Source: Candidatus Aphodovivens excrementavium
GTDB taxonomy: Bacteria > Actinomycetota > Coriobacteriia > Coriobacteriales > Eggerthellaceae
Reading direction: 5' to 3'
Assembly: GCA_018715935.1 (NCBI GenBank)
Contig: DVKR01000018.1
Span: 1 to 64,000, forward strand
Length of the DNA stretch: 64,000 bases
Shown: piece after piece, positions 1 through 64,000 of the stretch
Layout: each line of letters starts with the position of its first letter
How positions within the stretch are numbered: the first letter of the stretch is position 1
The notes under the pieces: generated by a model
Databases searched by the model: none
What the model was told of the DNA's origin: nothing
The model's input: only the letters and a program-made list of their open reading frames with translations
Translations under genes and position numbers: made by a program

Positions 1-1235
1 GCAGCGTCCCTTTCCTCTAAAAGGGCAACGCTGCGCCCGAACTGCACCCCCGGCAGCTCCGAGCGCGCCTGCTCTGCGCAGCGAAGCGGGATGGCGCAGG
101 CGGCGTCCCGCTCGTTGAAGTCGTAGGGCACATCGTCGCGCTTTTCTGCCCAAGCGGCAACGAGCTGCGCGTCGGCGCCGAACGCCTTGGCGCATTTGAG
201 GAAGTGGTCGTTCTCGTCGAGCTCGAGCCACGCGTAATGGCGCCGAACGCGCTCGTCGCTCTCGAAGGGGGCGTTTTGCAGGCACACCTGCGCCGAGTTG
301 CGGTTGTCTGCGCTGCAATAATGAATGCCGATGCGCAGCTGCTCGTTTTCGGCGAACTCAAGCAAGCCGAGTGCTTCCTTCTCGCTGCGCGCCACGGGTA
401 TGCCTCCTCCGTACCAGTATCCATACAGGTAATTGAAGGGGTGCTTGCGCAGCTCCATACCGCGTTTGCGGAACTCTTCGGCATTGTGCAGCGGAAAGCA
501 CAGTTCAAGCAGGTTCATGCCCCGCACGCCCATGGCGTCGGCTCGGCGGATGAGCGCCTTCATTTCCTCAACAGATCCGGGTATCACCGGCATTTCAATC
601 ACCACGTCGGGCAGCATCTCGACTGCATGCTGCATTGCGGCGAACACACGCTCTTGGCGCGAGTCGAAGTCGCGCGGCTTCACGCTGAAGCGGATCTCGG
701 TAAGCCCGGCGTCCGCCAGGCGTTGCAGGTTGGCGCGGGTAAGCAGTTCGCCGTTGGTGTAGAGGCGCGTGTGCGCGGCGGGGTAAAGCTCGCGTGCGCG
801 GCGAAAGAACGCCACCACCGCGTCTTCGTTGAGCAGGGGCTCGCCGCCCGTTACGGCTAAGCAGCGGTATCGCGCGCCCGCAGCGTGCGCCTGCTCAAGC
901 TCTAGCACGATGTCTCGCCGGTGTGTTTGGAAGTGCTCGAAGTGCGGTTGGTTGACGTTGAAGCAGAAATAGCAGCTCTTGGTGCACTTGAGGTCAACGA
1001 ACACCGAGCCGGTCTCTTTGCCGGTGCGGCAGGCGAGGCAGGCGGGCGAAATCCACCGACGCCAGATGGAGGCGCCTCCGTTTTCGCAGTGGCAGCCAGG
1101 CTTGCCCGCAAACGCGAACCGGCGTGCGCGCTCGGACGACTCTTCCGCCTCGAACGGCAGCCCGTAGCGTTCCATATCCCGTTCGTAGGCGCGTTCGTTT
1201 TCCCGAAACGAAGCGATGCGGCAAGCCAGATCCAT
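1..1235 (-). CDS. Radical SAM protein, 3' end cut by the window edge
   Basis: The reading frame stays open from an ATG at 1235 to the left edge, about 411 codons. The radical SAM cluster motif CTKSCYFC (CxxxCxxC) lies near residue 85, preceded by an N-terminal Cys pair region (CHCENGG and CLACRTG) that may bind another metal or cluster. A GGEP-type glycine motif (TGGEPLL) follows, as expected for SAM binding. The ATG is chosen because AGGGGTG lies about 10 nt upstream. The gene is divergent from the carboxylase operon. The substrate is not recognisable; the missing C-terminus could hold an accessory domain. Family call is firm, function unknown. Confidence 0.85.
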   Translation of the reverse strand, partial: MDLACRIASFRENERAYERDMERYGLPFEAEESSERARRFAFAGKPGCHCENGGASIWRRWISPACLACRTGKETGSVFVDLKCTKSCYFCFNVNQPHFEHFQTHRRDIVLELEQAHAAGARYRCLAVTGGEPLLNEDAVVAFFRRARELYPAAHTRLYTNGELLTRANLQRLADAGLTEIRFSVKPRDFDSRQERVFAAMQHAVEMLPDVVIEMPVIPGSVEEMKALIRRADAMGVRGMNLLELCFPLHNAEEFRKRGMELRKHPFNYLYGYWYGGGIPVARSEKEALGLLEFAENEQLRIGIHYCSADNRNSAQVCLQNAPFESDERVRRHYAWLELDENDHFLKCAKAFGADAQLVAAWAEKRDDVPYDFNERDAACAIPLRCAEQARSELPGVQFGRSVALLEERDA

Positions 1236-1555
1236 GGCGGTTCACCCCTGACGTGTAGCGAAGCGTCTCACAGAAAGACACCTATCATGGTAGGTCATGT
1301 CTTGGGCAGATAAAAGCCTTTTAAAGAAGCGCAAACTGCATCAAAAGCATGCTGTTTTGCGAGGTCAAGAAAACGTTTCCTACTCCTTGCCATAGATGCC
1401 CGCCTTCAAAATCATACCTGAGGCGCCCGCCTCCTGTCGCGTCTTTGTGTCTCTTGTCCGTGAATTCGCGCTCCCTCGGCTTATCGGGCGTGATGATCTT
1501 CTATAATCTGTGTTTCGATCTTTGACTAATTGCAAACCGAAGGGGGTGTGAGTTC
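1236..1555. promoter_or_regulatory. Divergent intergenic region with a -10 box for the carboxylase operon
   Basis: This 320-bp gap separates the divergent radical SAM gene and the carboxylase operon. A consensus TATAAT lies at 1502-1507, about 50 nt before the first start codon; no strong -35 is visible at 17 nt. A short inverted repeat ACCTA-N6-TAGGT occupies 1280-1295 on the radical SAM side and could be an operator. No coding sequence is evident in the rest. Confidence 0.55.
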
Positions 1556-3457
1556 ATGCCAAGGCTTCAGATCATGGATACCACTATCCGTGACGGCCAG
1601 CAGAGCCTCTGGGCTACGCGCATGCAGATTGGCGACATGCTTCCCATTCTGCCTAAGATGGACCGCGTGGGGTATTGGGCAATCGAGGCCTGGGGTGGTG
1701 CCACGTTCGACACCTGCCTGCGTTTCCTCGATGAGAATCCGTGGGAGCGTCTGCGCTCCATTAAGGCGCAAACGCCGAATACGCCGCTTGCTATGCTTTC
1801 GCGTGGCCAGAATCTCGTGGGCTACAAGCACTACTCACGCGAGATCTGCAATCGCTTCATCAAAGCCGCAAAGCGCAACGGCGTGCATGTGTTCCGCGTG
1901 TTCGACGCGCTGAACGACATTCGCAACGTCGTGGACAACGCCGAAGCCATCAAAGAGTGCGGCGGTCATTTCGAAGGCGCTATCTCCTACACCATTTCGC
2001 CGGTTCACACGCTGGACAACTTCTTGGAGTACGGCCAACAGCTTAAAGACCTGGGCGCCGACTCCATTGCCATCAAAGACATGGCGGGCATGCTGACGCC
2101 GTATCGCACCGAGCGCATGGTAAAGGCGTTCAACGCTGAAATTGGCCTGCCGCTGCACATCCACTGCCACTACGTTGGCGGCATGGCTCCCGCCAACATC
2201 CTTAAGGCTGCCGAGGCCGGGGCGGCAATCGCCGACACCGCATCGGCGCCGCTGGCGTTTGGCAATTCCCAGCCTGCAGTCGAGATGATTGTGGCCGCCT
2301 TGCAAGAGAGCGCCTACGATACGGGCTTGAACCTCGATCTGCTGTTCGAAATCGCCGAATACTGGGAGGAAGTGCGCAAGCGCGGCCATTACAAGCGCGG
2401 CGTGTCTTCGCTCATTCACATGCAGGTCTACTCGCACCAGGTGCCGGGCGGCATGATGAGCAATCTGGTTTCCCAGTTGGAAGGCCAAAATGCGGCCGAC
2501 CGTTTGCCGGAAGTTATGGCAGAGATTCCAAAGGTCCGCGCAGAGGTTGGCTACCCGCCGCTGGTTACGCCGATGTCGCAGATCGTTGGCACGCAGGCGG
2601 TGTTCAACGTGCTTACCGGCAAGCGCTGGAGCATCGTTTCAAAGGAAATGAAAGACTATATTTGCGGCTACTACGGCAAAGCGCCGGGTCGTATGGACAA
2701 AGATGTGGTTGCCAAGGTTGTGGGCAACTCTCAAATTCTGCCGCCCGACGTGGCGCCGGGGTCTTTGGTGACCACCACCTTCAACGAGGTGGCCGAAGAG
2801 ATTGGCGACTTGGCCAAGAGCGAAGAGGACGTGCTGATGTACGCCCTGTTCCCCAACGAGGCCCGCACCTATCTGAGTAAGCACCGCACATCCGAAAGGG
2901 TTGACTTCCTGATGGAGCAGGAGTCCAGCCATACCAAGGAGGACGATTACGTGGACATCAATCAAATTCGCGAGCTGGTTCGCGTCGCCGAAGAAAGCGG
3001 CGTAGGCGAGATCGTTGTAGAAGAAGAGGGCATGCGCATTGCCGTTCGCATGCCGGGCTCTGTTCCGGCGCCTGCCGCCGCACCTGTTGCTGCTGCAGCT
3101 GCGGCTCCGGTGGCAACCGCCGCTCCCGCAGCGGCAGAACCCCAGGCGCCTGCCGCCGACGAAAAGACGCGTCCGTCAACGTGGCATTGCGTGACGGCTC
3201 CGATGGTGGGTACGTTCTACACGTCTCCCGCTCCGGGCGAGCCCCCGTTCGTCCAGGTTGGCGACGAGGTCACGGCAAACCAGACGCTGTGCATCGTTGA
3301 GGCAATGAAGCTGATGAACGAGATCACGTCTGAGGAAATGGGCACCATTCGCGAGGTCTGCCTTGAGGATGCCACCCCGGTCGAGTTTGGCACTCCGCTG
3401 TTCTACATCGAGCCTACTGCCAGCACTCCCGGCTCTTCGGCTCCGGAGACGGCATGA
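1556..3457 (+). CDS. Pyruvate/oxaloacetate carboxyltransferase fused to an AccB-like biotin carrier domain
   Basis: This 633-residue protein carries a PycB/OadA-type carboxyltransferase barrel ([11 protein letters not shown] start, HCHYVGG metal-binding motif near residue 204) in roughly residues 1-460. The rest resembles a whole AccB: an N-terminal stretch around [14 protein letters not shown], an Ala/Pro-rich hinge, and a biotinyl domain with the lysine in EAMKLMNE. With the adjacent biotin carboxylase it should carboxylate pyruvate to oxaloacetate (anaplerosis) or run the reverse reaction. The start ATG follows GGGGGTG. It overlaps accC by the ATGA junction, so the two are translationally coupled. 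The AccB-like rather than PycB-like biotin domain is the odd point. Confidence 0.9.
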
Positions 3458-4809
3458 TGTTCGACAAAATCCTAGTGGCAAATCGCGGCGAGGTTGCGCT
3501 GCGCGTCATGCGCGCGGCGCGCGAGTTGGGCGTGAAGACCGTCGCCGTGTATTCCACAGAGGATGCCGATACCTATCCGGTGCAGTACTCCGACGAGGCC
3601 GTTTGCATCGGGCCTGCACAAGCGAATAAAAGCTATCTTGTTATCCCCAACATCATCGCCGCGGCTAAGAACACCGGAGCTCAGGCAATTCATCCGGGCT
3701 ACGGCTTTTTGGCCGAGAATGCCGACTTCGCCCGCGCTTGCGTAGACAACGACTTGGTGTTCATCGGCCCGAATGCCGATTGCATTGAGCGCATGGGCGA
3801 CAAATCGGCGGCACGCGAGACCATGAAGACGTGCGGCGTGCCCACGGTGCCCGGTTCCGATGGCTGCATCGACACGGTGGAAGAGGCGCGCGCGTTTGCC
3901 GAGAGCGTGGGGTATCCCGTTCTCATCAAGGCAACGGCGGGCGGCGGCGGAAAGGGCATGCGCGAGGTTCACGATCCGGCAGAGCTGGAGGCACAGTACC
4001 TGGCGGCTCGCTCCGAAGCAGGCGCTGCCTTTGGCAACGACGGCGTGTACTTGGAAAAACTGGTGCTTCGCCCGCGCCATGTGGAAATTCAGGTGCTGGC
4101 AGACGACCACGGCAATCATATCGCGCTGTGCGAACGTGACTGCTCGGTGCAGCGCCGTCACCAGAAGCTCATCGAAGAGGCGCCGTCTCCGGCACTTACC
4201 GAAGAGCTGCGTCGTGCAATGGGCGTTGCCGCCATCAAGGCGGTGCGCGCGGTGGACTATCGCAACGCGGGCACCATTGAGTTTTTGCTGGACGAAAGCG
4301 GGCATTTCTACTTCATGGAAATGAACACGCGCGTGCAGGTTGAGCATCCTGTATCCGAGCAGATCACCGGCGTCGACATCATTAAAGAGCAGCTGCGCAT
4401 CGCGGCGGGCGAGCCGATGAGCTGCGCCTCGCGTGCGCCGTTTGTTCCGTTTGGCCACGCGATGGAGTTCCGCATCAACGCAGAAGACCCCGAGCACGGC
4501 TTCCGCCCGTGTCCGGGCACCATCACGCGTTTCGAGCCGCCTGCCGGCCCGGGCGTGCGCGTGGAGAGCTACGTGCGCACCGGTTCGCGCATCTCTCCGT
4601 ATTACGATTCGATGGTGGCAAAGCTTATCGTCTACGGGCAGGATCGCGAGGAGGTTCTGGCTCGCGGGCGGCGCGCATTAGACGAATTCGTCATCGAAGG
4701 CATTGCAACCACGCTGCCGTTCCATCGTCGCGTGCTTGACAACCAGGTGTTCCGCGAAGGGAAAGCGTGCACCGACTTTATTGAGACTCAGATGGGAGAT
4801 CTCCTATGA
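3454..4809 (+). CDS. accC: Biotin carboxylase (acetyl-CoA/pyruvate carboxylase subunit)
   Basis: The 451-residue protein is full length for AccC/PycA. It starts [13 protein letters not shown], has the Gly-rich ATP-grasp loop GGGGKGMR near residue 165, and the [23 protein letters not shown] and [11 protein letters not shown] signatures. It carboxylates biotin with bicarbonate and ATP. Stop/start overlaps on both sides (ATGA with the upstream gene, ATGAG with asp23) place it in one operon. The partner biotin carrier is most likely the fused domain upstream; service to an unseen acetyl-CoA carboxylase is also possible because no accA/accD lies in the window. Confidence 0.93.
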
Positions 4810-5159
4810 GCGAACTGAACTTCGACGGCATGGCTATTGCCCCCGGCGTGTTGGAGACCATCGTCTCCATTGCGCTGGGAGATGTGGAAGGCGTTGCCGC
4901 CATCGGTTCTTCCAATGCGGCGAACCGTGGGATTCGCCAGGTGCTCGGCGGAAAGCCGTCCACGCAGGGCATCGAGATCGAGCTCGATGACGAGGGCAAG
5001 CTGCAGATTTCTGTGCATGTTGACGTGTACTATGGTCAGGTTTTGCCCGAGGTTGCCGACCGCGTGCGCACCGCTATCGCTGACGCGGTGGCAAGCCAGG
5101 TTGGTGCCGACGTCGCTTCGGTTGACGTATACATCGACGGAATTCAATTCTCGGAATAG
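4806..5159 (+). CDS. Asp23/Gls24 family envelope stress protein
   Basis: This 117-residue protein matches the Asp23 (DUF322) family: an opening around [21 protein letters not shown] and the typical middle [22 protein letters not shown]. Family members are small cell-envelope-associated proteins induced by alkaline or envelope stress. The start codon overlaps the accC stop (ATGAG). In many Gram-positives asp23 precedes nusB, as it does here. The exact role is not known. Confidence 0.88.
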
Positions 5160-5444
5160 CTGCGCCGTTCCGCTCGCCGGCTGAGCGTCCGGCGCTGCGG
5201 CTTTCTTAGCTGCCGCGCTGTGCCGTGGGGGTGGATGGTTGTGCGCCATGGCGCGCTGTCGTCTGCCCGCAATGCGCGCCGTCGGAGGCGTCCTCTGCGG
5301 CATAGCTGCCGCGCGAGAGGGCACAAGACGCCCGGACGGAGAAGCCGGGATGAGCAGTCGGCGGCTGTAGCAGCTGCGCTAGGGCGCAACATGCCTGGGA
5401 TGGGCATCGGCTTACTGCAAATAATCGACACCTTGTAAGGACTT
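5160..5444. repeat. Intergenic gap with scattered TAGCTGCsGC copies echoing the asp23 stop region
   Basis: The last codon and stop of asp23 read into TAGCTGCGCC (5157). Related strings recur at about 5210 and 5306 (TAGCTGCCGCGC in both) and near 5368 (TAGCAGCTGCGC). No terminator with a T-run and no credible gene is visible. nusB has a good TAAGGA ribosome site at the right end. The repetition is weak but matches the gene-tail repeats seen elsewhere in the window. Confidence 0.4.
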
Positions 5445-5948
5445 ATGGCTACTAAACGACATCAACGTACAGCAGCGCGCCGTGCTGCATTGGCCTTGCT
5501 GTACACAAGCGAAATTACCGAAGAGCATGCAACTACCATCGCCGAGGAGGGGCGCGCGCTTGAGGAGGCGGGTCCTCTGACCGACTATGCCCAAAGGCTG
5601 GTCAAAGGCGTGGAGTCGCATATTGCTACCATCGACAAAGAGCTTGCGGCAACGGCGGAGAACTGGTCTGTTCATCGTATGCCTATCGTCGATCGCTCCA
5701 TTTTGCGTCTTGCGGTCTACGAGATGATGTTTGTGGATGAGGTGCCGGTTTCGGTGAGCATCAACGAGGCCATTGAGCTGGCGAAGGACTTCGGCGGCGA
5801 AGACGAGTCGCCTCGCTTTATCAATGGCGTGCTCGGCCGCATTGCGCGCAGGCAGGAAAGCGCGTCCGCAGCAGAGCCGGCTTCGGATGCAGCAGAGCCG
5901 TCTTCGGATCAGGCGGCGGTTGAGGAGGATGCGCAGCGTGACCTCTAA
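5445..5948 (+). CDS. nusB: Transcription antitermination factor NusB
   Basis: The 167-residue protein has the all-helical NusB fold signatures: RRAALALLYTSEI near the N-terminus, WSVHRMPIVDRSILRLAVYEM, and SVSINEAIELAKDFG. It binds boxA RNA with S10 in rRNA antitermination. The C-terminal 35 residues are an Ala/Ser/Glu-rich extension built partly by a perfect-length 21-bp tandem duplication (5868-5888 and 5889-5909, encoding AAEPASD then AAEPSSD). It overlaps the xseB start by 11 nt. Confidence 0.93.
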   Translation: MATKRHQRTAARRAALALLYTSEITEEHATTIAEEGRALEEAGPLTDYAQRLVKGVESHIATIDKELAATAENWSVHRMPIVDRSILRLAVYEMMFVDEVPVSVSINEAIELAKDFGGEDESPRFINGVLGRIARRQESASAAEPASDAAEPSSDQAAVEEDAQRDL

Positions 5949-6333
5949 GACCTACGACACTTTTGAAGAGCTGAATACGCGCTTGAAAGAAATCGTGGAA
6001 GCGGTGGGCGATGAGAGTCTGCCGCTTGACGACGCGCTGGCTCTTTACGAAGAGGCGGTGACGCTGGGGCTTCGCGCAAGCGATTTGCTTGAAGAAAACA
6101 TTCAGGAGCATGAGGCCCAAGAGGCTCGCGACGCCGACGAGAGGCCTGCCGACGTTACTGCTCAGGGCGAGGCTGCTGCGCACGGTGCGGCAGATGTGCA
6201 AAACGGGGCTGACGCGCTAAGCGACGCTCCCGCAACGGGCGAGGCAGCGGCGCAGAGTGCTGCCGCCTTCGCGCAGGACGCCGCAGCTCAGGAGGGCTCT
6301 CCCTTGCAGAACACTGCGGGCGAAGCCCAGTAA
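5938..6333 (+). CDS. xseB: Exodeoxyribonuclease VII small subunit with a long Ala-rich tail
   Basis: Residues 1-60 match XseB: TYDTFEELNTRLKEIVEAV, then SLPLDDALALYEEAVTLG, the helical pair that binds XseA. The GTG at 5938 is chosen because GAGGAGG lies 9 nt upstream; an in-frame ATG at 5929 would sit directly on that site. Normal XseB is 70-80 residues; here about 70 further residues rich in Ala, Gln, Gly and Asp follow. No xseA is in the window, so its partner must be encoded elsewhere. Confidence 0.85.
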   Translation: MTSKTYDTFEELNTRLKEIVEAVGDESLPLDDALALYEEAVTLGLRASDLLEENIQEHEAQEARDADERPADVTAQGEAAAHGAADVQNGADALSDAPATGEAAAQSAAAFAQDAAAQEGSPLQNTAGEAQ

Positions 6334-6348
6334 GATGGGGGCGTATGC

Positions 6349-8229
6349 ATGGAAGAGAAACGCATTCTCGATGCAGTGACATCACCTGCCGATCTTAAGT
6401 TGCTCAACAACGAAGAGCTTTCCATACTTGCCGACGAGATTCGCCGGGAGATCATTCATGTCGCCTCCCAGACAGGCGGTCATGTTGCCTCTTCGCTCGG
6501 TGCGGTGGAAATCATTCTCGCGGTGCACAGCATGATCAACTGCCCCCGTGACAAATTCGTGTTTGACGTGGGACATCAGGCATATGCGCATAAGCTGGTC
6601 ACCGGACGCCTGAAGCAGTTCGACACCTTGCGTCAATACGGCGGCATTTCGGGCTTTCCCAAGCCGAGCGAAAGCGCTTACGACGTTCATCCGTCGGGTC
6701 ACGCATCCGACTCTCTCTCGGTTGCCTACGGCATTGCCGCCGCGCGCGACATGTCGGGCGGCAACCAAAAGGTAGTTGCCCTTATCGGCGATGCGGCTTT
6801 GGCGGGAGGCATGGCCTTCGAGGCGCTGAACAGCATCGGCCAAACGCAAACGCCGATGGTTATCATCCTGAACGACAACGAGATGTCTATCTCCCGCAAC
6901 GTGGGCGCGCTGATGAAGCATCTGGGTGCCTTGCGCACGTCGGCGCAGTATCGGGAGACGCGCGACACGCTGCAAGCGCGCTTGGAGCATACCGGCGCGG
7001 CGGGAAAAGCACTGGTTAACCTGGGGCGCAACGTCAAGGAGTCGATGAAGCAGTTCATCATTCCGCATTCTATGATTTTCGAGCAGCTGGGTATATTGTG
7101 CACTGCCCCTATTGACGGGCACGATATCGGGCTGCTTAAAGAGACGCTTTCGGTGGCGCTTAACGCAGACGTCCCCGTGCTCATCCACGCCATCACGCAC
7201 AAGGGCGCCGGATACAAGCCTGCAGAGAAAGACCCCGAGAAGTTCCACGGCATTTCTCCTTTCGACGAGGCAACCGGGCAAGTCAAGAAAAAAGCCGCTG
7301 CAGCGCCAAGCTACACCGAGGTGTTTGGAAACGCGTTGGTGCGCGAGGCAAAGGCAGACGATCGGATCGTTGCCATGACGGCCGCTATGCAGGGCGGAAC
7401 GGGTCTGTCCGCCTTTGCGCGGGAGATTCCCAAGCGTTTCATTGACGTGGGTATTGCCGAAGAAAATGCCGTCGGCATGGCAAGCGGCCTGGCTATCGGC
7501 GGGAAAAAGCCCGTGTGCGCCATCTATTCCACGTTTTTGCAGCGTGCCGTCGACCAGATGATCATCGACTGCGCCCTTCCGAACCTGGACGTGGTGTTCG
7601 CCATCGACCGTGCGGGCATCGTGGGCGAAGACGGGCCTACGCATCATGGCATGTTCGATCTGGTGTATACGCGCATGGTTCCCAATATGCGCGTGCTTGC
7701 TCCGTCCAATGAGGCAGAGCTGGTGAGCGGGCTGCACACCGCCTTGCGTTTGGGCGGGCCTTTTGCCATTCGCTATCCGCGCGGCGAAGCGGAAGGAGTG
7801 CCGCTGCCCGATGCGCCCGAGCTGTTCGAGGAAGGACGCGCGGTCGTGCGGCGAGAGGGCGGCGACGTTGCGCTTTTGGCGTTCGGCAGCATGGTCGGCC
7901 GTGCGCTTGATGCGGCAGAGGAGCTTGCTTCTGCGGCGATAGACGCGCGTGTGGTTGACATGCGTTGGGTGAAGCCGCTCGACGTGGAGGCAATCCGCAG
8001 CGCTGCCGAAACGGGGTTTGTGGTTACCGTAGAAGACGGCGTAATTGAAGGCGGTGCCGGCGAGGGTGTGCTTGAGGTGCTTTCTCGAGAAGGGCTCACG
8101 CCAAAAACGCTGGTGCTCGGCATTGACGATAGGTACGTTCATCAGGGCAAGCCGAGCCTGCTTATGCACGACCTTGGCCTGGATGCTGAAGGAATTGCCG
8201 CTGCCACGCGCAGACTCATGGACAGGTAG
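6349..8229 (+). CDS. dxs: 1-deoxy-D-xylulose-5-phosphate synthase
   Basis: The full-length 626-residue DXS makes deoxyxylulose phosphate from pyruvate and glyceraldehyde 3-phosphate, the entry to the MEP isoprenoid pathway. Visible signatures are DVGHQAYAHKLVTGR, the thiamine-diphosphate motif GDAALAGGMAFEALN, and the transketolase-type C-terminal half with RAGIVGEDGPTHHG. It follows xseB by 15 nt and ends at a strong terminator, so it closes the carboxylase-asp23-nusB-xseB-dxs run. Confidence 0.96.
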   Translation: MEEKRILDAVTSPADLKLLNNEELSILADEIRREIIHVASQTGGHVASSLGAVEIILAVHSMINCPRDKFVFDVGHQAYAHKLVTGRLKQFDTLRQYGGISGFPKPSESAYDVHPSGHASDSLSVAYGIAAARDMSGGNQKVVALIGDAALAGGMAFEALNSIGQTQTPMVIILNDNEMSISRNVGALMKHLGALRTSAQYRETRDTLQARLEHTGAAGKALVNLGRNVKESMKQFIIPHSMIFEQLGILCTAPIDGHDIGLLKETLSVALNADVPVLIHAITHKGAGYKPAEKDPEKFHGISPFDEATGQVKKKAAAAPSYTEVFGNALVREAKADDRIVAMTAAMQGGTGLSAFAREIPKRFIDVGIAEENAVGMASGLAIGGKKPVCAIYSTFLQRAVDQMIIDCALPNLDVVFAIDRAGIVGEDGPTHHGMFDLVYTRMVPNMRVLAPSNEAELVSGLHTALRLGGPFAIRYPRGEAEGVPLPDAPELFEEGRAVVRREGGDVALLAFGSMVGRALDAAEELASAAIDARVVDMRWVKPLDVEAIRSAAETGFVVTVEDGVIEGGAGEGVLEVLSREGLTPKTLVLGIDDRYVHQGKPSLLMHDLGLDAEGIAAATRRLMDR

Positions 8230-8534
8230 CCGCCTGCCGTTGCGGGCTTGCTGCGCGCATCATTTTAGGGCGACAGCAGCCCCTCATTGTCGCTGAAAAA
8301 AGCGCCGCACGTTGCGGCGCTTTTTTTCGTGTGCGTCTTAGGCGCGCTTTGCGGCCGTTTCTCACTTTGGTTTTGCCTGGTTGTTTCGCTTCCGCTTCAT
8401 GTGCGTTTCCTGGCTGTTGCAAGGTGGTTCCTGTTCGGTTAACAGCTTCCTCCCACATCATTTCGAAACATTTGGATGTGAGTATTGAGTGCGTCAGCGC
8501 GCGACAAACCAATTCGAAAACGGGAGGTAAGACA
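8230..8534. terminator. dxs terminator (8301-8327) and amtB leader
   Basis: AGCGCCGC at 8301-8308 pairs with GCGGCGCT at 8314-8321 around a 5-nt loop, followed by a seven-T run and preceded by six A, so it may stop transcription in both directions. The remaining ~200 bp leads to amtB, whose ribosome site GGGAGG is at 8522-8527. TTTCGAAA at 8461 is a small palindrome. I see no clear nitrogen-control box and no gene. Confidence 0.8.
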
Positions 8535-9809
8535 ATGTTTGATACTGGCATGACGGGCTTCATGCTCATTTGCGCGATGCTCGTCTTTCTCATGACGCCT
8601 GGTTTGGCGTTTTTCTACGGCGGTCTGTCCCGTCGTAAAAACGTGGTCAACACGATGCTGATGTCTTTTGCCGTCTTGGGTATCGTTGGCGTTGTGTGGG
8701 TTGTGGCGGGCTGGTCGTTCGCCTACGGCGGGGACGGATCCATCCCCTTCTTCGGCGGGCTGGACCAGCTCGGATTGTTCGGTCTTGTGCAAGATACGAT
8801 TACCGCCAATGCCGACCCCGAAAGCGCCGGCACGTATCCGGGTTTGGTTGACGTTGCGTTCCAATGCGCTTTCGCGATGATCACCACCGCCATTATCACG
8901 GGTTCGTTGGCGGGCCGCATGAAGTTCGGAGCGGTGTGTTTGTTTGTGACCATCTGGGTGGTTGTCGTGTATGCGCCGCTGGCGCACATGGTGTGGGGCG
9001 GCGAGGGCAGCCTCATCGGCGACATGATTGGCGCGCTCGACTTCGCCGGCGGCGATGTCGTTCACATCAGCTCTGGCCTCACCGGTTTGATCCTCTGTCT
9101 GATTTTGGGCAAACGCCGCGAGTTCGGCATGATGAGCTATCGCCCTCACAACGTGCCGTTCGTTGCCTTGGGCGCTGCGCTTCTGTGGTTCGGCTGGTTC
9201 GGGTTTAACTCTGGATCCCAGTTCACGCCCGACGGCGTAGCTGCGCTGGCGATGGTGAACACCGTGACGGCATCTGCGGCGGCGCTTCTGTCGTGGCTGA
9301 TCATCGACCGCATCAAGGCGGGCAAGCCCACGCTGGTCGGCGCGGCGACGGGTTTGGTTGCCGGGCTGGTTGTCATTACTCCTGCCGCTGGTTTCGTGGA
9401 GCCTTGGGCGGCGCTTATCATGGGTCTGATTGTTTCTCCCGTCTGTTACTTTGCGATCTCGTTCCTCAAGAAGAAGATCGGCTACGACGACGCGCTTGAC
9501 GCGTTCGGATGCCACGCCGTAGGCGGCATTACCGGCGGCATACTCACCGGCATCTTCTGTGTGCCCGAGCTGTCTTGGACCGACTTCGGCGGCCTGATCT
9601 ACACCGGCGACTTCACTCTTCTGGGCGCGCAGGTGGCCGGCATCTTCATTACCATCGCGTTCGTTGCGGTGGCAGATGTGATCATCGGCTTAATCGTGAA
9701 GGCGATCTTCAAAGGCAAGCTGCGCGTGAGCGAGCAGGACGAGGCAATCGGCCTGGACGTCGCAGCTCATGGCGAGAGCGCGTACCCGGCGTATCTGGGT
9801 CTTGACTAA
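8535..9809 (+). CDS. amtB: Ammonium transporter AmtB
   Basis: This 424-residue membrane protein starts MFDTGMTGFMLICAMLVFLMTPGL and has about 11 membrane segments. The pore His pair is visible in PLAHMVWG and AFGCHAVGGITGG. It conducts ammonium/ammonia. The in-frame region upstream could be read as protein, but the ATG at 8535 has a GGGAGG site and starts with the family N-terminus. glnK follows 20 nt after the stop, the usual amtB-glnK pairing in which the PII protein blocks the channel in high nitrogen. Confidence 0.95.
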   Translation: MFDTGMTGFMLICAMLVFLMTPGLAFFYGGLSRRKNVVNTMLMSFAVLGIVGVVWVVAGWSFAYGGDGSIPFFGGLDQLGLFGLVQDTITANADPESAGTYPGLVDVAFQCAFAMITTAIITGSLAGRMKFGAVCLFVTIWVVVVYAPLAHMVWGGEGSLIGDMIGALDFAGGDVVHISSGLTGLILCLILGKRREFGMMSYRPHNVPFVALGAALLWFGWFGFNSGSQFTPDGVAALAMVNTVTASAAALLSWLIIDRIKAGKPTLVGAATGLVAGLVVITPAAGFVEPWAALIMGLIVSPVCYFAISFLKKKIGYDDALDAFGCHAVGGITGGILTGIFCVPELSWTDFGGLIYTGDFTLLGAQVAGIFITIAFVAVADVIIGLIVKAIFKGKLRVSEQDEAIGLDVAAHGESAYPAYLGLD

Positions 9810-9829
9810 ACAGGGAGAGGTGAAAAGGC

Positions 9830-10168
9830 ATGAAAAAGATTTCCGCAATCGTGAGGCCAGAGAAGCTCGAGCCGCTCAAAGACGCCCTGTTCGCGGCCAA
9901 GGTAACTGGCATGACGGTGTCTCAGGTGCAGGGGTGCGGCAACCAGCATGGATGGAAGGAGTTCTACCGCGGCACCGAGGTTTTGCTCAACATGATTCCG
10001 AAGGTGAAGTTCGAGCTGGTTGTAGACGACGCGCGCGTCGACGAGCTGGTCGATCTGATATGCGCGACGGCTTCCACCGGACAGGTGGGGGATGGCAAGA
10101 TCTTCATCTTCCCCGTTGAGGAAGTGGTGCGCATTCGCACGGGCGAGCGCGGAACCGAGGCAATCTAG
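9830..10168 (+). CDS. glnK: PII nitrogen regulator lacking the modifiable Tyr51
   Basis: The 112-residue PII protein opens MKKISAIVRPEKLEPLK and carries the C-terminal GDGKIFIFPVEEVVRIRTG signature that binds ATP and 2-oxoglutarate. The T-loop reads QHGWKEFYRGTEVLLNMIPKV. Tyr46 is kept, but position 51, the site of uridylylation or adenylylation in well-studied PII proteins, is Val. It should still gate AmtB through metabolite binding. Its last seven codons and stop are the first unit of a 26-bp tandem array that continues downstream. Confidence 0.93.
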   Translation: MKKISAIVRPEKLEPLKDALFAAKVTGMTVSQVQGCGNQHGWKEFYRGTEVLLNMIPKVKFELVVDDARVDELVDLICATASTGQVGDGKIFIFPVEEVVRIRTGERGTEAI

Positions 10169-10302
10169 CGTCGGCTCAGGCGCCAGCCTCTAGCGCCGCG
10201 CTCAGGCTCCAACCTCTAGCATCGCGCTCAGACACCAACCTCTAGCGTCGCGCGAAACCGAGGCAACCTAGCGTCGCGCGAAACTGAGGCAATTTAGCGT
10301 TG
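10148..10302 (+). repeat. Six-unit 26-bp tandem array starting inside the glnK stop region
   Basis: Units lie at 10148-10173, 10174-10198 (25 bp), 10199-10224, 10225-10250, 10251-10276 and 10277-10302. Each ends in TAGCGTCG or a close variant. Unit 1 contains the last glnK codons and the TAG stop. Units 5 and 6 (GAAACCGAGGCAACCTAGCG; GAAACTGAGGCAATTTAGCG) are closest to unit 1, while units 2-4 share a diverged middle. This looks like repeated duplication of the gene end followed by drift. Confidence 0.85.
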
Positions 10303-10327
10303 CACAAACTTCTTCTCAAGGTGTGGC

Positions 10328-10366
10328 AGGTGCGGCGGCTCCGATTTCAGGGTCGCCGCACCTTTG
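10328..10366 (+). terminator. Probable amtB-glnK terminator
   Basis: AGGTGCGGCG (10328-10337) pairs perfectly with CGCCGCACCT (10354-10363) across a 16-nt loop and is followed by TTTGCG. The T-run is short, so termination may be partial. Confidence 0.6.
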
Positions 10367-10440
10367 CGTTGGGAGTGCGGCAGGCTCTTTCTGGTACTAT
10401 TTCCGTGTCAAATCGTTTCGAATGGAAAGAGGGGCCTATC

Positions 10441-10689
10441 ATGTACACCTACACTCCTCGCGGCGTATGCTCGCGACAAATATCTGTTGATCTTGAGGGA
10501 GACACCATTAAGGAAGTGTCGTTTGTAGGCGGCTGCGACGGCAATCTGAAGGCGATTTCGAAGCTTGTGCGCGGCCAAAAGGTCGACGACGTGGTTGCCT
10601 TGTTGGAGGGCAACACCTGCGGACGCCGTCCCACTTCATGCGCCGATCAGCTCACGCGTGCTTTGCGCGAGGCTCAGGCGACGGAATAG
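10441..10689 (+). CDS. Small TSCPD-domain protein (four-Cys family)
   Basis: The 82-residue protein matches the short TSCPD family (TIGR03905-like): YTPRGVCSRQISVDLEGDTIKEVSFVGGCDGN and GNTCGRRPTSCADQL. The four Cys (C10, C32, C60, C68 approximately) suggest a metal site. The ATG at 10441 is used because GAGGGG precedes it. The domain also occurs at the C-terminus of B12-dependent ribonucleotide reductases, but the free-standing family has no settled function. It stands alone between two hairpins. Confidence 0.8.
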   Translation: MYTYTPRGVCSRQISVDLEGDTIKEVSFVGGCDGNLKAISKLVRGQKVDDVVALLEGNTCGRRPTSCADQLTRALREAQATE

Positions 10690-10721
10690 ACACTGTCTGA
10701 CAACGTTATGCAGATGAAGAG

Positions 10722-10767
10722 GCGGCTCTCATGGAGAGCCGCTATTGATATATAATCCTAATTAGGA
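10722..10767. promoter_or_regulatory. Hairpin, -10 box and palindrome upstream of perR
   Basis: GCGGCTCTC (10722-10730) and GAGAGCCGC (10734-10742) form a 9-bp hairpin ending the upstream transcript. TATAAT follows at 10751-10756, and the 12-bp palindrome TCCTAATTAGGA (10756-10767) overlaps its end. An AT-rich palindrome at the promoter of a Fur/PerR gene is the usual layout for autoregulation; binding is inferred, not shown. Confidence 0.6.
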
Positions 10768-10800
10768 AAAGATAGTATGTAAGGCGGGGAGGTGCATCGC

Positions 10801-11217
10801 ATGGCCGGAGCGCAGGCGGAGGCAAAGACATCGCGCAATACGGTCCAGAGGGCGCTCGTTCTTGAGGCGGTGCGTTCTCTTCGCAACCATCCGACGTCTG
10901 CCGATGTATACGAGAAGGTGCGCCAGCAAACGCCCAGCATTTCCCGTGCAACGGTGTATCGCAATCTCGGGGTGCTCGCCGAGCGTGGCGACGTTCTTCG
11001 CGTGGAGGTTCCCAACGGGGCAGATCGCTACGACTTCGTTCAGCACCCGCACTATCATGCAAAGTGTCGCGCGTGCGGACGGGTTTTCGACGTTGACATG
11101 CCCTATCATGCCGATCTCGTTGACGAGATAGCCGACGCTCATGGGTTCAAGATTGAAGGGCACCAGATCACGTTCAGCGGCCTGTGCGCCGACTGCCAGC
11201 GCGTGCTTAATCTTTAG
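10801..11217 (+). CDS. perR: PerR-like Fur family peroxide/metal regulator
   Basis: This 138-residue winged-helix regulator aligns well with PerR: SISRATVYRNLGVLAERG, then RYDFVQHPHYHAKCRACGRVFDVD and SGLCADCQ. Cys89/92 and Cys129/132 make the structural zinc site; His30, Asp78, His84/His86 and an Asp near 98-100 fit the regulatory metal site that senses peroxide in PerR. The ATG at 10801 has GGGGAGG 8 nt upstream, better than the GTG at 10792. No peroxidase gene is adjacent, so its targets lie elsewhere. A zinc- or iron-sensing role cannot be excluded. Confidence 0.85.
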   Translation: MAGAQAEAKTSRNTVQRALVLEAVRSLRNHPTSADVYEKVRQQTPSISRATVYRNLGVLAERGDVLRVEVPNGADRYDFVQHPHYHAKCRACGRVFDVDMPYHADLVDEIADAHGFKIEGHQITFSGLCADCQRVLNL

Positions 11218-11615
11218 GCCGGCATCAGAGGCGCGTGCGTCTCCGCGAGCCGCAGCGATCTATGCTCTGTGCGTCCCCGATGCCGCAGCGACTCGATCCT
11301 CCGTGCGTCCCGACTCCCGGCTCCTCTTGGGTGGAGGCAAGCGGGCGCTTGCTTGGCACGCATTGCGTTTTGGGCATTTCTTCTTCGATTCGCCTTTAAA
11401 ATCTCGTGTGCGCGTGATGAATTCGCTGAGGGATGCAGCTGTTGCGTGCTATACTAGGTCGGCTTGCGAGAAAGGCTCGCAGGCGTAGGTAATGTTGGCC
11501 CCCGAGACATGTTTGTGGCGCAGGCCTACCAGGCAGGCGTTCTGCATAAGCGAACATGGTGCATGCAGCGATCAATCATGACGAAGGGTCCCCAAAGTTT
11601 TGAAAGGGGTCCGTT
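11218..11615 (+). promoter_or_regulatory. perR-rpsA gap: 34-bp repeats, promoter and rpsA leader
   Basis: The first part holds 34-bp tandem units (11235-11268, 11269-11302, and a partial third from 11303), each opening GTGCGT. A TATACT -10 box lies at 11450-11455. The transcript would then form the hairpin TGCGAG-aaagg-CTCGCA (about 11465-11481) and run another ~130 nt to rpsA. A long structured leader fits autoregulation of S1, but no known leader class was recognised. Confidence 0.55.
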
Positions 11616-12869
11616 TTGACCGAAATCAAAAACCCGTCCATCATCGACTTCAGCGACATCGACGACGAGCAGATGAACGCGCTGATCGACGGCACGCTTA
11701 CCGACTTCGACGAGGGCGACCTTGTTGACGGTACGGTCGTTAAGATCGAGCACGATGAGGTGCTGGTGGACATCGGCTTCAAGAGCGAGGGTGTTATTCC
11801 GCTGCGTGAGCTGTCTATTCGCAAGGATGCCGATCCGTCCGACATCGTGAACCTGGGCGACAAGATTGAGGCTTTGGTTCTTCAGAAGGAAGACAAAGAC
11901 GGCCGTCTGATCCTGTCCAAGAAGCGCGCCGAGTACGAGCGTGCTTGGATTTCCGTCGAGGAGAAGTTCAAGGCTGGCGAAACCGTTACTGGTGAGGTTA
12001 TCGAGGTTGTTAAGGGCGGCCTGATTCTGGACATCGGCCTGCGCGGCTTCCTGCCGGCTTCCTTGGTTGACCTTCGCCGCGTGAAGGATCTGGACATGTA
12101 TCTGGGCACCGAGCTGGAGGCCCGTGTTATCGAGATGGACCGCAACCGCAACAACGTTGTTCTGTCTCGCCGCGTTCTGCTGGAAGAGGGCCGCAAGAAC
12201 GAGCGTGCCGAGATTCTGGCGAAGCTGTCCAAGGGCATGCGCCTGAAGGGCACCGTTTCTTCTATCGTCGACTTCGGCGCGTTTGTTGACCTGGGCGGCA
12301 TCGACGGTCTGGTTCACATCTCCGAGCTGTCTTGGAACCACGTCAACCATCCTTCTGAGGTTGTCAAGGTTGGCGACGAGGTAGAGGTAGAGGTCCTGGA
12401 CGTCGATCTGCAGCGTGAGCGCATCTCGCTGGGTCTGAAGCAGACCACGCCCGATCCGTGGATCAAGCTTGTTGAGGCTTATCCGGTAGGCACCATTGTT
12501 GACGGCCGCGTGACCAAGGTTGTTCCGTTCGGCGCGTTTGTTGAGCTGGGTCAGGGCATCGAGGGTCTGGTTCACATTTCCGAGATGGCTCCGCGTCACA
12601 TCGACACGCCTGCTCAGGTTGTCAAGGCCAACGACGCCGTTAAGGTGAAGGTCATGGACGTGAACCCCGAGCGTCGTCGCATCTCCCTGTCCATGAAGGC
12701 TGCTGCTGAGGAGCTGGGCTTCGAGATTGAGGTTGACGAGTCCATCCAGGCAGAAGAGCGCCCCGCCAAGCGCAAGGGCGACAAGAAGAAGGCAGAGGCC
12801 GAGGCTGAGGTGGAAGCCACCGAGGCAGTAGAGGCTGAAGCTGAAACCGTTGAGGCTGCTGAGGAATAA
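11616..12869 (+). CDS. rpsA: 30S ribosomal protein S1, TTG start
   Basis: The 417-residue protein contains four S1 RNA-binding repeats at about residues 35-102, 120-186, 205-276 and 290-362, each ending in an R-R-I-S-L type motif (ERISLGLKQT, RRRISLSMKAA), then a Lys/Glu/Ala tail. Four repeats is normal for Actinobacteria and Firmicutes. TTG at 11616 is taken as the start because AAAGGGG lies 7-8 nt upstream and an in-frame TGA stands at 11601. It delivers mRNA to the ribosome. A strong terminator follows. Confidence 0.93.
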   Translation: MTEIKNPSIIDFSDIDDEQMNALIDGTLTDFDEGDLVDGTVVKIEHDEVLVDIGFKSEGVIPLRELSIRKDADPSDIVNLGDKIEALVLQKEDKDGRLILSKKRAEYERAWISVEEKFKAGETVTGEVIEVVKGGLILDIGLRGFLPASLVDLRRVKDLDMYLGTELEARVIEMDRNRNNVVLSRRVLLEEGRKNERAEILAKLSKGMRLKGTVSSIVDFGAFVDLGGIDGLVHISELSWNHVNHPSEVVKVGDEVEVEVLDVDLQRERISLGLKQTTPDPWIKLVEAYPVGTIVDGRVTKVVPFGAFVELGQGIEGLVHISEMAPRHIDTPAQVVKANDAVKVKVMDVNPERRRISLSMKAAAEELGFEIEVDESIQAEERPAKRKGDKKKAEAEAEVEATEAVEAEAETVEAAEE

Positions 12870-12913
12870 GCGAGTCGTGCGGGCGTAACGCCTGTCATTG
12901 ATTCGAAGCTTCG

Positions 12914-12968
12914 ACGCCCCGGTGTCCGGTTCCACAGTGCGTGGATTTCGGACACCGGGGCGTTTTTG
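12914..12968 (+). terminator. Strong rpsA terminator
   Basis: ACGCCCCGGTGTCCG (12914-12928) pairs perfectly with CGGACACCGGGGCGT (12949-12963), followed by a T-rich run (TTTTTGTTTTTG). Confidence 0.93.
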
Positions 12969-13059
12969 TTTTTGAGGGAGAAGTCCGAGGAAAGCGTCAA
13001 AGAGGATGACGAAGGCGCACCAAAGGGACCGAAGTGCGCCCGAGTGTCAAAAGGGTAAA

Positions 13060-13097
13060 GCGCGCCAAAGGGGTCAAGGCGCACCTTTTGGCGCGCC
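13060..13097 (-). terminator. Probable terminator of the acyltransferase gene
   Basis: Read on the minus strand, GGCGCGCCAAAAGG (13097-13084) pairs with CCTTTGGCGCGC (13071-13060) and is followed by TTTACCC. Neighbouring sequence between 13000 and 13060 holds partial copies (GGCGCACCAAAGGG and similar). Confidence 0.6.
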
Positions 13098-13117
13098 TCT
13101 TCGGTTCGTTCCTGCTC

Positions 13118-15508
13118 CTATTCTGCTGTGGGGTCGATTGGCGTGAGCAGGGGACTTAGCATCTTGCCGAAAGGTCGGTCGATCTTCGATTTGAGGCTGT
13201 CCACCGCAAACTGAACCGGGTTTTTCAGCTCTGCGCGTTCGTCGCCCTCTTCATGCTCAGGCAAATAAGACTGGACGGCGTTCTTTACCATGTCAACGTA
13301 GGCTTGCGCGCCGGCTTCCGACAAATGCGTTCCGTCTCCATCGAACCAGTCTCCATGTCCGGCAGACAGGTTATACCAATCGATGAGCTCAACATTATCG
13401 TAGCGATCGGCCGCCCGTGCCAAAGTGTCGTTGGTCTCGCCCATCCACGAGGTCGTGCTGCGCGTGTTGATGAGCCAAATATGCTTGTCGGTGCCTACGG
13501 CGCCAATGAGGGTGTCAAGCTGTTCGTCGGTTGCAACGCCGTTGGTTCCAAGTGCGAACACAACCACATCGCCTACGATATCCTGGTCGGCGTAGGACTT
13601 GTAGATGTCCTGCCCAACATAGAGCTGTCGGTTTACCGCAGAGTCGATGGCACCGTAAGGGAACGCCTCCTGGAAGTAGGGGATGGCGCGCACGGACACC
13701 GAGTCGCCAATCATGAGCACGTCGAGCTTGGCGGTTTGTTCCGAGACTTCTTGCCCGTCACCCGACAGAGCTCCTGCCGTAGGGCCGCCAACTTGGGCAG
13801 ACTCGTCTTTCAGGAGATCGCCGCCTTCAAGGGCAGAAGTGTCGGGTACAAAGATAAGCCCGCCAACGGCCACGGCGACAAGGGCGACAGAAGCAATAAC
13901 GGGGAAAAGGTGTTCGCGCATCCATTCTCCTAGCGTTGTGCGGCGGTTGGCAATATCGGCCAACAGCTGGCCGATGGCACCGTGGCGGATGGGGTTTTCC
14001 ACAAACCTATACGAGAACGCCGAGCAGGCGAAAATTGCCGCCAGCGCCACAAGGAGCATCCACCAGGGCGTTTCCACGAGCCCGTTTTGCGGGACGATAA
14101 GCAGCAGGAGCGGATAGTGCCACAGGTAAATGCCGTAACTGCGCTTGCCGATCCAAACAAAGGGGGGAAGCCCCCAGAACTTGCCCAGGATGCTTGCCGG
14201 ATGCACCAGCACGGCAATGACGATGGCGGTAAGAAGCGAGCACAGCACCAAGCCGCCGCGATAGAGGAACGGCGAGAAGCCGTCGGCAAATGCCACCATC
14301 AGGCACAGCCCGATAAAAGCAAGAATGCCTACGCCGTCGAGCGCACGTCGGGCGTTGGTTCCGATTTTTACGTTGTCCGTGGCGCCGAGCTGGTTTGAAG
14401 GCCATACGAATGCGAGCCATGCGCCAATCAGCAGCGAGAACGCGCGCGTGTCGGTGCCGTAGTAAACGCGGGAGGGGTCGCCGTGCGGGTCGAAGAGGAT
14501 GCCCATCTCAAGAGCCGATGCCAGAGCCAAGACAAGCGTCATAACGCTCAAGAAGCGCTTCTTGACGCCCAGTTTCATGAGGATGAACAGCAAAACAGGC
14601 CAGATGAGGTAGAACTGCTCCTCGATGGCAAGCGACCAGAAGTGGGTTACCGGCGATGGCGAGCCCAAGGCGTCGAAATACGACACGTTGTGGAAGATCT
14701 GCCACCAGTTATTAAAGAAAAACAGCGAGGGCAGGACATCGGGGCGCAGCTTGGTGAGTAGGGCGTGGTTGAAGAGGGTGCACAGCACTGCAATCGACAC
14801 CAGCACGAACACGATGGCAGGCACCAGGCGACGCACGCGGCGCAGCCAGAATTGGGGAAGATTGATGCGTCCGGTTCCCTGGAACTCGATAACGAGCAAG
14901 CTGGTGATAAGGTACCCCGACAAAACGAAGAAGATCGTCACGCCCAGAAGGCCGCCGGTCGCCCATGGCATACCCATGTGGTAGGCGATAACGGCCAAAA
15001 CGGCGAATGCGCGCAAGCCGTCCAGTGCGGGAATGTAGCGCGACTTTGGACGCGCGGGAGCTTCGGTTTTTGCGGGGCTTTGGCCTTGTGCCTGGTGGGA
15101 CCCGCGTTGCGCTCCGCGCGTCTTGCCCGCGGGGCTCTGATTGGCAGCATAGCGGACTCGCTGCGCCTGTTGGGCGTGGCGGCCCTGAGACGGCGCAGGC
15201 GTTTGTCTTGCCTGTCGAGCCTGCTGCGCCTGTGGGGCGTGGCGGCCTTGTGCAGACGAGGGCGTCTGCTGTGCGGGTTGGGTGTGCCGGCCTCGCGCGG
15301 GCGAAGGCTGGTGCGCGGGCTGGCCGTTGGGCGTGTGCATCTGGCGCTGAGCCTGTTGTGCAGCGGCGCGGCGCACCTCTTCAGCGGAGCGGACGCGTGC
15401 CCGAGGCGTTTGCGGGCTTCGTTCGCTTCCCGTGCCGGCAGCGTGCGCATCGCTCTGAGGACCCGCATTTGGGTTCCGATAATGAGACGGTGGGGTGGTG
15501 CGCGGCAT
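13118..15508 (-). CDS. Membrane acyltransferase (family 3) with C-terminal SGNH domain, OatA-like
   Basis: This 796-residue protein has three parts. Residues 1-155 are a Gln/Ala/Arg/Pro-rich cytoplasmic tail with repeated QGRHAQQAQ-like units. Residues ~158-555 are an acyltransferase-3 membrane domain (IPALDGLRAFAVLAVIAYH; FFVLSGYLITSLL; FWSLAIEEQFYLIWP). The C-terminal SGNH esterase-like domain shows the nucleophile in MIGDSVSV and the Asp/His in DGTHLSEAG. The architecture fits O-acetylation of peptidoglycan or another cell-wall glycan outside the membrane. The ATG follows GAGAGGA. It is a single-gene unit convergent with rpsA. Confidence 0.88.
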   Translation of the reverse strand: MPRTTPPSHYRNPNAGPQSDAHAAGTGSERSPQTPRARVRSAEEVRRAAAQQAQRQMHTPNGQPAHQPSPARGRHTQPAQQTPSSAQGRHAPQAQQARQARQTPAPSQGRHAQQAQRVRYAANQSPAGKTRGAQRGSHQAQGQSPAKTEAPARPKSRYIPALDGLRAFAVLAVIAYHMGMPWATGGLLGVTIFFVLSGYLITSLLVIEFQGTGRINLPQFWLRRVRRLVPAIVFVLVSIAVLCTLFNHALLTKLRPDVLPSLFFFNNWWQIFHNVSYFDALGSPSPVTHFWSLAIEEQFYLIWPVLLFILMKLGVKKRFLSVMTLVLALASALEMGILFDPHGDPSRVYYGTDTRAFSLLIGAWLAFVWPSNQLGATDNVKIGTNARRALDGVGILAFIGLCLMVAFADGFSPFLYRGGLVLCSLLTAIVIAVLVHPASILGKFWGLPPFVWIGKRSYGIYLWHYPLLLLIVPQNGLVETPWWMLLVALAAIFACSAFSYRFVENPIRHGAIGQLLADIANRRTTLGEWMREHLFPVIASVALVAVAVGGLIFVPDTSALEGGDLLKDESAQVGGPTAGALSGDGQEVSEQTAKLDVLMIGDSVSVRAIPYFQEAFPYGAIDSAVNRQLYVGQDIYKSYADQDIVGDVVVFALGTNGVATDEQLDTLIGAVGTDKHIWLINTRSTTSWMGETNDTLARAADRYDNVELIDWYNLSAGHGDWFDGDGTHLSEAGAQAYVDMVKNAVQSYLPEHEEGDERAELKNPVQFAVDSLKSKIDRPFGKMLSPLLTPIDPTAE

Positions 15509-15879
15509 GGGGCTGGATCCTCTCTTAATGACGACGGCGTAGCTGGTGCGCCGGATAACTCAAATTAACTGCAAACAATCAGTATAGCAGTGGATGGGAG
15601 TATTGAACGCCTGATGAGGGTTACAAAATAGGTTATTTCAAAATAGTGTTGAGCGCGCAGCGATCGTCGTTGAGGGGACGCCTCGCTGCATCGCTGTTGC
15701 GGGGTGACGCCTTTTGCGGGGCGCTGCCAAAGAATGCGCAGGCGGATTGCCTGATGCGCCCGGTGGATTGCGGGGCGGATTGGGGGTTTCGGGCGCCTCT
15801 CTTCGCCTCGCCGCATCGCTGTTGCGGCGTTGTTGCCACTGCTACAATACCGTCTATACGACTGCGGAAAGGAACGCCC
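15509..15879 (+). promoter_or_regulatory. Acyltransferase-ackA gap with a 23-bp direct repeat and the ackA promoter
   Basis: A 23-bp direct repeat beginning GCCTCGCYGCATCGCTGTTG lies at 15680-15702 and 15805-15827 with one mismatch. A likely ackA promoter is TTGCGG (15822-15827), a 15-nt spacer, and TACAAT (15843-15848); the second repeat copy thus covers the -35. The ribosome site is AAAGGA. No gene is convincing here; an in-frame upstream extension of ackA lacks family similarity. Confidence 0.55.
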
Positions 15880-17091
15880 ATGCTTGTACTGGTGGTGAAT
15901 GCGGGCAGCTCTTCGCTGAAAAGCCAGCTTATCGAAACCGACGGCAAGCTCACCGTCATGAAATGCATTGCCGAAAAAGTAGGTACCGACCAAGCATTCA
16001 TGAATGTTTCGTTCGCGCCTGAATTCCAAAAAACTCGTTACAACGTTGCCGGAAAAACCGTCGAGCAGTGCTTGGCAAAACTGCTAGAGGTGATGGTTGA
16101 AGACATCGAATCGCCCATAAGCAACTTGAATCAGATCGATGCGGTAGGCAACCGCATCGTGGCGGGCGGCGAGTACTTCACCCGTTCGGTGGTCATTGAC
16201 GCCCAGGCGCGAGAGAACCTTGCAAAGTGCGAAGAACTGGCTCCCTTGCATAACCCGCCGGCAGACGCCTGCATAGATATGCTTCGGGAGATGCTGCCCG
16301 AAACGCCGCAGGTGGCAGTTTTCGACACGGCGTTTCACGCAACCATGCCTCCGAAGGCGTATATGTACCCGCTTCCGATGGAATACTACGAGAAGTATCA
16401 CATCCGCCGGTACGGAGCGCACGGAACAAGCCATCGGTACGCTGCGCAGCAGGCGGCGAATCTGCTGGGGCGGCCTTTGCGCGACCTCGGTTTGATTACG
16501 TGCCATCTGGGAAACGGCGGCTCTATCACGGCGGTGAACCATGGCAAGTCGATAGACACGACGATGGGGTTCACGCCGCTTGAGGGCCTCATGATGGGGA
16601 CGCGCTCTGGGAGCATCGACCCTGCGATAATCACGTATATCATGCGCCGGGAAGGAAAGAGCTTCGACGAGATGGACGCTATTCTCAATAGGGAAAGCGG
16701 CATTTTGGGCGTATCGGGCAAAAGCGGCGACATGCGCGATGCTCTGGCGGCAGCGGCAGGGGGCGACGAGCGCGCAAAGCTTGCCATCGAGATGTACGTC
16801 TATCGGGTGCAAAAGGCGATTGGCAGCTATTATGCGGCGATGACGCGCACCGATGCGGTGGTGATGACGGCGGGGATTGGCGAAAACTCCGCCGAGCTGC
16901 GCGAGCTGATCTTCGACGGGTTGGCGCATATGGGCATGATACTCGACAAAGAGCGCAATCAGGTCGAAGGCGCTATTGGCATGAACCGAATTATCAGCAT
17001 CGACGACAGCCCCATCAAGATTTGCGTAGTGACCGCCGATGAGGAAATTCGCATTGCGCGCGAAACGGACAACTTGGTAAGTCAGCTGTAG
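15880..17091 (+). CDS. ackA: Acetate kinase
   Basis: The 403-residue protein has the acetokinase signatures VVNAGSSSLKSQLIE at the N-terminus and MGFTPLEGLMMGTRSGSIDP mid-protein, with the ATPase fold phosphate loop HLGNGGSI. It interconverts acetyl phosphate and acetate, yielding ATP by substrate-level phosphorylation. The ATG at 15880 follows AAAGGA and starts at the conserved N-terminus. No pta lies next to it in this window, unlike many genomes. Confidence 0.95.
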   Translation: MLVLVVNAGSSSLKSQLIETDGKLTVMKCIAEKVGTDQAFMNVSFAPEFQKTRYNVAGKTVEQCLAKLLEVMVEDIESPISNLNQIDAVGNRIVAGGEYFTRSVVIDAQARENLAKCEELAPLHNPPADACIDMLREMLPETPQVAVFDTAFHATMPPKAYMYPLPMEYYEKYHIRRYGAHGTSHRYAAQQAANLLGRPLRDLGLITCHLGNGGSITAVNHGKSIDTTMGFTPLEGLMMGTRSGSIDPAIITYIMRREGKSFDEMDAILNRESGILGVSGKSGDMRDALAAAAGGDERAKLAIEMYVYRVQKAIGSYYAAMTRTDAVVMTAGIGENSAELRELIFDGLAHMGMILDKERNQVEGAIGMNRIISIDDSPIKICVVTADEEIRIARETDNLVSQL

Positions 17092-17163
17092 GAGGCGTTG
17101 TCTGCTCTGGCGGACAGGTCGGCAAGCTCTGCGGCATAGCTAAAGACAAGGCGGGTTTTCAGC

Positions 17164-18252
17164 ATGGAATCATCGAGGCGAGTGGCACTAGGGATGAGCG
17201 GGGGCGTAGACAGCTCCGTTGCCGCCGTGCTGCTTCAACGTGCCGGCTACGAGGTGGTGGGCGTAACGTGCGTGTTCCACAACGACGAGGCAACTGAGCG
17301 AGACATCGAGTCGGCGCAGGCAGTGTGCCAGACTCTCGGAATCGACCATGCCGTCGCCGACTGCTCGCAGCAGTTCGACGCGCGCGTAGTGCAGCCGTTT
17401 GTGAAAGCCTACGCCGCAGGTCTCACCCCGAGCCCGTGTGTGGGATGCAACGCGACGTGTAAGGTGCCGGCGCTGCTGGAGGTGGCCGATCAGCTGGGAT
17501 GCGAAAAGGTGGCAACGGGGCATTATGCTCGCGTGGCGCAGTTGACCGACACGGGGCGATACGTGATAAAAAGCGGCCTTGACCAGCATAAAGACCAAAG
17601 CTATATGTTGGCCTTGCTGAGCCAGGATCAGATCTCGCGCCTCTTGCTGCCGCTGGGGGCTATGACGAAAGCCGACACTCGTCTGGTTGCGCATGACTGC
17701 GGGCTGGCTGTTGCCGATGCGGCAGAGAGCCAAGATGTGTGCTTTATCTCGGGCGATTACCGCGATTTCCTGAAAAGCCGCGGCATTCACGACGAGCCCG
17801 GCAACATTGTTACCATGGCTGGCGAAACGGTCGGCCGTCACTCGGGTCTGTTCGGGTACACCGTCGGCCAGCGAAAGGGGATAGGGGTTGCCGGTCCTGA
17901 GCCCTATTACGTCGTGGAAAAGCGCGCCGCAACCCAAGAGCTGGTCATCGGGACGGCGCAAGACGCGCGAATCGGCTCTGTCTATGTGGACGGGCTGACG
18001 TGGCAGGCGTTTCCCCGCTTGGAGGGCACGCGTGAATGTATGGTTAAACTGAGGTACCGCAGCAGAGGAGTAGCGTGTATTATTACTCCTAGGCGTAGTG
18101 ATTTCGATTGCAAAAACCCGGTGGGAGAATGCGGCGTGGACGTGATGCTGCGTACGCCGCAGCCTACGACGGCGCCGGGTCAGTACGCGGTTTTCTACGA
18201 AGGATCCACTGTGTTGGGCGGTGGCACGATCAAGGAGGTCAAGCAGGCATGA
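17164..18252 (+). CDS. mnmA: tRNA-specific 2-thiouridylase MnmA
   Basis: The 362-residue protein makes 2-thiouridine at the wobble position of tRNAs for Lys, Glu and Gln. The N-terminal PP-loop SGGVDSSVAAVLL binds ATP. The catalytic Cys pair is in TPSPCVGCN and DVCFISGDYRDFL. The C-terminal beta domain contains HSGLFGYTVGQRKG. It overlaps coaE by ATGA and is therefore translationally coupled to it. Confidence 0.95.
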   Translation: MESSRRVALGMSGGVDSSVAAVLLQRAGYEVVGVTCVFHNDEATERDIESAQAVCQTLGIDHAVADCSQQFDARVVQPFVKAYAAGLTPSPCVGCNATCKVPALLEVADQLGCEKVATGHYARVAQLTDTGRYVIKSGLDQHKDQSYMLALLSQDQISRLLLPLGAMTKADTRLVAHDCGLAVADAAESQDVCFISGDYRDFLKSRGIHDEPGNIVTMAGETVGRHSGLFGYTVGQRKGIGVAGPEPYYVVEKRAATQELVIGTAQDARIGSVYVDGLTWQAFPRLEGTRECMVKLRYRSRGVACIITPRRSDFDCKNPVGECGVDVMLRTPQPTTAPGQYAVFYEGSTVLGGGTIKEVKQA

Positions 18253-18860
18253 AGAAGCTGTTCATTATCGGAGGCATGGGTGCCGGCAAGTCGACCGCTC
18301 GCAAGGCGCTTGTGGATGAAGGCCTGCCCTACATCGACCTGGACGTGGTCGGGCATGAAGTCCTTACCTGGGACATCGTGAAAGACGAGGTGCGCGAGGC
18401 GTTTGGCGACGACGTGCTCGACGAAAACGGAGAGGTTGTTCGCCGCGCGCTGGCAGCCAAGGCGTTCGTGAGCCCCTATGAAACGCGCACGCTCAATCGC
18501 ATCACGCTGCCGCGCATCGAGGATTCCTACCTGCAGATTGTCGACAAGCTGGAGCAGGAGGGCCACGAAGCGGTGGTCGTCGAGTATTCCGTGTTCAAGA
18601 ACCGCGAAATTGGCTTTATGAACAGCGCCGACGTTGTGATTGCGGTTTTGGCGAAGCTCGATACGCGCATCGAGCGCGCGGTGTCGGCGGGCTGGGACGA
18701 AGACGATGTGCGCCGCCGCATTTCCCGTCAGATCACCGATGCGCAGCGCATCGAAGAGTCCGATGTAGTGTTCAACAACGACGGCACGCCCGAGGAGCTG
18801 CGCAACCAGGTCACCCAATGGTGGCGCGACTACAAGGCACGCGGCTTCAAGCTGGCGTAG
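18249..18860 (+). CDS. coaE: Dephospho-CoA kinase
   Basis: This 203-residue P-loop kinase phosphorylates dephospho-CoA in the last step of CoA synthesis. The P-loop is GGMGAGKST (residues 8-16), followed by the family pattern YIDLDVVGHEVL and the RISRQITDAQRIEESDVVFNN region near the C-terminus. The start codon overlaps the mnmA stop. It ends ahead of a weak hairpin (AAGGGTCGCC/GGGTGGCCCTT, near 18886-18912). Confidence 0.88.
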   Translation: MKKLFIIGGMGAGKSTARKALVDEGLPYIDLDVVGHEVLTWDIVKDEVREAFGDDVLDENGEVVRRALAAKAFVSPYETRTLNRITLPRIEDSYLQIVDKLEQEGHEAVVVEYSVFKNREIGFMNSADVVIAVLAKLDTRIERAVSAGWDEDDVRRRISRQITDAQRIEESDVVFNNDGTPEELRNQVTQWWRDYKARGFKLA

Positions 18861-18937
18861 GGGCGGGTGCATAGAGTCATTTTTGAAGGGTCGCCAAGAT
18901 GGGTGGCCCTTTTCATATGCTGAAAGGAGTGCTGTCG

Positions 18938-19942
18938 ATGCGCAAGAACATTCTCATCGTTGCCACGGGCGGCACCATCGCCTCAATGGAGGACGGGCGG
19001 GGGCTGGCGCCGGCGCTGACGGGTGCTGAGCTAGTGGGGTACGTGCCCGAGATCAACGACGTGTGCGACATAGACATCGTGCAGCCCATGAACATCGACT
19101 CCACCAACATGCGACCGCGCGATTGGCTGCGCATTGCCGCCGTTATCCGCGAGCGCTACGACTGTTTCGACGGGTTCGTCGTACTGCACGGCACCGACAC
19201 GATGGCCTACACGGCAGCTGCGCTTTCGTACCTTATTCAAAACAGCCCCAAGCCCATCGTGCTTACCGGTTCGCAGCGGCCGATGGCCAACCCCTTCACT
19301 GACGCCAAGCTCAACCTGTACCAAAGCCTGCTCTATGCCGCCGACGACTATTCCCGCGACGTGTCGGTGGTGTTTGGCGGCCAGGTTATTGCCGGAACAC
19401 GCGCCCGCAAGCAGCGCACTATGAGCGACAACGCATTCATCAGTCTAAACTTCCCTACGGTGGCGCTTATTCGAAATAACCGCATCATTCGCGCGGGTCG
19501 TCCTCTAAGGGGAGGAGATAGCCCGCGTTTCTACGACGTTCTCAACGAGCGGGTGTTCGTGCTCAAGCTCACGCCCGAGATGGATCCGTCCATCTTCGAT
19601 GTGCTGGCGGGTAGCTACGACGCCGTGATCGTGGAGACGTTCGGCATCGGCGGCATTCCCGAGTACAACGACGCGTCCTATAAGCGCGCCATCTTCGACT
19701 GGACGCGTTCGGGTCGCACGCTCGTGCTTACCACGCAGGTGCCCGAGGAAGGGCTTGATCTGGGCGTGTATGAGGTCGGGCGCGACTATGCGAACCATCC
19801 CGGCATCCTGCACGGCGGAGACATGTCCACCGAGGCGCTTGTCGCAAAGACTATGTGGGCGTTGGGGCAAACGCGCGATCCGGCGCAGCTTGCCGATCTG
19901 TTCTATAGTGTTGTCAACAACGATCGGCTGCCCTCGGCATAG
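18938..19942 (+). CDS. ansA: L-asparaginase, type I
   Basis: The 334-residue protein hydrolyses asparagine to aspartate and ammonia. Catalytic motifs are ATGGTIAS near the N-terminus and HGTDTMAYTAAAL near residue 80; the downstream Lys sits in ARKQRTMSDNA. It has no signal peptide, so it should be cytoplasmic. The ATG at 18938 has AAGGAG 8 nt upstream; upstream in-frame ATGs fall inside the hairpin of the preceding gene. Confidence 0.92.
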   Translation: MRKNILIVATGGTIASMEDGRGLAPALTGAELVGYVPEINDVCDIDIVQPMNIDSTNMRPRDWLRIAAVIRERYDCFDGFVVLHGTDTMAYTAAALSYLIQNSPKPIVLTGSQRPMANPFTDAKLNLYQSLLYAADDYSRDVSVVFGGQVIAGTRARKQRTMSDNAFISLNFPTVALIRNNRIIRAGRPLRGGDSPRFYDVLNERVFVLKLTPEMDPSIFDVLAGSYDAVIVETFGIGGIPEYNDASYKRAIFDWTRSGRTLVLTTQVPEEGLDLGVYEVGRDYANHPGILHGGDMSTEALVAKTMWALGQTRDPAQLADLFYSVVNNDRLPSA

Positions 19943-20002
19943 GCGCTGCAGCAGATGCGCACGGGCTGCCTTGAACCAGCTCCAAGTGAATCGAGACGAA
20001 TG

Positions 20003-22153
20003 ATGGCTCATCTTTCCAACCTTGAAGGCATGGCGATGGAGGGCAAGCTTCCTGAAGTTCGCCTGGCAAACACGCCGTTTGAAGTGGTGGCGCCCTATGA
20101 GATGGCGGGCGATCAGCCTCAGGCCGTCGAAAAGCTGGCCGACGGCGTCCGGCGGGGTCTGCGCTACCAGACGCTTTTGGGCGTGACCGGATCGGGCAAG
20201 ACGTTCACCATGGCAAAAACCATTGAAGCTGTGCAAAAGCCCACGTTGGTGATGGCTCCCAACAAAACGCTCGCTGCTCAGTTGGCAAGCGAGCTGCGCG
20301 AGTTCTTCCCGAACAATTCGGTGGTCTACTTCGTGTCCTACTACGACTACTACCAGCCCGAGGCCTATGTCCCCTCCTCCGATACGTTCATCGAAAAAGA
20401 CGCCTCTATCAACGAAGAGGTGGAAAAGCTGCGTCACGCTGCCACCTCGGCACTGCTCTCGCGGCGCGATTGCGTGGTGGTGGCTTCGGTGAGCTGCATC
20501 TACGGCATCGGCAGCCCTATGGACTATGCGGGGCTGGCGGTGTTTTTGGACAAGCAGAAAGAGGCCGACCGCGACGATATCATTCACGACCTTATCGACA
20601 TTCAGTACGACCGCAACGACTACGAGCTCAAGCGCGGCACGTTTCGCGTGCGTGGCGACTCGCTCGATGTGTTCCCGCCCTACGCCGACAATCCCATCCG
20701 TGTGGAGTTCTGGGGCGACGAGATTGAGGAAATCGCCGAGATCAACAACGTAACCGGCGAAGTGGTGGGAACCTACGAGGCGCTGCCCATCTGGCCCGCT
20801 TCGCACTACGTGACGGCGCGTCCCAAGATGGACCATGCGCTTAAGACCATCCGCGAAGAGCTGCGCGAGCGCTTGCAGCAGTTCAAGGCCGAGGGGAAGC
20901 TGCTGGAGGCCCAGCGGCTTGAGATGCGCGTCAACTACGATTTGGAAATGCTGGAGACGATGGGCTTTTGCAGCGGCATCGAGAACTACTCGCGCCATTT
21001 GGACGGACGCGAGCCGGGCGAGCCCCCCTACACGCTTATCGACTATTTCCCCGACGACTTTTTGTGCATTATCGACGAAAGCCATGTGACCGTGCCGCAG
21101 ATTCGCGGCATGCACGAGGGCGACCGCTCGCGTAAGGTCACGCTGGCAGAGCACGGGTTCCGCCTGCCAAGCTGCCTGGACAACCGTCCGCTGCGTTTCG
21201 ACGAGTTTGAAGAGCGCGTACCACAGTTCATTTACGTGTCGGCAACGCCGGGCGACTACGAGGAAAAGGTGAGCCAGCAGCAGGTCGAGCAGATCATTCG
21301 ACCCACCGGCTTGCTCGACCCTGAAATCATCGTGCGAACGAGCGCCAGTCAGATTGACGACATCATCGACGAGGCGAAGGAGCGCGCTGCTCGCGACGAG
21401 CGCGTGCTCATTACCACGCTGACGAAAAAGATGGCGGAAGACCTTACCGACCACCTGCTTGACCAGGGAGTTCGTGCGCGCTACATGCATTCTGACATCG
21501 CCACGCTCGAGCGCGTGGAGATTCTGTCCGACCTACGCCGCGGGGAGTTCGACGTGTTGGTGGGCATTAACTTGCTGCGCGAAGGGCTCGACCTGCCCGA
21601 AGTGAGCCTGGTGGCAATTCTCGACGCCGACAAGGAGGGCTTCCTGCGCAACCACCGAAGCCTCATCCAGACCATCGGGCGTGCCGCGCGCAACGTGAGT
21701 GGGCAGGTGATCATGTACGCCGACAAGATTACCGACTCGATGGATCGTGCGATTACGGAAACGCGCCGCCGCCGCGAGATTCAGATGGCCTACAACGAAG
21801 AGCATGGCATCGAGCCGCAGACTATTCGAAAAGCAATCAACGACATCATGGGGTATGTCACCGACGAGGTGGGCAACACCACTGCCGAGCAGGTGAACAA
21901 AGAGCTTGCCGAACTCTCGCGAGAAGAGGTGCTGCGCATCATTTCTTCGATGGAAGACGACATGGCGGCAGCGTCGCGCGATATGGACTTCGAAGAAGCT
22001 GCGCGCCTGCGCGATCAGGTGGTGAAGCTGCGTGCGAGCGTGGAAGGGTCGTCGGAAGAGGACGTGCTGAAAGACTTGAAGCGCACCGCGCGCAAGGGAA
22101 GCGCATACGGAAACCGCAAGCACGCGGCGTATGGGGGAAGCCGCAGGTCGTAG
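20003..22153 (+). CDS. uvrB: Excinuclease ABC subunit B
   Basis: The 716-residue UvrB has the Walker [12 protein letters not shown], the beta-hairpin [19 protein letters not shown], the DEXX-type box CIIDESHV, motif VI around QTIGRAARN, and a C-terminal UVR domain ([21 protein letters not shown]). It verifies damage and recruits UvrC in nucleotide excision repair. Two adjacent ATGs at 20000 and 20003 precede MAHLSNLEG with only a weak ribosome site; a start at 20030 is also possible. Its final codons are copied downstream. Confidence 0.95.
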
Positions 22154-22267
22154 GAGCAGGGCTCAGGTCGCAGGTTGCGGGTTGCAGGCAGTCGGTGGCG
22201 GGCGGCAGCCGCGGCGGCAAGCCGCAGGTCGTGGCCGCGACGCGGGTCTCAAGCTGCAGGTCGTAGG
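22138..22267 (+). repeat. Three copies of the uvrB 3' end (17 bp each)
   Basis: AAGCCGCAGGTCGTAGG at 22138-22154 encodes the last uvrB codons and TAG. Near-copies lie at 22219-22235 (AAGCCGCAGGTCGTGGC) and 22251-22267 (AAGCTGCAGGTCGTAGG). Partial copies (CTCAGGTCGCAGG) lie between. The array fills the convergent gap to the MFS gene. Confidence 0.8.
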
Positions 22268-22278
22268 TTTTCGGGACG

Positions 22279-23724
22279 CTATTCGGCCTTATCCAGCGCG
22301 CGGATTTCCTTCGGGAGATACATCACGGCACCCAAGACGATGCACAGCAGCCCGTCAACAACGAAGAAAGGCGCAACGCCAATTCCCTCTGCGAGTGCGC
22401 CCCCAAGCGCGACGCCGATAGGAGACGCCAAGCCGAATCCCGCCGTCATGAGGCCCATGACGCGCCCGAGCTTCTCTTCGGGCACATTGCGTTGCGCAAG
22501 CGTCATGGTGGGAGCGTTGAACCACGAACAGGGAATTGCCATCAAGCCGCACAACGTAGCGAACACGGGGAATGCCGTTGGCGGCAAAAGCCCGCAGGCC
22601 ACGGTGATCGCACCCGTGAGGATGCACGCAACCACCATCAGCAGAGCTAGGCGCTTGCCGCCGCCCCACACCATGATGATGCCCGAACCTACGATCATGC
22701 CTATTCCCCAAGCCGCCTCGGTAATGGACGCCATGAATCCATCACCTCCGAAATAGCTATAGGTCATAAGCGGATACACGGCAGACAGGGGAGAAAAAAT
22801 CATGGTGCCGATGGTTACGGCCGCCATCACCATAAGCAAGCCGCGCTTGGCGGAAAGCGCGCGCCAGCCGTCACGCAGGTTGGCAAACACATGCTGGTTG
22901 GCCGCCTCTTCGTCGCGCACTGTCGGAATCTTTGCCAGCGCCAAGCCGGCCACCGCGCAGAGCGCGCCGAAAAAGTCGAGGAACATAACCGAATGGAACC
23001 CGATGGTGGTGTAGAGCAAGATGCCGAACGCCGGAGCGCCAATGGAGACAATGGACATCAGCAACTGGTCGAGCGTGTTGATGCGCATAAGGTGCTTGCT
23101 TGGCACGAGCAGCGGAAGCGTTGCCATCATTGCGGGGCTGTGGAATGCCTGGCCGATGCTGCGAGCGGCGGCGAAAAGAGCAATGAGCGCGAAAGAGATG
23201 TCTCCGACCAGCAGCAGAAAGCCAAGGGCGAGCGACACGACGCCCACGCCAAGATCCGACACGATCATGACGGCCTTGCGGTTGAAGCGGTCGGCTATGA
23301 CGCCGCCGAAGGGGGAGAGCAACCCGGTGGGTAGCATTGCGAATATGGTCATGAGGGAGAGTGCCAGCGCGCTTCCCGTCGTTTCGGTAACGTACCAGAT
23401 GGCGGCATAGCCTGCCGCGTAGCTTGTGATCATGGACACAGCCTGACCAGCCCAGATTGTTACGATTATGGCAAACCAGCGCTTAGGCAGGGGACGTCCG
23501 GCGGCGCTGAGCGCAGCTTCGGGAGCGCGGGCGCCACACTCGGACTCGGGGGCGACGCGCTCGACATCGCGGGCGCCACGCTCCGCCTCAGTGCCGCTGC
23601 GCTCAGCTTCGGGGGTGCGGGCGTCGTTGTTTGCGCCGGCATCGGAGGCAGCTTCGTCGGAGGAGGTGGAGGCGGCTCCAGGGGTGCTGGCGGGGGTGGC
23701 GTCGTTGGCGTCGGGAGCGGTCAT
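22279..23724 (-). CDS. MFS exporter, macrolide/drug efflux type, with a low-complexity N-terminal tail
   Basis: The 481-residue protein has about 12 membrane segments and MFS loop motifs (LLSPFGGVIADRFNRKAVMI, a motif A variant). It resembles the 12-segment DHA3 group that includes macrolide efflux proteins. The start is the ATG at 23724, with AAAGGA 6 nt before it; the longer TTG-initiated reading is not supported. The first ~75 residues are an Ala/Glu/Arg/Ser-rich cytoplasmic tail with repeats such as EAERSGTEAERGARDVER. Substrate is unknown. Confidence 0.85.
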   Translation of the reverse strand: MTAPDANDATPASTPGAASTSSDEAASDAGANNDARTPEAERSGTEAERGARDVERVAPESECGARAPEAALSAAGRPLPKRWFAIIVTIWAGQAVSMITSYAAGYAAIWYVTETTGSALALSLMTIFAMLPTGLLSPFGGVIADRFNRKAVMIVSDLGVGVVSLALGFLLLVGDISFALIALFAAARSIGQAFHSPAMMATLPLLVPSKHLMRINTLDQLLMSIVSIGAPAFGILLYTTIGFHSVMFLDFFGALCAVAGLALAKIPTVRDEEAANQHVFANLRDGWRALSAKRGLLMVMAAVTIGTMIFSPLSAVYPLMTYSYFGGDGFMASITEAAWGIGMIVGSGIIMVWGGGKRLALLMVVACILTGAITVACGLLPPTAFPVFATLCGLMAIPCSWFNAPTMTLAQRNVPEEKLGRVMGLMTAGFGLASPIGVALGGALAEGIGVAPFFVVDGLLCIVLGAVMYLPKEIRALDKAE

Positions 23725-24247
23725 GGCAGTCCTTTGCGGGCGATTGAAGACGGTGTGCGAAGTCAAACGACGCTCAATCTATCAAAGGGGTGGTATATGG
23801 TCAACGTCGCTCTCTACCGTCGATTATTGCCAGTCTTTGTCAAAAACCGACGATAGAGAGCGATTGCGACATCGGCGGAAGAGAAGGCTTGAAGAAGGGT
23901 AAATGTTTTAGCTGGTGAACGCCATAGTGAAATAAGGACAACTCTGTATGGGCGTACCAGGAGAGCGTTCGTTAGGGTTAGGATCGCCCTAAATCGAACG
24001 TTTCTTGCTCCAAAATGGAAAAACCTTCGATTTAGAGCGATTTACTGCGCGGTTCTGCGTTCGTTGCGAGGAAGCAGGCTCCCGTGAGAGTGCGGATTCC
24101 GGCGAGGATGCAGGCTCCGGTGGGGCTCCGCCCCCTGTGGGGAGATAGACTCCAGCGAGTGTGCGGGCTCCGGCGAGTGCGTGGATTCTGGCGAATGTGC
24201 AGGCTCGGGTGGGGTGCCGCTCAGGCGAGGGTGCGGGGTCGGTGCTG
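23725..24247 (-). other. Lysozyme-MFS gap: two related hairpins and an ~18-bp degenerate array
   Basis: Hairpin A pairs 23807-23822 with 23848-23863 (stem TCGCTCTCTAYCGTCG). Hairpin B pairs 23984-23998 with 24026-24040 (stem TCGCYCTAAATCGAA). Each has one C-A mismatch on the plus strand that becomes a G-U pair on the minus strand, the direction of both flanking genes. From 24072 to 24245 lies an array of about eight degenerate ~18-bp units around GGCTCCGGCGAGTGTGC, abutting the lysozyme stop. No gene is credible here. Confidence 0.65.
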
Positions 24248-25156
24248 CTACTGTGCAACGAGCTGGATGTTGAGATCGACCTGCGTATCGATGCCGTTGA
24301 CGACGCCTGCGTTGGTGTACTGCCAAATCTCGAAATCGAATGCAGCGGAGGGTTCTGTCACATCGTACTCGGCAAACCAGACGGCGCGTTCGCCAATTTC
24401 CTGTGCGAGCGCGGTGGCTGCTCCTGCAGTGCCGTCGATTGTCGTAATGCGCTCTATGTCTTGCTGGTTGCCGTAGACCATCGTGTCATAGCCCGCCGCT
24501 TCTATTGTTTCGCAGAACGCGGTTGTGCAGGCGACGAGCGCATCCCCCTCGATATCGTTGGCGCGGCCAGAGGCGCTGGTTACCGGTTCGTGGTCGAACA
24601 CGACCGGCATCTGAAGGGTTCTTCCCGCAAGGTGCTCTAGTACGAAACTCGCCTCTTCGCGCGCTTCATCGGGGGTGATGGCTTGCGAGAAGAAGTATAC
24701 GCCCACATCGAGTCCGGCACTTTGAGCGGCGTCGATATTGTAGGAATAGGTTTCATCGAGGGCGATGGCGCCTTCGGTGTAGCCGCGGTTTCCCAAACGG
24801 ATGATGGCGAAGTCTATGCCGTCTTGAGCAACAGCGCTCCAGTCGATGGCGCCTTGATGGTCGGAGACGTCGATGCCGAGTCTTGAGACAACGTTTCCGT
24901 CTTGAACATAGGAGAGACGATCGCCGTTCCATTGGAGGTTTGACCAGCTGTAGGGGCTGGCGTAGGGGGTAGCGCGTTGAGCTTCAGAGGTGCAGAAGGA
25001 AGAGCCAAGCCCAATAACGCACGCGACAAGGAGAAGCGCGCCGAGGAAGGCAGGCAGCTTGAGCGGCCTGCGCTCACGTGATGAGGTGCGTGAGGTGTGG
25101 GAAGGCCTGCTTGTTGTGCGGCGGGTTGGCCTATGTGTGCCGCGTTGCCTAGTCAT
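24248..25156 (-). CDS. Membrane-anchored GH25 lysozyme (muramidase)
   Basis: The protein has an Arg/Thr-rich N-terminus, one membrane anchor (LPAFLGALLLVACVIGLG), and a GH25 catalytic domain: LGIDVSDHQGAIDWSAV with the catalytic Asp-x-Ser start, DVGVYFFSQAIT, and the acid pair in MPVVFDHEPV. The usual last motif D-x-E appears here as D-H-E. It should cleave the glycan chains of peptidoglycan outside the membrane. The ATG at 25156 is chosen over upstream codons that read as non-conserved sequence; its ribosome site is weak. Confidence 0.82.
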   Translation of the reverse strand: MTRQRGTHRPTRRTTSRPSHTSRTSSRERRPLKLPAFLGALLLVACVIGLGSSFCTSEAQRATPYASPYSWSNLQWNGDRLSYVQDGNVVSRLGIDVSDHQGAIDWSAVAQDGIDFAIIRLGNRGYTEGAIALDETYSYNIDAAQSAGLDVGVYFFSQAITPDEAREEASFVLEHLAGRTLQMPVVFDHEPVTSASGRANDIEGDALVACTTAFCETIEAAGYDTMVYGNQQDIERITTIDGTAGAATALAQEIGERAVWFAEYDVTEPSAAFDFEIWQYTNAGVVNGIDTQVDLNIQLVAQ

Positions 25157-25229
25157 GGAAGCATCGTAGCAAAACTGCTTGTGGGCAAAGGGCGCAAAGG
25201 TAGCCATTGCCCACAATTACAGCACTTCG

Positions 25230-25934
25230 CTACAGCTCCTTGGAGCGGTAGAGACGCACGGCTGCCAGAAAGCTGATCACGTAGATTGCGAGCACGGCGA
25301 CCACGGTTCCGGCGATTACGAGAGGTTGGCTGGCGGGGTTTTCGACGGTGTCGTGCAGCAGCTGCGCGACGGCTCCCAGCTCCGCAAGTTGCGAGAACGA
25401 CGCGATTGCCAGAAGGATCGCCAGCATCACCACTACAGGGACAATGCGCATTGCCTTGTTCATGCCGAAGCGAATGAGGAAAGGAAGCACCAGTGCAGAA
25501 ACCAGCAAGACGATTCCGCTGCCGCCCAGTCCCGAGATCAGCAGCAGCGACAGGTCGGCCTGCTCGGCGAGGCTCTCGGCGGTGGAGGCGGACAAAGGCA
25601 GCATCGGAGCCAGGGCGCCAAGCGCTAGCGCGAGGATGCACGAGAGTGCGATCATCGCCAACGTGGCAACCAGCACGATGGCATAACGGCTTGCAACGAT
25701 GGCGCCGCGCGAAACGGGCAGGCATGCGCGGAAACGCTCCCATCCGTTAGTGGCGTCATAGCCCGCCAGCGTGAATATGATCAAAAACGGCGTCATGGCG
25801 CCGATGCAGGCGGTAAGCGCCACGAGGCTTTCCATGGCGACGCCCAAAACAACGCCGATGATCAGGTAGATGATCGCCAGCTGCGCGAACGTGCTTCGGA
25901 TAGTGGTGAACTCGCAGAGAAACGCGGCTTTCAT
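25230..25934 (-). CDS. ABC-2 type transporter permease
   Basis: This 234-residue protein has six predicted membrane segments and the ABC-2 pattern GWERFRACLPVSRGAIVASRYAIVL, in which the loop after segment 2 contacts the ATPase. The ATG follows GGAG. It is the last gene of a GntR-ATPase-permease operon of the YtrA/YxlFG type. Substrate is unknown; such small systems often respond to cell-wall stress or antimicrobials. Confidence 0.82.
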   Translation of the reverse strand: MKAAFLCEFTTIRSTFAQLAIIYLIIGVVLGVAMESLVALTACIGAMTPFLIIFTLAGYDATNGWERFRACLPVSRGAIVASRYAIVLVATLAMIALSCILALALGALAPMLPLSASTAESLAEQADLSLLLISGLGGSGIVLLVSALVLPFLIRFGMNKAMRIVPVVVMLAILLAIASFSQLAELGAVAQLLHDTVENPASQPLVIAGTVVAVLAIYVISFLAAVRLYRSKEL

Positions 25935-26024
25935 GAGAACTCCTTACGGTAGAGGTGTGATAAGGGGGCAGACACGATTGACATTGCGACGGCGCATTGC
26001 CGTGACGGGCACCGTGGGAGGATG

Positions 26025-26082
26025 GCCGGGTGCGAGGGTTCGGCAAGGCAATAGCCGGGCGCGAGGGCTCGGCAAGGCAAGA
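26025..26082. repeat. Two-unit 29-bp tandem repeat between the ABC genes
   Basis: Units 26025-26053 and 26054-26082 differ at only 3 of 29 positions (both contain GAGGGYTCGGCAAGGCAA). The repeat lies between the ATPase stop and the permease start, inside the operon. Confidence 0.85.
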
Positions 26083-26098
26083 CGCCTCATTCGGATGA

Positions 26099-26986
26099 CT
26101 ATCCCTCAAGCATGAGCTGGAGATAGTCGTCGATGGTAGCGCGGTCGCAGGCGATATTGGGAAAGCGCTTGGCGAACCCGAAGCGGTCGGGCACGAGCAC
26201 GTCCACGCTCATCGCGCGACGCAGGTTTTTCGGAGCGGCGCCCGCGAACAGATCGCTTTCCCGCACTCGCTCGAACTCCGCCGTGCGGCAGTGGGCGACG
26301 CCCGCCAGGTCGGTTATCTCGTCTTTTTCCACGTCGAACGCGATGCGTCCCTTGTCGATGCACACCACACGGTCGGCAATCTTTTCCAGGTCGGTGGTGA
26401 TGTGGCTGGAGATGAGGATGCCGCGCTGCTCGCTTGCCATGAAGTTGCGCAGCAAATCGAGGATTTCGTCACGTGCCAGAGGGTCAAGCCCTGCTGTAGC
26501 TTCGTCGAGCACCAGGAGGTCGGGGTCGTGGGCAAGCGCGCAAGCCAGCTGCAACTTCATTCCCATGCCGCGTGAAAGATCCTTGACGCGTTTTTTGGGG
26601 TCGAGATCGAACTGTTTGAGCAGATCTTCAAAAATGCCCTGGCGCCAGCTTTCGGGGAATGCGGCGCGCATCAGGGCGCCGGCGGTCTTCACGGGCAGGT
26701 CGCCCACGAACGGGCAGGTGTCGAACACCACGCCGATGCGGCTTTTGATGCGGCGCGCGGTTGCGTCGTCGGCGTTGGGGCCGAACGGTTCGCCTAGCAG
26801 AACCACGTCTCCTGCGTCGGGCTTCGAAAGCCCCATAATCATTCGGATGGTGGTGGTTTTGCCAGCGCCGTTGGCGCCGATGAACCCGGTAACGCAGCCG
26901 GCGGGCACGCTGAGGGATACGCCGTCGAGCACGGCGGTTCCGTTGTATCGTTTCACCAGGTTGCTCACGGTGATGAGGTTGGTCAT
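26099..26986 (-). CDS. ABC transporter ATP-binding protein
   Basis: The 295-residue ATPase has Walker A GANGAGKTTT, the signature KDLSRGMGMKLQLACAL, Walker B LLVLDEATAGLDP, and the H-loop in LISSHITTDLEK. The C-terminal ~80 residues are a YtrB/BcrA-like extension. It pairs with the downstream permease and is controlled by the upstream GntR. The ATG at 26986 is used because it starts at MTNLITVSNLVKRY with GAAAGAGA about 9 nt upstream. Confidence 0.92.
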   Translation of the reverse strand: MTNLITVSNLVKRYNGTAVLDGVSLSVPAGCVTGFIGANGAGKTTTIRMIMGLSKPDAGDVVLLGEPFGPNADDATARRIKSRIGVVFDTCPFVGDLPVKTAGALMRAAFPESWRQGIFEDLLKQFDLDPKKRVKDLSRGMGMKLQLACALAHDPDLLVLDEATAGLDPLARDEILDLLRNFMASEQRGILISSHITTDLEKIADRVVCIDKGRIAFDVEKDEITDLAGVAHCRTAEFERVRESDLFAGAAPKNLRRAMSVDVLVPDRFGFAKRFPNIACDRATIDDYLQLMLEG

Positions 26987-27090
26987 GGCGATTCTCTTTC
27001 GCTCAGCTTGCCGCCTCGACGGCAAGCGGGATGGTAGATTGCGCCTGCGCTCTTGCTGGCGCAGGGCGGCGGGTTCCGTGTTGGCGGGGG

Positions 27091-27462
27091 TTATCCCTCT
27101 GCCATCACGTCGAGCATGGAATGCAGTTCCTGAAGCTCGATGCCCGTGCGGCGCGCTTCCTGCACCGCGTTCTCCAGCAGCTCTTCGATGCGGCGCAATC
27201 GCTCCTCGCGAAGGAGCTCGACGTTGCCTCCTGCAACGAAGCTGCCTTTCCCTTGCACGGTTTCGATAAAGCCTTGGGTTTCGAGTTCTGCGTATGCTCG
27301 CTTGGTGGTTATGACGCTTATGCGCAAGTCGCTTGCCAGAGCCCTAATAGAGGGGAGCTGCTGGCCTTCTTCGAGCTCGCCCGAAAGGATCAGGTCTTTC
27401 ATTTGCACGACAATTTGCTCGTAAATGGGCTTGTCGCTTGCGTTGGAAATGATAATGTCCAA
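27091..27462 (-). CDS. GntR family regulator, YtrA subfamily
   Basis: The 123-residue protein has a GntR winged helix (PIYEQIVVQMKDLILSGELEEGQQLPS; LRISVITTKRAYAELETQGFIE) and only the short two-helix C-terminus typical of YtrA, with no effector domain of FadR or HutC type. YtrA regulators repress their own ABC operon, and the ATPase and permease follow here. A matching promoter and inverted repeat lie upstream. Confidence 0.9.
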   Translation of the reverse strand: MDIIISNASDKPIYEQIVVQMKDLILSGELEEGQQLPSIRALASDLRISVITTKRAYAELETQGFIETVQGKGSFVAGGNVELLREERLRRIEELLENAVQEARRTGIELQELHSMLDVMAEG

Positions 27463-28022
27463 AAGGACTCCTTTGGGATGTGGGGTTTGCGGTGCCTTCC
27501 TTCCAAAATGCAGTAGCTTTCGTGCGTCTTTTGTCGTGACGTTTTGCTAGCAAATGGTGAACCGTTTGGCGTCCCGAGCGGTTCGGGCACGTCGCAGCGT
27601 CCTGCTCGGTGCCAAGGCGGGCTCGCGTTGCCTGCCGACGGGATATAACTGTAAACAGTGTATATACCCGATATGCACACTATAAACAGGCTAGTTGATC
27701 CTGTCAAGGGATTCTTTAGGTATAGTAGCAAGTGCGTGAACGCGCACTGCCGCCGGTGCGGGCGTATGGGAACGGGCGGCTCACGGAATCTATCGCGGTC
27801 ATCCACTGCTTCGGGTGTCCGTTGGGCTTCCGGTTGCCGTCAAGCGTCCGAAACCTAGTTGAGCATCGGGCTCAACTGGGCATCGAACTCAGTTGGACAT
27901 CGAATTCAGCTGGGCATCGAGTTCGGCTGGGCATCGAGTTCGGTTAGGCATCGGGCTCAGCCGGACATCGGGTTCGGTTGGGCATTGAATCTAGTTGGGC
28001 ATCGAGAAAGGAAGGCATAATC
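27463..28022. promoter_or_regulatory. gntR promoter/operator (27649-27707) in the gntR-arsC gap
   Basis: On the minus strand TTGACA (27707-27702), 17 nt, and TATAGT (27684-27679) form a near-consensus promoter for gntR. A long imperfect inverted repeat covers the -10 and start region: CTGTAAACAGTGTATA (27649-27664) against TATGCACACTATAAACAG (27672-27689), centred near 27669; it is the best candidate YtrA operator. On the plus strand TATAGT at 27721-27726 may be an arsC -10. The right end is the 17-bp array described separately. Confidence 0.7.
27860..28012 (+). repeat. Nine-unit 17-bp tandem array leading into the arsC ribosome site
   Basis: Nine 17-bp units start at 27860, 27877, 27894, 27911, 27928, 27945, 27962, 27979 and 27996. 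The consensus is TGGGCATCGAGTTCGGT. The last unit diverges into the ribosome site (GAGAAAGGA) 10 nt before the arsC ATG. A period of 17 is not a multiple of three, so the array is not coding. There are no spacers, so it is not CRISPR. Confidence 0.93.
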
Positions 28023-28385
28023 ATGGCACGCGTTCTGTTTGTCGAGTATCCGAAATGCTCCACCTGCAAGAAGGCGAAAGCGTGGCTGGATGCGCGGGGA
28101 ATTGATTACGAGGATCGTCACATCGTCGAGGAAAACCCCACTGCCGAAGAGTTGGCGCAATGGCAGGAGATGAGCGGCTTGCCGGTGCGCCGCTTCTTCA
28201 ACACGTCGGGGCAGAAGTATCGCGCCCTGGGCGTAAAGGCCCAGCTTGACGCCGGCATGACCGACTCCGAGGCGTTTGAGCTTCTGGCAACCGACGGCAT
28301 GCTCGTTAAGCGTCCTATCGTGGTGGGCGAGGGCTTTGTGTTGGTTGGGTTTAAGGAAGCGGAGTGGGAAACCGCCTTGCGCTAG
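28023..28385 (+). CDS. ArsC/Spx/YffB family thioredoxin-fold protein
   Basis: The 120-residue protein has the family opening LFVEYPKCSTCKKAKAWLD with a CxxC motif, and the ending around LVKRPIVVGEGFVLVGFKEAEW. It is close to the arsenate reductase-related group (YffB, Spx). No arsenic genes are nearby, so true arsenate reduction is uncertain; a redox or regulatory role is equally possible. The ATG at 28023 has AAAGGAAGG upstream. Confidence 0.85.
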   Translation: MARVLFVEYPKCSTCKKAKAWLDARGIDYEDRHIVEENPTAEELAQWQEMSGLPVRRFFNTSGQKYRALGVKAQLDAGMTDSEAFELLATDGMLVKRPIVVGEGFVLVGFKEAEWETALR

Positions 28386-28440
28386 CTCGCGTATACTTGA
28401 GCCTATACGTTTGGACCTTCGCGCAGAACGGACTTGCCGC

Positions 28441-30177
28441 ATGATTGACGAAATTCAAGTTGAGAATCTTGCGCTCATTCGCGAAGCATCGCTTGTTCCT
28501 GCTCGCGGGCTAACCGTGCTTACCGGCGAGACGGGCGCAGGAAAGACGGCGCTGCTTTCGGCGTTGAAGCTGATCATGGGCGAGCGTGCCGACAAATCGA
28601 TGGTGCGTGAAGGTGCGGAAGCTTTGCGCGTGTCGGGACGCTTTTATTTTGGCGGCGGCAATGCCGCTGCTGCTACCGGGGGCGAGGATGCCGCCGACCA
28701 GAGCAAGGGTGCCTCCTCTGCTGCCGAGGGCAACGGGGGAGAAGCCGTCTCTGCTTCCGACGGAGAACGAGAGCTGGTTGCCATGCGGAGGGTGAACGCC
28801 GAGGGGCGCTCGCGCGTAACGCTTGACGGGGAAATGGCCAGTGTGGGGGAGCTGACGCGAGCCGTTGCGCCTTCTATCGATTTGTGCGGCCAGCACGAGC
28901 ACCAGCGCTTGATGAAGCCTGCTGAGCATTTGCGCATGTTGGATGCATGGATGGGAGCAGAGGTCGACGAGGTATTTCATTCCTACCAGCAAGCCTATGA
29001 TGCGGCAAAGGAGGCGGCGTCGGAGCTGAAGCGCGTGAAGGCTGCGGGGGAGGCTTCGTCTGCGCGGCTCGACGAGGCTCGGTTCACGCTTCGGCAAATC
29101 GACGCGGTTTCCCCGCAACCTGGCGAATACGATGAGCTTTCGGCGGAGCTGTCGCGTTCCGAGCATGCCGAAGCGCTGGCGACGGCGACCGATGCGGCAC
29201 ACGCAGCGCTGTCGGGCGATGGAGGAGCGCTCGATTTGCTCGGCGGCGCTATTTCCGCACTTGAGGGGGCGGCGCGTTTCGACGCCTCTCTTGACGCCTA
29301 TGTTGGCTCGCTGCGTGAAGCGGGTTATGTGCTGGAAGACGTCGCACGCGAGGCGCGCGACTATCGAGACGGGGTGGAGTTCGACCCCGAGCTGCTTGCC
29401 GAAAAACAGGAGCGTATTGCGGCGATGCAGGGCCTCATGCGTTCATACGGCCCGCGAATGGAAGACGTGCTGGCCAAGCGAGAAGAGGCGGCGGAGCTTG
29501 TATCGCTGGTTGACGATGCGGCCGAGCGGGAAGCGGAGGCTCAGCGCACGGTTGACGAGGCGGAGGCGGCTTTGGCGGATGCCGCAGCTTCTTTGGCGCT
29601 CGCACGAGAGAAGGCGGCGCCGCGGTTTGCCAATGCGGTGAGTGCTCAGATGGCGCGTCTTGAAATGGGTTCGGCGCAGCTTGTGTGCGAATTGCAGGAT
29701 TTGCCGCGCGAATCGTGGACGAGGTCGGGCTCTCAGGCGATTGAGTTTTTGTTCCGTCCTGGCGCCGGAATGCAAGCGCGACCCTTGGCCCGCATTGCTT
29801 CGGGCGGCGAGATTAGCCGCGTCATGCTTGCTGTCAAAGTGGTGCTGGGACAATCGGATGATGTTGACACCTTGGTGTTCGACGAAGTGGATGCGGGCGT
29901 GGGCGGATCCACCGCCAACGCGCTTGCCGAGGTGCTGGCGGACCTGGCGCAAACCCATCAGGTGCTGGTGGTGACGCACCTTGCGCAAGTTGCGGTGCGC
30001 GGCGAAGCTCACTATGCAGTGCGCAAGGTCGAGGGAGGCGACGTCATTCCCGAGACGAAGCTCCAACGTCTGAGCGACGAAGAGCGTCCCGCCGAGATAG
30101 CGCGCATGCTGTCTGGAGATGCAACCGAGGCGTCCCTTGCGCATGCGCGAGAGATGATCACTGGGGCGCGGGCATAA
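28441..30177 (+). CDS. recN: DNA repair protein RecN
   Basis: The 578-residue SMC-like ATPase has Walker A TGETGAGKTALLSALK at residues 28-43, a coiled-coil middle interrupted by short breaks, the signature region ARIASGGEISRVMLAVK, and Walker B LVFDEVDAGVGGSTA. It acts at double-strand breaks. A ~40-residue Ala/Gly/Asp-rich insertion (about residues 72-110) follows the first strand region, unlike typical RecN. TATACT at 28392-28397 is a plausible -10. A symmetric terminator follows. Confidence 0.94.
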   Translation: MIDEIQVENLALIREASLVPARGLTVLTGETGAGKTALLSALKLIMGERADKSMVREGAEALRVSGRFYFGGGNAAAATGGEDAADQSKGASSAAEGNGGEAVSASDGERELVAMRRVNAEGRSRVTLDGEMASVGELTRAVAPSIDLCGQHEHQRLMKPAEHLRMLDAWMGAEVDEVFHSYQQAYDAAKEAASELKRVKAAGEASSARLDEARFTLRQIDAVSPQPGEYDELSAELSRSEHAEALATATDAAHAALSGDGGALDLLGGAISALEGAARFDASLDAYVGSLREAGYVLEDVAREARDYRDGVEFDPELLAEKQERIAAMQGLMRSYGPRMEDVLAKREEAAELVSLVDDAAEREAEAQRTVDEAEAALADAAASLALAREKAAPRFANAVSAQMARLEMGSAQLVCELQDLPRESWTRSGSQAIEFLFRPGAGMQARPLARIASGGEISRVMLAVKVVLGQSDDVDTLVFDEVDAGVGGSTANALAEVLADLAQTHQVLVVTHLAQVAVRGEAHYAVRKVEGGDVIPETKLQRLSDEERPAEIARMLSGDATEASLAHAREMITGARA

Positions 30178-30214
30178 AAATAGCGCGAAAAGAAAGCCTT
30201 TTCGCGCTATTCGG
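30175..30214. terminator. Bidirectional terminator between recN and the lipoprotein gene
   Basis: AATAGCGCGAAAAG (30179-30192) pairs perfectly with CTTTTCGCGCTATT (30198-30211). The five-A run before it gives a T-run on the minus strand, so it should serve the convergent lipoprotein gene at least as well as recN. Confidence 0.88.
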
Positions 30215-30226
30215 CTCATGCCTGCG

Positions 30227-30802
30227 CTAGTCGTCTACGCCCATACGCTGCTCGAGACGGTCTGCTGCGTTGTCGAGCGAATCTTCCGCCGCGCTTATGC
30301 GCTGATCGTATTGCCAGAAGGTGGTCTGGTCGATGGCTCCTTGACGGTAGAGCGCCTCGGCTTGGTCTTCGAGCGAATCGCTTTCATGTTCAAGCGTCTC
30401 AAGCGGCGCTTTTGCGTCGAAGTACGCCTGGACGCGGTCGTTGGAATTTTGGGGAACCGCTACCGCATCGGCGGTTGAGACGGCTTCGGCGGCACGCGTT
30501 TCGAAATCCGCGATGGCGGCTTCCATATCGGCACTCGAAGCGGCAGTGCCTTGCGACGCCCCGTTGGCAGAGGAAGCGTTCTGGTCGGCTGCTGTGCCGG
30601 ACGCGCTGTCTGCCGCGCCGGAGGCGTCGGTGCTTCCGGACTGGTTTTCCTTCAGCTCGTCGAGTTCGGTCTCTACCTGGTTGAGCTTGTCGAGTATCTG
30701 CTGGTCGGTGTTGGAGGAGGAGCAGCCTGCAAGTAAAGCTCCCGAAAATGCAAGAGCGCACATTCCTGCAAGGGCGACGGTTCGTTTCGGCAGGGCTTTC
30801 AT
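30227..30802 (-). CDS. Small lipoprotein of unknown function
   Basis: The 191-residue protein has a lipoprotein signal (positive start, hydrophobic ALAGMCALAFSGALL, lipobox LAGC with Cys27). Then come a short coiled coil (ILDKLNQVETELDELKENQ), a Ser/Ala/Gly-rich linker, and a helical C-terminal half rich in Glu, Asp and Gln. It should be tethered to the outer face of the membrane. No family was recognised and no partner gene is evident. Confidence 0.8.
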   Translation of the reverse strand: MKALPKRTVALAGMCALAFSGALLAGCSSSNTDQQILDKLNQVETELDELKENQSGSTDASGAADSASGTAADQNASSANGASQGTAASSADMEAAIADFETRAAEAVSTADAVAVPQNSNDRVQAYFDAKAPLETLEHESDSLEDQAEALYRQGAIDQTTFWQYDQRISAAEDSLDNAADRLEQRMGVDD

Positions 30803-30933
30803 GGCGGATCATCCTTTCAGGGCTTAAATAAAGCTTTAAATGATGCTTGAAAAGTAACAAATTTAGTGGCAAAAAGAAAGCGCCCGTCTCATCGAAACGG
30901 GCGCTTGTTACGTTTTCGTTGTCTGGCGATTGG

Positions 30934-31021
30934 CTTGGCGTTGCTCTTCAAGCGTTTGCTCTAGCGGCGCTCTCCATGTTGAGCGCTTGCCCTAGCGTTG
31001 CTCTTCAAGCGCTCGCTGCTC
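30934..31021. repeat. ~30-bp repeats copying the 3' end of the MFS-CBS gene
   Basis: The gene end reads CTAGCGTTGCTCTTCAAGCG (30992-31011). A near-copy GGCGTTGCTCTTCAAGCG lies at 30938-30955, and a diverged unit beginning CTAGCGGCGCTCTCC fills 30961-30990. Stop-containing gene-end copies of this kind recur in the window. Confidence 0.7.
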
Positions 31022-32968
31022 CTTCTCAGCCTGCATCTTCGCAGCGTCGATTCTGATCTCGCGGTCGAGGTCTTCGTCGTCACGCCCTTCAAGATAGGTT
31101 TTCATGGAGTACAAGGTGATGTCTGAGCGATTGATAACACCGACGATCTTTCCTTCGTGCAGCACCGGCACCTTCTTGAGGTGGTTTTTACTCAGAATGC
31201 GGCAAACCTGCGGCAGCGTAGTGTAGAGATCGATGCCGATGACCCCCTTGGTGCCAATGTCGCGAATGTTCATCTTCATGAGGTTGGAAAGCTTCTGGTC
31301 GTAGGTCTCTTCGTCAACGCCCATCTGCATGATCATGACAACCGGGTCCATGTAGGAGTTGGACTGCGTCGAAAGGAGCCTCATGATGTCGCCGTCAGAC
31401 ACAAAGCCCACGGCCTTGCCTTCCGCATCCACCACCGGAGCGCCGCTGATGCCATGGTCAACGAAGAACTTCATTGCGTCAACAACGGTAGCGTCGGGGG
31501 AGAGACTGTAAACGTCGCGCTTCATGATCTTTTCGATCATAGTGCGCTGCTGGTTGTCGGGGTCAACCTCTTCTGCCTTCTTAGGCGTGTTCTTTACGAA
31601 CAGGATGGTGAGCAAAAGCGCGATTGCCGAAAGAACCACGGCGGTCATAAAGGCGGCGTTGATGCCCAGAATCCCCGCTTCGACGGGTGCCATCGAGCCA
31701 GATGCCGTGCTGGAAACGAACATGTCAACAGAAACCAACAAGGCGGTGCCCAGGGAACCGGAAACCTGACGCAAGGTGTTGTTCACCGAGGTGCCGTGGT
31801 TAAGCACCTTGTTGTCAAGCGCGTTCATCGCCCACGTGGTGATGGGCATGTTCACCAGCGAAAGCGAGAACATGCGAATCGTGTAGATGATGGTGAGCCA
31901 TACCACGTCGGTAGAGCTGGAGAGGGTGGCGAACCCCAGAGTGGAAATCGTCAGAATGATAAGGCCGACGATGCTCAGCACGCGCGGGCCGTATTTGTCG
32001 AACAGGCGCCCTGCGAAGGGGTTCATGATGCCCATGAGGATGGCGCCCGGCATAAGCACCAGGCCGGAAACGGTTGCCGAGTAGCCCATATAGCTTTGCA
32101 GATAGATAGGCATCAAGACGCCTGCGGCAAGGAGCGAAGCCTGCACGATCATGCCGATTACCGTGCCGATGAGGAAGCGGCGGTTTTTCAGCACGCGAAC
32201 GTTGAGCATAGGCTGCTCCATTTTGACCTGGCGGCGGAAGAACAAGATCAGAACGACAACGCCCACAAGGGTGATGGCGCCGTCAAAGAGATTGATTCCT
32301 ACCGATCCGATGGTGGAGAAGCCATAGAGCAGGGCGCCGAACCCGATCGTGGACAGCACAACCGACAGCTTGTCCAGATGAGCGCTTGGGTTCAGGGGCT
32401 CCGCTTTTTTGAGGGCGAAGAAGCTGATAAGGATCACTATGGCAATGAGCAGGGCGATTGCGTAGAACAGGATGCGCCAGCCAAAGCTGTCGATCACCAG
32501 GCCGGCGACGCTTGGGCCGATAGCGGGCGCAAACGCAATTACGACACCGAAGATGCCCATGGCCGACCCACGGCGCTCGACAGGGAAGGTGAGCATGAGC
32601 ACCGTCATTACCATGGGCATGAGGATGCCGGCGCCTGCCGCTTGTAGCAGGCGGCCAACAAGCAAGACAGGGAAGTTGGGGGCGATGCCCGCCAAAAGGC
32701 TGCCGATGGCGAAAATGCCCATAGAGATGATGTAGAGCACCTTCGTTGAATGCTTGTCGGTTAGGTACGCCGTAACGGGGATCATGATGGCGTTGACCAG
32801 GGTAAACCCGGTGGTGAGCCACTGAACCGTTGAGGCGTCGATAGCCATTTCCGTCATGATGGACGGCTGCGCAGGAGTTACCACCGTCTGGTTGAGCACG
32901 GTGACAAACGTGCCGAAGACCATGATGACTAGCATCACGGTCTGCTGTTTCGTTAATCCTAACGCCAT
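30992..32968 (-). CDS. MFS drug exporter fused to a C-terminal CBS-domain pair
   Basis: Residues 1-~475 are a 14-segment DHA2-type MFS exporter (QPSIMTEMAIDASTVQW; AGAGILMPMVMTVLM motif; RGSAMGIFGVVIAFAPAIGP motif C). Residues ~500-635 are two CBS motifs (MIEKIMKRDVYSLSPDATV...ISGAPVVDAEG and IGIDLYTTLPQVCRIL...KKVPVLHEGKIVGVINRSD), then a charged tail. CBS pairs usually bind adenine nucleotides, so transport may respond to energy state. A divergent TetR gene lies upstream. Substrate unknown. Confidence 0.88.
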   Translation of the reverse strand: MALGLTKQQTVMLVIMVFGTFVTVLNQTVVTPAQPSIMTEMAIDASTVQWLTTGFTLVNAIMIPVTAYLTDKHSTKVLYIISMGIFAIGSLLAGIAPNFPVLLVGRLLQAAGAGILMPMVMTVLMLTFPVERRGSAMGIFGVVIAFAPAIGPSVAGLVIDSFGWRILFYAIALLIAIVILISFFALKKAEPLNPSAHLDKLSVVLSTIGFGALLYGFSTIGSVGINLFDGAITLVGVVVLILFFRRQVKMEQPMLNVRVLKNRRFLIGTVIGMIVQASLLAAGVLMPIYLQSYMGYSATVSGLVLMPGAILMGIMNPFAGRLFDKYGPRVLSIVGLIILTISTLGFATLSSSTDVVWLTIIYTIRMFSLSLVNMPITTWAMNALDNKVLNHGTSVNNTLRQVSGSLGTALLVSVDMFVSSTASGSMAPVEAGILGINAAFMTAVVLSAIALLLTILFVKNTPKKAEEVDPDNQQRTMIEKIMKRDVYSLSPDATVVDAMKFFVDHGISGAPVVDAEGKAVGFVSDGDIMRLLSTQSNSYMDPVVMIMQMGVDEETYDQKLSNLMKMNIRDIGTKGVIGIDLYTTLPQVCRILSKNHLKKVPVLHEGKIVGVINRSDITLYSMKTYLEGRDDEDLDREIRIDAAKMQAEKEQRALEEQR

Positions 32969-33214
32969 AGTTCCCCCTGTCCGAAGCGCAGGGAAGCGCT
33001 CGCAGCCGCCTCAAGCGCCGCCCGTCGCGAAGGCTGATGGGAGGCAGGTAGGCTGCGAGCGCTTTCCCTCAAATCAATTTGTTGCACCGAGTATAAAAAG
33101 AAGTTTGGTAGATGTGAACCCCAAGTGTATGAATGTGTGCTAAAGTCACGTAAACGGCACAATTCAAAACGCGTTCGGCTTACGAGGGCGCGCGGCTGAA
33201 GGGGGCATCCTATC
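32969..33214. promoter_or_regulatory. Divergent MFS-CBS/TetR control region with an 18-bp inverted repeat
   Basis: GGGAAGCGCTCGCAGCC (32991-33007) and GGCTGCGAGCGCTTTCCC (33051-33068) are inverted copies, one base apart in length, 43 nt apart. They lie within 100 nt of the MFS-CBS start and would form a strong leader hairpin or a paired operator. An AT-rich stretch around GAGTATAAAAAGAAG (about 33090) may hold the promoters. Confidence 0.65.
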
Positions 33215-33835
33215 GTGGACGGTTCGGAGACAATTGGCCTGCGAGAGCGCAAGAAGATCAAGGCTCGGTTGGCCATTGAGCGGGCGGCGCTCGAATTGGT
33301 GCTGGAGCGCGGCTACGACGGCACCACCGTCGAAGATATCTGCGAGCGCGCCGAAGTATCCAAAAAGACGTTCTTCAACTACTTTCCCTCCAAGGCTGCG
33401 GTGATCTCCGGCCGCATGGCCGACTTCCCCGAAGCTGACCAGCTGGTGGCGATGATGGAGGCGCACAGCGAGATGTGTTACCTGGATGTGCTGGTGAACA
33501 TGATCAGCGCCGATTACATGGTGCGCGAAGGGGACGGCCTGGCCGAGTTGAGAAGGCAGGCGCTGTGCAAGATGCCGCAGTTGTTCTTTCGCGGGCAGCG
33601 CGATTTGCTCAACGTGCAGAAGGCGGTTACCGAGGCGGTGGGATCCTATCTCGAGGCGCATCCGGATCGCCGCTTGATGAGCGACCACACTCCGAATTAC
33701 GAGGCGCTGGTTGCCTCGTCTTCCGTGACGGCGCTGGTGCGCACGCGCTCCATGCAGCATGTGTTCTACGAGGAGCCTGCCTCGGCCGAAGAGACGAGGC
33801 GGATGCTTGCCACCTATTTGGCAAAGGAGCTCTAA
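33215..33835 (+). CDS. TetR family regulator, divergent from the MFS-CBS exporter
   Basis: The 206-residue protein has a TetR helix-turn-helix (TVEDICERAEVSKKTFFNYFPSKAAVI, residues ~38-64) and a helical effector domain. The start is GTG at 33215, with AAGGGGG 9 nt upstream. Divergence from an exporter gene across an inverted repeat is the classic layout for a repressor of that exporter. It is convergent with the next TetR gene, 2 bp apart. Confidence 0.87.
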   Translation: MDGSETIGLRERKKIKARLAIERAALELVLERGYDGTTVEDICERAEVSKKTFFNYFPSKAAVISGRMADFPEADQLVAMMEAHSEMCYLDVLVNMISADYMVREGDGLAELRRQALCKMPQLFFRGQRDLLNVQKAVTEAVGSYLEAHPDRRLMSDHTPNYEALVASSSVTALVRTRSMQHVFYEEPASAEETRRMLATYLAKEL

Positions 33836-33837
33836 GG

Positions 33838-34506
33838 CTATCGCGCTCTCTGTGCGTACCGGTTGATGGGGTGCGCCTGGATGATTTCGAACAGCGATTC
33901 TTGCAGTGCGTTGACAAAGGGGTTAACGCGCTCGTCGAGCAGGCTTTTCTGCATACTGGGGTTTTGAAGGAAAAACTCGACCGTTCCCACCAAGCTGCGC
34001 ACACTTAAGGTGGCAACCAGGGCAAGGGTTTCTTTTGGCATGTAGCGCCCATCAAGGATGAACGTTATGTCGTCGACGAGCAGGGGGTAGTACATGCGCT
34101 CTACCGTGCCCACGAACTCGGGTTCCATGACCGTGAACAGCTTGCGGTAAAACGTAGGGTCAGATGCAACGCACTGCAACAGCCCTTTCATGAACAGGCT
34201 GGCATCAAGGGTGCGCGCGCCAATTTCAATATGGGAGTACAGCGCAAGTTCCTGCGGGATTCGCTTGCTGAAAGGCATGCTGACAAGCTGCTCTTTCGGC
34301 AAGAGCTCGCACAGCTGATCGTGGAGGGCTCGGCGAAACACCCAAAGCGCCGTTTCGTGTTTGCTGGAGAAGTGGTAGTAGTAGGTGTTCCGATTGATGC
34401 CGAGCTGTTCGATGAGATCGGCAATGCGCACGCGCGAAAGCGACGTTTTCCGTACGGCATCTACAAAGGCGTCGGCTATCAGCTGACGCGTGTCTCGCTT
34501 CGCCAT
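33838..34506 (-). CDS. TetR family regulator, divergent from the dehydratase module
   Basis: The 222-residue protein starts MAKRDTRQLIADAFVDAVRK and has a TetR helix-turn-helix (RIADLIEQLGINRNTYYYHFSSKHE), in the DhaS-like group. The ATG at 34506 is used because GAAAGG precedes it by about 9 nt; the longer form from 34542 would run over the promoter-side inverted repeat. It is divergent from the CoA-transferase gene and is the best local candidate to control the module. Confidence 0.85.
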   Translation of the reverse strand: MAKRDTRQLIADAFVDAVRKTSLSRVRIADLIEQLGINRNTYYYHFSSKHETALWVFRRALHDQLCELLPKEQLVSMPFSKRIPQELALYSHIEIGARTLDASLFMKGLLQCVASDPTFYRKLFTVMEPEFVGTVERMYYPLLVDDITFILDGRYMPKETLALVATLSVRSLVGTVEFFLQNPSMQKSLLDERVNPFVNALQESLFEIIQAHPINRYAQRAR

Positions 34507-34898
34507 AACAGTGCCTTTCTCTGATTCTAGATATACCTTCATTCTATCTAAAATGGTTCTGGAGAGAGAAGAGGTTGCGACTAAACGATTTAGTTTTTGA
34601 GGCTGATGGAACTAGGCAGATGGCAAAACCGCCTATTATTTTGCTGCCGACGAAGAGCGTGCCTTTGCAGTGTGGCGAACAAGTTTGGCATGGCGTTCAC
34701 TGGCAACGGAGTTCTGCTGCCGTTTTTGTGCTTAGCGATAGACGTATTGTGCTTTTGTCCAATGACAAAGGCGGATGGAGTTCGCACAATAATCTTAGGT
34801 CGAATTGCGGATTTCACGTTGCGGCGCGCGGCTGCTTTGTCTAACGCGGCGCATCTTCGGAGTCCGTCCGACAACGACACGCACAAGAAGGAGGAAAC
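34507..34898. promoter_or_regulatory. TetR/CoA-transferase control region with operators and promoter P1
   Basis: Three inverted repeats are present: TAGATA-N11-TATCTA (34528-34550), ACTAAA-cga-TTTAGT (34580-34594), and TTTGTC-caat-GACAAA (34754-34769). The last is part of the box TTTTGTCCAATGACAAAG (34753-34770), which covers the -35 (ATGACA 34762-34767); 17 nt later comes -10 CACAAT (34785-34790). The same box with the same spacing recurs at 41732, and a variant at 46975. The ribosome site is AAGGAGG. Confidence 0.75.
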
Positions 34899-36143
34899 AT
34901 GGCAGATATCGCGCGTCCCCTGGAGGGCGTCAAGGTCATCGAGCTGGCGACGTTCATCGCCGTGCCCGCTGTCGGCCGCATTTTGGCAGACATGGGTGCC
35001 GAGGTCATCAAGATCGAAACAGCGAAGGGCGACAATTTGCGCTACACCGCGGCAAATGAAGGACGTCCGAGCGATTCTCATGAGGATATTACGATCGATT
35101 TGGAGAATGCCAACAAAAAGGGCATCGTGGTTGACCTCCGCACCGAGAAGGGCATCGAGGTCTTGTTCAAGCTTTTGGAAGACGCCGACGTTCTGCTGAC
35201 CAACTGGCGCCCGCAGGCGCTTGAGCGCAAGCATCTCACCTACGAGGATTTGAAAGAGCGCTTCCCCCGCTTGGTGTATGCAAGCCTTACCGGCTTTGGC
35301 GAAAAAGGCCCCGACAAAGATCTGCCCGGGTTCGACTTCACGGCGTTCTTCGCGCGGTCTGGCTGGGCGGGCTCGCTGTTCCAGCGCGGCACCGTTCCCA
35401 CCAACCTGATTCCGGCGCTGGGCGACCATCAGGGTGCGCTCGCTTTGACCGCTGGCGTACTGGGCGCTCTGTACCGCCAGGCTCGCACCGGCAAAGGCGA
35501 GAAAGTCACCACCAATCTGTTGCATACCGCCATCTGGGTTCAGGGCTTCTCCATCCAGGCGGCTCAGTACGGCACCGAGTTCGGAGGTCAGGTGTTCCCG
35601 TTCGACCGTCGCGACAACCAGCTGCCCTACCAGCCCGCCGTGGAGACGAAAGACGGCCGCTTCTTCCAGGTAATGGGCCCGAACTACGCCATTTACTTCC
35701 CGAAGATCATGCAGGCCATCGGCCGTGAAGACCTCATCGACGATCCGGTGTTCAGCGACCAGAAGAAGATGCTTGAACAGCATCGTCAAGGCGAGCTCTA
35801 CGACATCATCCAGAACGGCTTCAAGCAGAAGACCGTGGAAGAGTGGGAGCCCATTCTCACCGAGCTGGACATTCCTTATGCGCTGTGCAAGACCTACGCC
35901 GAAATCGTCGATGACGAGCAGGCATGGGCAAACGACGTGTTCTACAAGATGGACTACCCGCGCGGCCCGAAGGCGCTGGTGCGCGTGCCCATTACCTTTG
36001 AAGAGACGCCGCTGCCGCCCTACGAGAAGGCCCCGCTTATCGGCGAGGACTCCGAAGACGTATTGGCAGACCTAGGCTACACGCCCGAGGAAATCAAGGC
36101 CATGGAAGACGAGGGCGTCGTCACCCAGGGAGAACGCAAGTAA
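34899..36143 (+). CDS. Family III CoA-transferase, HadA/FldA-like
   Basis: The 414-residue protein is a CaiB/BaiF family CoA-transferase: RPLEGVKVIELATFIAVPAVGRILADMGAEVIKIE at the start (given as the family pattern G-V-x-V-x-E-L), the GEKGP-x-K-D-x-PGFD-x-TA-x-FAR stretch typical of HadA/FldA, and the catalytic Asp in PALGDHQG (D176). Such enzymes move CoA between a product acyl-CoA and a 2-hydroxyacid. It is first in the operon with both dehydratase subunits. The substrate (2-hydroxyisocaproate, aryl-lactate, lactate or other) cannot be read from sequence. Confidence 0.9.
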   Translation: MADIARPLEGVKVIELATFIAVPAVGRILADMGAEVIKIETAKGDNLRYTAANEGRPSDSHEDITIDLENANKKGIVVDLRTEKGIEVLFKLLEDADVLLTNWRPQALERKHLTYEDLKERFPRLVYASLTGFGEKGPDKDLPGFDFTAFFARSGWAGSLFQRGTVPTNLIPALGDHQGALALTAGVLGALYRQARTGKGEKVTTNLLHTAIWVQGFSIQAAQYGTEFGGQVFPFDRRDNQLPYQPAVETKDGRFFQVMGPNYAIYFPKIMQAIGREDLIDDPVFSDQKKMLEQHRQGELYDIIQNGFKQKTVEEWEPILTELDIPYALCKTYAEIVDDEQAWANDVFYKMDYPRGPKALVRVPITFEETPLPPYEKAPLIGEDSEDVLADLGYTPEEIKAMEDEGVVTQGERK

Positions 36144-36146
36144 CTA

Positions 36147-36300
36147 GTTCCGCCGTTCTGACGAACGGCGGAACGTGCCGACGCTGCGGCCGCCTGGGGC
36201 ACCCGGCCTTCGCGCGATCCCGAAGGCTTGCGTACCAAAGTACGCGGCGCCTTCGCGATCCCGCGAATTCCAGGCACCCCAGGCGCCCTCGCTGGCTTAT
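36147..36300 (+). repeat. Palindromic dispersed element, copy 1 (in the dehydratase operon)
   Basis: It begins just after the CoA-transferase stop with a perfect 12-bp hairpin, GTTCCGCCGTTC (36147-36158) and GAACGGCGGAAC (36163-36174), loop TGAC. Next come TGCCGACGCTGCG, then a larger inverted repeat (GCCTGGGG near 36190, CCCCAGGC near 36280) around the central palindrome GCGTAC-caaa-GTACGC (about 36229-36244). Copy 2 at 55125 has the same anatomy. It may fold in mRNA and separate the expression levels of neighbouring genes. Confidence 0.8.
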
Positions 36301-36377
36301 GCTCAACCTGCGAGCTTTCGTTCAACTTGGAAGTTATTATTTCTAGCCGTATCCAACAATCTCAAGAGGGGGATTAC

Positions 36378-37604
36378 ATGGCTGAAGAAACCGCTGAGAA
36401 GCTGCCGGCGGGCAAGTGGCTTGCCAAGATCGCCGACAGCGTGTACGAAGACGCGCTTGCCGCGAAGGCGCGCGGCGAGAAGGTGGGTTGGATCTCGTCC
36501 AACTTCCCGCAAGAGATTCCCGAGACGCTGGGGCTGCACGTGGTATATCCCGAAAGCCAGGCTGCCGCCATCTCGGCCAAAGGCGCCGGCCTTGCGATGT
36601 GCGAACACGCAGAGGGCGAGCTGGGCTATTCCAACGACCTCTGCGCCTATGCGCGCATCAGCCTTGCCTATGCCGATTTGGGCAAGTGCCCCAACGGCGA
36701 GCGCGATATGCCGCTGCCCGACTTCGTGCTGTGCTGCAACAACATCTGCAACTGCATGATGAACTGGTACGAGAACTTGGCACACGAGCTGGACATTCCG
36801 CTGATCATGATTGACGTGCCGTTCAACGACAAGTACAGTGCCGACGCCAAGCGCATTGCGTATATGCGCGGCCAGTTCGATGCCGCTATCGAGCAGTTGT
36901 GCGAGATCACCGGCAAAACATGGGACGAGAAGCGCTTCGCCGAGGTGTGCGAGATCTCCAATGCGGTAGGCGAGAAATGGCTTGAGGCCACTACCTACAT
37001 GAACTACAAGCCCTCGCCGCTTAAGGGCTACGACCTGTTCAACCACATGGCGGTTGCCACTATGGCGCGCGGCAAGAAAGAAAGCCTCGAGGCGTTCACC
37101 GCGCTGGTGGAGGAGTACAAAGAGGCTGTCAAAAACCACACCTCCACGTTCAAGGTGGAAGAGAAGAACCGCATCATGTTTGAAGGCATTGCCACCTGGC
37201 CGTATCTGCGCGTGACCTACTCCACGCTGAAGAATGCCGGCACCAACGTAACTGCCTGCGTCTACGGTCCGTCGTTTGCCTTTACCTACGGCAACACCGA
37301 CGAGATGATGCGCGCCTACGCCGAGGTGCCCAACGCCATCAACCTGGAGCGCGCTGTTGAGCTGCGCAAGCAGCTGTGCCTGGACGGTAAGGTCGACGGC
37401 GGCCTGGTGCACGTCAACCGTTCCTGCAAGATGTGGTCGGGTATCGCTCCCGAGATGGGTCGCCGCATCGCAAACGACCTGAACATTCCCGTGGTCACCT
37501 TCGACGGCGACCAGTCAGACCCGCGCAATTTCAGCGAGGCTCAGTACGTCACGCGCGTCCAGGGTCTGGTGGAGATCATGGAATCCAACAAGAAGGAGGC
37601 GTAA
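36378..37604 (+). CDS. 2-hydroxyacyl-CoA dehydratase, alpha subunit (HadB/FldB-like)
   Basis: The 408-residue protein belongs to the HgdB/FldB family. Candidate [4Fe-4S] ligands are C89 (SNDLCAY), one of C119-C126 (LCCNNICNC), and C350 (NRSCKMWSG). With the next gene it forms the heterodimer that removes water from (R)-2-hydroxyacyl-CoA by a ketyl radical route after one-electron activation. The ATG at 36378 follows GAGGGGG; an in-frame ORF upstream reads through the palindromic element and is not credible. It is 3 bp from the beta subunit. Confidence 0.92.
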   Translation: MAEETAEKLPAGKWLAKIADSVYEDALAAKARGEKVGWISSNFPQEIPETLGLHVVYPESQAAAISAKGAGLAMCEHAEGELGYSNDLCAYARISLAYADLGKCPNGERDMPLPDFVLCCNNICNCMMNWYENLAHELDIPLIMIDVPFNDKYSADAKRIAYMRGQFDAAIEQLCEITGKTWDEKRFAEVCEISNAVGEKWLEATTYMNYKPSPLKGYDLFNHMAVATMARGKKESLEAFTALVEEYKEAVKNHTSTFKVEEKNRIMFEGIATWPYLRVTYSTLKNAGTNVTACVYGPSFAFTYGNTDEMMRAYAEVPNAINLERAVELRKQLCLDGKVDGGLVHVNRSCKMWSGIAPEMGRRIANDLNIPVVTFDGDQSDPRNFSEAQYVTRVQGLVEIMESNKKEA

Positions 37605-37607
37605 GAA

Positions 37608-38738
37608 ATGGCCGATATCGCATCTCTGCTGGGCGCCTTCTCTGAGGCCGCCGCGCATCCGAGCAAAGAGCTTGAAAAGCATCTGGCAGCCGGTAAGCGC
37701 GTCATCGGCGTCGGTCCGTATCACGTGCCCGAGGAGCTGGTGTATGCCGCCGGTGCCGTTCCGTTCGGCGTGTGGGGCATGGTTGGGCCTGCTTCCGAGG
37801 CGAAAAAGTACTTCCCGCCGTTTTACTGTTCTATTTGCCAGATGACGCTTGAGATGGGCATGACCGGCGTGCTGGACAAGCTGTCGGGCATGATGATCAC
37901 CGGGTTGTGCGACACGCTGCGCGCGTTCTCTCAGAACTGGAAGGCGGCAATGGGCAACAAGGTGCCCATGATCTATGTCACCAATGCCCAGAACCGTTAT
38001 CTGGAGGCAGGGCGAACCTATACGATTGAGGCGTATACCGAGGTAAAGCGCCGCGTGGAGGAATGCTGCGACACCATCATCGACGACGATGACCTGATGG
38101 CGGCTATTAAGCTCTACAACCAGTGGCGCGCTGCCATGCGCGAGTTCGTGAAGCTGGCAGGAAGCCATCCTGCCGAAGTGAGCAACACGGCACGCGTTGC
38201 CGTTGTCAATGCGGGATATTACATGGACAAAGCCGAGCATTTGCAGAAGGTTCGCGAACTCAACGATGCGTTGGCGCAGCTTCCTGAGTCTGCCGAGGGC
38301 TACCGCAAAGTCGTGCTTTCGGGCATCTATGAGGACATTCCCGCCATTACGTCAATCTTGGAAGACAGCAAGATCGCCGTGGTTGCCGACGACCTGGCTA
38401 AAGAGTCCCGCGCGTTCGCGCGCCAGGTTCCCGAGGAGGGAGACCCCATCGAGGCGCTGGCCGACGGCTGGTGCTCGCTGCGCGCCGACACCGAGCTCTA
38501 TGATCCGAAAAAAGAGCATATCGACGCGCTCGTGCAGAAGGCAAAGGACTCCGGTGCGCAGGCGGTCATTATCCTTTTGGCCAAGTTCTGCGACCCCGAG
38601 GAGTTCGAGGCACCGCTGGCCACGCGTGCTATTCGCGACGCCGGTCTGAAGTGCATCACGGTGGAGATCGACCAGTCCACCGAAAGCTACGAGCAAGCGC
38701 GCACCCAGGTGGAAACCCTTGCCGAGTTGATCGGATAG
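37608..38738 (+). CDS. 2-hydroxyacyl-CoA dehydratase, beta subunit (HadC/FldC-like)
   Basis: The 376-residue partner subunit has the family N-terminus (KRVIGVGPYHVPEELVYAAGAVPFGVWG) and cluster Cys candidates C74, C77 (YCSICQ), C101 (GLCDTLR) and a later Cys in LAKFCDPEEF near residue 310. Its start is AAGGAGG-spaced within the alpha-subunit end. The terminator at 38781 closes the three-gene operon. The ATP-dependent activator it needs is encoded about 4.3 kb downstream under a related promoter. Confidence 0.92.
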   Translation: MADIASLLGAFSEAAAHPSKELEKHLAAGKRVIGVGPYHVPEELVYAAGAVPFGVWGMVGPASEAKKYFPPFYCSICQMTLEMGMTGVLDKLSGMMITGLCDTLRAFSQNWKAAMGNKVPMIYVTNAQNRYLEAGRTYTIEAYTEVKRRVEECCDTIIDDDDLMAAIKLYNQWRAAMREFVKLAGSHPAEVSNTARVAVVNAGYYMDKAEHLQKVRELNDALAQLPESAEGYRKVVLSGIYEDIPAITSILEDSKIAVVADDLAKESRAFARQVPEEGDPIEALADGWCSLRADTELYDPKKEHIDALVQKAKDSGAQAVIILLAKFCDPEEFEAPLATRAIRDAGLKCITVEIDQSTESYEQARTQVETLAELIG

Positions 38739-38780
38739 GATGCTTCAGATCGAGCGATCTTGTTCGTTTTGCCTAATGGT

Positions 38781-38819
38781 GCCCCGTTGGCCGTTCGAGC
38801 GGTCGGCGGGGCGCGTTTT
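38781..38819 (+). terminator. Terminator of the CoA-transferase/dehydratase operon
   Basis: GCCCCGTTGGCCG (38781-38793) pairs, with two G-U pairs, with CGGTCGGCGGGGC (38800-38812), followed by GCGTTTTG. Confidence 0.75.
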
Positions 38820-39007
38820 GTATGTGCTGCTGTGTTAGCGAGTCAGCGGTTTCGCACGCCAACACTTTACGATTTTATCTAGTGACAGGGGGCGGCTCAG
38901 CGTCCACAATGAAGGTGTCGCAACCCTGCGATTTCGAGCGCTGCGGAGGGTTGCGGTGGGCGTCGACAGGGGGATCGAAGCGACCGAACGCATGAAAGGG
39001 GAGTTTC

Positions 39008-40291
39008 ATGTTCATCCAGTTTCCGGAAGTTCACGTGGCCGTGCAGGGGCTTGACGAGGTCGAGCTGCCTGAGATGGTAACTATTCGCCAGCGCTATGAC
39101 GCAGCGAAAATCGACGATGTTGAGGGTGCGCTGCGCGGCCAGCTTGAGGCACTGCCCAGCCATGGCTTCTATGACGGCAAGCGCATTGCCATTACGGTGG
39201 GAAGCCGAGGCATCCCCCATCTTCCGGAAATGGTGCGCACGATCTGCGACGTGCTCAAAGAGTGGGGCGCGCAGCCGTTCGTCGTGCCGGCAATGGGAAG
39301 CCACGGCGGCGCCACTGCGGAAGGCCAGCTTGAGATGCTTGCCGGCTACGGCGTTACCGAGCAGGCAATAGGTTTGCCCATCGTGTCGAGCATGGACGTT
39401 GTTTCGTATGCGCAGCTAGACGGCGAGCCTCTCTACTGCGACAAAGCGGCATTCGAATCTGACGGCATCGTCGTGTTCAACAAGGTAAAGCCTCACACCG
39501 ATTTTCGTGGCCCGCACGAGAGCGGTTTGGCAAAAATGATGGCAATCGGCATTGCGAAGCACAAAGGGGCGGCGTCGCTGCATTCTTTCGGGTTCCACAC
39601 CTTCACCGAGATGGTTCCCCGCGCCGCCGAGCTGTTTTTGCAGAACTGCCCGGTGGCGTTCGGCGTGGGCGTGGTGCAAAACGCCTACGACGACATTTGC
39701 TGCATTGAGGCATGCACGCCCGATGCGATGATGGAAACCGACGCGCGTCTTTTGGAAATGGCTAAAGACCGCCTCGCCAAGTTCAAGTTCGGCGGCTGCG
39801 ACCTTTTGATCGTGGAGCAGATAGGTAAGAACTTCAGCGGCAACGGCCACGACCCCAACGTTACCGGCAGATCCATCACTCACTCGTGCAACGACGTGTT
39901 CAACGCGAAAAAGATGGTGGTTTTGGGGCTTACTTCCGAGTCGCACCACAATGCAGCTGGGCTTGCCATGGCAGATTGCACCACGCGCAGGGTGCTCAAC
40001 AATGTTGATTGGGAAGTCACCTGGGCAAACACGCTTACTACCGGAGTCACGAGCGCGTGCGCTATCCCGCTGTACACTAACACCGATCTTGAGGCGATCA
40101 AGGTATGCCTTCGCTCCTGCTATAGGCTCGACTACCCGAACGCGCATATCGTGCGCATTAAAAACACGATGGAGCTGCATGACATTCAGGTGTCTGAAGC
40201 GCTCTACGAAACCATCAAAGACCGTGACGACGTCGAACTGGTAAGCGGGCCGCAACCGTTTGCCTTCGACGAGGAGGGGTTTCTTGAGTAG
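39008..40291 (+). CDS. LarA-superfamily protein, candidate nickel-pincer 2-hydroxyacid racemase/epimerase
   Basis: The 427-residue protein matches the lactate-racemase N-terminal domain (DUF2088) superfamily, in a branch with the motif VKPHTDFRGPHESGLAKM (residues ~160-177). Residues that could match LarA functional positions are R67 (SRG), H99 (GSHG), H163 (KPH), a Lys near 176-184 and H192. LarA uses a nickel-pincer cofactor made by LarB/C/E; none of these genes is in the window. Next to a dehydratase that needs the R isomer, interconversion of 2-hydroxyacid isomers is the natural guess. AGGGGAG precedes the ATG. Confidence 0.8.
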   Translation: MFIQFPEVHVAVQGLDEVELPEMVTIRQRYDAAKIDDVEGALRGQLEALPSHGFYDGKRIAITVGSRGIPHLPEMVRTICDVLKEWGAQPFVVPAMGSHGGATAEGQLEMLAGYGVTEQAIGLPIVSSMDVVSYAQLDGEPLYCDKAAFESDGIVVFNKVKPHTDFRGPHESGLAKMMAIGIAKHKGAASLHSFGFHTFTEMVPRAAELFLQNCPVAFGVGVVQNAYDDICCIEACTPDAMMETDARLLEMAKDRLAKFKFGGCDLLIVEQIGKNFSGNGHDPNVTGRSITHSCNDVFNAKKMVVLGLTSESHHNAAGLAMADCTTRRVLNNVDWEVTWANTLTTGVTSACAIPLYTNTDLEAIKVCLRSCYRLDYPNAHIVRIKNTMELHDIQVSEALYETIKDRDDVELVSGPQPFAFDEEGFLE

Positions 40292-40400
40292 CGCGTGGCG
40301 GCAATGACGGCGGCAACTGCGAATACGCCGCACGCGCGGCGGCAATCGCACGTGCGGCGCCAATGATGAGGAATGCTTTCTTGAGTAGTGCGCGGAGGGG
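40280..40400 (+). repeat. Copy of the larA-like gene end 97 bp downstream
   Basis: TTTCTTGAGTAG, the last codons and stop of the upstream gene (40280-40291), recurs at 40377-40388 followed by the similar GTGCGCGGAGG. The intervening sequence holds GCGGCGGCAAT-like partial repeats. Confidence 0.65.
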
Positions 40401-40421
40401 CAGCGTGCGGAGGGGTCTCAT

Positions 40422-40452
40422 TTGACCTGGAGTAGAGTCCAGGTAGTATCGT
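40422..40452 (+). promoter_or_regulatory. MerR-type promoter of the aldo/keto reductase gene
   Basis: TTGACC (40422-40427) and TATCGT (40447-40452) are 19 nt apart, the overlong spacing of MerR-controlled promoters. The spacer holds the perfect inverted repeat ACCTGGA-N6-TCCAGGT (40425-40431 and 40438-40444), the usual CTGGAGT-type MerR operator. No merR gene is in the window. Confidence 0.75.
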
Positions 40453-40488
40453 CCGCTTAGACAACCAAGCGGCAGAGGAGGACTTCTC

Positions 40489-41583
40489 GTGCAATATCGA
40501 GCATTGCCCCACGGCGGGGAGAAGATCAGCATTATCGGTCTGGGGATGGGCTCCATCCATCGGGCGAGCGTGGAAGAGACCGAGCGCACGGTGCGCACGG
40601 CAATTGACGCCGGCATCAACTACCTCGATTTCATTCCCAGCGAGGCGGTGGCTTTCGAGGGGTATGCCCGTGCGCTGCGCGGGCAGCGCGAAAAAGTGAT
40701 GCTGCAGGTGCATTTGGGCGCCAGCTATTCCACCGGAACGTATGGGTTTACTACCGATCCGAAGGTGGCGCGACGCGAGTTCGAGGCACGCCTGCGCTCG
40801 CTCGATACCGACTACGCCGATTTCGGATTCATCCACTGCATTGACGAGGATGCCGACTTCGACAAAGTAATGAATGGTCCTACCTGGGACTACGCGCAGC
40901 GTTTGAAGCGGGAGGGGGTAATCCGCCACCTGGGCTTCAGCACGCACAGCGTAGATATCGCGCGCCGTTTTCTTGCGACGGGCGAGATGGACATGGGCAT
41001 GTTCAGCATCAACCCCATGTACGATTACACCTCCGAGTCGAGCTACGGCAAGGGCGAGGCCGACGACCGCGCCGCTCTCTACCGAGAGTTCGAGAGCGCG
41101 GGCGTGGGCATTTCGGTAATGAAGGCGTTTGCGGGCGGGCAGCTGCTCGACGCGCGGCAGAGTCCGTTTCGCGCGGCATTGACGCAAGAGCAGTGCATCC
41201 AGTATGCGCTCGACCGACCTGGCGTGCTGACGGTGCTGCCCGGAGTGCGCGGCATGGACGACCTGACAAGGCTGCTTGCGTTTCTGGATGCGCCGGCCGA
41301 AAAGCGCGACTATTCGGTGCTGGGCAGCATGACGCCTAAGACCCAAGCGGGTATGTGCGTGTATTGCAGCCACTGCCAGCCGTGCCCTGAGGGCATCAGC
41401 ATCGGCATGGTCAACAAGTTCTACGACCTTGCGCGTCTTGGAGACGAGATGGCGGCGCAGCATTATCGCGATTTGGAAACCCCCGCTTCCGCCTGCATTG
41501 CGTGCGGCCACTGCGACAGCCGCTGTCCTTTCGGCGTGCACCAAAGCGCCCGCATGCAGGAAATTGCCGCGTATTTCGACTAG
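40489..41583 (+). CDS. Aldo/keto reductase-fold protein with two C-terminal [4Fe-4S] sites and a degenerate catalytic tetrad
   Basis: Residues 1-~270 are an aldo/keto reductase barrel (ISIIGLGMGSIHRA; HLGFSTHSVDIARR). Residues 285-350 carry C290/293/296/299 and C336/339/342/346, enough for two iron-sulfur clusters. Aligning the usual Asp-Tyr-Lys-His tetrad gives D47, E52 in place of Tyr, H75 in place of Lys, and H116. NADPH-ketone reduction by the standard mechanism is therefore doubtful; an electron-transfer role is possible. Its promoter is of MerR type, separate from the module's shared promoters. Confidence 0.82.
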   Translation: MQYRALPHGGEKISIIGLGMGSIHRASVEETERTVRTAIDAGINYLDFIPSEAVAFEGYARALRGQREKVMLQVHLGASYSTGTYGFTTDPKVARREFEARLRSLDTDYADFGFIHCIDEDADFDKVMNGPTWDYAQRLKREGVIRHLGFSTHSVDIARRFLATGEMDMGMFSINPMYDYTSESSYGKGEADDRAALYREFESAGVGISVMKAFAGGQLLDARQSPFRAALTQEQCIQYALDRPGVLTVLPGVRGMDDLTRLLAFLDAPAEKRDYSVLGSMTPKTQAGMCVYCSHCQPCPEGISIGMVNKFYDLARLGDEMAAQHYRDLETPASACIACGHCDSRCPFGVHQSARMQEIAAYFD

Positions 41584-41650
41584 GAAAGCGCAGCAAGAGA
41601 GGCTAGAAAAGCGCAGAATAGAGACTAGGGAAGCGCAGTAGTAGAAGTAA
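41580..41650 (+). repeat. 22-23-bp tandem repeats starting at the aldo/keto reductase stop
   Basis: Units at 41580-41602, 41603-41624 and from 41625 each begin CTAG and contain AAGCGCAG. The first includes the gene's TAG stop. Confidence 0.85.
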
Positions 41651-41716
41651 TAGAGAAGGCGGAAAGGCCTTTCTCTGCGAAGCAGACGGCTCCTTTCTCA
41701 CGTCCGGCAGTTCATT

Positions 41717-41769
41717 TTGGACGAATTGATATTTTGTCCAATGACTTACCGGAGCTTTGAGCACACAAT
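41717..41769 (+). promoter_or_regulatory. Promoter P2 with the shared TTTTGTCCAATGAC box
   Basis: TTTTGTCCAATGAC at 41732-41745 is identical to the box at 34753, and the preceding GACGAATTG matches GACGTATTG there. The -35 is ATGACT (41741-41746), the spacer 17 nt, and the -10 CACAAT (41764-41769), the same hexamer at the same distance as P1. TTGGAC (41717-41722) and GTCCAA (41736-41741) add an inverted repeat. Confidence 0.8.
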
Positions 41770-41818
41770 GTAGGCAAGTGCAAAAGCTGCTGCCGTGCAG
41801 CGTGAGAAAGGACACAGC

Positions 41819-42973
41819 ATGGATTTCAATCTGACCGACGAGCAAGAGCTGCTTGTTGATAGCATCAAGGAGTTCTGTGAAATTCATTTCAACGAGCAGA
41901 AGGTCAAGGACATGTACGCTGCCGGCGGCGTCACCGACGATTTGGTGCAGGCGTATCTGGAGTCCGGCTTTGGCTTGATGGGCATTCCCGAGGAGCTGGA
42001 CGGTGTTCCTTGCGACCGCGTGACGCTGGGTCTGCTCACTGAGGAGTTTGCGCACTACGCTGGCTGCCTGACCCCGTTTTTGAACAACACGCTCGCCATG
42101 CGCGATCTGATCGACTTCGGTTCGCCCGAGCAGGTCGAGATGGCCATGAGCGCCTACATGGAAACCGGCAAGCCCATTTTCTCGCTGGGCTTCTCTGAGC
42201 CTGGAGCCGGCTCCGACAACGCTTCTATGACGTCTGTCACCAAGAAGCAGGAAGACGGCACCTACATCCTGAACGGCCAGAAAACGTGGGTTACCCAAGG
42301 CGAGGTCTTCCCCTACGTTTTGGTAATCGCGAAAGACGAAGACCCCGATCCGCAAAACCGCTCGATGACCATGTGGCTGGTTCCCCGCGAGCTCGACGGC
42401 GTTTCCACGGCGCCTCTGCACAAGCTGGGTCAGCAGATCATCCCGTTTTGCGAGATGTACTTCGACGACGTGGTGCTTACCGAAGACATGCGCGTTGGCG
42501 AGTACGGCAAGGGTTTCTACAACCTTATGAAGAACTACGAAATGGAGCGCTGCCTAATCATCGCGCAGACCCTCGGTTGCGCGCAGGCTGCCATGGACGA
42601 CGCCGCCGCTTACGTGAACGAGCGCATCACCATGGGCAAGCCGTTGGCGTATCGCCAGCTCATTCAAGAAAAGCTGACCGACATGGAAACCAAGCTGCAG
42701 AACACGCGCAACATGCTGTACCGCACGCTGTGGAAGATGGACAACGATCAGTCGGTGCGCATCGATTCCGCATTGTTGAAGCGCTACGGCGCACGCGCTT
42801 GCACCGAGGTGGCATCCGAGGCGCTGCAGATCTACGGCGGCCTGGGCTACACCACCGAAACGCGCGTTGGACGTATTTGGCAAGACCTTCGCGGCAACCA
42901 GATTGCGGGTGGCACCGACGAGATCATGGTCTACATCGCCGGCCGTCAGCTGGCAAAGCAATACGCCAAGTAG
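41819..42973 (+). CDS. CaiA-like acyl-CoA dehydrogenase (likely enoyl-CoA reductase), catalytic Glu replaced by Gly
   Basis: The 384-residue flavoprotein closely follows CaiA (crotonobetainyl-CoA reductase): MDFNLTDEQELLVDSIKEF at the start, SEPGAGSDNASM flavin loop, and QLIQEKLTDMETKLQNTRNMLY. Where most acyl-CoA dehydrogenases have the catalytic base in EGT, it has GGTDE, like CaiA. That fits a one-way reductase using ETF electrons. The ATG has AAAGGA 6 nt upstream. It leads a likely operon with the activator, ligase and second dehydrogenase. Confidence 0.9.
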   Translation: MDFNLTDEQELLVDSIKEFCEIHFNEQKVKDMYAAGGVTDDLVQAYLESGFGLMGIPEELDGVPCDRVTLGLLTEEFAHYAGCLTPFLNNTLAMRDLIDFGSPEQVEMAMSAYMETGKPIFSLGFSEPGAGSDNASMTSVTKKQEDGTYILNGQKTWVTQGEVFPYVLVIAKDEDPDPQNRSMTMWLVPRELDGVSTAPLHKLGQQIIPFCEMYFDDVVLTEDMRVGEYGKGFYNLMKNYEMERCLIIAQTLGCAQAAMDDAAAYVNERITMGKPLAYRQLIQEKLTDMETKLQNTRNMLYRTLWKMDNDQSVRIDSALLKRYGARACTEVASEALQIYGGLGYTTETRVGRIWQDLRGNQIAGGTDEIMVYIAGRQLAKQYAK

Positions 42974-43045
42974 GATCCGCTGATCTGCCGACCGGCGAAA
43001 GCGCGCTTTGAACCGTTTGCTTTGCGACTCAGAAAGGACAGGGGA

Positions 43046-43834
43046 GTGGCAGAAAAGACGTATTACCTTGGCATCGACGTCGGGTCTACTGCGTCGAAGT
43101 GCGTGATTGCCAACGCCTCTGGCGAGATCGCGGGCAAGGGTCTTGCGGGCTCGGGCGCGGGAACCGTCGGCCCTAAAACAGCTGTTGATGCGGCGCTTGC
43201 CGATGCGGGCGTAACCATGGACGATATCGCCGCTTCGTGCGCCACGGGCTATGGGCGCAATCTCATGGAGTGGGCAGACACTCAGATGTCCGAGCTGTCG
43301 TGCCATGCAAAGGGCGCCGCTCAGCTGTTTCCCGGCGTGCGTACCGTAATCGACATCGGCGGCCAAGATGCAAAAGTGCTCTCGATAGGCTTTTCGGGCG
43401 ATCTGGAGAACTTCGTGATGAACGATAAATGCGCCGCCGGCACGGGGCGCTTTCTCGACGTGATGGCTTCCATTTTCGGCTGTAAGGTGTCCGATTTGTC
43501 GGGCTATGACGCACAGTCCAGCGAAGTGGCTCCCATATCGTCAACCTGCACCGTGTTCGCCGAGTCGGAAGTTATCTCCAAATTGTCCGAAGGCGTCGCG
43601 ATTCCCAATATTGTTGCCGGAATTCACACTTCGGTGGTGGAGCGAACTGCAGGGCTAGCGCGCCGGTTGGGAGTGAAGGCGCCGGTCGTGATGACTGGTG
43701 GCGTGGCGCTCAACGAGCGCTTGCGCGACAGGTTGGCAGACAAGCTGGGAACAGATATTCAAACGAACGAAGATTCCCAGTTCATTGGCGCGTATGGGGC
43801 TGCTTTGCATGCGCATGAGAAGGCGAGGTCCTAG
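43046..43834 (+). CDS. 2-hydroxyacyl-CoA dehydratase activator ATPase (HadI/FldI-like)
   Basis: The 262-residue ASKHA-fold ATPase has YYLGIDVGSTASKCVI at the start, DIGGQDAKV, and the bridging-cluster Cys C129 (NDKCAAGTGRFLD) and C168 (SSTCTVFAESE); one [4Fe-4S] is shared across the homodimer. It drives one electron from reduced ferredoxin or flavodoxin into the dehydratase using ATP. GTG at 43046 is the start, with AGAAAGGA about 8 nt before it. Its separation from the dehydratase genes is unusual but it shares their type of promoter. Confidence 0.93.
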   Translation: MAEKTYYLGIDVGSTASKCVIANASGEIAGKGLAGSGAGTVGPKTAVDAALADAGVTMDDIAASCATGYGRNLMEWADTQMSELSCHAKGAAQLFPGVRTVIDIGGQDAKVLSIGFSGDLENFVMNDKCAAGTGRFLDVMASIFGCKVSDLSGYDAQSSEVAPISSTCTVFAESEVISKLSEGVAIPNIVAGIHTSVVERTAGLARRLGVKAPVVMTGGVALNERLRDRLADKLGTDIQTNEDSQFIGAYGAALHAHEKARS

Positions 43835-43989
43835 TGTCTGCGCGCAGCATGAGCCAGCGGCTTCTGCTCAGCTGCGGGTTGCGGAATGCTGCCGCTATGC
43901 GCCGTGCGCCCTACGCAGTCACGTGCTAAGCGGTCAGCTGCCAGCTGCCGGAAGCTATCGTTGATGTGATGTCGGAAAGGGAAGATGCG

Positions 43990-45582
43990 ATGGAATCTCA
44001 GCACGCGCCAGGGATTCAAACGCCCCCGTTCTCGGTTGCCCGATTCATCTGCGAGGGGTACGAGCTTGATCCTTTCAAGCAGATGGTTGTGGGGATGAAC
44101 GAAGGCATCACCTACGCCGAGGCGTATCGGCGCATGCTTTCGCTTGCAAACTACCTCTCAGACGAATGCGGTGTGCGCGCGGGCGACGTCGTGATGGTGG
44201 CGGCGCCTAACATCGTCTCCTACTTTACGCTTATCGGCTCGGTGCAGCTGGCAGGGGCTACGGTGTCACTGATGTCGCCAACGGTCGAGCGGGTTGAGTT
44301 CGAGGGGATATACGCGCGCGTGCATCCGCGCGTTGCCATCGTGTCGACGCAAGCCCATTGCGCGTTTGCGGCCGAATGTGCTTCCGACACTACCGTTCTT
44401 ACCATTGGGTGTTCGGAGGAAGGCGTCGCCTCGGTTGAGAGCGCTTGGCGCACGGGTGCCACCTGGAGCAAGCCCGCTTCTCAAGACGACCCGAAAGTCA
44501 TCTTGTTCACCTCGGGGTCTACGGGAACCCCCAAGGCGGTTCAGCTGCGCGGTTCGTCGTTTTGTCGCCATGCGCGCGAGCTCACCGCTGCCTTGGAGGT
44601 GCGGCAAGGCGAGGTATTCTTTATCCCCGTTCCCTTTGCGCACGTTTACGGTGTGGTTGGCTTGCATCTCGCTTTGATGCATCATGCCACCGTTGCTACG
44701 CTCGTGAAATATCGGCCGGAAATGGCGCTTTCGCTTATCACCTCGGCACGCGCAAACGTGTATTTGGGCGTGTCCACTATGTACCTGCGCGAACTGCGTG
44801 AAAATCTAGACGGCGAGTGGGATCTGAGTTGTTTGCGCGCGGGGCTGGTTGCCGGCGCGTCAAGCCCGCTGGCGGTGTTTGAGGAATACCAAGAAAAATA
44901 CGGCGCCACTCTGGTGAACTCCTACGGCATGACCGAGACGGCGGCAACGCTTACGGTGGGAAGGCTTACCGACCCGCTGCGCGAGCGCGCCGCTACCGTG
45001 GGACTTCCCATTGCGGGCGCTGCCGTGCGCACCGCTCCGCTCGGGCAAGCGGAAGAGCGGCTCGCCTGCCCCTTCCCCGCAAATTCCGACGGAAGCTGGC
45101 CTCGGGGCGAGCTGGTGTGCAAAACCCCGTCCCTCGCTGACGGCGTTGTTGGGGCCGATGGAAAGCTTGTCCGGCTGCTTGATGCAGAGGGCTGGCTGCA
45201 CACCGGAGACATTGGCTGGGTTGATGCGCAAGGCTATGTGTGGGTTGACGGCCGAGTGAAAGACATGATCATTCGCGGAGGCATCAACATCTATCCGGCC
45301 GAGGTGGAAAACACTTATCAAAACCATCCGCAAATCGCCGAGTGCTGTCTGGTTGGGTATCCCGACCCCGATTTAGGCGAGCGCACCTGCCTGTGCGCCA
45401 TCATGAACGAAGACGCAACCGTGTCGGCATTCGAGCTGCGCGAATACGCCAAGGGGCGCATCGAAAAATGCAAGATTCCCGACTTGGTGATGAAGATGGA
45501 CGAATTCCCTCGTTTGGGGAATGGTAAAATCGACAAGAAAACGCTGGAAGCCCACGTCAAGGGCATGTTATGTCCGTCCTAG
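43990..45582 (+). CDS. AMP-forming acyl-CoA synthetase, CaiC-like
   Basis: The 530-residue ANL-family enzyme activates a carboxylic acid to its CoA ester with ATP. Visible motifs are the P-loop FTSGSTGTPKAVQ, the A5-type YGMTETAA, the hinge HTGDIGWVDAQGYVWVDGRVKDMI, and the catalytic Lys in GNGKIDKK near the C-terminus. The ATG at 43990 follows AAGGGAAG; ATGs at 43966/43969 are alternatives. In the cai operon the equivalent ligase primes the cycle that the CoA-transferase then sustains. Substrate unknown. Confidence 0.9.
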   Translation: MESQHAPGIQTPPFSVARFICEGYELDPFKQMVVGMNEGITYAEAYRRMLSLANYLSDECGVRAGDVVMVAAPNIVSYFTLIGSVQLAGATVSLMSPTVERVEFEGIYARVHPRVAIVSTQAHCAFAAECASDTTVLTIGCSEEGVASVESAWRTGATWSKPASQDDPKVILFTSGSTGTPKAVQLRGSSFCRHARELTAALEVRQGEVFFIPVPFAHVYGVVGLHLALMHHATVATLVKYRPEMALSLITSARANVYLGVSTMYLRELRENLDGEWDLSCLRAGLVAGASSPLAVFEEYQEKYGATLVNSYGMTETAATLTVGRLTDPLRERAATVGLPIAGAAVRTAPLGQAEERLACPFPANSDGSWPRGELVCKTPSLADGVVGADGKLVRLLDAEGWLHTGDIGWVDAQGYVWVDGRVKDMIIRGGINIYPAEVENTYQNHPQIAECCLVGYPDPDLGERTCLCAIMNEDATVSAFELREYAKGRIEKCKIPDLVMKMDEFPRLGNGKIDKKTLEAHVKGMLCPS

Positions 45583-45597
45583 GAGGATGTTGGCGCC

Positions 45598-46806
45598 ATG
45601 ATCTCTATCGAGCTGACTGCAGAGCAGAAAGACGCGATTGCTGCGGTGGACGCGTTTTGCGACCGCTATTTCACCGAAGACGCCATTAAGCAGTGGTGCA
45701 AATCGCGCGGGGTGCCTTCCACGGTCTACAACGCCTTCTACGAGAGCGCGCTGGGGAAGTACTGCCTGCCGGAATATCTTGGCGGCAGGGAATGCTCGCT
45801 TGCGGAGAAGTCTGCGGTAATTGCGCGGCTGTGCCACCGAGCAGGTGCAATGCTCCCCTTCGTGAACGACATGCTTTCCATGACGCTGCTCGACAGCATG
45901 CGCGAGGTGTCGCGGCGCGAAGTGGTGGAAGAGCTGCTCACCAAAAGCGGCCACGTGATGTTTTCGGAGGCGTTTTCGGAGGCGCGCGCCGGCAGCGATG
46001 CGTCTGCCGTGCAGACAATTGTGAGCGTAGAGCCCGATGGCGTGTTTCTGGACGGAGAGAAGTCGTTCGTTTCAGGCGGGCAGTTTTCGCCCGAGGCGCT
46101 GGTGCTGGCGCGCGACCCCGTGCACGGGCTTGAAGACGGAGGGCTTTCCCTGTGGCTTGTTCCCATCGACGAGCCAGGGGTGTCCACATACCCGCTCGAG
46201 ACGGTGGGCCAGGCGATGACGGCGCCGGCAACGCTGAAGTTCGACCATGTTGAGCTGCGCCCCGAGCAGCGAATTCAAACGCAGGGCAAGCTGGACGCCA
46301 TGCTTAAGCGCCAATACGAACTCGGACGTATTCTCATCTGCGCCGCTAGCATGGGCTTGGCTTTGGCGGCCATGGACGATGCGCTCGACCATGCCAACGA
46401 CCATATGGTAAAGGGCCAGACTCTGGGCACCCTGCCTCAAATTCGCGAGAAGCTCGCCGATATGGAGGTGCGCAACCGCGCAATGTGCCAGCTGGTATAC
46501 GTTGCGGCAGATTCGGTGGACAAGGGCCTGCAGCGCTGCCATCTCGACTGCGCATTGATGAAGCGTGCGGTTCCGCGTATGGCAACCGAGGTGGCGTCTG
46601 AGGCATTGCAGATCCTTGGCGGCAGAGGCTACACCAACCAATCGCGCGTGGGCCGAATCTGGCAAGACTGCCGCGGAAACCAGATTGCTCAGGGGACCGA
46701 CGAAGTCATGGTTCACCTTATCGCTAAATCGTTGATGGCAAATCGAGCTTCCGAGCGCCGTGTTGCCGAAGAGCGCATTCAACAGGCGCGGACAGAGCAA
46801 GAGTAG
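45598..46806 (+). CDS. Second CaiA-like acyl-CoA dehydrogenase, catalytic Glu replaced by Gln
   Basis: The 402-residue paralogue keeps the family order: LTAEQKDAIAAVDAF, SEAFSEARAGSDASAV, QIREKLADMEVRNRAM, and GRGYTNQSRVGRIWQDCRGNQ. The base position reads IAQGTDEV, Gln instead of Glu, while the first paralogue has Gly. The C-terminal ~15 residues are extra. It starts 15 bp after the ligase stop with AGGAGG. The two may act on different acyl chains, or together as a heteromer; sequence cannot decide. Confidence 0.88.
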   Translation: MISIELTAEQKDAIAAVDAFCDRYFTEDAIKQWCKSRGVPSTVYNAFYESALGKYCLPEYLGGRECSLAEKSAVIARLCHRAGAMLPFVNDMLSMTLLDSMREVSRREVVEELLTKSGHVMFSEAFSEARAGSDASAVQTIVSVEPDGVFLDGEKSFVSGGQFSPEALVLARDPVHGLEDGGLSLWLVPIDEPGVSTYPLETVGQAMTAPATLKFDHVELRPEQRIQTQGKLDAMLKRQYELGRILICAASMGLALAAMDDALDHANDHMVKGQTLGTLPQIREKLADMEVRNRAMCQLVYVAADSVDKGLQRCHLDCALMKRAVPRMATEVASEALQILGGRGYTNQSRVGRIWQDCRGNQIAQGTDEVMVHLIAKSLMANRASERRVAEERIQQARTEQE

Positions 46807-47145
46807 CGCATATTGTCGCATCCGAGCTTGCGAACGCATTCAATTGTAAGAGGGCGCGCAGCGTAATAGCGCTTATGCTCTCGCGCTTTGCGCAAGATCT
46901 CCTGCGCGCTGGAATGCTTCGTGCCAAAACGCGATCTACCAGCTCCTTTAGTTCGAATTCAATACAGAAACGAGTTTTGCCCAAACAAAAGCATTCGGGC
47001 GCTTTTTATAATCTCTCATAGAGAAGGAGTGCCCCTTTTGAGGGCAGTGCCTTCGCAAGGGAAGTCAGTCCGAGCCTGTAGTGCAGGCGTGCGCTGCCCA
47101 GTGCAAAGCTTCTGTGCAAAGCGCAAGGAGAAAGGTTAGGCACTT
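46807..47145 (+). promoter_or_regulatory. fixA leader with promoter P3
   Basis: A consensus -10 TATAAT lies at 47007-47012. TTTTGCCCAA starts at 46975, exactly 32 nt before it, the same offset as the box in P1 and P2; ACAAAAG completes a TTTTG-N6-CAAAA inverted repeat. A ~130-nt leader follows to fixA. An 83-codon ORF over this region has no recognisable family and runs through the promoter, so it is not called. The left ~160 bp shows nothing further. Confidence 0.7.
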
Positions 47146-47892
47146 ATGAAGATCGTTGTACCTTGCAAAGTGGTTGCCGACGATAAAGACATCGTTGCGG
47201 CTGCAGACGGCTCGCTTGATTTCAGCAAGGCGAAGCCGATCATTTCCACCTACGACCTAAACGCCATTGCCGCCGCAGCCGAGTTGGCAAAAGCCAACGA
47301 GGGCAGCTCGGTTAAGGCGATTACGGTGTGCTCCGCTGCGGCAGGGGCAAACACCAAGCTGCGCAAAGACATCATCGCCCGCGGCACCGAAGAGCTGCTG
47401 ATGACGGCAGACGACGCGGTTGCCGACTTGGACGCGTTCGCCACGGCCGCCGAGCTGAAGAAGCTGGTGGAAAAGGCCGGCGGATTCGATTTGATCGTCT
47501 GCGGCGACGGCTCTGCCGATCTGTACGCCAAGCAGACGGGCGTCCAGCTGGCCGCCGCTTTGGATGTTCCCTATCTTTCCGAAGTGATTTCTGTAGAGGC
47601 TGCCGGCGAGAAGATCGTGTGCAAGCGCATGCTGGCCACCGAGGTTGAGACCGTTGAGGTTCCGCTTCCTGCAGTTATTGCCGTCACCCCCGAGATCGCG
47701 CAGGCAAAGCCCAATTCCATGAAAGACATTTTGGCTGCCGGAAAGAAGCCTCAACTGGTTGAGGCTGCCGAGGATCCCGCTGTTGCGGTTGTTGAGACGG
47801 TTGCCATAAAGGCGCCTGCGCAGGCAGATCGCGCATGCCAGCTGTTCGAGGACGTTGACGAGTTCGTTGCCGCCGTGAAGGCCGCGCTGTAG
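47146..47892 (+). CDS. fixA: Electron transfer flavoprotein beta subunit, FixA type
   Basis: The 248-residue protein has the ETF-beta fold markers: MKIVVPCKVVADDKDI, YDLNAIAAAAELAKAN, and DLIVCGDGSADLYAKQTGVQLAA. It binds the AMP or second FAD and docks acyl-CoA dehydrogenases. Gene order fixA-fixB-fixC-fixX follows, so the complex is of the FixABCX kind rather than a plain ETF. Such complexes can split NADH electrons between quinone and ferredoxin; bifurcation here is inference. Confidence 0.88.
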   Translation: MKIVVPCKVVADDKDIVAAADGSLDFSKAKPIISTYDLNAIAAAAELAKANEGSSVKAITVCSAAAGANTKLRKDIIARGTEELLMTADDAVADLDAFATAAELKKLVEKAGGFDLIVCGDGSADLYAKQTGVQLAAALDVPYLSEVISVEAAGEKIVCKRMLATEVETVEVPLPAVIAVTPEIAQAKPNSMKDILAAGKKPQLVEAAEDPAVAVVETVAIKAPAQADRACQLFEDVDEFVAAVKAAL

Positions 47893-47918
47893 GTAATCGA
47901 TAGGAAGGACTTAAAGAT

Positions 47919-48806
47919 ATGAAGGCTTTCGTTCTTGCTGAAACCGAATCCGCCGCGCGCGAGCTGTGCGCCGGCGCCCGCACTCTTGCCGACGAGGTGG
48001 TTCTGGTCAAGTTCGGCGCACCGGTAACGGGCGTTGCCGATATGTGCCTTACCGTTGCCGTTCCGGAAGGAGCGGTGGCAGACGACGCTTACGTTACCGT
48101 CAACGCGGCGTTTGATGCGCAAGGCGCGTCTGTTGTGCTTGCCGAGCCCGCCGCTTCCATTCTTTCGGTAGTTGGTCGCCTTGCGGCGCATCTGGGCACT
48201 GCCGCTATCACCGACATCCAGTCTGTTTCCGACGGCGTGGCAACCAGCATGTATTTTGGCGGCGTTGGCGTGCGCGAAGCAAAGGCAACCGGCGACGTTG
48301 CGGTGTACACCGTAGCCGCAGGCACGTTCGATGGCTCTGCCGCGACGGGCGGCGACGCGGTTGAGGAGCTTGCGTGGCAGGCACCTGCTTCGGCGCTGGT
48401 GAAAGTGGGTTCCGAACAGCTTCCTCCGTCTGACGTGAACCTGCAAGGCGCCGATGTTGTCATAGGCTGCGGTCGCGGTTTCTCCCAAGAGGACGATTTG
48501 CAGATGGCGCGAGACCTTGCTGCCCAGACCGGTGGCGAGCTTGCTTGCACGCGCCCGCTCACCGAAGGTGTCGATTGGTTCCCGCGCGAGGCGTACCTGG
48601 GCGTTTCCGGCCAGATCATCGCACCGAAGGTGTATTTCGCACTCGGTCTTTCCGGCCAGATGCAGCACATGGTGGGCGTTGCCAAAGCCGGCACCATCAT
48701 TGCGATCAACAAAGACAAAAACGCACCGGTGTTCAAGCAGTGCGACCTTGGGTTCGTAGGCGACCTGAAGACGGCGCTTCCGGCGCTTACCAACGCTTTG
48801 GCATAA
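47919..48806 (+). CDS. fixB: Electron transfer flavoprotein alpha subunit, FixB type
   Basis: The 295-residue subunit has the C-terminal FAD domain motif run GRGFSQEDDLQMARDLA, TRPLTEGVDWFPREAYLG, SGQIIAPKVYFALGLSGQMQHM and INKDKNAPVFKQCDLGFVGD. The N-terminal half is shorter than in some ETFs. The GLSGQMQHMVG form and the EGVDWFPRE stretch resemble FixB/YdiR proteins. It lies 26 bp after fixA with an AGGAAGGA site. It should carry electrons to FixC or from it to the CaiA-like enzymes. Confidence 0.88.
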   Translation: MKAFVLAETESAARELCAGARTLADEVVLVKFGAPVTGVADMCLTVAVPEGAVADDAYVTVNAAFDAQGASVVLAEPAASILSVVGRLAAHLGTAAITDIQSVSDGVATSMYFGGVGVREAKATGDVAVYTVAAGTFDGSAATGGDAVEELAWQAPASALVKVGSEQLPPSDVNLQGADVVIGCGRGFSQEDDLQMARDLAAQTGGELACTRPLTEGVDWFPREAYLGVSGQIIAPKVYFALGLSGQMQHMVGVAKAGTIIAINKDKNAPVFKQCDLGFVGDLKTALPALTNALA

Positions 48807-48863
48807 ACCAAGGCCGAGGGCTGCCGTTGCGGCCTCTCTTGACGCCGATCCCTTAAACAATCT

Positions 48864-48955
48864 GGAGGCGGGGCTCTGAAGTGCGCGCCGCCTCCGGGGT
48901 TTTGCGACTATTCCATCCCGCAAATGCGGGAAAGGACTCTCTTCGCGTTTTTTTT
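48864..48955 (+). terminator. fixB-fixC intergenic hairpins and T-run
   Basis: GGAGGCGG (48864-48871) pairs with CCGCCTCC (48888-48895), then GGGGTTTTG. A second small hairpin CCCGC-aaat-GCGGG (about 48917-48930) is followed 15 nt later by an unbroken ten-T run near 48950. Either could lower read-through into fixC; a full stop between fixB and fixC would be surprising. Confidence 0.5.
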
Positions 48956-48988
48956 TTCAAAATGGCAATCTGCAGGAAAGGAGCGGTG

Positions 48989-50284
48989 ATGTCCGAAGCC
49001 GATTTCGATGTCATCGTAGTGGGCGCTGGCTGCGCCGGGTCGGTGGCGGCGTATGTTGCCGCTTCTGCCGGCAAAAGCGTGCTTTTGGTGGAGCGTGGCA
49101 ACTACGCAGGCGCCAAGAACATGACGGGCGGGCGCATCTACTCTCATTCGCTTAAAGAGGTGTTTCCGAATTTCGAAGAGGAAGCCCCCATTGAGCGCAA
49201 GGTGACCCACGAGCGCATTGCGCTTCTGGACTCCGAATCGATGATGACCGTCGACTTCACAAGCCCCGAACTCGCGCGCGAGGGCGCCGATAGCTATACC
49301 GTGCTGAGAGGCCCGTTCGATCAGTGGCTTGCGGAAAAGGCCGAAGAGGCAGGAGCCGAGGCGATTTACGGCATTGCGGTTGAGGAGCTCATCAAAGACG
49401 AGTCGGGCAGGGTCGTTGGCGTCCGTGCGGGCGAAGACGAGATCACCGGGCAGGTGGTGATACTGTGCGAGGGCACCAACTCCCTGTTGGCAGAGCGTTG
49501 TCTGGGCAATCCGCGTCCGAAGCCCAATCAGATGGCGGTGGGCATTAAGGAAACGTTTGAGCTGCCTGCATCGGTTATCGAAGATCGCTTCCTTGTGCCG
49601 GAAGGCGAAGGCGCGGCGATGCTGTTTGTGGGCGACTGCACTAAAGGCCATGTGGGCGGCGGCTTCTTGTATGCAAACAAGGAGTCCATTAGCTTGGGCC
49701 TGGTGGCAACCATTTCCACCACGGCGGCGCAAGATACTCCGGTCTACCAGATGATGGAAGACTTCAAGAAGCATCCTGCGGTAGCCCCTGTCATCAAGGG
49801 CGCCAAAATGGTGGAGCACTCGGGCCATATGGTGCCCGAGGGCGGCTACCAGATGATTCCGCGCTACATCTTCGACGGCTGCCTGCTGGCGGGCGAGACG
49901 GCTGGGTTCTGCATGAACCTGGGCTACCAGGTGCGCGGCATGGACTTCGCCGTAGCGTCGGGGCGCATGGCTGCTGAAGCGGCATGCGCCGCAATCGACG
50001 CGGGCGATACGTCCGCTGCCGGCTTGGGCTCCTACAAAACCAAGCTGGAAAGCTCGTTTGTCATACAGGATCTGAAGATGTTCCAGGCGTGGCCTTCCAC
50101 CATGGAGCATTGGGATCGGATGTTCACCGAGTATCCCACCATGGTTCGTGAGATTTTCAATGGCTTGTTCTGCGTAGACGGCAAGCCACAGCAGCATCTT
50201 GCCAAGCGCGTGATGCCCATTGTCAAGAAGCGCGGTTTGTTCAGCCTGTTTAAGGAGATTCGAAGGGCGGTGAAAGCGCTGTGA
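48989..50284 (+). CDS. fixC: FixC flavoprotein, ETF-quinone oxidoreductase-like
   Basis: The 431-residue FAD protein starts with the dinucleotide fold VVGAGCAGSVAAYVAASAGK and VLLVERGN, has the GG-motif region AGAKNMTGGRIYSHSL typical of FixC, and the second FAD motif LLAGETAGFCMNLGYQVRGMDFA. It passes electrons between FixAB and quinone. The ATG at 48989 follows AAAGGAG. It overlaps fixX by GTGA. The C-terminus is a short membrane-associating helix region, as in relatives. Confidence 0.92.
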   Translation: MSEADFDVIVVGAGCAGSVAAYVAASAGKSVLLVERGNYAGAKNMTGGRIYSHSLKEVFPNFEEEAPIERKVTHERIALLDSESMMTVDFTSPELAREGADSYTVLRGPFDQWLAEKAEEAGAEAIYGIAVEELIKDESGRVVGVRAGEDEITGQVVILCEGTNSLLAERCLGNPRPKPNQMAVGIKETFELPASVIEDRFLVPEGEGAAMLFVGDCTKGHVGGGFLYANKESISLGLVATISTTAAQDTPVYQMMEDFKKHPAVAPVIKGAKMVEHSGHMVPEGGYQMIPRYIFDGCLLAGETAGFCMNLGYQVRGMDFAVASGRMAAEAACAAIDAGDTSAAGLGSYKTKLESSFVIQDLKMFQAWPSTMEHWDRMFTEYPTMVREIFNGLFCVDGKPQQHLAKRVMPIVKKRGLFSLFKEIRRAVKAL

Positions 50285-50580
50285 AGCCAGTAAGTGAGAT
50301 CACAGTCAACGTTGACGAGCTGCTCAGCGTCAACAAATACGAGGTTGACGAGGAAAGCGCCCATATCGAGCTGGTTGACGAGCCCTCCGACGAGGAGTTC
50401 CGCAAGCTTGTGCTGCTCTGTCCTGCCGCATTGTACAAAGTGGACGAAGAGGGCAATAAGACCTTCGACTATGCCGGATGTCTTGAGTGCGGCACGTGCC
50501 GCATTGCTTGCGAAGGCACTATCGTCAAGAAATGGGAAAACCCTCAACCCACCATGGGTGTGGAATATCGCTTCGGCTAG
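50281..50580 (+). CDS. fixX: FixX ferredoxin-like protein
   Basis: The 99-residue protein starts at a GTG that overlaps the fixC stop. Cys47 (LLCPAALY) and C67/C70/C73/C77 (CLECGTCRIAC) give one [4Fe-4S] cluster, as in FixX and the C-terminus of ETF-quinone oxidoreductase. It should link FixC to quinone or ferredoxin. A strong terminator ends the fix operon. Confidence 0.92.
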   Translation: MKPVSEITVNVDELLSVNKYEVDEESAHIELVDEPSDEEFRKLVLLCPAALYKVDEEGNKTFDYAGCLECGTCRIACEGTIVKKWENPQPTMGVEYRFG

Positions 50581-50687
50581 GACCCCTCTCTTCTTGACGT
50601 TGGCCTCCCTCCAGGTGTTTCGCAAGAATAACCGGTCGATAGCGAACAGGCTTGCTGCGATTACCCCCGTTCTCGCAGCGACGTCGA

Positions 50688-50728
50688 ACGAGGCCGTCTG
50701 CCTGTCTTAGCAGACGGCCTCGTCCTTT
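50688..50728 (+). terminator. Terminator of the fixABCX operon
   Basis: ACGAGGCCGTCTGC (50688-50701) pairs perfectly with GCAGACGGCCTCGT (50710-50723), followed by CCTTTTG. Confidence 0.9.
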
Positions 50729-50751
50729 TGGGGGATAATGCGTTCACGAGA

Positions 50752-50838
50752 GAAGCGGCTGCGTATAGGGGTTCGCAAAAGAAGTGGCTGCCTAAGGGGG
50801 TCCGCGAAAGAAGCGGCTGCCTAAGGGAGCGGCACACG
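50752..50838 (+). repeat. 29-bp tandem repeat upstream of the HAD gene
   Basis: Units at 50752-50780, 50781-50809 and 50810-50838 (third diverging at its end) share GAAGYGGCTGCCTAAGGG. They stand between the fix terminator and the HAD ribosome site. Confidence 0.87.
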
Positions 50839-50858
50839 TATACGAGGCGGGAGAGGAA

Positions 50859-51509
50859 ATGGACAAGCGGGTCATACTGTTCGATTTGGACGGCACGCTC
50901 ACCGACTCCAAAGAGGGCATTCTGAATTGCGTGCGCTATGCCTTGGAAAGGCTTGGCGAGCCTATTCCCGCCGATGACGTGCTGCAAACGTTTATTGGGC
51001 CGCCGCTTATCGACTCGTTTAAGGTGTGCTGCGGCTTTTCCGACGGTCGGGCACGCGAGGCAATTCGCCTCTACCGGGAGCGCTTCAGCGATGTGGGGCT
51101 TTTGGAAAACGCGCTCTACGACGGGGTTCCGCGCATGCTTGAGCAGCTGCAAAGCCAAGGGCTGCGCATGTCTGTTGCCACCTCGAAACCAACGGTATAC
51201 GCACGCCGCATTGTAAAGAATTTTGGAATTGACGACTGCTTCGACCACGTTATCGGCAGCAATATCGACGGAACGCGCGTTGTTAAAACCGAAGTCATCC
51301 AGTTCGCCCTGCAGCACTACCCTGAGGTGCCGATCGGTGAATTTGTGATGGTGGGCGACCGCAAGCACGACATGATCGGTGCTCGGGCGTGCGGCATCGA
51401 TGCGGTAGGCGTGCTCTACGGATACGGTTCTCGAGAAGAGTTGGCGTCATATGAGCCGCGTGCGCTTGCGGAGTCGGTGGGGGAGCTCACAGAGCTGCTC
51501 TCTCGATGA
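50859..51509 (+). CDS. HAD family phosphatase (phosphoglycolate phosphatase/PpaX-like)
   Basis: The 216-residue protein has HAD motif I VILFDLDGTLTDS (nucleophile D9), a helical cap, motif II in SVATSKPT, the motif III Lys in VVKTEVIQFAL, and motif IV VGDRKHDMIGAR. The cap type suggests phosphoglycolate or pyrophosphate-like small substrates. GAGAGGAA precedes the ATG. Its last 23 bp overlap the convergent GNAT gene. Confidence 0.87.
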   Translation: MDKRVILFDLDGTLTDSKEGILNCVRYALERLGEPIPADDVLQTFIGPPLIDSFKVCCGFSDGRAREAIRLYRERFSDVGLLENALYDGVPRMLEQLQSQGLRMSVATSKPTVYARRIVKNFGIDDCFDHVIGSNIDGTRVVKTEVIQFALQHYPEVPIGEFVMVGDRKHDMIGARACGIDAVGVLYGYGSREELASYEPRALAESVGELTELLSR

Positions 51510-52221
51510 TCTTTTCGATGCGGCGGGGGCTCTCTTTCAGGAGTTCGGGGAACGCAACAGGACGCCTGGGCTGTTCGTCGTAGGGGTTGATCTGCTTGAC
51601 GAACCAGGCAACATCGCGCCATTTTCCCAAACGAAAGCCCGCGTTTTTCTGAACCCACGCGCATTCGAATCCGAATCGTGCGTGCAGGCGTTCGCTTGCT
51701 GGGTTGGGAAGGGTCACGCGCGCATAGACCGTTCGAACCTCCTGAAGGGCAAGCAGCTCTATCAAGGTTTGGTAGAGCGCCGAGCCTATGCCTGCGCGCG
51801 TGGCGCGCGCATCAAGGTAGATTGACAGCTCGGCGTTCCAATCGTAGGCCGCCCGCTCGGCCTGGCGGTGCGCGTAGGCAAAGCCAACGATGTCGGGGTC
51901 GGCGTCGAGATTCGAGTTGGAGCTGGCGGCGGAGTCGGGGTTGCTGGCGGAGTCGGAGCTAGGGCTTGAGCCAGGACCGCTGGCGGAATCGGAGCTAGGG
52001 CGAGTGCCCGGGTTTGGGCCGGTGCTGGAGCAAACGACCAGGCAGGGGTAAAACAGCATGATTTGCTCCATCTTTGCATGAAACCCCGCAGGGGCGGGCA
52101 CCTCTTCCTCAAAGGTGATTGGCGTGCGGATATAGGGCTCGTAAACCCGTCGAATGTCCTCGATGTCGCCTGCGCAAGCCAGGCGGATGCTAGGCGAGTT
52201 TGTGGTGTTTGCGCTGTTCAC
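51487..52221 (-). CDS. GNAT acetyltransferase of the phosphinothricin type, with a 36-bp repeat insertion
   Basis: The 244-residue protein has the PAT-like N-terminus (IRLACAGDIEDIRRVYEPYI, ITFEEEVPAP) and the acetyl-CoA site around DARATRAGIGSALYQTLIELL. Between them, near residues 66-105, lies a Ser/Asp/Ala-rich insertion of 12-residue units (PSSDSASGPGSS, PSSDSASNPDSA) made by a 36-bp in-frame tandem repeat. The insertion sits in a surface loop before the core strand. An extra C-terminal ~40 residues follow. Substrate unknown. Confidence 0.82.
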   Translation of the reverse strand: MNSANTTNSPSIRLACAGDIEDIRRVYEPYIRTPITFEEEVPAPAGFHAKMEQIMLFYPCLVVCSSTGPNPGTRPSSDSASGPGSSPSSDSASNPDSAASSNSNLDADPDIVGFAYAHRQAERAAYDWNAELSIYLDARATRAGIGSALYQTLIELLALQEVRTVYARVTLPNPASERLHARFGFECAWVQKNAGFRLGKWRDVAWFVKQINPYDEQPRRPVAFPELLKESPRRIEKIIERAAL

Positions 52222-52247
52222 AAGTTGCCTTTCGTCATAGAATGAAG

Positions 52248-52260
52248 AGGGTCAGACCCT
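52248..52260. other. 13-bp palindrome before nfo
   Basis: AGGGTC-a-GACCCT lies between the divergent GNAT and nfo genes and could be an operator or a small hairpin. Nothing else in this 66-bp gap is notable. Confidence 0.4.
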
Positions 52261-52287
52261 GTATCTAATTGTAAACAAGGAGCGCGC

Positions 52288-53124
52288 ATGCTGACCATAG
52301 GATGTCATCTGTCCATCTCGAAAGGATACGCCGCCATCGCAAAAGAGGCGGTTGGCTTGGGGGCGAACACGTTTCAGTTCTTCTCGCGCAACCCGCGGGG
52401 AGGCAGGGCGAAGGCCATTGACCCTGAAGACCTGGAGGCGTTTCGCGCCTATGCTCGCGAGCAGGGAATTTCGCGCATATTGGCGCATGCTCCCTATACG
52501 CTCAATCCCGCGTCGGCAACAGAAAAAACGCGAGACTTCGCCCGCAGCGTTCTTGCGGAAGATTTGCCGCGCATGGAGCATACCCCCCACCAGCTCTACA
52601 ACATGCACCCTGGCTGCCATGTGGGGCAGGGCGTCGAGGCGGGTGTCGAGCTAATTGCCGCTGCGCTTAACGAGGCACTGCGGCCAGAGCAGACGACAAC
52701 GCTTCTGCTGGAAACCATGGCGGGCAAGGGGAGCGAGATCGGCGGGCGGTTCGAGGAGTTGGCTGCCATTATCGAGCGGGTTGAGCTGCAGGAAAAGGTG
52801 GGCGTGTGCTTGGACACCTGCCATGTATGGGATGCGGGCTACGACATTGCGGGCAATCTTGACGGCGTGCTCAAGGAGTTCGACCGCGTTATCGGGCTCG
52901 ATCGGTTGCGCGCCATCCACCTGAACGACAGCTTGAACCCCTGCGGTGCGCATAAAGACAGGCATGCGCGTATCGGCGAAGGGCACATCGGATTCGCTGC
53001 GTTGTCGGCGGTGACGCGGCACCCGCTGCTGCGCGATCTTCCGTTCTATCTTGAGACGCCGCAAGACGATCTTTCGGGCTATGCCGATGAAATAGCGCGT
53101 CTGCGATCGGCATGGAGCGAGTAG
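52288..53124 (+). CDS. nfo: Endonuclease IV
   Basis: The 278-residue AP endonuclease has the three-zinc-site motifs: MLTIGCHLSISKGY, MHPGCHVGQGVEAGVE, LLETMAGKGSEIGGRFEEL, GVCLDTCHVWDAGYDI and IHLNDSLNPCGAHKDRHARIGEGHIG. It cuts 5' to abasic sites in base-excision repair. Its length is normal. The ATG follows AAGGAGCG. Confidence 0.95.
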   Translation: MLTIGCHLSISKGYAAIAKEAVGLGANTFQFFSRNPRGGRAKAIDPEDLEAFRAYAREQGISRILAHAPYTLNPASATEKTRDFARSVLAEDLPRMEHTPHQLYNMHPGCHVGQGVEAGVELIAAALNEALRPEQTTTLLLETMAGKGSEIGGRFEELAAIIERVELQEKVGVCLDTCHVWDAGYDIAGNLDGVLKEFDRVIGLDRLRAIHLNDSLNPCGAHKDRHARIGEGHIGFAALSAVTRHPLLRDLPFYLETPQDDLSGYADEIARLRSAWSE

Positions 53125-53198
53125 GGTGTGAAAGCAGTATGTGACGTTGGACGATCGTTGCGGCAGAGGTCGCAAAGCGCGGAGAGCGAGGAATTTCA

Positions 53199-53477
53199 GT
53201 GGACAGGATCACTTCCAAGACAGACGGTGTATACACAGCCCCGCCTGGCGCCGTGGCAATTGAAGCCGAGAGGGCAACGGGCGAGGCGATAGAGCGGCTT
53301 GGCATGTTCGAAGATGCGGTTGAGCTTATCGAGCAACAGCTTGCCCGCGCAACGGCGAAGCTCGACGATTTAAAGGCAAGGGGGAAGATCCGATCTGCGC
53401 AAGGGCAGCAGCTTCTTGCCCAGAAACTCACGTACTCATCTACGCTGACCCTGCTTGGCGTAAAAGACGCCGATTAG
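53199..53477 (+). CDS. Small hypothetical protein, helical
   Basis: The 92-residue protein starts at GTG 53199, with GAGGA 7 nt upstream. Its centre (AIERLGMFEDAVELIEQQLARATAKLDDLKA, described here as a heptad-rich stretch at residues ~30-60) looks like a coiled coil. No membrane segment, signal or Cys is present. It lies between nfo and the pheST leader. No family recognised. Confidence 0.6.
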   Translation: MDRITSKTDGVYTAPPGAVAIEAERATGEAIERLGMFEDAVELIEQQLARATAKLDDLKARGKIRSAQGQQLLAQKLTYSSTLTLLGVKDAD

Positions 53478-53548
53478 ATTCAGAGGCCGCATGTGCCAAC
53501 ACGATGCGATTTGCGCGTGTTTTACGAAGAAGCGGCGTGAAAGTGCGT

Positions 53549-53950
53549 TATACTTGCGCGGTGCACAGAAATGGTGCGAACGGCGTAGACGAAGACAGCG
53601 CTTTGTGGAACTGCCGCCTTCAGAGATGAGCCTCACCGGCTGAAAGGGCTCAGACGGCAAACGAAGCGATTCCCTTCCGAGCCGCAAGGCTGAAAACAGG
53701 GCGCGCGCAGTGCAGCTTGCACGGCTGCCTAACTGCGAACGCGCGGATGCTTAGTAGGCTTTGCCGGGTGCTTCCGTAAAAGAGCAAATGAAGAGGGTGG
53801 CTGCTCTGTTCAAAGGAACGTTCGCGGCGGGCGATGCGCCTGCGGCGGGGTCGTTCGGCAAAGCAAGCCGTCAACCGAGGTGGTACCGCGAGAGCCTGCT
53901 CCCGTCCTTGGATTTCCAACTTGGACATCCAAGAGGGGGCAGGCTTTTTT
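53549..53950 (+). promoter_or_regulatory. T-box riboswitch leader of pheST
   Basis: TATACT at 53549-53554 is a likely -10. The invariant T-box GAGGTGGTACCGCG is at 53877-53890. It is followed by the terminator arms GCCTGCTCCC (894-903) and GGGGGCAGGC (935-944) with a six-T run. The ~320 nt before it is highly foldable and should contain stem I. TTC triplets at 53670 and 53675 are candidate Phe specifiers but I could not assign the specifier loop. Uncharged tRNA-Phe would favour the antiterminator. The bases from 53478 to 53548 show nothing notable. Confidence 0.88.
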
Positions 53951-54059
53951 GTTGGGCTTTTCGTGTTTGAGCCGCTTTCGGTTCTTGGGGTCGAGCGTAT
54001 CTCGACAGGGGGTCGAGCCGGCGTAGACATCGTAGGCGAAGAAAGGTGAGGAAAAGCGT

Positions 54060-55124
54060 ATGGCAATTGTGGATGAAGTGGTGGCGCTTCAGTCTGAAAC
54101 GCTTGCCGCAATCGAAGCCGCTGCCGATTCCGCAGCGCTCGAGCAGGTTCGCGTGGCGGTGCTGGGCAAATCGGGTTCGCTGACAGCCTACCTGCGCGGC
54201 ATGGGCAGCGTGCCGCAGGAAGAGCGTGCCGAAGTGGGCAAGACGGTCAACACGGTGCGCGGCGTCGTGGAGGAAGCTCTTGCCAGCAGAAAGGCGGCGC
54301 TGGATGCCGCAGAGCTGGCGGCGTCTATGGACGCGAGCGCGGTTGACGTGACGTTGCCTGGTCGTGTTCAGCAGATGGGAACGCGTCATCTGATCAACGG
54401 CATCATCGACGAGATTTCGGAGATCTTTTTGGGGCTTGGCTACTCTGTTGCGAAAGGTCCCGAGGTGGAAACCGAGTACTACAACTTTAACGCCCTGAAC
54501 GCGCCGGAAGATCATCCCAGCCGTGGCCTGGCAGACACGTTCTATGTGGTTGACCGCTCAAACGATGCGCACAAGCACGTGAAGGGTGAGTCGGGCGTTT
54601 TGCTGCGTACGCAGACCTCTCCGGTGCAGGCTCGCGTGATGGAGGCGCAAAAGCCGCCCATCTACATCATCAGCCCCGGCAAAGTGTACCGACGCGATGT
54701 GGCAGACCCGTCGCATCTTCCCCAGTTCCATCAGATCGAAGGCCTGGTGGTAGACGAGGGCATCACCTTCGGCGACTTGAAGGGCACGCTTGAATACCTA
54801 TGCAAGCAGATATTCGGCGAAGAGCGAAAAACGCGCTTCCGCGCACACTACTTCCCGTTCACCGAGCCTTCCGCCGAGGTGGACGTAAGCTGCGGTATCT
54901 GCCACGGCGAGGGCTGCCGCTTCTGCAAGGGCACGGGCTGGCTGGAGATCCTGGGCTGCGGCATGGTCGACCCGAACGTGTACGGCTACGCCGGCATCGA
55001 TCCGGAGAAGTATTCCGGCTTTGCGTTCGGCATGGGCGTGGAGCGCATCGCCTGCCTGAAGTACAACGTCCCCGACCTGCGTATGCTGGTGGAAGGCGAC
55101 ATGCGCTTCCTCAGGCAGTTTTAG
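54060..55124 (+). CDS. pheS: Phenylalanyl-tRNA synthetase alpha subunit
   Basis: The 354-residue class II synthetase subunit has an N-terminal coiled coil, motif 2 region SPGKVYRRDVADPSHLPQFHQIEGL, the Cys-rich CGICHGEGCRFCKGTGW, and motif 3 GFAFGMGVERIACLKY. It makes Phe-tRNA with PheT. Control is by the T-box upstream. A palindromic dispersed element, rather than a tight junction, separates it from pheT. Confidence 0.96.
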   Translation: MAIVDEVVALQSETLAAIEAAADSAALEQVRVAVLGKSGSLTAYLRGMGSVPQEERAEVGKTVNTVRGVVEEALASRKAALDAAELAASMDASAVDVTLPGRVQQMGTRHLINGIIDEISEIFLGLGYSVAKGPEVETEYYNFNALNAPEDHPSRGLADTFYVVDRSNDAHKHVKGESGVLLRTQTSPVQARVMEAQKPPIYIISPGKVYRRDVADPSHLPQFHQIEGLVVDEGITFGDLKGTLEYLCKQIFGEERKTRFRAHYFPFTEPSAEVDVSCGICHGEGCRFCKGTGWLEILGCGMVDPNVYGYAGIDPEKYSGFAFGMGVERIACLKYNVPDLRMLVEGDMRFLRQF

Positions 55125-55285
55125 GTTCCGCCGTTCTTCCGAACGGCGGACCTGCCGACGCTGCGCGGGAGCGTGGCGGCACGGCTGGCGCTCCAAGCGC
55201 TCGTCGCGTACCGAAGTACGCGTCCTCGCGCTTTCACGCCATCCGCACTCGCCACGCTCCCGCTCGCTGACGTTACGAACGAGAT
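55125..55285 (+). repeat. Palindromic dispersed element, copy 2 (between pheS and pheT)
   Basis: It starts directly after the pheS stop: GTTCCGCCGTTC (55125-55136) and GAACGGCGGACC (55141-55152), then TGCCGACGCTGCG as in copy 1. The large inverted repeat GGGAGCGTGGCG (55167-55178) and CGCCACGCTCCC (55250-55261) is perfect over 12 bp, around the central palindrome GCGTAC-cgaa-GTACGC (about 55207-55222). The outer hairpin, linker and centre match copy 1; the large arms differ in sequence but keep pairing. Confidence 0.82.
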
Positions 55286-55318
55286 GTGAGTCTTCCGTCT
55301 TTTTGGAAAGTGAGCAAC

Positions 55319-57814
55319 ATGAAAGTATCCCTGAAATGGCTGTCTAACTACGTGGACGTGCCTACCGATATCAAAGAGTTCTGCGACCGTCTGGACCTTA
55401 CCGGCACGGGCGTAGAGGGCGTTGAAAAGCTGGGCTCCCAGTTCGACAACATTGTCACCGCGCAAGTGGTGTCCAAAGAAAAGCACCCCGACTCCGACCA
55501 TCTGTGGGTGACCAAGGTTGACGTGGGCGCGGCGAACGTCGATGCCGACGGCAACCCGGAGCCGCTGCAGATCGTGTGCGGCGCTCAGAATTTCAACGAG
55601 GGCGACCACATCGTCACTGCTTTGGTGGGGGCGGTGCTGCCCGGCGACGTCAAAATCAAGAAGTCGAAGCTGCGCGGCGTGTCAAGCTGCGGCATGAACT
55701 GCTCGGCGCGCGAGCTTGGCCTTGGCGCCGACCACGCGGGCATCATGATTTTGCCCGAAGACGCTCCCGTGGGCATGCCGTTTGCCGAGTACGCCAAGCT
55801 GGGCGACACGGTTCTTGACCTGGAAATCACGCCGAACCGCCCCGACAGCTTGTCCATCGTTGGCCTGGCGCGCGAGGTGGGCGCCATGTATCAGCGCGAC
55901 TACACCAGCCCCTTGGCCGAGATGGCCGCAAAGATGCAGCTGGACGCGGCGGGCGCTCCTATCGAAGACGAGGTGAAAATCACCATTGCCGACGACGTGC
56001 GCTGCCCGCGCTACACCGCCCGTGTGATTCGCGGGTGCAAAGTGGGGCCAAGCCCCGACTGGATGGTGGAGCGTTTGGCCGCCATCGGCCAGCGTTCCAT
56101 CAACAACATCGTTGACGTAACCAACTACATCCTGTTTTTGCTCGGACAGCCGCTGCACGCGTTCGATTTGGCGAAACTGAAGAACTCCGAGGGGGTTGCG
56201 CACGTTGTTATCCGCGCAGCCGAGGAAGGCGAAAAGCTCACCACCCTCGATGGCGAAGATCGCACGCTCACGTCCGACATGACGGTTATCTCCACCCCTG
56301 AGCTGGGGGCCGTTGCGCTTGCCGGCGTGATGGGCGGTTTGGATACCGAAGTGACCGACGAGACCTGCGACATCCTGTTGGAGGCGGCAACCTTTGAGGC
56401 CGGCCGCACGAGCCGCACGAGCCGCAACCTCGGGCTTATCAGCGAAAGCTCCATGCGCTACGAGCGCGGCGTAGACGATCACGAGATCGAGCTTCGCTCT
56501 GCCGCCGCCGCCATGCTGATCGCCGAGGTGTCGGGCGGTACCGTGGCGCGCGCTGCTTCTAACGACGCGGGCATCGTGGACGTGTGGCCGCGCGTTACGC
56601 CCGCGCCGCAGCTGCAGTTCCGCATTCCTCGCTTCAACGCGATGATGGGCTCCTGCATTCCGCGCGAGTTCATTGAAGATATTTTGAATCGCCTGGGATG
56701 CAAGGTGTCTGACGGGGAAGCCGAAGACGTGCTTGCGGTTGAGGCTCCCACGTTCCGTCCCGACCTCGAGCGCGAGATCGACCTCTACGAAGAGGTGCTG
56801 CGTCTGTGGGGTATGGACCGCATCGCTTCGAGCTTGCCGGGCGGCCCTGGTCGTGTGGGCACGCGCACCGAGGGGGAGCGCAAGCGCGATGTGATTAACC
56901 AAACGTTGCGCGCAAGCGGCCTCAATGAAACGATGACCTACTCCTTTGCGCAGCCTGACGACCTCGAGCGTTTGCGCATGAAGGCCGAGGGCTTGGGGGA
57001 TGCCGTTGAGCTGATCAACCCCATGAATGCCGACCAGTCGGTGCTGCGCCGCAGCATCCTTCCGGGTCTTTTGCGCAGCGTTGCCCACAACCAGGCGCAT
57101 GGTGTGAAGAACATCCAGCTCTACGAGATCGGCGAGACCTTCCATGCAGCCGAGGGGCGTCAGCTTCCCAAGGAGCGCACGCGCGTAGCCGGTGTCTTGG
57201 TAGGCGCAATGGGCGATCCTTCGTGGAATGCGACCCCGCAGCCGTTCGATTTCTTCGACGGCAAGGGCGTCATCGAAAGCCTCGTGCGCGAGCTGGCCAT
57301 TCCCAAGGTTCACTACAAGGCGCTCTCGGCTGAAGAGGCGCCGCATTTGCAGCCCGGCCGTGCCGCCCAGGTGCTTTCTGGCGGAACGGTGCTTGGCTGG
57401 CTGGGAGAAATCCATCCGCTGGCTGTGGATGCATTCGAGGCGCACGGCCCGGTGGTGGCGTTCGAGCTTGAGCTTTCGGCCTTGCTGAAGAGCAGCGAGG
57501 CGGCGCGTCCGTACGTTGACGTGCCCACGTATCCTGCCGTGTCGCTGGACGTGGCGTTTGTGGTGAACGAAGACGTTACCAACGAGCGCATGATGCAATG
57601 CATGAACTCGGCAGGCGGCAAGCTGCTTGAGAGCGCGCAGCTGTTCGACGTGTACCGCGACGAAGAGCGCGTGGGCGCGGGCAAGAAGTCGATGGCCTAC
57701 GCGCTGACCTGGCGCGCCGCCGACCGTACGCTCACGAGCGAGGAGGCAGAAAAGGCGCATCAGAAGCTTGTGAAAAAGGTGTGCGGAGCAACCGGCGCCG
57801 AGGTGCGCGGATAA
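55319..57814 (+). CDS. pheT: Phenylalanyl-tRNA synthetase beta subunit
   Basis: The 831-residue subunit has the N-terminal tRNA-binding domain (VVSKEKHPDSDHLWVTKVDVG), the B3/B4 editing domain, a B5 domain, the catalytic-like core (INPMNADQSVLRRSILPGLL), and a C-terminal ferredoxin-like anticodon-binding domain (YPAVSLDVAFVVNEDV). Length is normal. The ATG at 55319 starts at the conserved MKVSLKWLSNYVDV; an in-frame upstream start inside the element is not supported. Confidence 0.96.
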   Translation: MKVSLKWLSNYVDVPTDIKEFCDRLDLTGTGVEGVEKLGSQFDNIVTAQVVSKEKHPDSDHLWVTKVDVGAANVDADGNPEPLQIVCGAQNFNEGDHIVTALVGAVLPGDVKIKKSKLRGVSSCGMNCSARELGLGADHAGIMILPEDAPVGMPFAEYAKLGDTVLDLEITPNRPDSLSIVGLAREVGAMYQRDYTSPLAEMAAKMQLDAAGAPIEDEVKITIADDVRCPRYTARVIRGCKVGPSPDWMVERLAAIGQRSINNIVDVTNYILFLLGQPLHAFDLAKLKNSEGVAHVVIRAAEEGEKLTTLDGEDRTLTSDMTVISTPELGAVALAGVMGGLDTEVTDETCDILLEAATFEAGRTSRTSRNLGLISESSMRYERGVDDHEIELRSAAAAMLIAEVSGGTVARAASNDAGIVDVWPRVTPAPQLQFRIPRFNAMMGSCIPREFIEDILNRLGCKVSDGEAEDVLAVEAPTFRPDLEREIDLYEEVLRLWGMDRIASSLPGGPGRVGTRTEGERKRDVINQTLRASGLNETMTYSFAQPDDLERLRMKAEGLGDAVELINPMNADQSVLRRSILPGLLRSVAHNQAHGVKNIQLYEIGETFHAAEGRQLPKERTRVAGVLVGAMGDPSWNATPQPFDFFDGKGVIESLVRELAIPKVHYKALSAEEAPHLQPGRAAQVLSGGTVLGWLGEIHPLAVDAFEAHGPVVAFELELSALLKSSEAARPYVDVPTYPAVSLDVAFVVNEDVTNERMMQCMNSAGGKLLESAQLFDVYRDEERVGAGKKSMAYALTWRAADRTLTSEEAEKAHQKLVKKVCGATGAEVRG

Positions 57815-57828
57815 AGAATAGGTGATCG

Positions 57829-59379
57829 GTGACAAGCGGGCATGGCAAAAAGGACAAGCCCTACGTAGGCGATTACGGGGAGCCTATCGAAGGCGTGGGT
57901 CGCATTGCGTCGGCTAGCGTTTCTTTGGTGGTGCTTGCGTGCCTTATCGGCTTTGCTGTGGGAGTGGTCGTGTGGGGCGCGCTCACGCTCTCTAACCTTC
58001 TCATTCATTTGCTTTGGCACGAGCTTCCCGCGGCACTTCCCTTCGAGGCGCCGTGGCTTCCGCTCGCGCTTTGCCCGCTCGGCGGCCTGATCATCGGGCT
58101 TTGGACGCGCACCTTTCATAACGCGCCGGAGTCTCTCGACGCTGTGATGGAAACGGTGCGCGCCACTGGCGGCTATCGCCTGAAAGGCCTTGGTTCAAGC
58201 ATCGTGAGCTTTCTGTTGCCGCTTACGTTCGGCGGCTCCGTTGGCCCTGAGGCGGGGCTGACCGGCATTATCGCGGCAGCGTGCACGTGGATAGGCAATA
58301 CGCTCAAGCGCGCCGGCCTCAAGGTGAAGGCGGTTGCCGACCTCACCTTGTCTGCCACGCTGTCCGCCGTGTTCGGCGCGCCGCTTCTGGGCATTGTTTT
58401 GAACGCGGAAGAGCAAGAGCGGGGGCACACGCGAGCGCGAGGGCAGGATCAGGAGCAGGAGTGCGCGCGAGAGCAAGGGCAAGAGCGCGCGCGGACGCAG
58501 GATCGCGCGCGGGCGCAAGGGAGAGACGGCGAGCGCGCGCGGGAGCGAGGGCGCGCGCGGGCGCAAGAGCGAGACGGCGAGTGCGCGCAAAAGCGAGGAG
58601 CGTCTGCCGCCTCCCCGTCGCCGAGCGACTACACGTTTCGCCGTCCTGCGAAGCTGTTGCTCTATACGGCAGCGGCATTCGGTGCGTTTGGAGGGGCGGT
58701 GCTCGTTGGCTCGCTGTTGGGGGGAAGCGCCGGCCTTCCGCGCTTTTCCTCTATTGGGGCATCAGGTCTCGAGTATGCGTGGACAGTGCCCTTGGCGCTT
58801 GCGGGCTGGCTGCTTGGACTGCTCTTTCACGGGTCAAGCAGGCTTTTCAGGGCGGCAAGCAGAAAGTTCAAAAACGACTCGCTGGCACCACCGCTTCTGG
58901 TCGGCGTGGTGATGGGTGCTTTGGCCACAGCACTTCCCGGAGTGCTGTTTTCTGGGGAAGAGCAGTGCTTTGCCATTATGGAGAACTGGGCGCTTTCGAG
59001 CGCGTTCGTTCTGCTGCTAACTGGCGTTTTTAAAGTGGCGCTCACATCGCTGTGCCTCAATTTCGGGTGGCGCGGCGGGAACTTCTTTCCCTGCATTTTT
59101 GCCGGAGTGAGCTTTGGCTACGGGGCGTCAGCTCTGCTGGGAGTCGATCCTATGCTGTGCGTGACCAGCGTCACCACCGCGCTTATAGCATGCATGACGC
59201 GAAAGCCGCTTCTTTCGCTCGCGCTGCTGCTTCTCTGCTTTCCTGCTGACGGATTGCTGGTAAGCGGCATTGCCGCGATCATGGGGGCGGCGTTGCCCGT
59301 ACCACGCGCGCTGCAGACCGCGCGGAAGGCGGATGAGTCTCGGCCTGCGGCAGGAGCGTCGTTGCAAGAATCGGACTAG
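57829..59379 (+). CDS. ClC family anion channel/transporter with a low-complexity insertion and no gating Glu
   Basis: The 516-residue membrane protein has ClC motifs: FGGSVGPEAGL (GxEGP position), LNAEEQE (the E203 region), and GWRGGNFFPCIFAG (GxFxP). At the site of the gating Glu (E148 of E. coli ClcA) it has Val. Between the two halves, residues ~194-264 are an Arg/Glu/Gln/Ala-rich insertion with 16-residue repeats. The GTG start at 57829 follows AGGTGA. It may conduct an anion passively; the ion is not known. It lies 14 bp after pheT. Confidence 0.83.
   Translation: MTSGHGKKDKPYVGDYGEPIEGVGRIASASVSLVVLACLIGFAVGVVVWGALTLSNLLIHLLWHELPAALPFEAPWLPLALCPLGGLIIGLWTRTFHNAPESLDAVMETVRATGGYRLKGLGSSIVSFLLPLTFGGSVGPEAGLTGIIAAACTWIGNTLKRAGLKVKAVADLTLSATLSAVFGAPLLGIVLNAEEQERGHTRARGQDQEQECAREQGQERARTQDRARAQGRDGERARERGRARAQERDGECAQKRGASAASPSPSDYTFRRPAKLLLYTAAAFGAFGGAVLVGSLLGGSAGLPRFSSIGASGLEYAWTVPLALAGWLLGLLFHGSSRLFRAASRKFKNDSLAPPLLVGVVMGALATALPGVLFSGEEQCFAIMENWALSSAFVLLLTGVFKVALTSLCLNFGWRGGNFFPCIFAGVSFGYGASALLGVDPMLCVTSVTTALIACMTRKPLLSLALLLLCFPADGLLVSGIAAIMGAALPVPRALQTARKADESRPAAGASLQESD
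58408..58620 (+). repeat. In-frame repeat expansion within the ClC gene
   Basis: The strand is made of GCGCGCGGGCGCAAG-type units; two ~48-bp copies (16 codons) are clear from about 58503 to 58598. The encoded stretch is hydrophilic and lies in the cytoplasmic linker between helices I and J. Base use here is far more G/A/C-rich and T-poor than the flanks. Confidence 0.8.
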
Positions 59380-59393
59380 GAAAGGCGGGGCCC

Positions 59394-59840
59394 ATGAGGC
59401 AAAAGCGAGACCGCATTCGCTCGGGCGTTATTTTATGGCGAACCATTAAAAGCGTGAGCGCCCAGCGCATTTTCGTGGCATACCTGGTGTTCCTATTGGT
59501 GTGTTGCGGTGTGTTTTGCCTGGTGGAACCCGACACCTTTCCTGGTTTTGGCGATGCGGTATGGTACTGCTTCCAAACCATCACCACCATCGGTTTTGGC
59601 GACATTGTTCCTTCTACCGCGCTGGTGCGCGGGATAAGCGTGGTGGTCGGGCTTTCCGCCCTGTTCGTGGTGGCGCTGCTCACCGGCGTTACCGTAAGTT
59701 ACTTCAACGAGAAAATGCGTCTGCGTCGCAATGAGAGTTTTATCGAATTCGATCATGGGATGGAGCACCTCACCGAGCTTTCTCCCGAACAGCTCGCGCG
59801 GTTGGAAGAACAGTACCGCACGTTCGTGAGGCGGCGATAG
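59394..59840 (+). CDS. Two-segment potassium channel
   Basis: The 148-residue protein has two membrane segments flanking a pore loop with selectivity filter TTIGFGD (TTITTIGFGDIVP). There is no RCK domain; the ~45-residue C-terminal tail is charged. It resembles KcsA/ion_trans_2 channels. It starts 14 bp after the ClC gene and may share its transcript, which would pair anion and K+ permeation. Confidence 0.87.
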   Translation: MRQKRDRIRSGVILWRTIKSVSAQRIFVAYLVFLLVCCGVFCLVEPDTFPGFGDAVWYCFQTITTIGFGDIVPSTALVRGISVVVGLSALFVVALLTGVTVSYFNEKMRLRRNESFIEFDHGMEHLTELSPEQLARLEEQYRTFVRRR

Positions 59841-60053
59841 GGGGATTGCGCGTTTAAGCACCCCGGGGGCTTTGCGGCGAAGAAACCATGGGTAACCTGT
59901 TCGGACGCGCGGTTCAACGCTATACTTACGGGCGAAACAGCGTAGAGAACGAGCGCAACTGAGCATGGAGTGCCGACGATGGCAGCAGGTCACTCATTGT
60001 CCCTTGTCCTGCCGTGCCATGCTCGACGCGATGCCAAGAAAGAAGGGTCTTCC

Positions 60054-60938
60054 ATGTATGACGGAATGACAGTGCCTGGCCGCAACGACGAATGCTGGTG
60101 CGGGAGCGGCAAGAAGTACAAGAAGTGCCACATCGACATCGACGCGCGTTTGCAAGATTGCTACGAGCGCGGGCTGGAGGTGCCGTATCGCAGCCTGCTG
60201 AAAACCGCCGCCGACATCGAGGGCATCAAGCGCAGCGCGGCAATCAACATCGGCGTGCTCGACTACGTCGCCGAGCATATTGGGCCGGGCGTTACCACCG
60301 AGCAGATCGACCAATGGGTGCACGACTACACCGTTGAGCATGGCGGCACCCCGGCAGATCTGAACTTCGAGGGCTATCCGAAAAGCGTGTGCACCTCGGT
60401 GAACGAAGAGGTGTGCCACGGCATCCCGTCGCCTGACGTGGTGCTGAAAGAGGGGGATATCGTCAACGTAGACTGCTCGACCATTTTGGACGGATACTTC
60501 TCCGACTCCTCGCGTATGTTTTGCATCGGCGAGGTTGATCCCGAGCGCGAACGGCTGGTGCGCGTGACCAAAGAGTGCGTGCAGAAGGGGCTGGAAGCCA
60601 TCAAGCCGTGGGGCTTTTTGGGCGATATTGGCGCAGCGGTAAACGCTTATGCGCAAGAGATGGGCTATTCGGTCGTGCGCGAGTTCGGCGGGCACGGAAT
60701 CGGGTTGGAGTTCCACGAAGATCCGTTCGTGGGCTTTGTTTCCGAGCCGGGCACGGGCATGGTGTTGGCGCCGGGCGTGTGCTTCACCATCGAGCCGATG
60801 GTGAACATGGGCGGGTGCGAGATCGACATGTCCGACCCGAACGGGTGGACGGTGCGCACCAAAGACGGCCTCCCTACTGCCCAGTGGGAGGTTCAGCTGG
60901 TTATCACAGAAACCGGTTACGAGCTATTGAGCTGGTAG
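60054..60938 (+). CDS. map: Methionine aminopeptidase with N-terminal SEC-C motif
   Basis: The 294-residue protein starts with a SEC-C zinc motif (GRNDECWCGSGKKYKKCH, residues ~9-26), then a type I MetAP domain. Metal ligands are in VDCSTILDGYFSDSSR, GHGIGLEFHEDP, EPMVNM and the final Glu in WEVQLVITETG. It removes initiator Met. The ATG at 60054 has GAAGGG upstream; the longer reading lacks conservation. The SEC-C form is known in several Gram-positive and actinobacterial MetAPs and may link it to ribosomes. Confidence 0.92.
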   Translation: MYDGMTVPGRNDECWCGSGKKYKKCHIDIDARLQDCYERGLEVPYRSLLKTAADIEGIKRSAAINIGVLDYVAEHIGPGVTTEQIDQWVHDYTVEHGGTPADLNFEGYPKSVCTSVNEEVCHGIPSPDVVLKEGDIVNVDCSTILDGYFSDSSRMFCIGEVDPERERLVRVTKECVQKGLEAIKPWGFLGDIGAAVNAYAQEMGYSVVREFGGHGIGLEFHEDPFVGFVSEPGTGMVLAPGVCFTIEPMVNMGGCEIDMSDPNGWTVRTKDGLPTAQWEVQLVITETGYELLSW

Positions 60939-60980
60939 GACAAGCCATTAGCTTGAAGGGCAGTTGGGCGCGGAAAGCGC

Positions 60981-61028
60981 GCGGGATCGCGTGCCGAAAG
61001 ACGGTTCGTCTGTCTGCCGCGATCCCGC
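60981..61028. terminator. Inverted repeat between convergent map and FKBP genes
   Basis: GCGGGATCGCG (60981-60991) pairs perfectly with CGCGATCCCGC (61018-61028). There is no T-run on either side, so any termination would be structure-based. Confidence 0.5.
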
Positions 61029-61043
61029 TCATCTGCCTCATCC

Positions 61044-61472
61044 CTATTCGGCAACCTCCAGCAGGGTGATGTCGAAGTTCAGGTCTTTGCCGGCGAGTTC
61101 GTGATTCATGTCGAACGTCACGATGCCGTCTTCGATAGACTCAACAAACACGGGGAAGGGCTGGCCGTTAGGCGCGCGCATGTACACGGTATGGCCAACG
61201 GGAAGCTGGTCGGCGTTGGGTATCTGATCGACCGGAACCTTCTGCACCATGTCTTCGCGGCGCTCACCGTATGCCAGCGCGGCGGGAATGTGCGCCTTGA
61301 TGGTCTGGCCTACTTCCATGTCCTTGACGGCATCGTCGAAGCCGGGGATCATCTGGCCGGCGCCGCACGTGAACTCCAGCGGCTCGTTGCGGTCGAACGA
61401 CGAGTCGAATTTCGTGCCGTCGTCCAAAGTGCCAACATAGTGCACTTTTACTTTCTTGCCTTCGTTGCTCAT
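61044..61472 (-). CDS. FKBP-type peptidyl-prolyl isomerase, SlyD-like
   Basis: The 142-residue protein has FKBP strands VKVHYVGTLDDGTKFDSSFDR and the loop IPGFDDAVKDMEVGQ with a SlyD-like insert-in-flap domain (residues ~65-125) ending FDMNHELAGKDLNF. It lacks the His-rich metal-binding tail of E. coli SlyD. It should act as a cytoplasmic folding catalyst. ATG at 61472 follows AGGAGA. Confidence 0.88.
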   Translation of the reverse strand: MSNEGKKVKVHYVGTLDDGTKFDSSFDRNEPLEFTCGAGQMIPGFDDAVKDMEVGQTIKAHIPAALAYGERREDMVQKVPVDQIPNADQLPVGHTVYMRAPNGQPFPVFVESIEDGIVTFDMNHELAGKDLNFDITLLEVAE

Positions 61473-61544
61473 TGCATCTCCTATCGTTTGTTCGTTGAGC
61501 ACGATTGTCTGGCGCATAAGTCTAGCGAAACCGGCTCGCGCCCG

Positions 61545-62870
61545 CTAGCTCGCAAGCGTCGCGCTTGCCTGATCCGCCAACGTTGTGCGCTTCGCCACAA
61601 GGCGCGCGAGCGGATCCAGAAACACGCGCTCGTCGGCTTGCAGTCCGGCGTAAGCGTGCTCTACCAGCAGGTCGCACAGCGTCGCAGCCGGTCTTCCGTA
61701 CACAACGGCGTCGTAGCCGTGAGCCATCAGCTCGTCTTTAGCGGCTGCAACTTCCGCCTCGCCCACGCCTTCGAACAGCGCATCGAGCGCGTTGAGCCCC
61801 TGCTCGGTGGTGAGAAGCCCCTTCACCAGCGCCGCGTAGGCGATGGCGTAAGGGATGGGGAGCGCGTCTGCCGGACGGATTTCCACGTAGGTCTTTACGC
61901 GCACGTCGGTGAAAAACATCGAGGTCATGTGCTCCACTTGGGCGCGCGTCATGGGCCGGTCTGCGTAGATCTCCCCGAACGTGCGCTCGGTGTAGCAGCA
62001 ACCCTCCTTCTTGCAGGGAACCAAGATGGCGGGCGTGTCCAGCAGGTACTCTGCATAGCGCTCCAGCGTAAAGCCGGCATTCAGCGATCCGGGCACGATG
62101 CCGCAACGGTCGGGATCGCACTCCTTCCAGATCTTCGTGCGCACAAGGCGATGCGGAGGCTCACTGCCCTCAAACACCGGCGTGTTGTCGCACATAAGGG
62201 CGAAGAGAGGGCCTGCGATGCCCGCCAAACGCAATTTGCGCAGGCAGTCTTCGGTGCTGTGATAGTCGATGGAGACCTGGGTGGAGGCGCTGCCGCGCAT
62301 CATGCGCATGCCGTATGCCCCGCGCTTTTGGAAATAGAGGTCCATAAACTGGTAGCGCCGTTTGGGGATGAGCGATAGCTCGGCAGCGCGCGCAGTGGGG
62401 TGGTAGCCAACCGTGCGTGCTTGCATGCCGTGTCCGGACAGCATGCGTTCAAGACGGTCTTCGAATGCATCGAAGGTTTGCTTGGCGTCGGCAAGGCTCG
62501 TGAAAGGGCCGGCGGAAAGCTCAACCTGGGCGGCAGGCTCAATGGTGACCGCCTCGCCTTCGCGCGCTACGCCCAGAATGTCTTCTTCGTCGTCATAGGT
62601 TACCTGCGGATAGTCTGCTTGCAGCTGCCCGAGCAGCCAGGCGATGCCGTGGTCGTCGGCGTAGCTCACAGGCGATCCGTCTTCATGGACGATAGTGTGT
62701 TCGAGCTCGATTCCCACCGCCTCGGGGCTTCCTGCGGGTTTGATGCCGCTTTCTATGAAAGCAACCAGCTCTTGGATGTTCTGCTTGCGGGCGGGCTGGT
62801 CTGAGCCGCTGCATTCGCGGGCGTAGCGATCCGGGCTTGCGTGCGTGTTTCCCCCGGCTGTTTTCTTCAT
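61545..62870 (-). CDS. Glutamate-cysteine ligase, GCS2 type
   Basis: The 441-residue protein aligns with the GCS2/plant-type glutamate-cysteine ligases: VGIELEHTIVHEDG at the ATP-grasp-like start, VTIEPAAQVELSAGP, and YHSTEDCLRKLRLAGIAGPLF with later VEIRPADALPIPYAIAY. It would make gamma-glutamylcysteine. No gshB is adjacent, so the end product could be gamma-glutamylcysteine itself or another thiol. ATG at 62870 follows AAAGGGGAAA. Confidence 0.85.
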   Translation of the reverse strand: MKKTAGGNTHASPDRYARECSGSDQPARKQNIQELVAFIESGIKPAGSPEAVGIELEHTIVHEDGSPVSYADDHGIAWLLGQLQADYPQVTYDDEEDILGVAREGEAVTIEPAAQVELSAGPFTSLADAKQTFDAFEDRLERMLSGHGMQARTVGYHPTARAAELSLIPKRRYQFMDLYFQKRGAYGMRMMRGSASTQVSIDYHSTEDCLRKLRLAGIAGPLFALMCDNTPVFEGSEPPHRLVRTKIWKECDPDRCGIVPGSLNAGFTLERYAEYLLDTPAILVPCKKEGCCYTERTFGEIYADRPMTRAQVEHMTSMFFTDVRVKTYVEIRPADALPIPYAIAYAALVKGLLTTEQGLNALDALFEGVGEAEVAAAKDELMAHGYDAVVYGRPAATLCDLLVEHAYAGLQADERVFLDPLARLVAKRTTLADQASATLAS

Positions 62871-63019
62871 GTAGCGGGTTTCCCCTTTCTTTGCATTTTC
62901 TGCAACAACAGATGACTTTGTATACAATAACCCTTCGATCGCACCGCGCAGTGCGCGATGCGGCAAATCGGAATCATTCCACTTCCCACAAGGGGGCTAG
63001 ACGGGGTTTGGACTCTCGC
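62871..63019. promoter_or_regulatory. Divergent promoter region, ligase/epimerase
   Basis: TTGTATACAA (62918-62927) is a 10-bp palindrome; TACAAT (62923-62928) fits a plus-strand -10. TTGCA-ttttc-TGCAA (about 62891-62905) forms a small hairpin or a second operator on the ligase side. Confidence 0.45.
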
Positions 63020-64000
63020 ATGACAAGGCGTACCGCCATTTTGCTGCTGCTGGATATTGCGCTTACCTATGCGGCGTACTGGCTGGCCTCGTTTTTGACG
63101 AACGTGATAGACGAGGTGTTCGTCAACAACGAGATCTTTTTCGTCCTGGGCATCCTGGCTGTCATCAACGTGGTGTCGCTGGCCGCCTTCAAGCTTTATA
63201 ACAACCTTTGGGAGTATGCCAGCATCGACGAAGCCATCCACATCGTGATGTCGGTAGTGCTCTCGACGCTGGTGGGCGCGGTCTTTTTGTGGGTCATCGA
63301 CGTACGCTTGCCCATTCGCGTGTTCGTGTGCGCCTGCATTCTGCTGGTGCTTTTGCTTGGCGGTACGCGCTTCGTGCTGCGCGTGTTCCGTCAAAAGCGC
63401 CGCGTGTTCACCTCTGCCCAGCGCCCAGCCGACCGCCCGCGCACCTTGGTGGTGGGCGCTGGCGAAACCGGCTCGCTGGCCATTGGCCGCATGTCGTCGA
63501 AGGATCCGCTTATGCCGGGTATCCCCATCGTGGCAACCGACGACGACCCCGCCAAGCGCGGAAGTCGCATCCACGGCGTCAAGGTGGAAGGAACCACCGA
63601 CGACATCGTTGAGCTTGCTGAGAAATACGACATCGAGCAAATCGTAGTTGCCATTCCCTCCGCCTCCATCGAGCAGCGCAAGCGCATCTACGGAGAATGC
63701 ACCAAAACCGACTGCCGCCTGCGCACGCTCCCCAATATTCGCGAGCTTTCTCTCGACGAGGTCGGCGACGTTTCGCTGCGCGATGTTGACGTGGCCGACT
63801 TGCTGGGCCGTGAGGAGATCGTGCTGAACACGCGCGCGGTGTCGGGCTATATCGCCGGCGAATGCGTGCTGGTAACGGGCGGCGGCGGCTCTATCGGCAG
63901 CGAGCTTGTGCGTCAGCTGTGCCAGGTGGCGCCAGCGCGCATCGTCATTTTCGACATGTACGAAAACGATGCCTACATGCTGCGCAACGAGCTTTTGAAT
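63020..64000 (+). CDS. CapD/FlaA1-like nucleoside-diphosphate sugar epimerase/dehydratase, 3' end cut by the edge
   Basis: The visible 327 codons encode four N-terminal membrane segments, a first Rossmann domain (RTLVVGAGETGSLAIGRM), then ADLLGREEIVLN and the start of the catalytic SDR domain with VTGGGGSIGSELVRQL. Relatives act on UDP-GlcNAc to start capsule, LPS-like or flagellin-glycan sugars. The catalytic Tyr/Lys region lies beyond the window. ATG at 63020 is chosen; a TTG at 63008 is an alternative. Confidence 0.88.
   Translation, partial: MTRRTAILLLLDIALTYAAYWLASFLTNVIDEVFVNNEIFFVLGILAVINVVSLAAFKLYNNLWEYASIDEAIHIVMSVVLSTLVGAVFLWVIDVRLPIRVFVCACILLVLLLGGTRFVLRVFRQKRRVFTSAQRPADRPRTLVVGAGETGSLAIGRMSSKDPLMPGIPIVATDDDPAKRGSRIHGVKVEGTTDDIVELAEKYDIEQIVVAIPSASIEQRKRIYGECTKTDCRLRTLPNIRELSLDEVGDVSLRDVDVADLLGREEIVLNTRAVSGYIAGECVLVTGGGGSIGSELVRQLCQVAPARIVIFDMYENDAYMLRNELLN

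Follow-up and report, generated by a model that had tools for sequence, protein, structure and literature searches.

The window analysed here, a 64,000-nucleotide stretch of contig DVKR01000018.1 of Candidatus Aphodovivens excrementavium, carries a set of operons for 2-hydroxyacid reduction with a TetR-type gene oriented divergently beside it. The locus raises the question whether these operons are switched together and, if so, by which protein. From the window alone, an initial annotation had reported that three promoters of the set share a box at one distance from the −10 hexamer, and had proposed a single regulon, possibly run by the TetR protein encoded at 33838.

Gene content of the module

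The genes and predicted regulatory sites are listed in Table 1. Two HGD-D matches and a match to TIGR00241, above the cut-offs, identified a dehydratase of the Had/Fld type. Its two subunits are HadBC-like but remain under the equivalog cut-offs, and 2-hydroxyisocaproate and aryl-lactates are therefore no more than possible substrates. The HadB-like subunit is 96% identical to that of Candidatus Aphodovivens avistercoris, the closest named genome. The fixX gene was assigned from synteny and homology only.

The module has a CoA-transferase, a two-subunit dehydratase, an activase, an acyl-CoA dehydrogenase and electron-transfer flavoproteins in common with the clostridial reductive Stickland clusters Had, for (R)-2-hydroxyisocaproate, and Fld/AcdA, for phenyllactate. 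It differs from them in the HadB and HadC scores below the equivalog cut-offs and in the addition of a nickel racemase, an aldo/keto reductase and FixCX. No described regulator of the present TetR type was found for the Had and Fld clusters in the literature searched. With the enterobacterial cai/fix and ydi sets, the module shares a CaiA/YdiO-like acyl-CoA dehydrogenase, a FixABCX-like set and a family III CoA-transferase, but these sets contain no radical dehydratase. Their known regulators belong to other types than the TetR protein found here.

Table 1. Genes and predicted regulatory sites of the module (positions in the window).
Feature	Position	Strand	Remarks
TetR-family regulator, predicted regulator of the module	33838..34506	−	DhaS-like DNA-binding domain; TetR_N, TIGR02366, PDB matches
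Predicted autoregulatory operator	34528..34550		TAGATA-N11-TATCTA; −44 to −22 from the TetR start codon
Predicted operator 1	34740..34760	+	AGACGTATTGTGCTTTTGTCC; right half is the box TTTTGTCC; identical in sister species G018
Predicted promoter 1	34762..34790	+	−35 ATGACA, 17-nt spacer, −10 CACAAT
Family III CoA-transferase	34899..36143	+	CoA_transf_3, 304.9 bits
2-Hydroxyacyl-CoA dehydratase subunit, HadB/FldB-like	36366..37604	+	HGD-D; HadB 473 bits, cut-off 750
2-Hydroxyacyl-CoA dehydratase subunit, HadC/FldC-like	37608..38738	+	HGD-D; below the HadC equivalog cut-off
Fourth, weaker predicted promoter	38860..38910	+	CAACACTTTACGATTTTATCT, N24, CACAAT; −35 GTGACA; before the larA-like gene
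Nickel-pincer cofactor-dependent isomerase, LarA superfamily group 22	39008..40291	+	NF052515, 491 bits, cut-off 400
Aldo/keto reductase with C-terminal 4Fe-4S domain	40489..41583	+	Domain search
Predicted operator 2	41719..41739	+	GGACGAATTGATATTTTGTCC; outer bases TTGGAC-N13-GTCCAA
Predicted promoter 2	41741..41769	+	−35 ATGACT, 17-nt spacer, −10 CACAAT
Acyl-CoA dehydrogenase 1, YdiO/CaiA-like, presumed enoyl-CoA reductase	41819..42973	+	
Dehydratase activase, HadI/FldI-like	43022..43834	+	TIGR00241, 252 bits, cut-off 125.4
AMP-forming acyl-CoA synthetase	43966..45582	+	
Acyl-CoA dehydrogenase 2	45598..46806	+	
Predicted operator 3	46962..46982	+	ATACAGAAACGAGTTTTGCCC; left half weaker; G018 counterpart GTACAGATGCCCGTTTTGCCT
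Predicted fixA promoter, −10	47007..47012	+	TATAAT; poor −35 AACAAA
fixA-fixB-fixC-fixX-like electron-transfer flavoprotein genes	47146..50580	+	Pfam ETF, ETF_alpha, FAD oxidoreductase/ETFQO

Promoter box and inverted repeat

The box was confirmed as TTTTGTCCAATGAC at 34753 and 41732 and as TTTTGCCCAAACAAAAG at 46975, its first T lying 32 nt before CACAAT (34785), CACAAT (41764) and TATAAT (47007), respectively. The motif GACGwATTG and the 17-nt spacer between −35 and −10 that had been reported for the first two sites were also found. TTTTGYCCAA occurs three times in the window against 0.27 expected, each time at a promoter of the module, and the spaced pattern box-N22-YAYAAT, likewise present three times, did not arise in any of 300 resamplings of the window under a first-order Markov model.

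On the scale of the 2.08-Mb genome the box alone is not enriched, since its 11 copies stand against 16 of a reversed control pattern. Only three of the 11 copies, those of the module, are followed by a −10-like hexamer at +32; the other eight lack it and mostly resemble coding sequence. Exact matches to box-N22-YAYAAT thus number three genome-wide, all within the module, and unrelated promoters with the same box and spacing, which in large number would have spoken against a single regulon, were not found in the genome. Relaxing the box and −10 pattern to three mismatches brought up a site at 38873 (TTTTATCTAGTGACA, with CACAAT at 32 nt), which precedes the nickel racemase gene.

The TTTG/CAAA dyad that the initial annotation saw in each site did not hold: its half-spacing is unequal between sites 1 and 3 and the dyad is broken in site 2, and it was rejected as operator for not being conserved between the sites. 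What is conserved instead is a 21-bp inverted repeat, RGRCA-N11-TGYCY, with the outer consensus TAGRCA-N11-TGYCTA. The box is its right half, the repeat extending 13 nt further upstream, and GACGwATTG is its left half. Sites 1 and 2, AGACGTATTGTGCTTTTGTCC and GGACGAATTGATATTTTGTCC, form inverted repeats RGAC-N13-GTCC. At all three promoters exactly 24 nt separate the end of the 21-bp repeat from the −10. The fixA site and the larA site have poor left halves.

Other elements were considered and discarded. The perfect palindrome ACTAAACGATTTAGT at 34581 is absent from the other promoters and was rejected as operator of the cluster. TTGTCC was rejected as −35, as it would leave a 24-nt spacer, and an alternative sigma factor or an UP element was rejected because the genome contains no other promoter of such form.

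Conservation of the sites and co-occurrence with the TetR gene

The related genomes were searched for the same arrangement. In sister species G018 all three boxes are present at exactly 32 nt from the −10 (TTTTGTCCAA with CACAAT, TTTTGCCCAA with CACAAT and TTTTGCCTAA with TATAAT), and the promoter sequence around the box has diverged. With at most one mismatch, the full pattern occurs in G018 at exactly the three module sites and in G000 at the three sites plus two background-like ones. Read from the sequence, the G018 larA gene is also preceded by a counterpart, TTTTAACCCGTGACA with CACAAT at 32 nt.

Homologous clusters in genera g24, g27 and g44 and in families f4 and f9 show the operator and −10 in identical geometry; the genes behind the operator there are a CoA-transferase, an acyl-CoA synthetase, an acyl-CoA dehydrogenase or fixA. 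Examples are AGACACATTTCGATTATGTCT-N24-CACAAT before the acyl-CoA synthetase of G125, AGACATATCGACAATCTGTCT-N24-CACAAT before the CoA-transferase of G120 and, in two other families of the same order, AGGCAGAAACAGAAGCTGCCT-N24-CACAAT and AGACAATACTGAGATATGTCC-N24-CAAAAT (G367) and AGGCAGAATTACAATCTGTCT-N24-CACAAT (G410). In front of fixA, G125, G117 and G367 each have a perfect dyad, followed at 24 nt by TAGTGT, TAGTGT and TACTCT, respectively. Three genomes are exceptions: G014 has a perfect dyad before its CoA-transferase and no −10 at 24 nt, in G038 the spacing deviates by 2 nt, and G070 has a weak match only.

No variation was seen over 18 tabulated sites at C4, T17, G18 and C20 of the dyad or at A2 and T6 of the −10; the sequence of the 24-nt linker is not conserved. 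The 24-nt spacing had been set from the window before other genomes were read, whereas the dyad consensus was refined on part of the same sequences, so that its exact form is partly fitted. Among dyads with at most one mismatch, 24 was the best of 22 offsets for the −10 in 16 of 23 cases, and in 10 of 17 after merging related promoters (p about 5e-10, an approximate value that assumes all offsets to be equally likely).

These observations bear on two rival explanations. A chance likeness of AT-rich promoter sequence is already disfavoured, and its probability is practically nil: the box is short and the reversed control pattern has a genome-wide background as well, but the spacing is kept in the sister species and across families and resampling gave no match. 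It is also highly improbable that the box is an extended core-promoter element in promoters copied from one another. Its position directly beside the −35 and at a fixed distance from the −10 would suit such an element, as would the 14 identical bases that sites 1 and 2 have in common; against it stand the want of other promoters of this form in the genome, the symmetric left half in distant genera and the unconserved linker.

The distribution of the TetR gene follows that of the cluster. CoA-transferase orthologues with at least 57% identity are present in 10 of 140 genomes of the family (G000, G018, G063, G117, G125, G014, G071, G070, G038 and G120), and intact TetR orthologues (E<1e-30) in the same 10 (Fisher p = 2e-14, or 1e-12 when CoA-transferase fragments in G118 and G123 are counted against the association). 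An eleventh TetR match, in G019, is found without the cluster and has lost its DNA-binding domain. Class-wide, G367 and G410, from two further families, carry the TetR gene divergent from the CoA-transferase gene. The exact pattern was found in 4 of 11 TetR-positive and 5 of 389 TetR-negative genomes of the class.

In most genomes the TetR gene is divergent and adjacent to the operator. In G018, tetR is located at an ancestral locus (TetR-TetR-transporter, common to G019), 35 kb from the cluster; since the boxes of G018 persist nonetheless, mere proximity to the gene does not account for their conservation. The same distance could be taken as a sign that the operator is real and serves another regulator encoded elsewhere in the genome, the more so as several further TetR genes are present, some with DhaS-like DNA-binding domains. 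This is quite improbable in view of the near-perfect co-occurrence of the 33838 TetR with the cluster, its usual position beside the operator, and the loss of the DNA-binding domain where the cluster is gone.

The proposal of a single regulon under the TetR protein at 33838 finds good support in the spacing kept in G018, the genome-by-genome co-occurrence and the geometry common to several families. The operator has an equivalent position, 24 nt before the −10, at three strong sites and one weak site, and is conserved alongside the regulator across species apart from G014, G038 and, as a weaker case, G070. On sequence grounds the larA-like promoter (38873) and tetR itself should be added to the predicted regulon. 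The evidence for the racemase site is weaker, because of the poor left halves and because its likeness is partly due to the −35 GTGACA. For tetR, the putative autoregulatory dyad has parallels of the same geometry near the start of the TetR orthologue in G071 and G367.

Putative regulator and proposed mode of control

The protein encoded at 33838 scored 19.7 bits with TetR_N, below the gathering score of 24, and matched TIGR02366 (DhaS) partially over residues 18–79 of the 234-aa ORF (43.7 bits, cut-off 129). In a phmmer search against solved structures, the best PDB matches, 4mk6 and 2iu5 (DhaS), were clear matches to TetR proteins, and the nearest solved DNA-binding domains are those of DhaS-type regulators. 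The core of the recognition helix, NRNT[FY]YY, is present in all 12 intact orthologues, although outside the genus the identity of the proteins is otherwise only about 40%. A single-sequence structure model was helical and of low confidence (pLDDT 50.7), too poor for a fold search. The phmmer matches and the conserved helix place the protein in the TetR/AcrR superfamily; it is assigned at that level rather than to DhaS, as the cut-off of the DhaS model was tested and not reached.

In Lactococcus lactis, the TetR-family protein DhaS (PDB 2iu5) activates the dha operon (Christen et al. 2006, cited in PMC6534649). By sequence it has the closest characterised DNA-binding domain to that of the 33838 TetR, with a similarity limited to the first approximately 60 residues and far under the TIGR02366 cut-off. 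Its operator reads GGACACAT-N6-ATTTGTCC and resembles AGACACAT...TGTCT found here, a likeness that serves as a lead only. DhaS controls dihydroxyacetone kinase, whereas hydroxyacyl-CoA genes are the predicted targets of the 33838 TetR, for which no DhaQ-like co-regulator was noticed. Positive control from an upstream inverted repeat is a mode that the operator position and spacing of the module would fit.

It is probable that this pathway-specific TetR binds the predicted 21-bp operator, most likely activating the operons for hydroxyacid reduction. As a dimer it would bind RGRCA-N11-TGYCY at about −57 to −37 (with the first base of the −10 numbered −12), immediately upstream of the −35, before the CoA-transferase/dehydratase, the first acyl-CoA dehydrogenase and the fixABCX operons and, more weakly, the larA-like racemase. 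In the presence of a pathway compound, the bound dimer would most likely recruit RNA polymerase to promoters with a poor −35, which would place 2-hydroxyacid activation, dehydration, enoyl-CoA reduction and electron bifurcation under one switch. The protein may also control its own gene through the dyad at 34528–34550. The activator reading follows from the rigid spacing, the upstream operator and the weak −35, which are the needs of an activator contacting the polymerase and not of a blocking repressor. In most promoters the −35 agrees with the consensus in one to three of six positions. Activation is less compelling in genus g1, that of the present window, where promoters 1 and 2 have good −35s (four to five of six).

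These good −35s would suit a repressor acting from the same operator, with the same TetR hindering the polymerase beside the −35 until an acyl-CoA or hydroxyacid of the pathway releases it. Repression is the commonest mode among TetR proteins, and the dyad at the start of the TetR gene suits autorepression. We nevertheless regard repression as rather unlikely: the operator stops before the −35 and leaves the −35/−10 core uncovered, occlusion does not need an identical 24-nt spacing across three families, the −35s are mostly poor, and the DNA-binding domain is nearest to that of an activator.

With activation by the 33838 TetR as the preferred reading, the analysis offers a concrete predicted regulator, operator and promoter geometry for 2-hydroxyacid reduction in gut bacteria, organisms for which little regulation has been described. 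It is about as likely as not that these proteins form a previously undescribed class of TetR activators, present in at least three families within a single order of the Coriobacteriia, which controls hydroxyacid reduction with FixABCX electron bifurcation through an operator set 24 nt ahead of the −10 and responds to a CoA ester or hydroxyacid of the pathway. The predicted site would allow both the regulon and the occurrence of the pathway to be predicted from genome sequence. It would also provide a testable case of a TetR protein that activates at rigidly spaced promoters, activation being the less common mode in this mostly repressing family.

Additional sites near the operator

A perfect palindrome of 15 bp, located in the window between the TetR-family gene and the CoA-transferase gene, was not seen in the remaining promoters of the hydroxyacid-reduction module. 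Another dyad, with one mismatch to the predicted operator, has no -10 at 24 nt and is possibly an auxiliary site. In G014, another genome of the family with the cluster, two types of palindrome were found in addition to the operator, one of them present twice, suggesting that a second regulator acts at this locus.

Positions of the additional features
Feature	Location	Sequence
Palindrome	window, 34581-34595	ACTAAACGATTTAGT
Operator-like dyad	window, 34614-34634	AGGCAGATGGCAAAACCGCCT
Palindrome, two copies	G014, L047 5375-5755	TGAACWWGTTCA
Palindrome	G014, L047 5375-5755	GTCTAG-N6-CTAGAC
Decayed TetR orthologue	G019, L105 8912-9484	

Cluster and regulator in other genomes

In the sister species G018 (L104 and L044), tetR and the cluster lie 35 kb apart on one contig and the aldo/keto reductase is missing, which suggests that the cluster was relocated or re-inserted within the genus. 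G019, of the same genus, lacks the cluster; its TetR orthologue has lost the DNA-binding domain, and the adjacent TetR and transporter genes are still intact.

The TetR has two more paralogues in G410 (L119 and L120), from another family of the order, one close to a contig end and one adjoining other CoA-transferase and dehydratase-like genes, suggesting that a broader regulator family serves such clusters.
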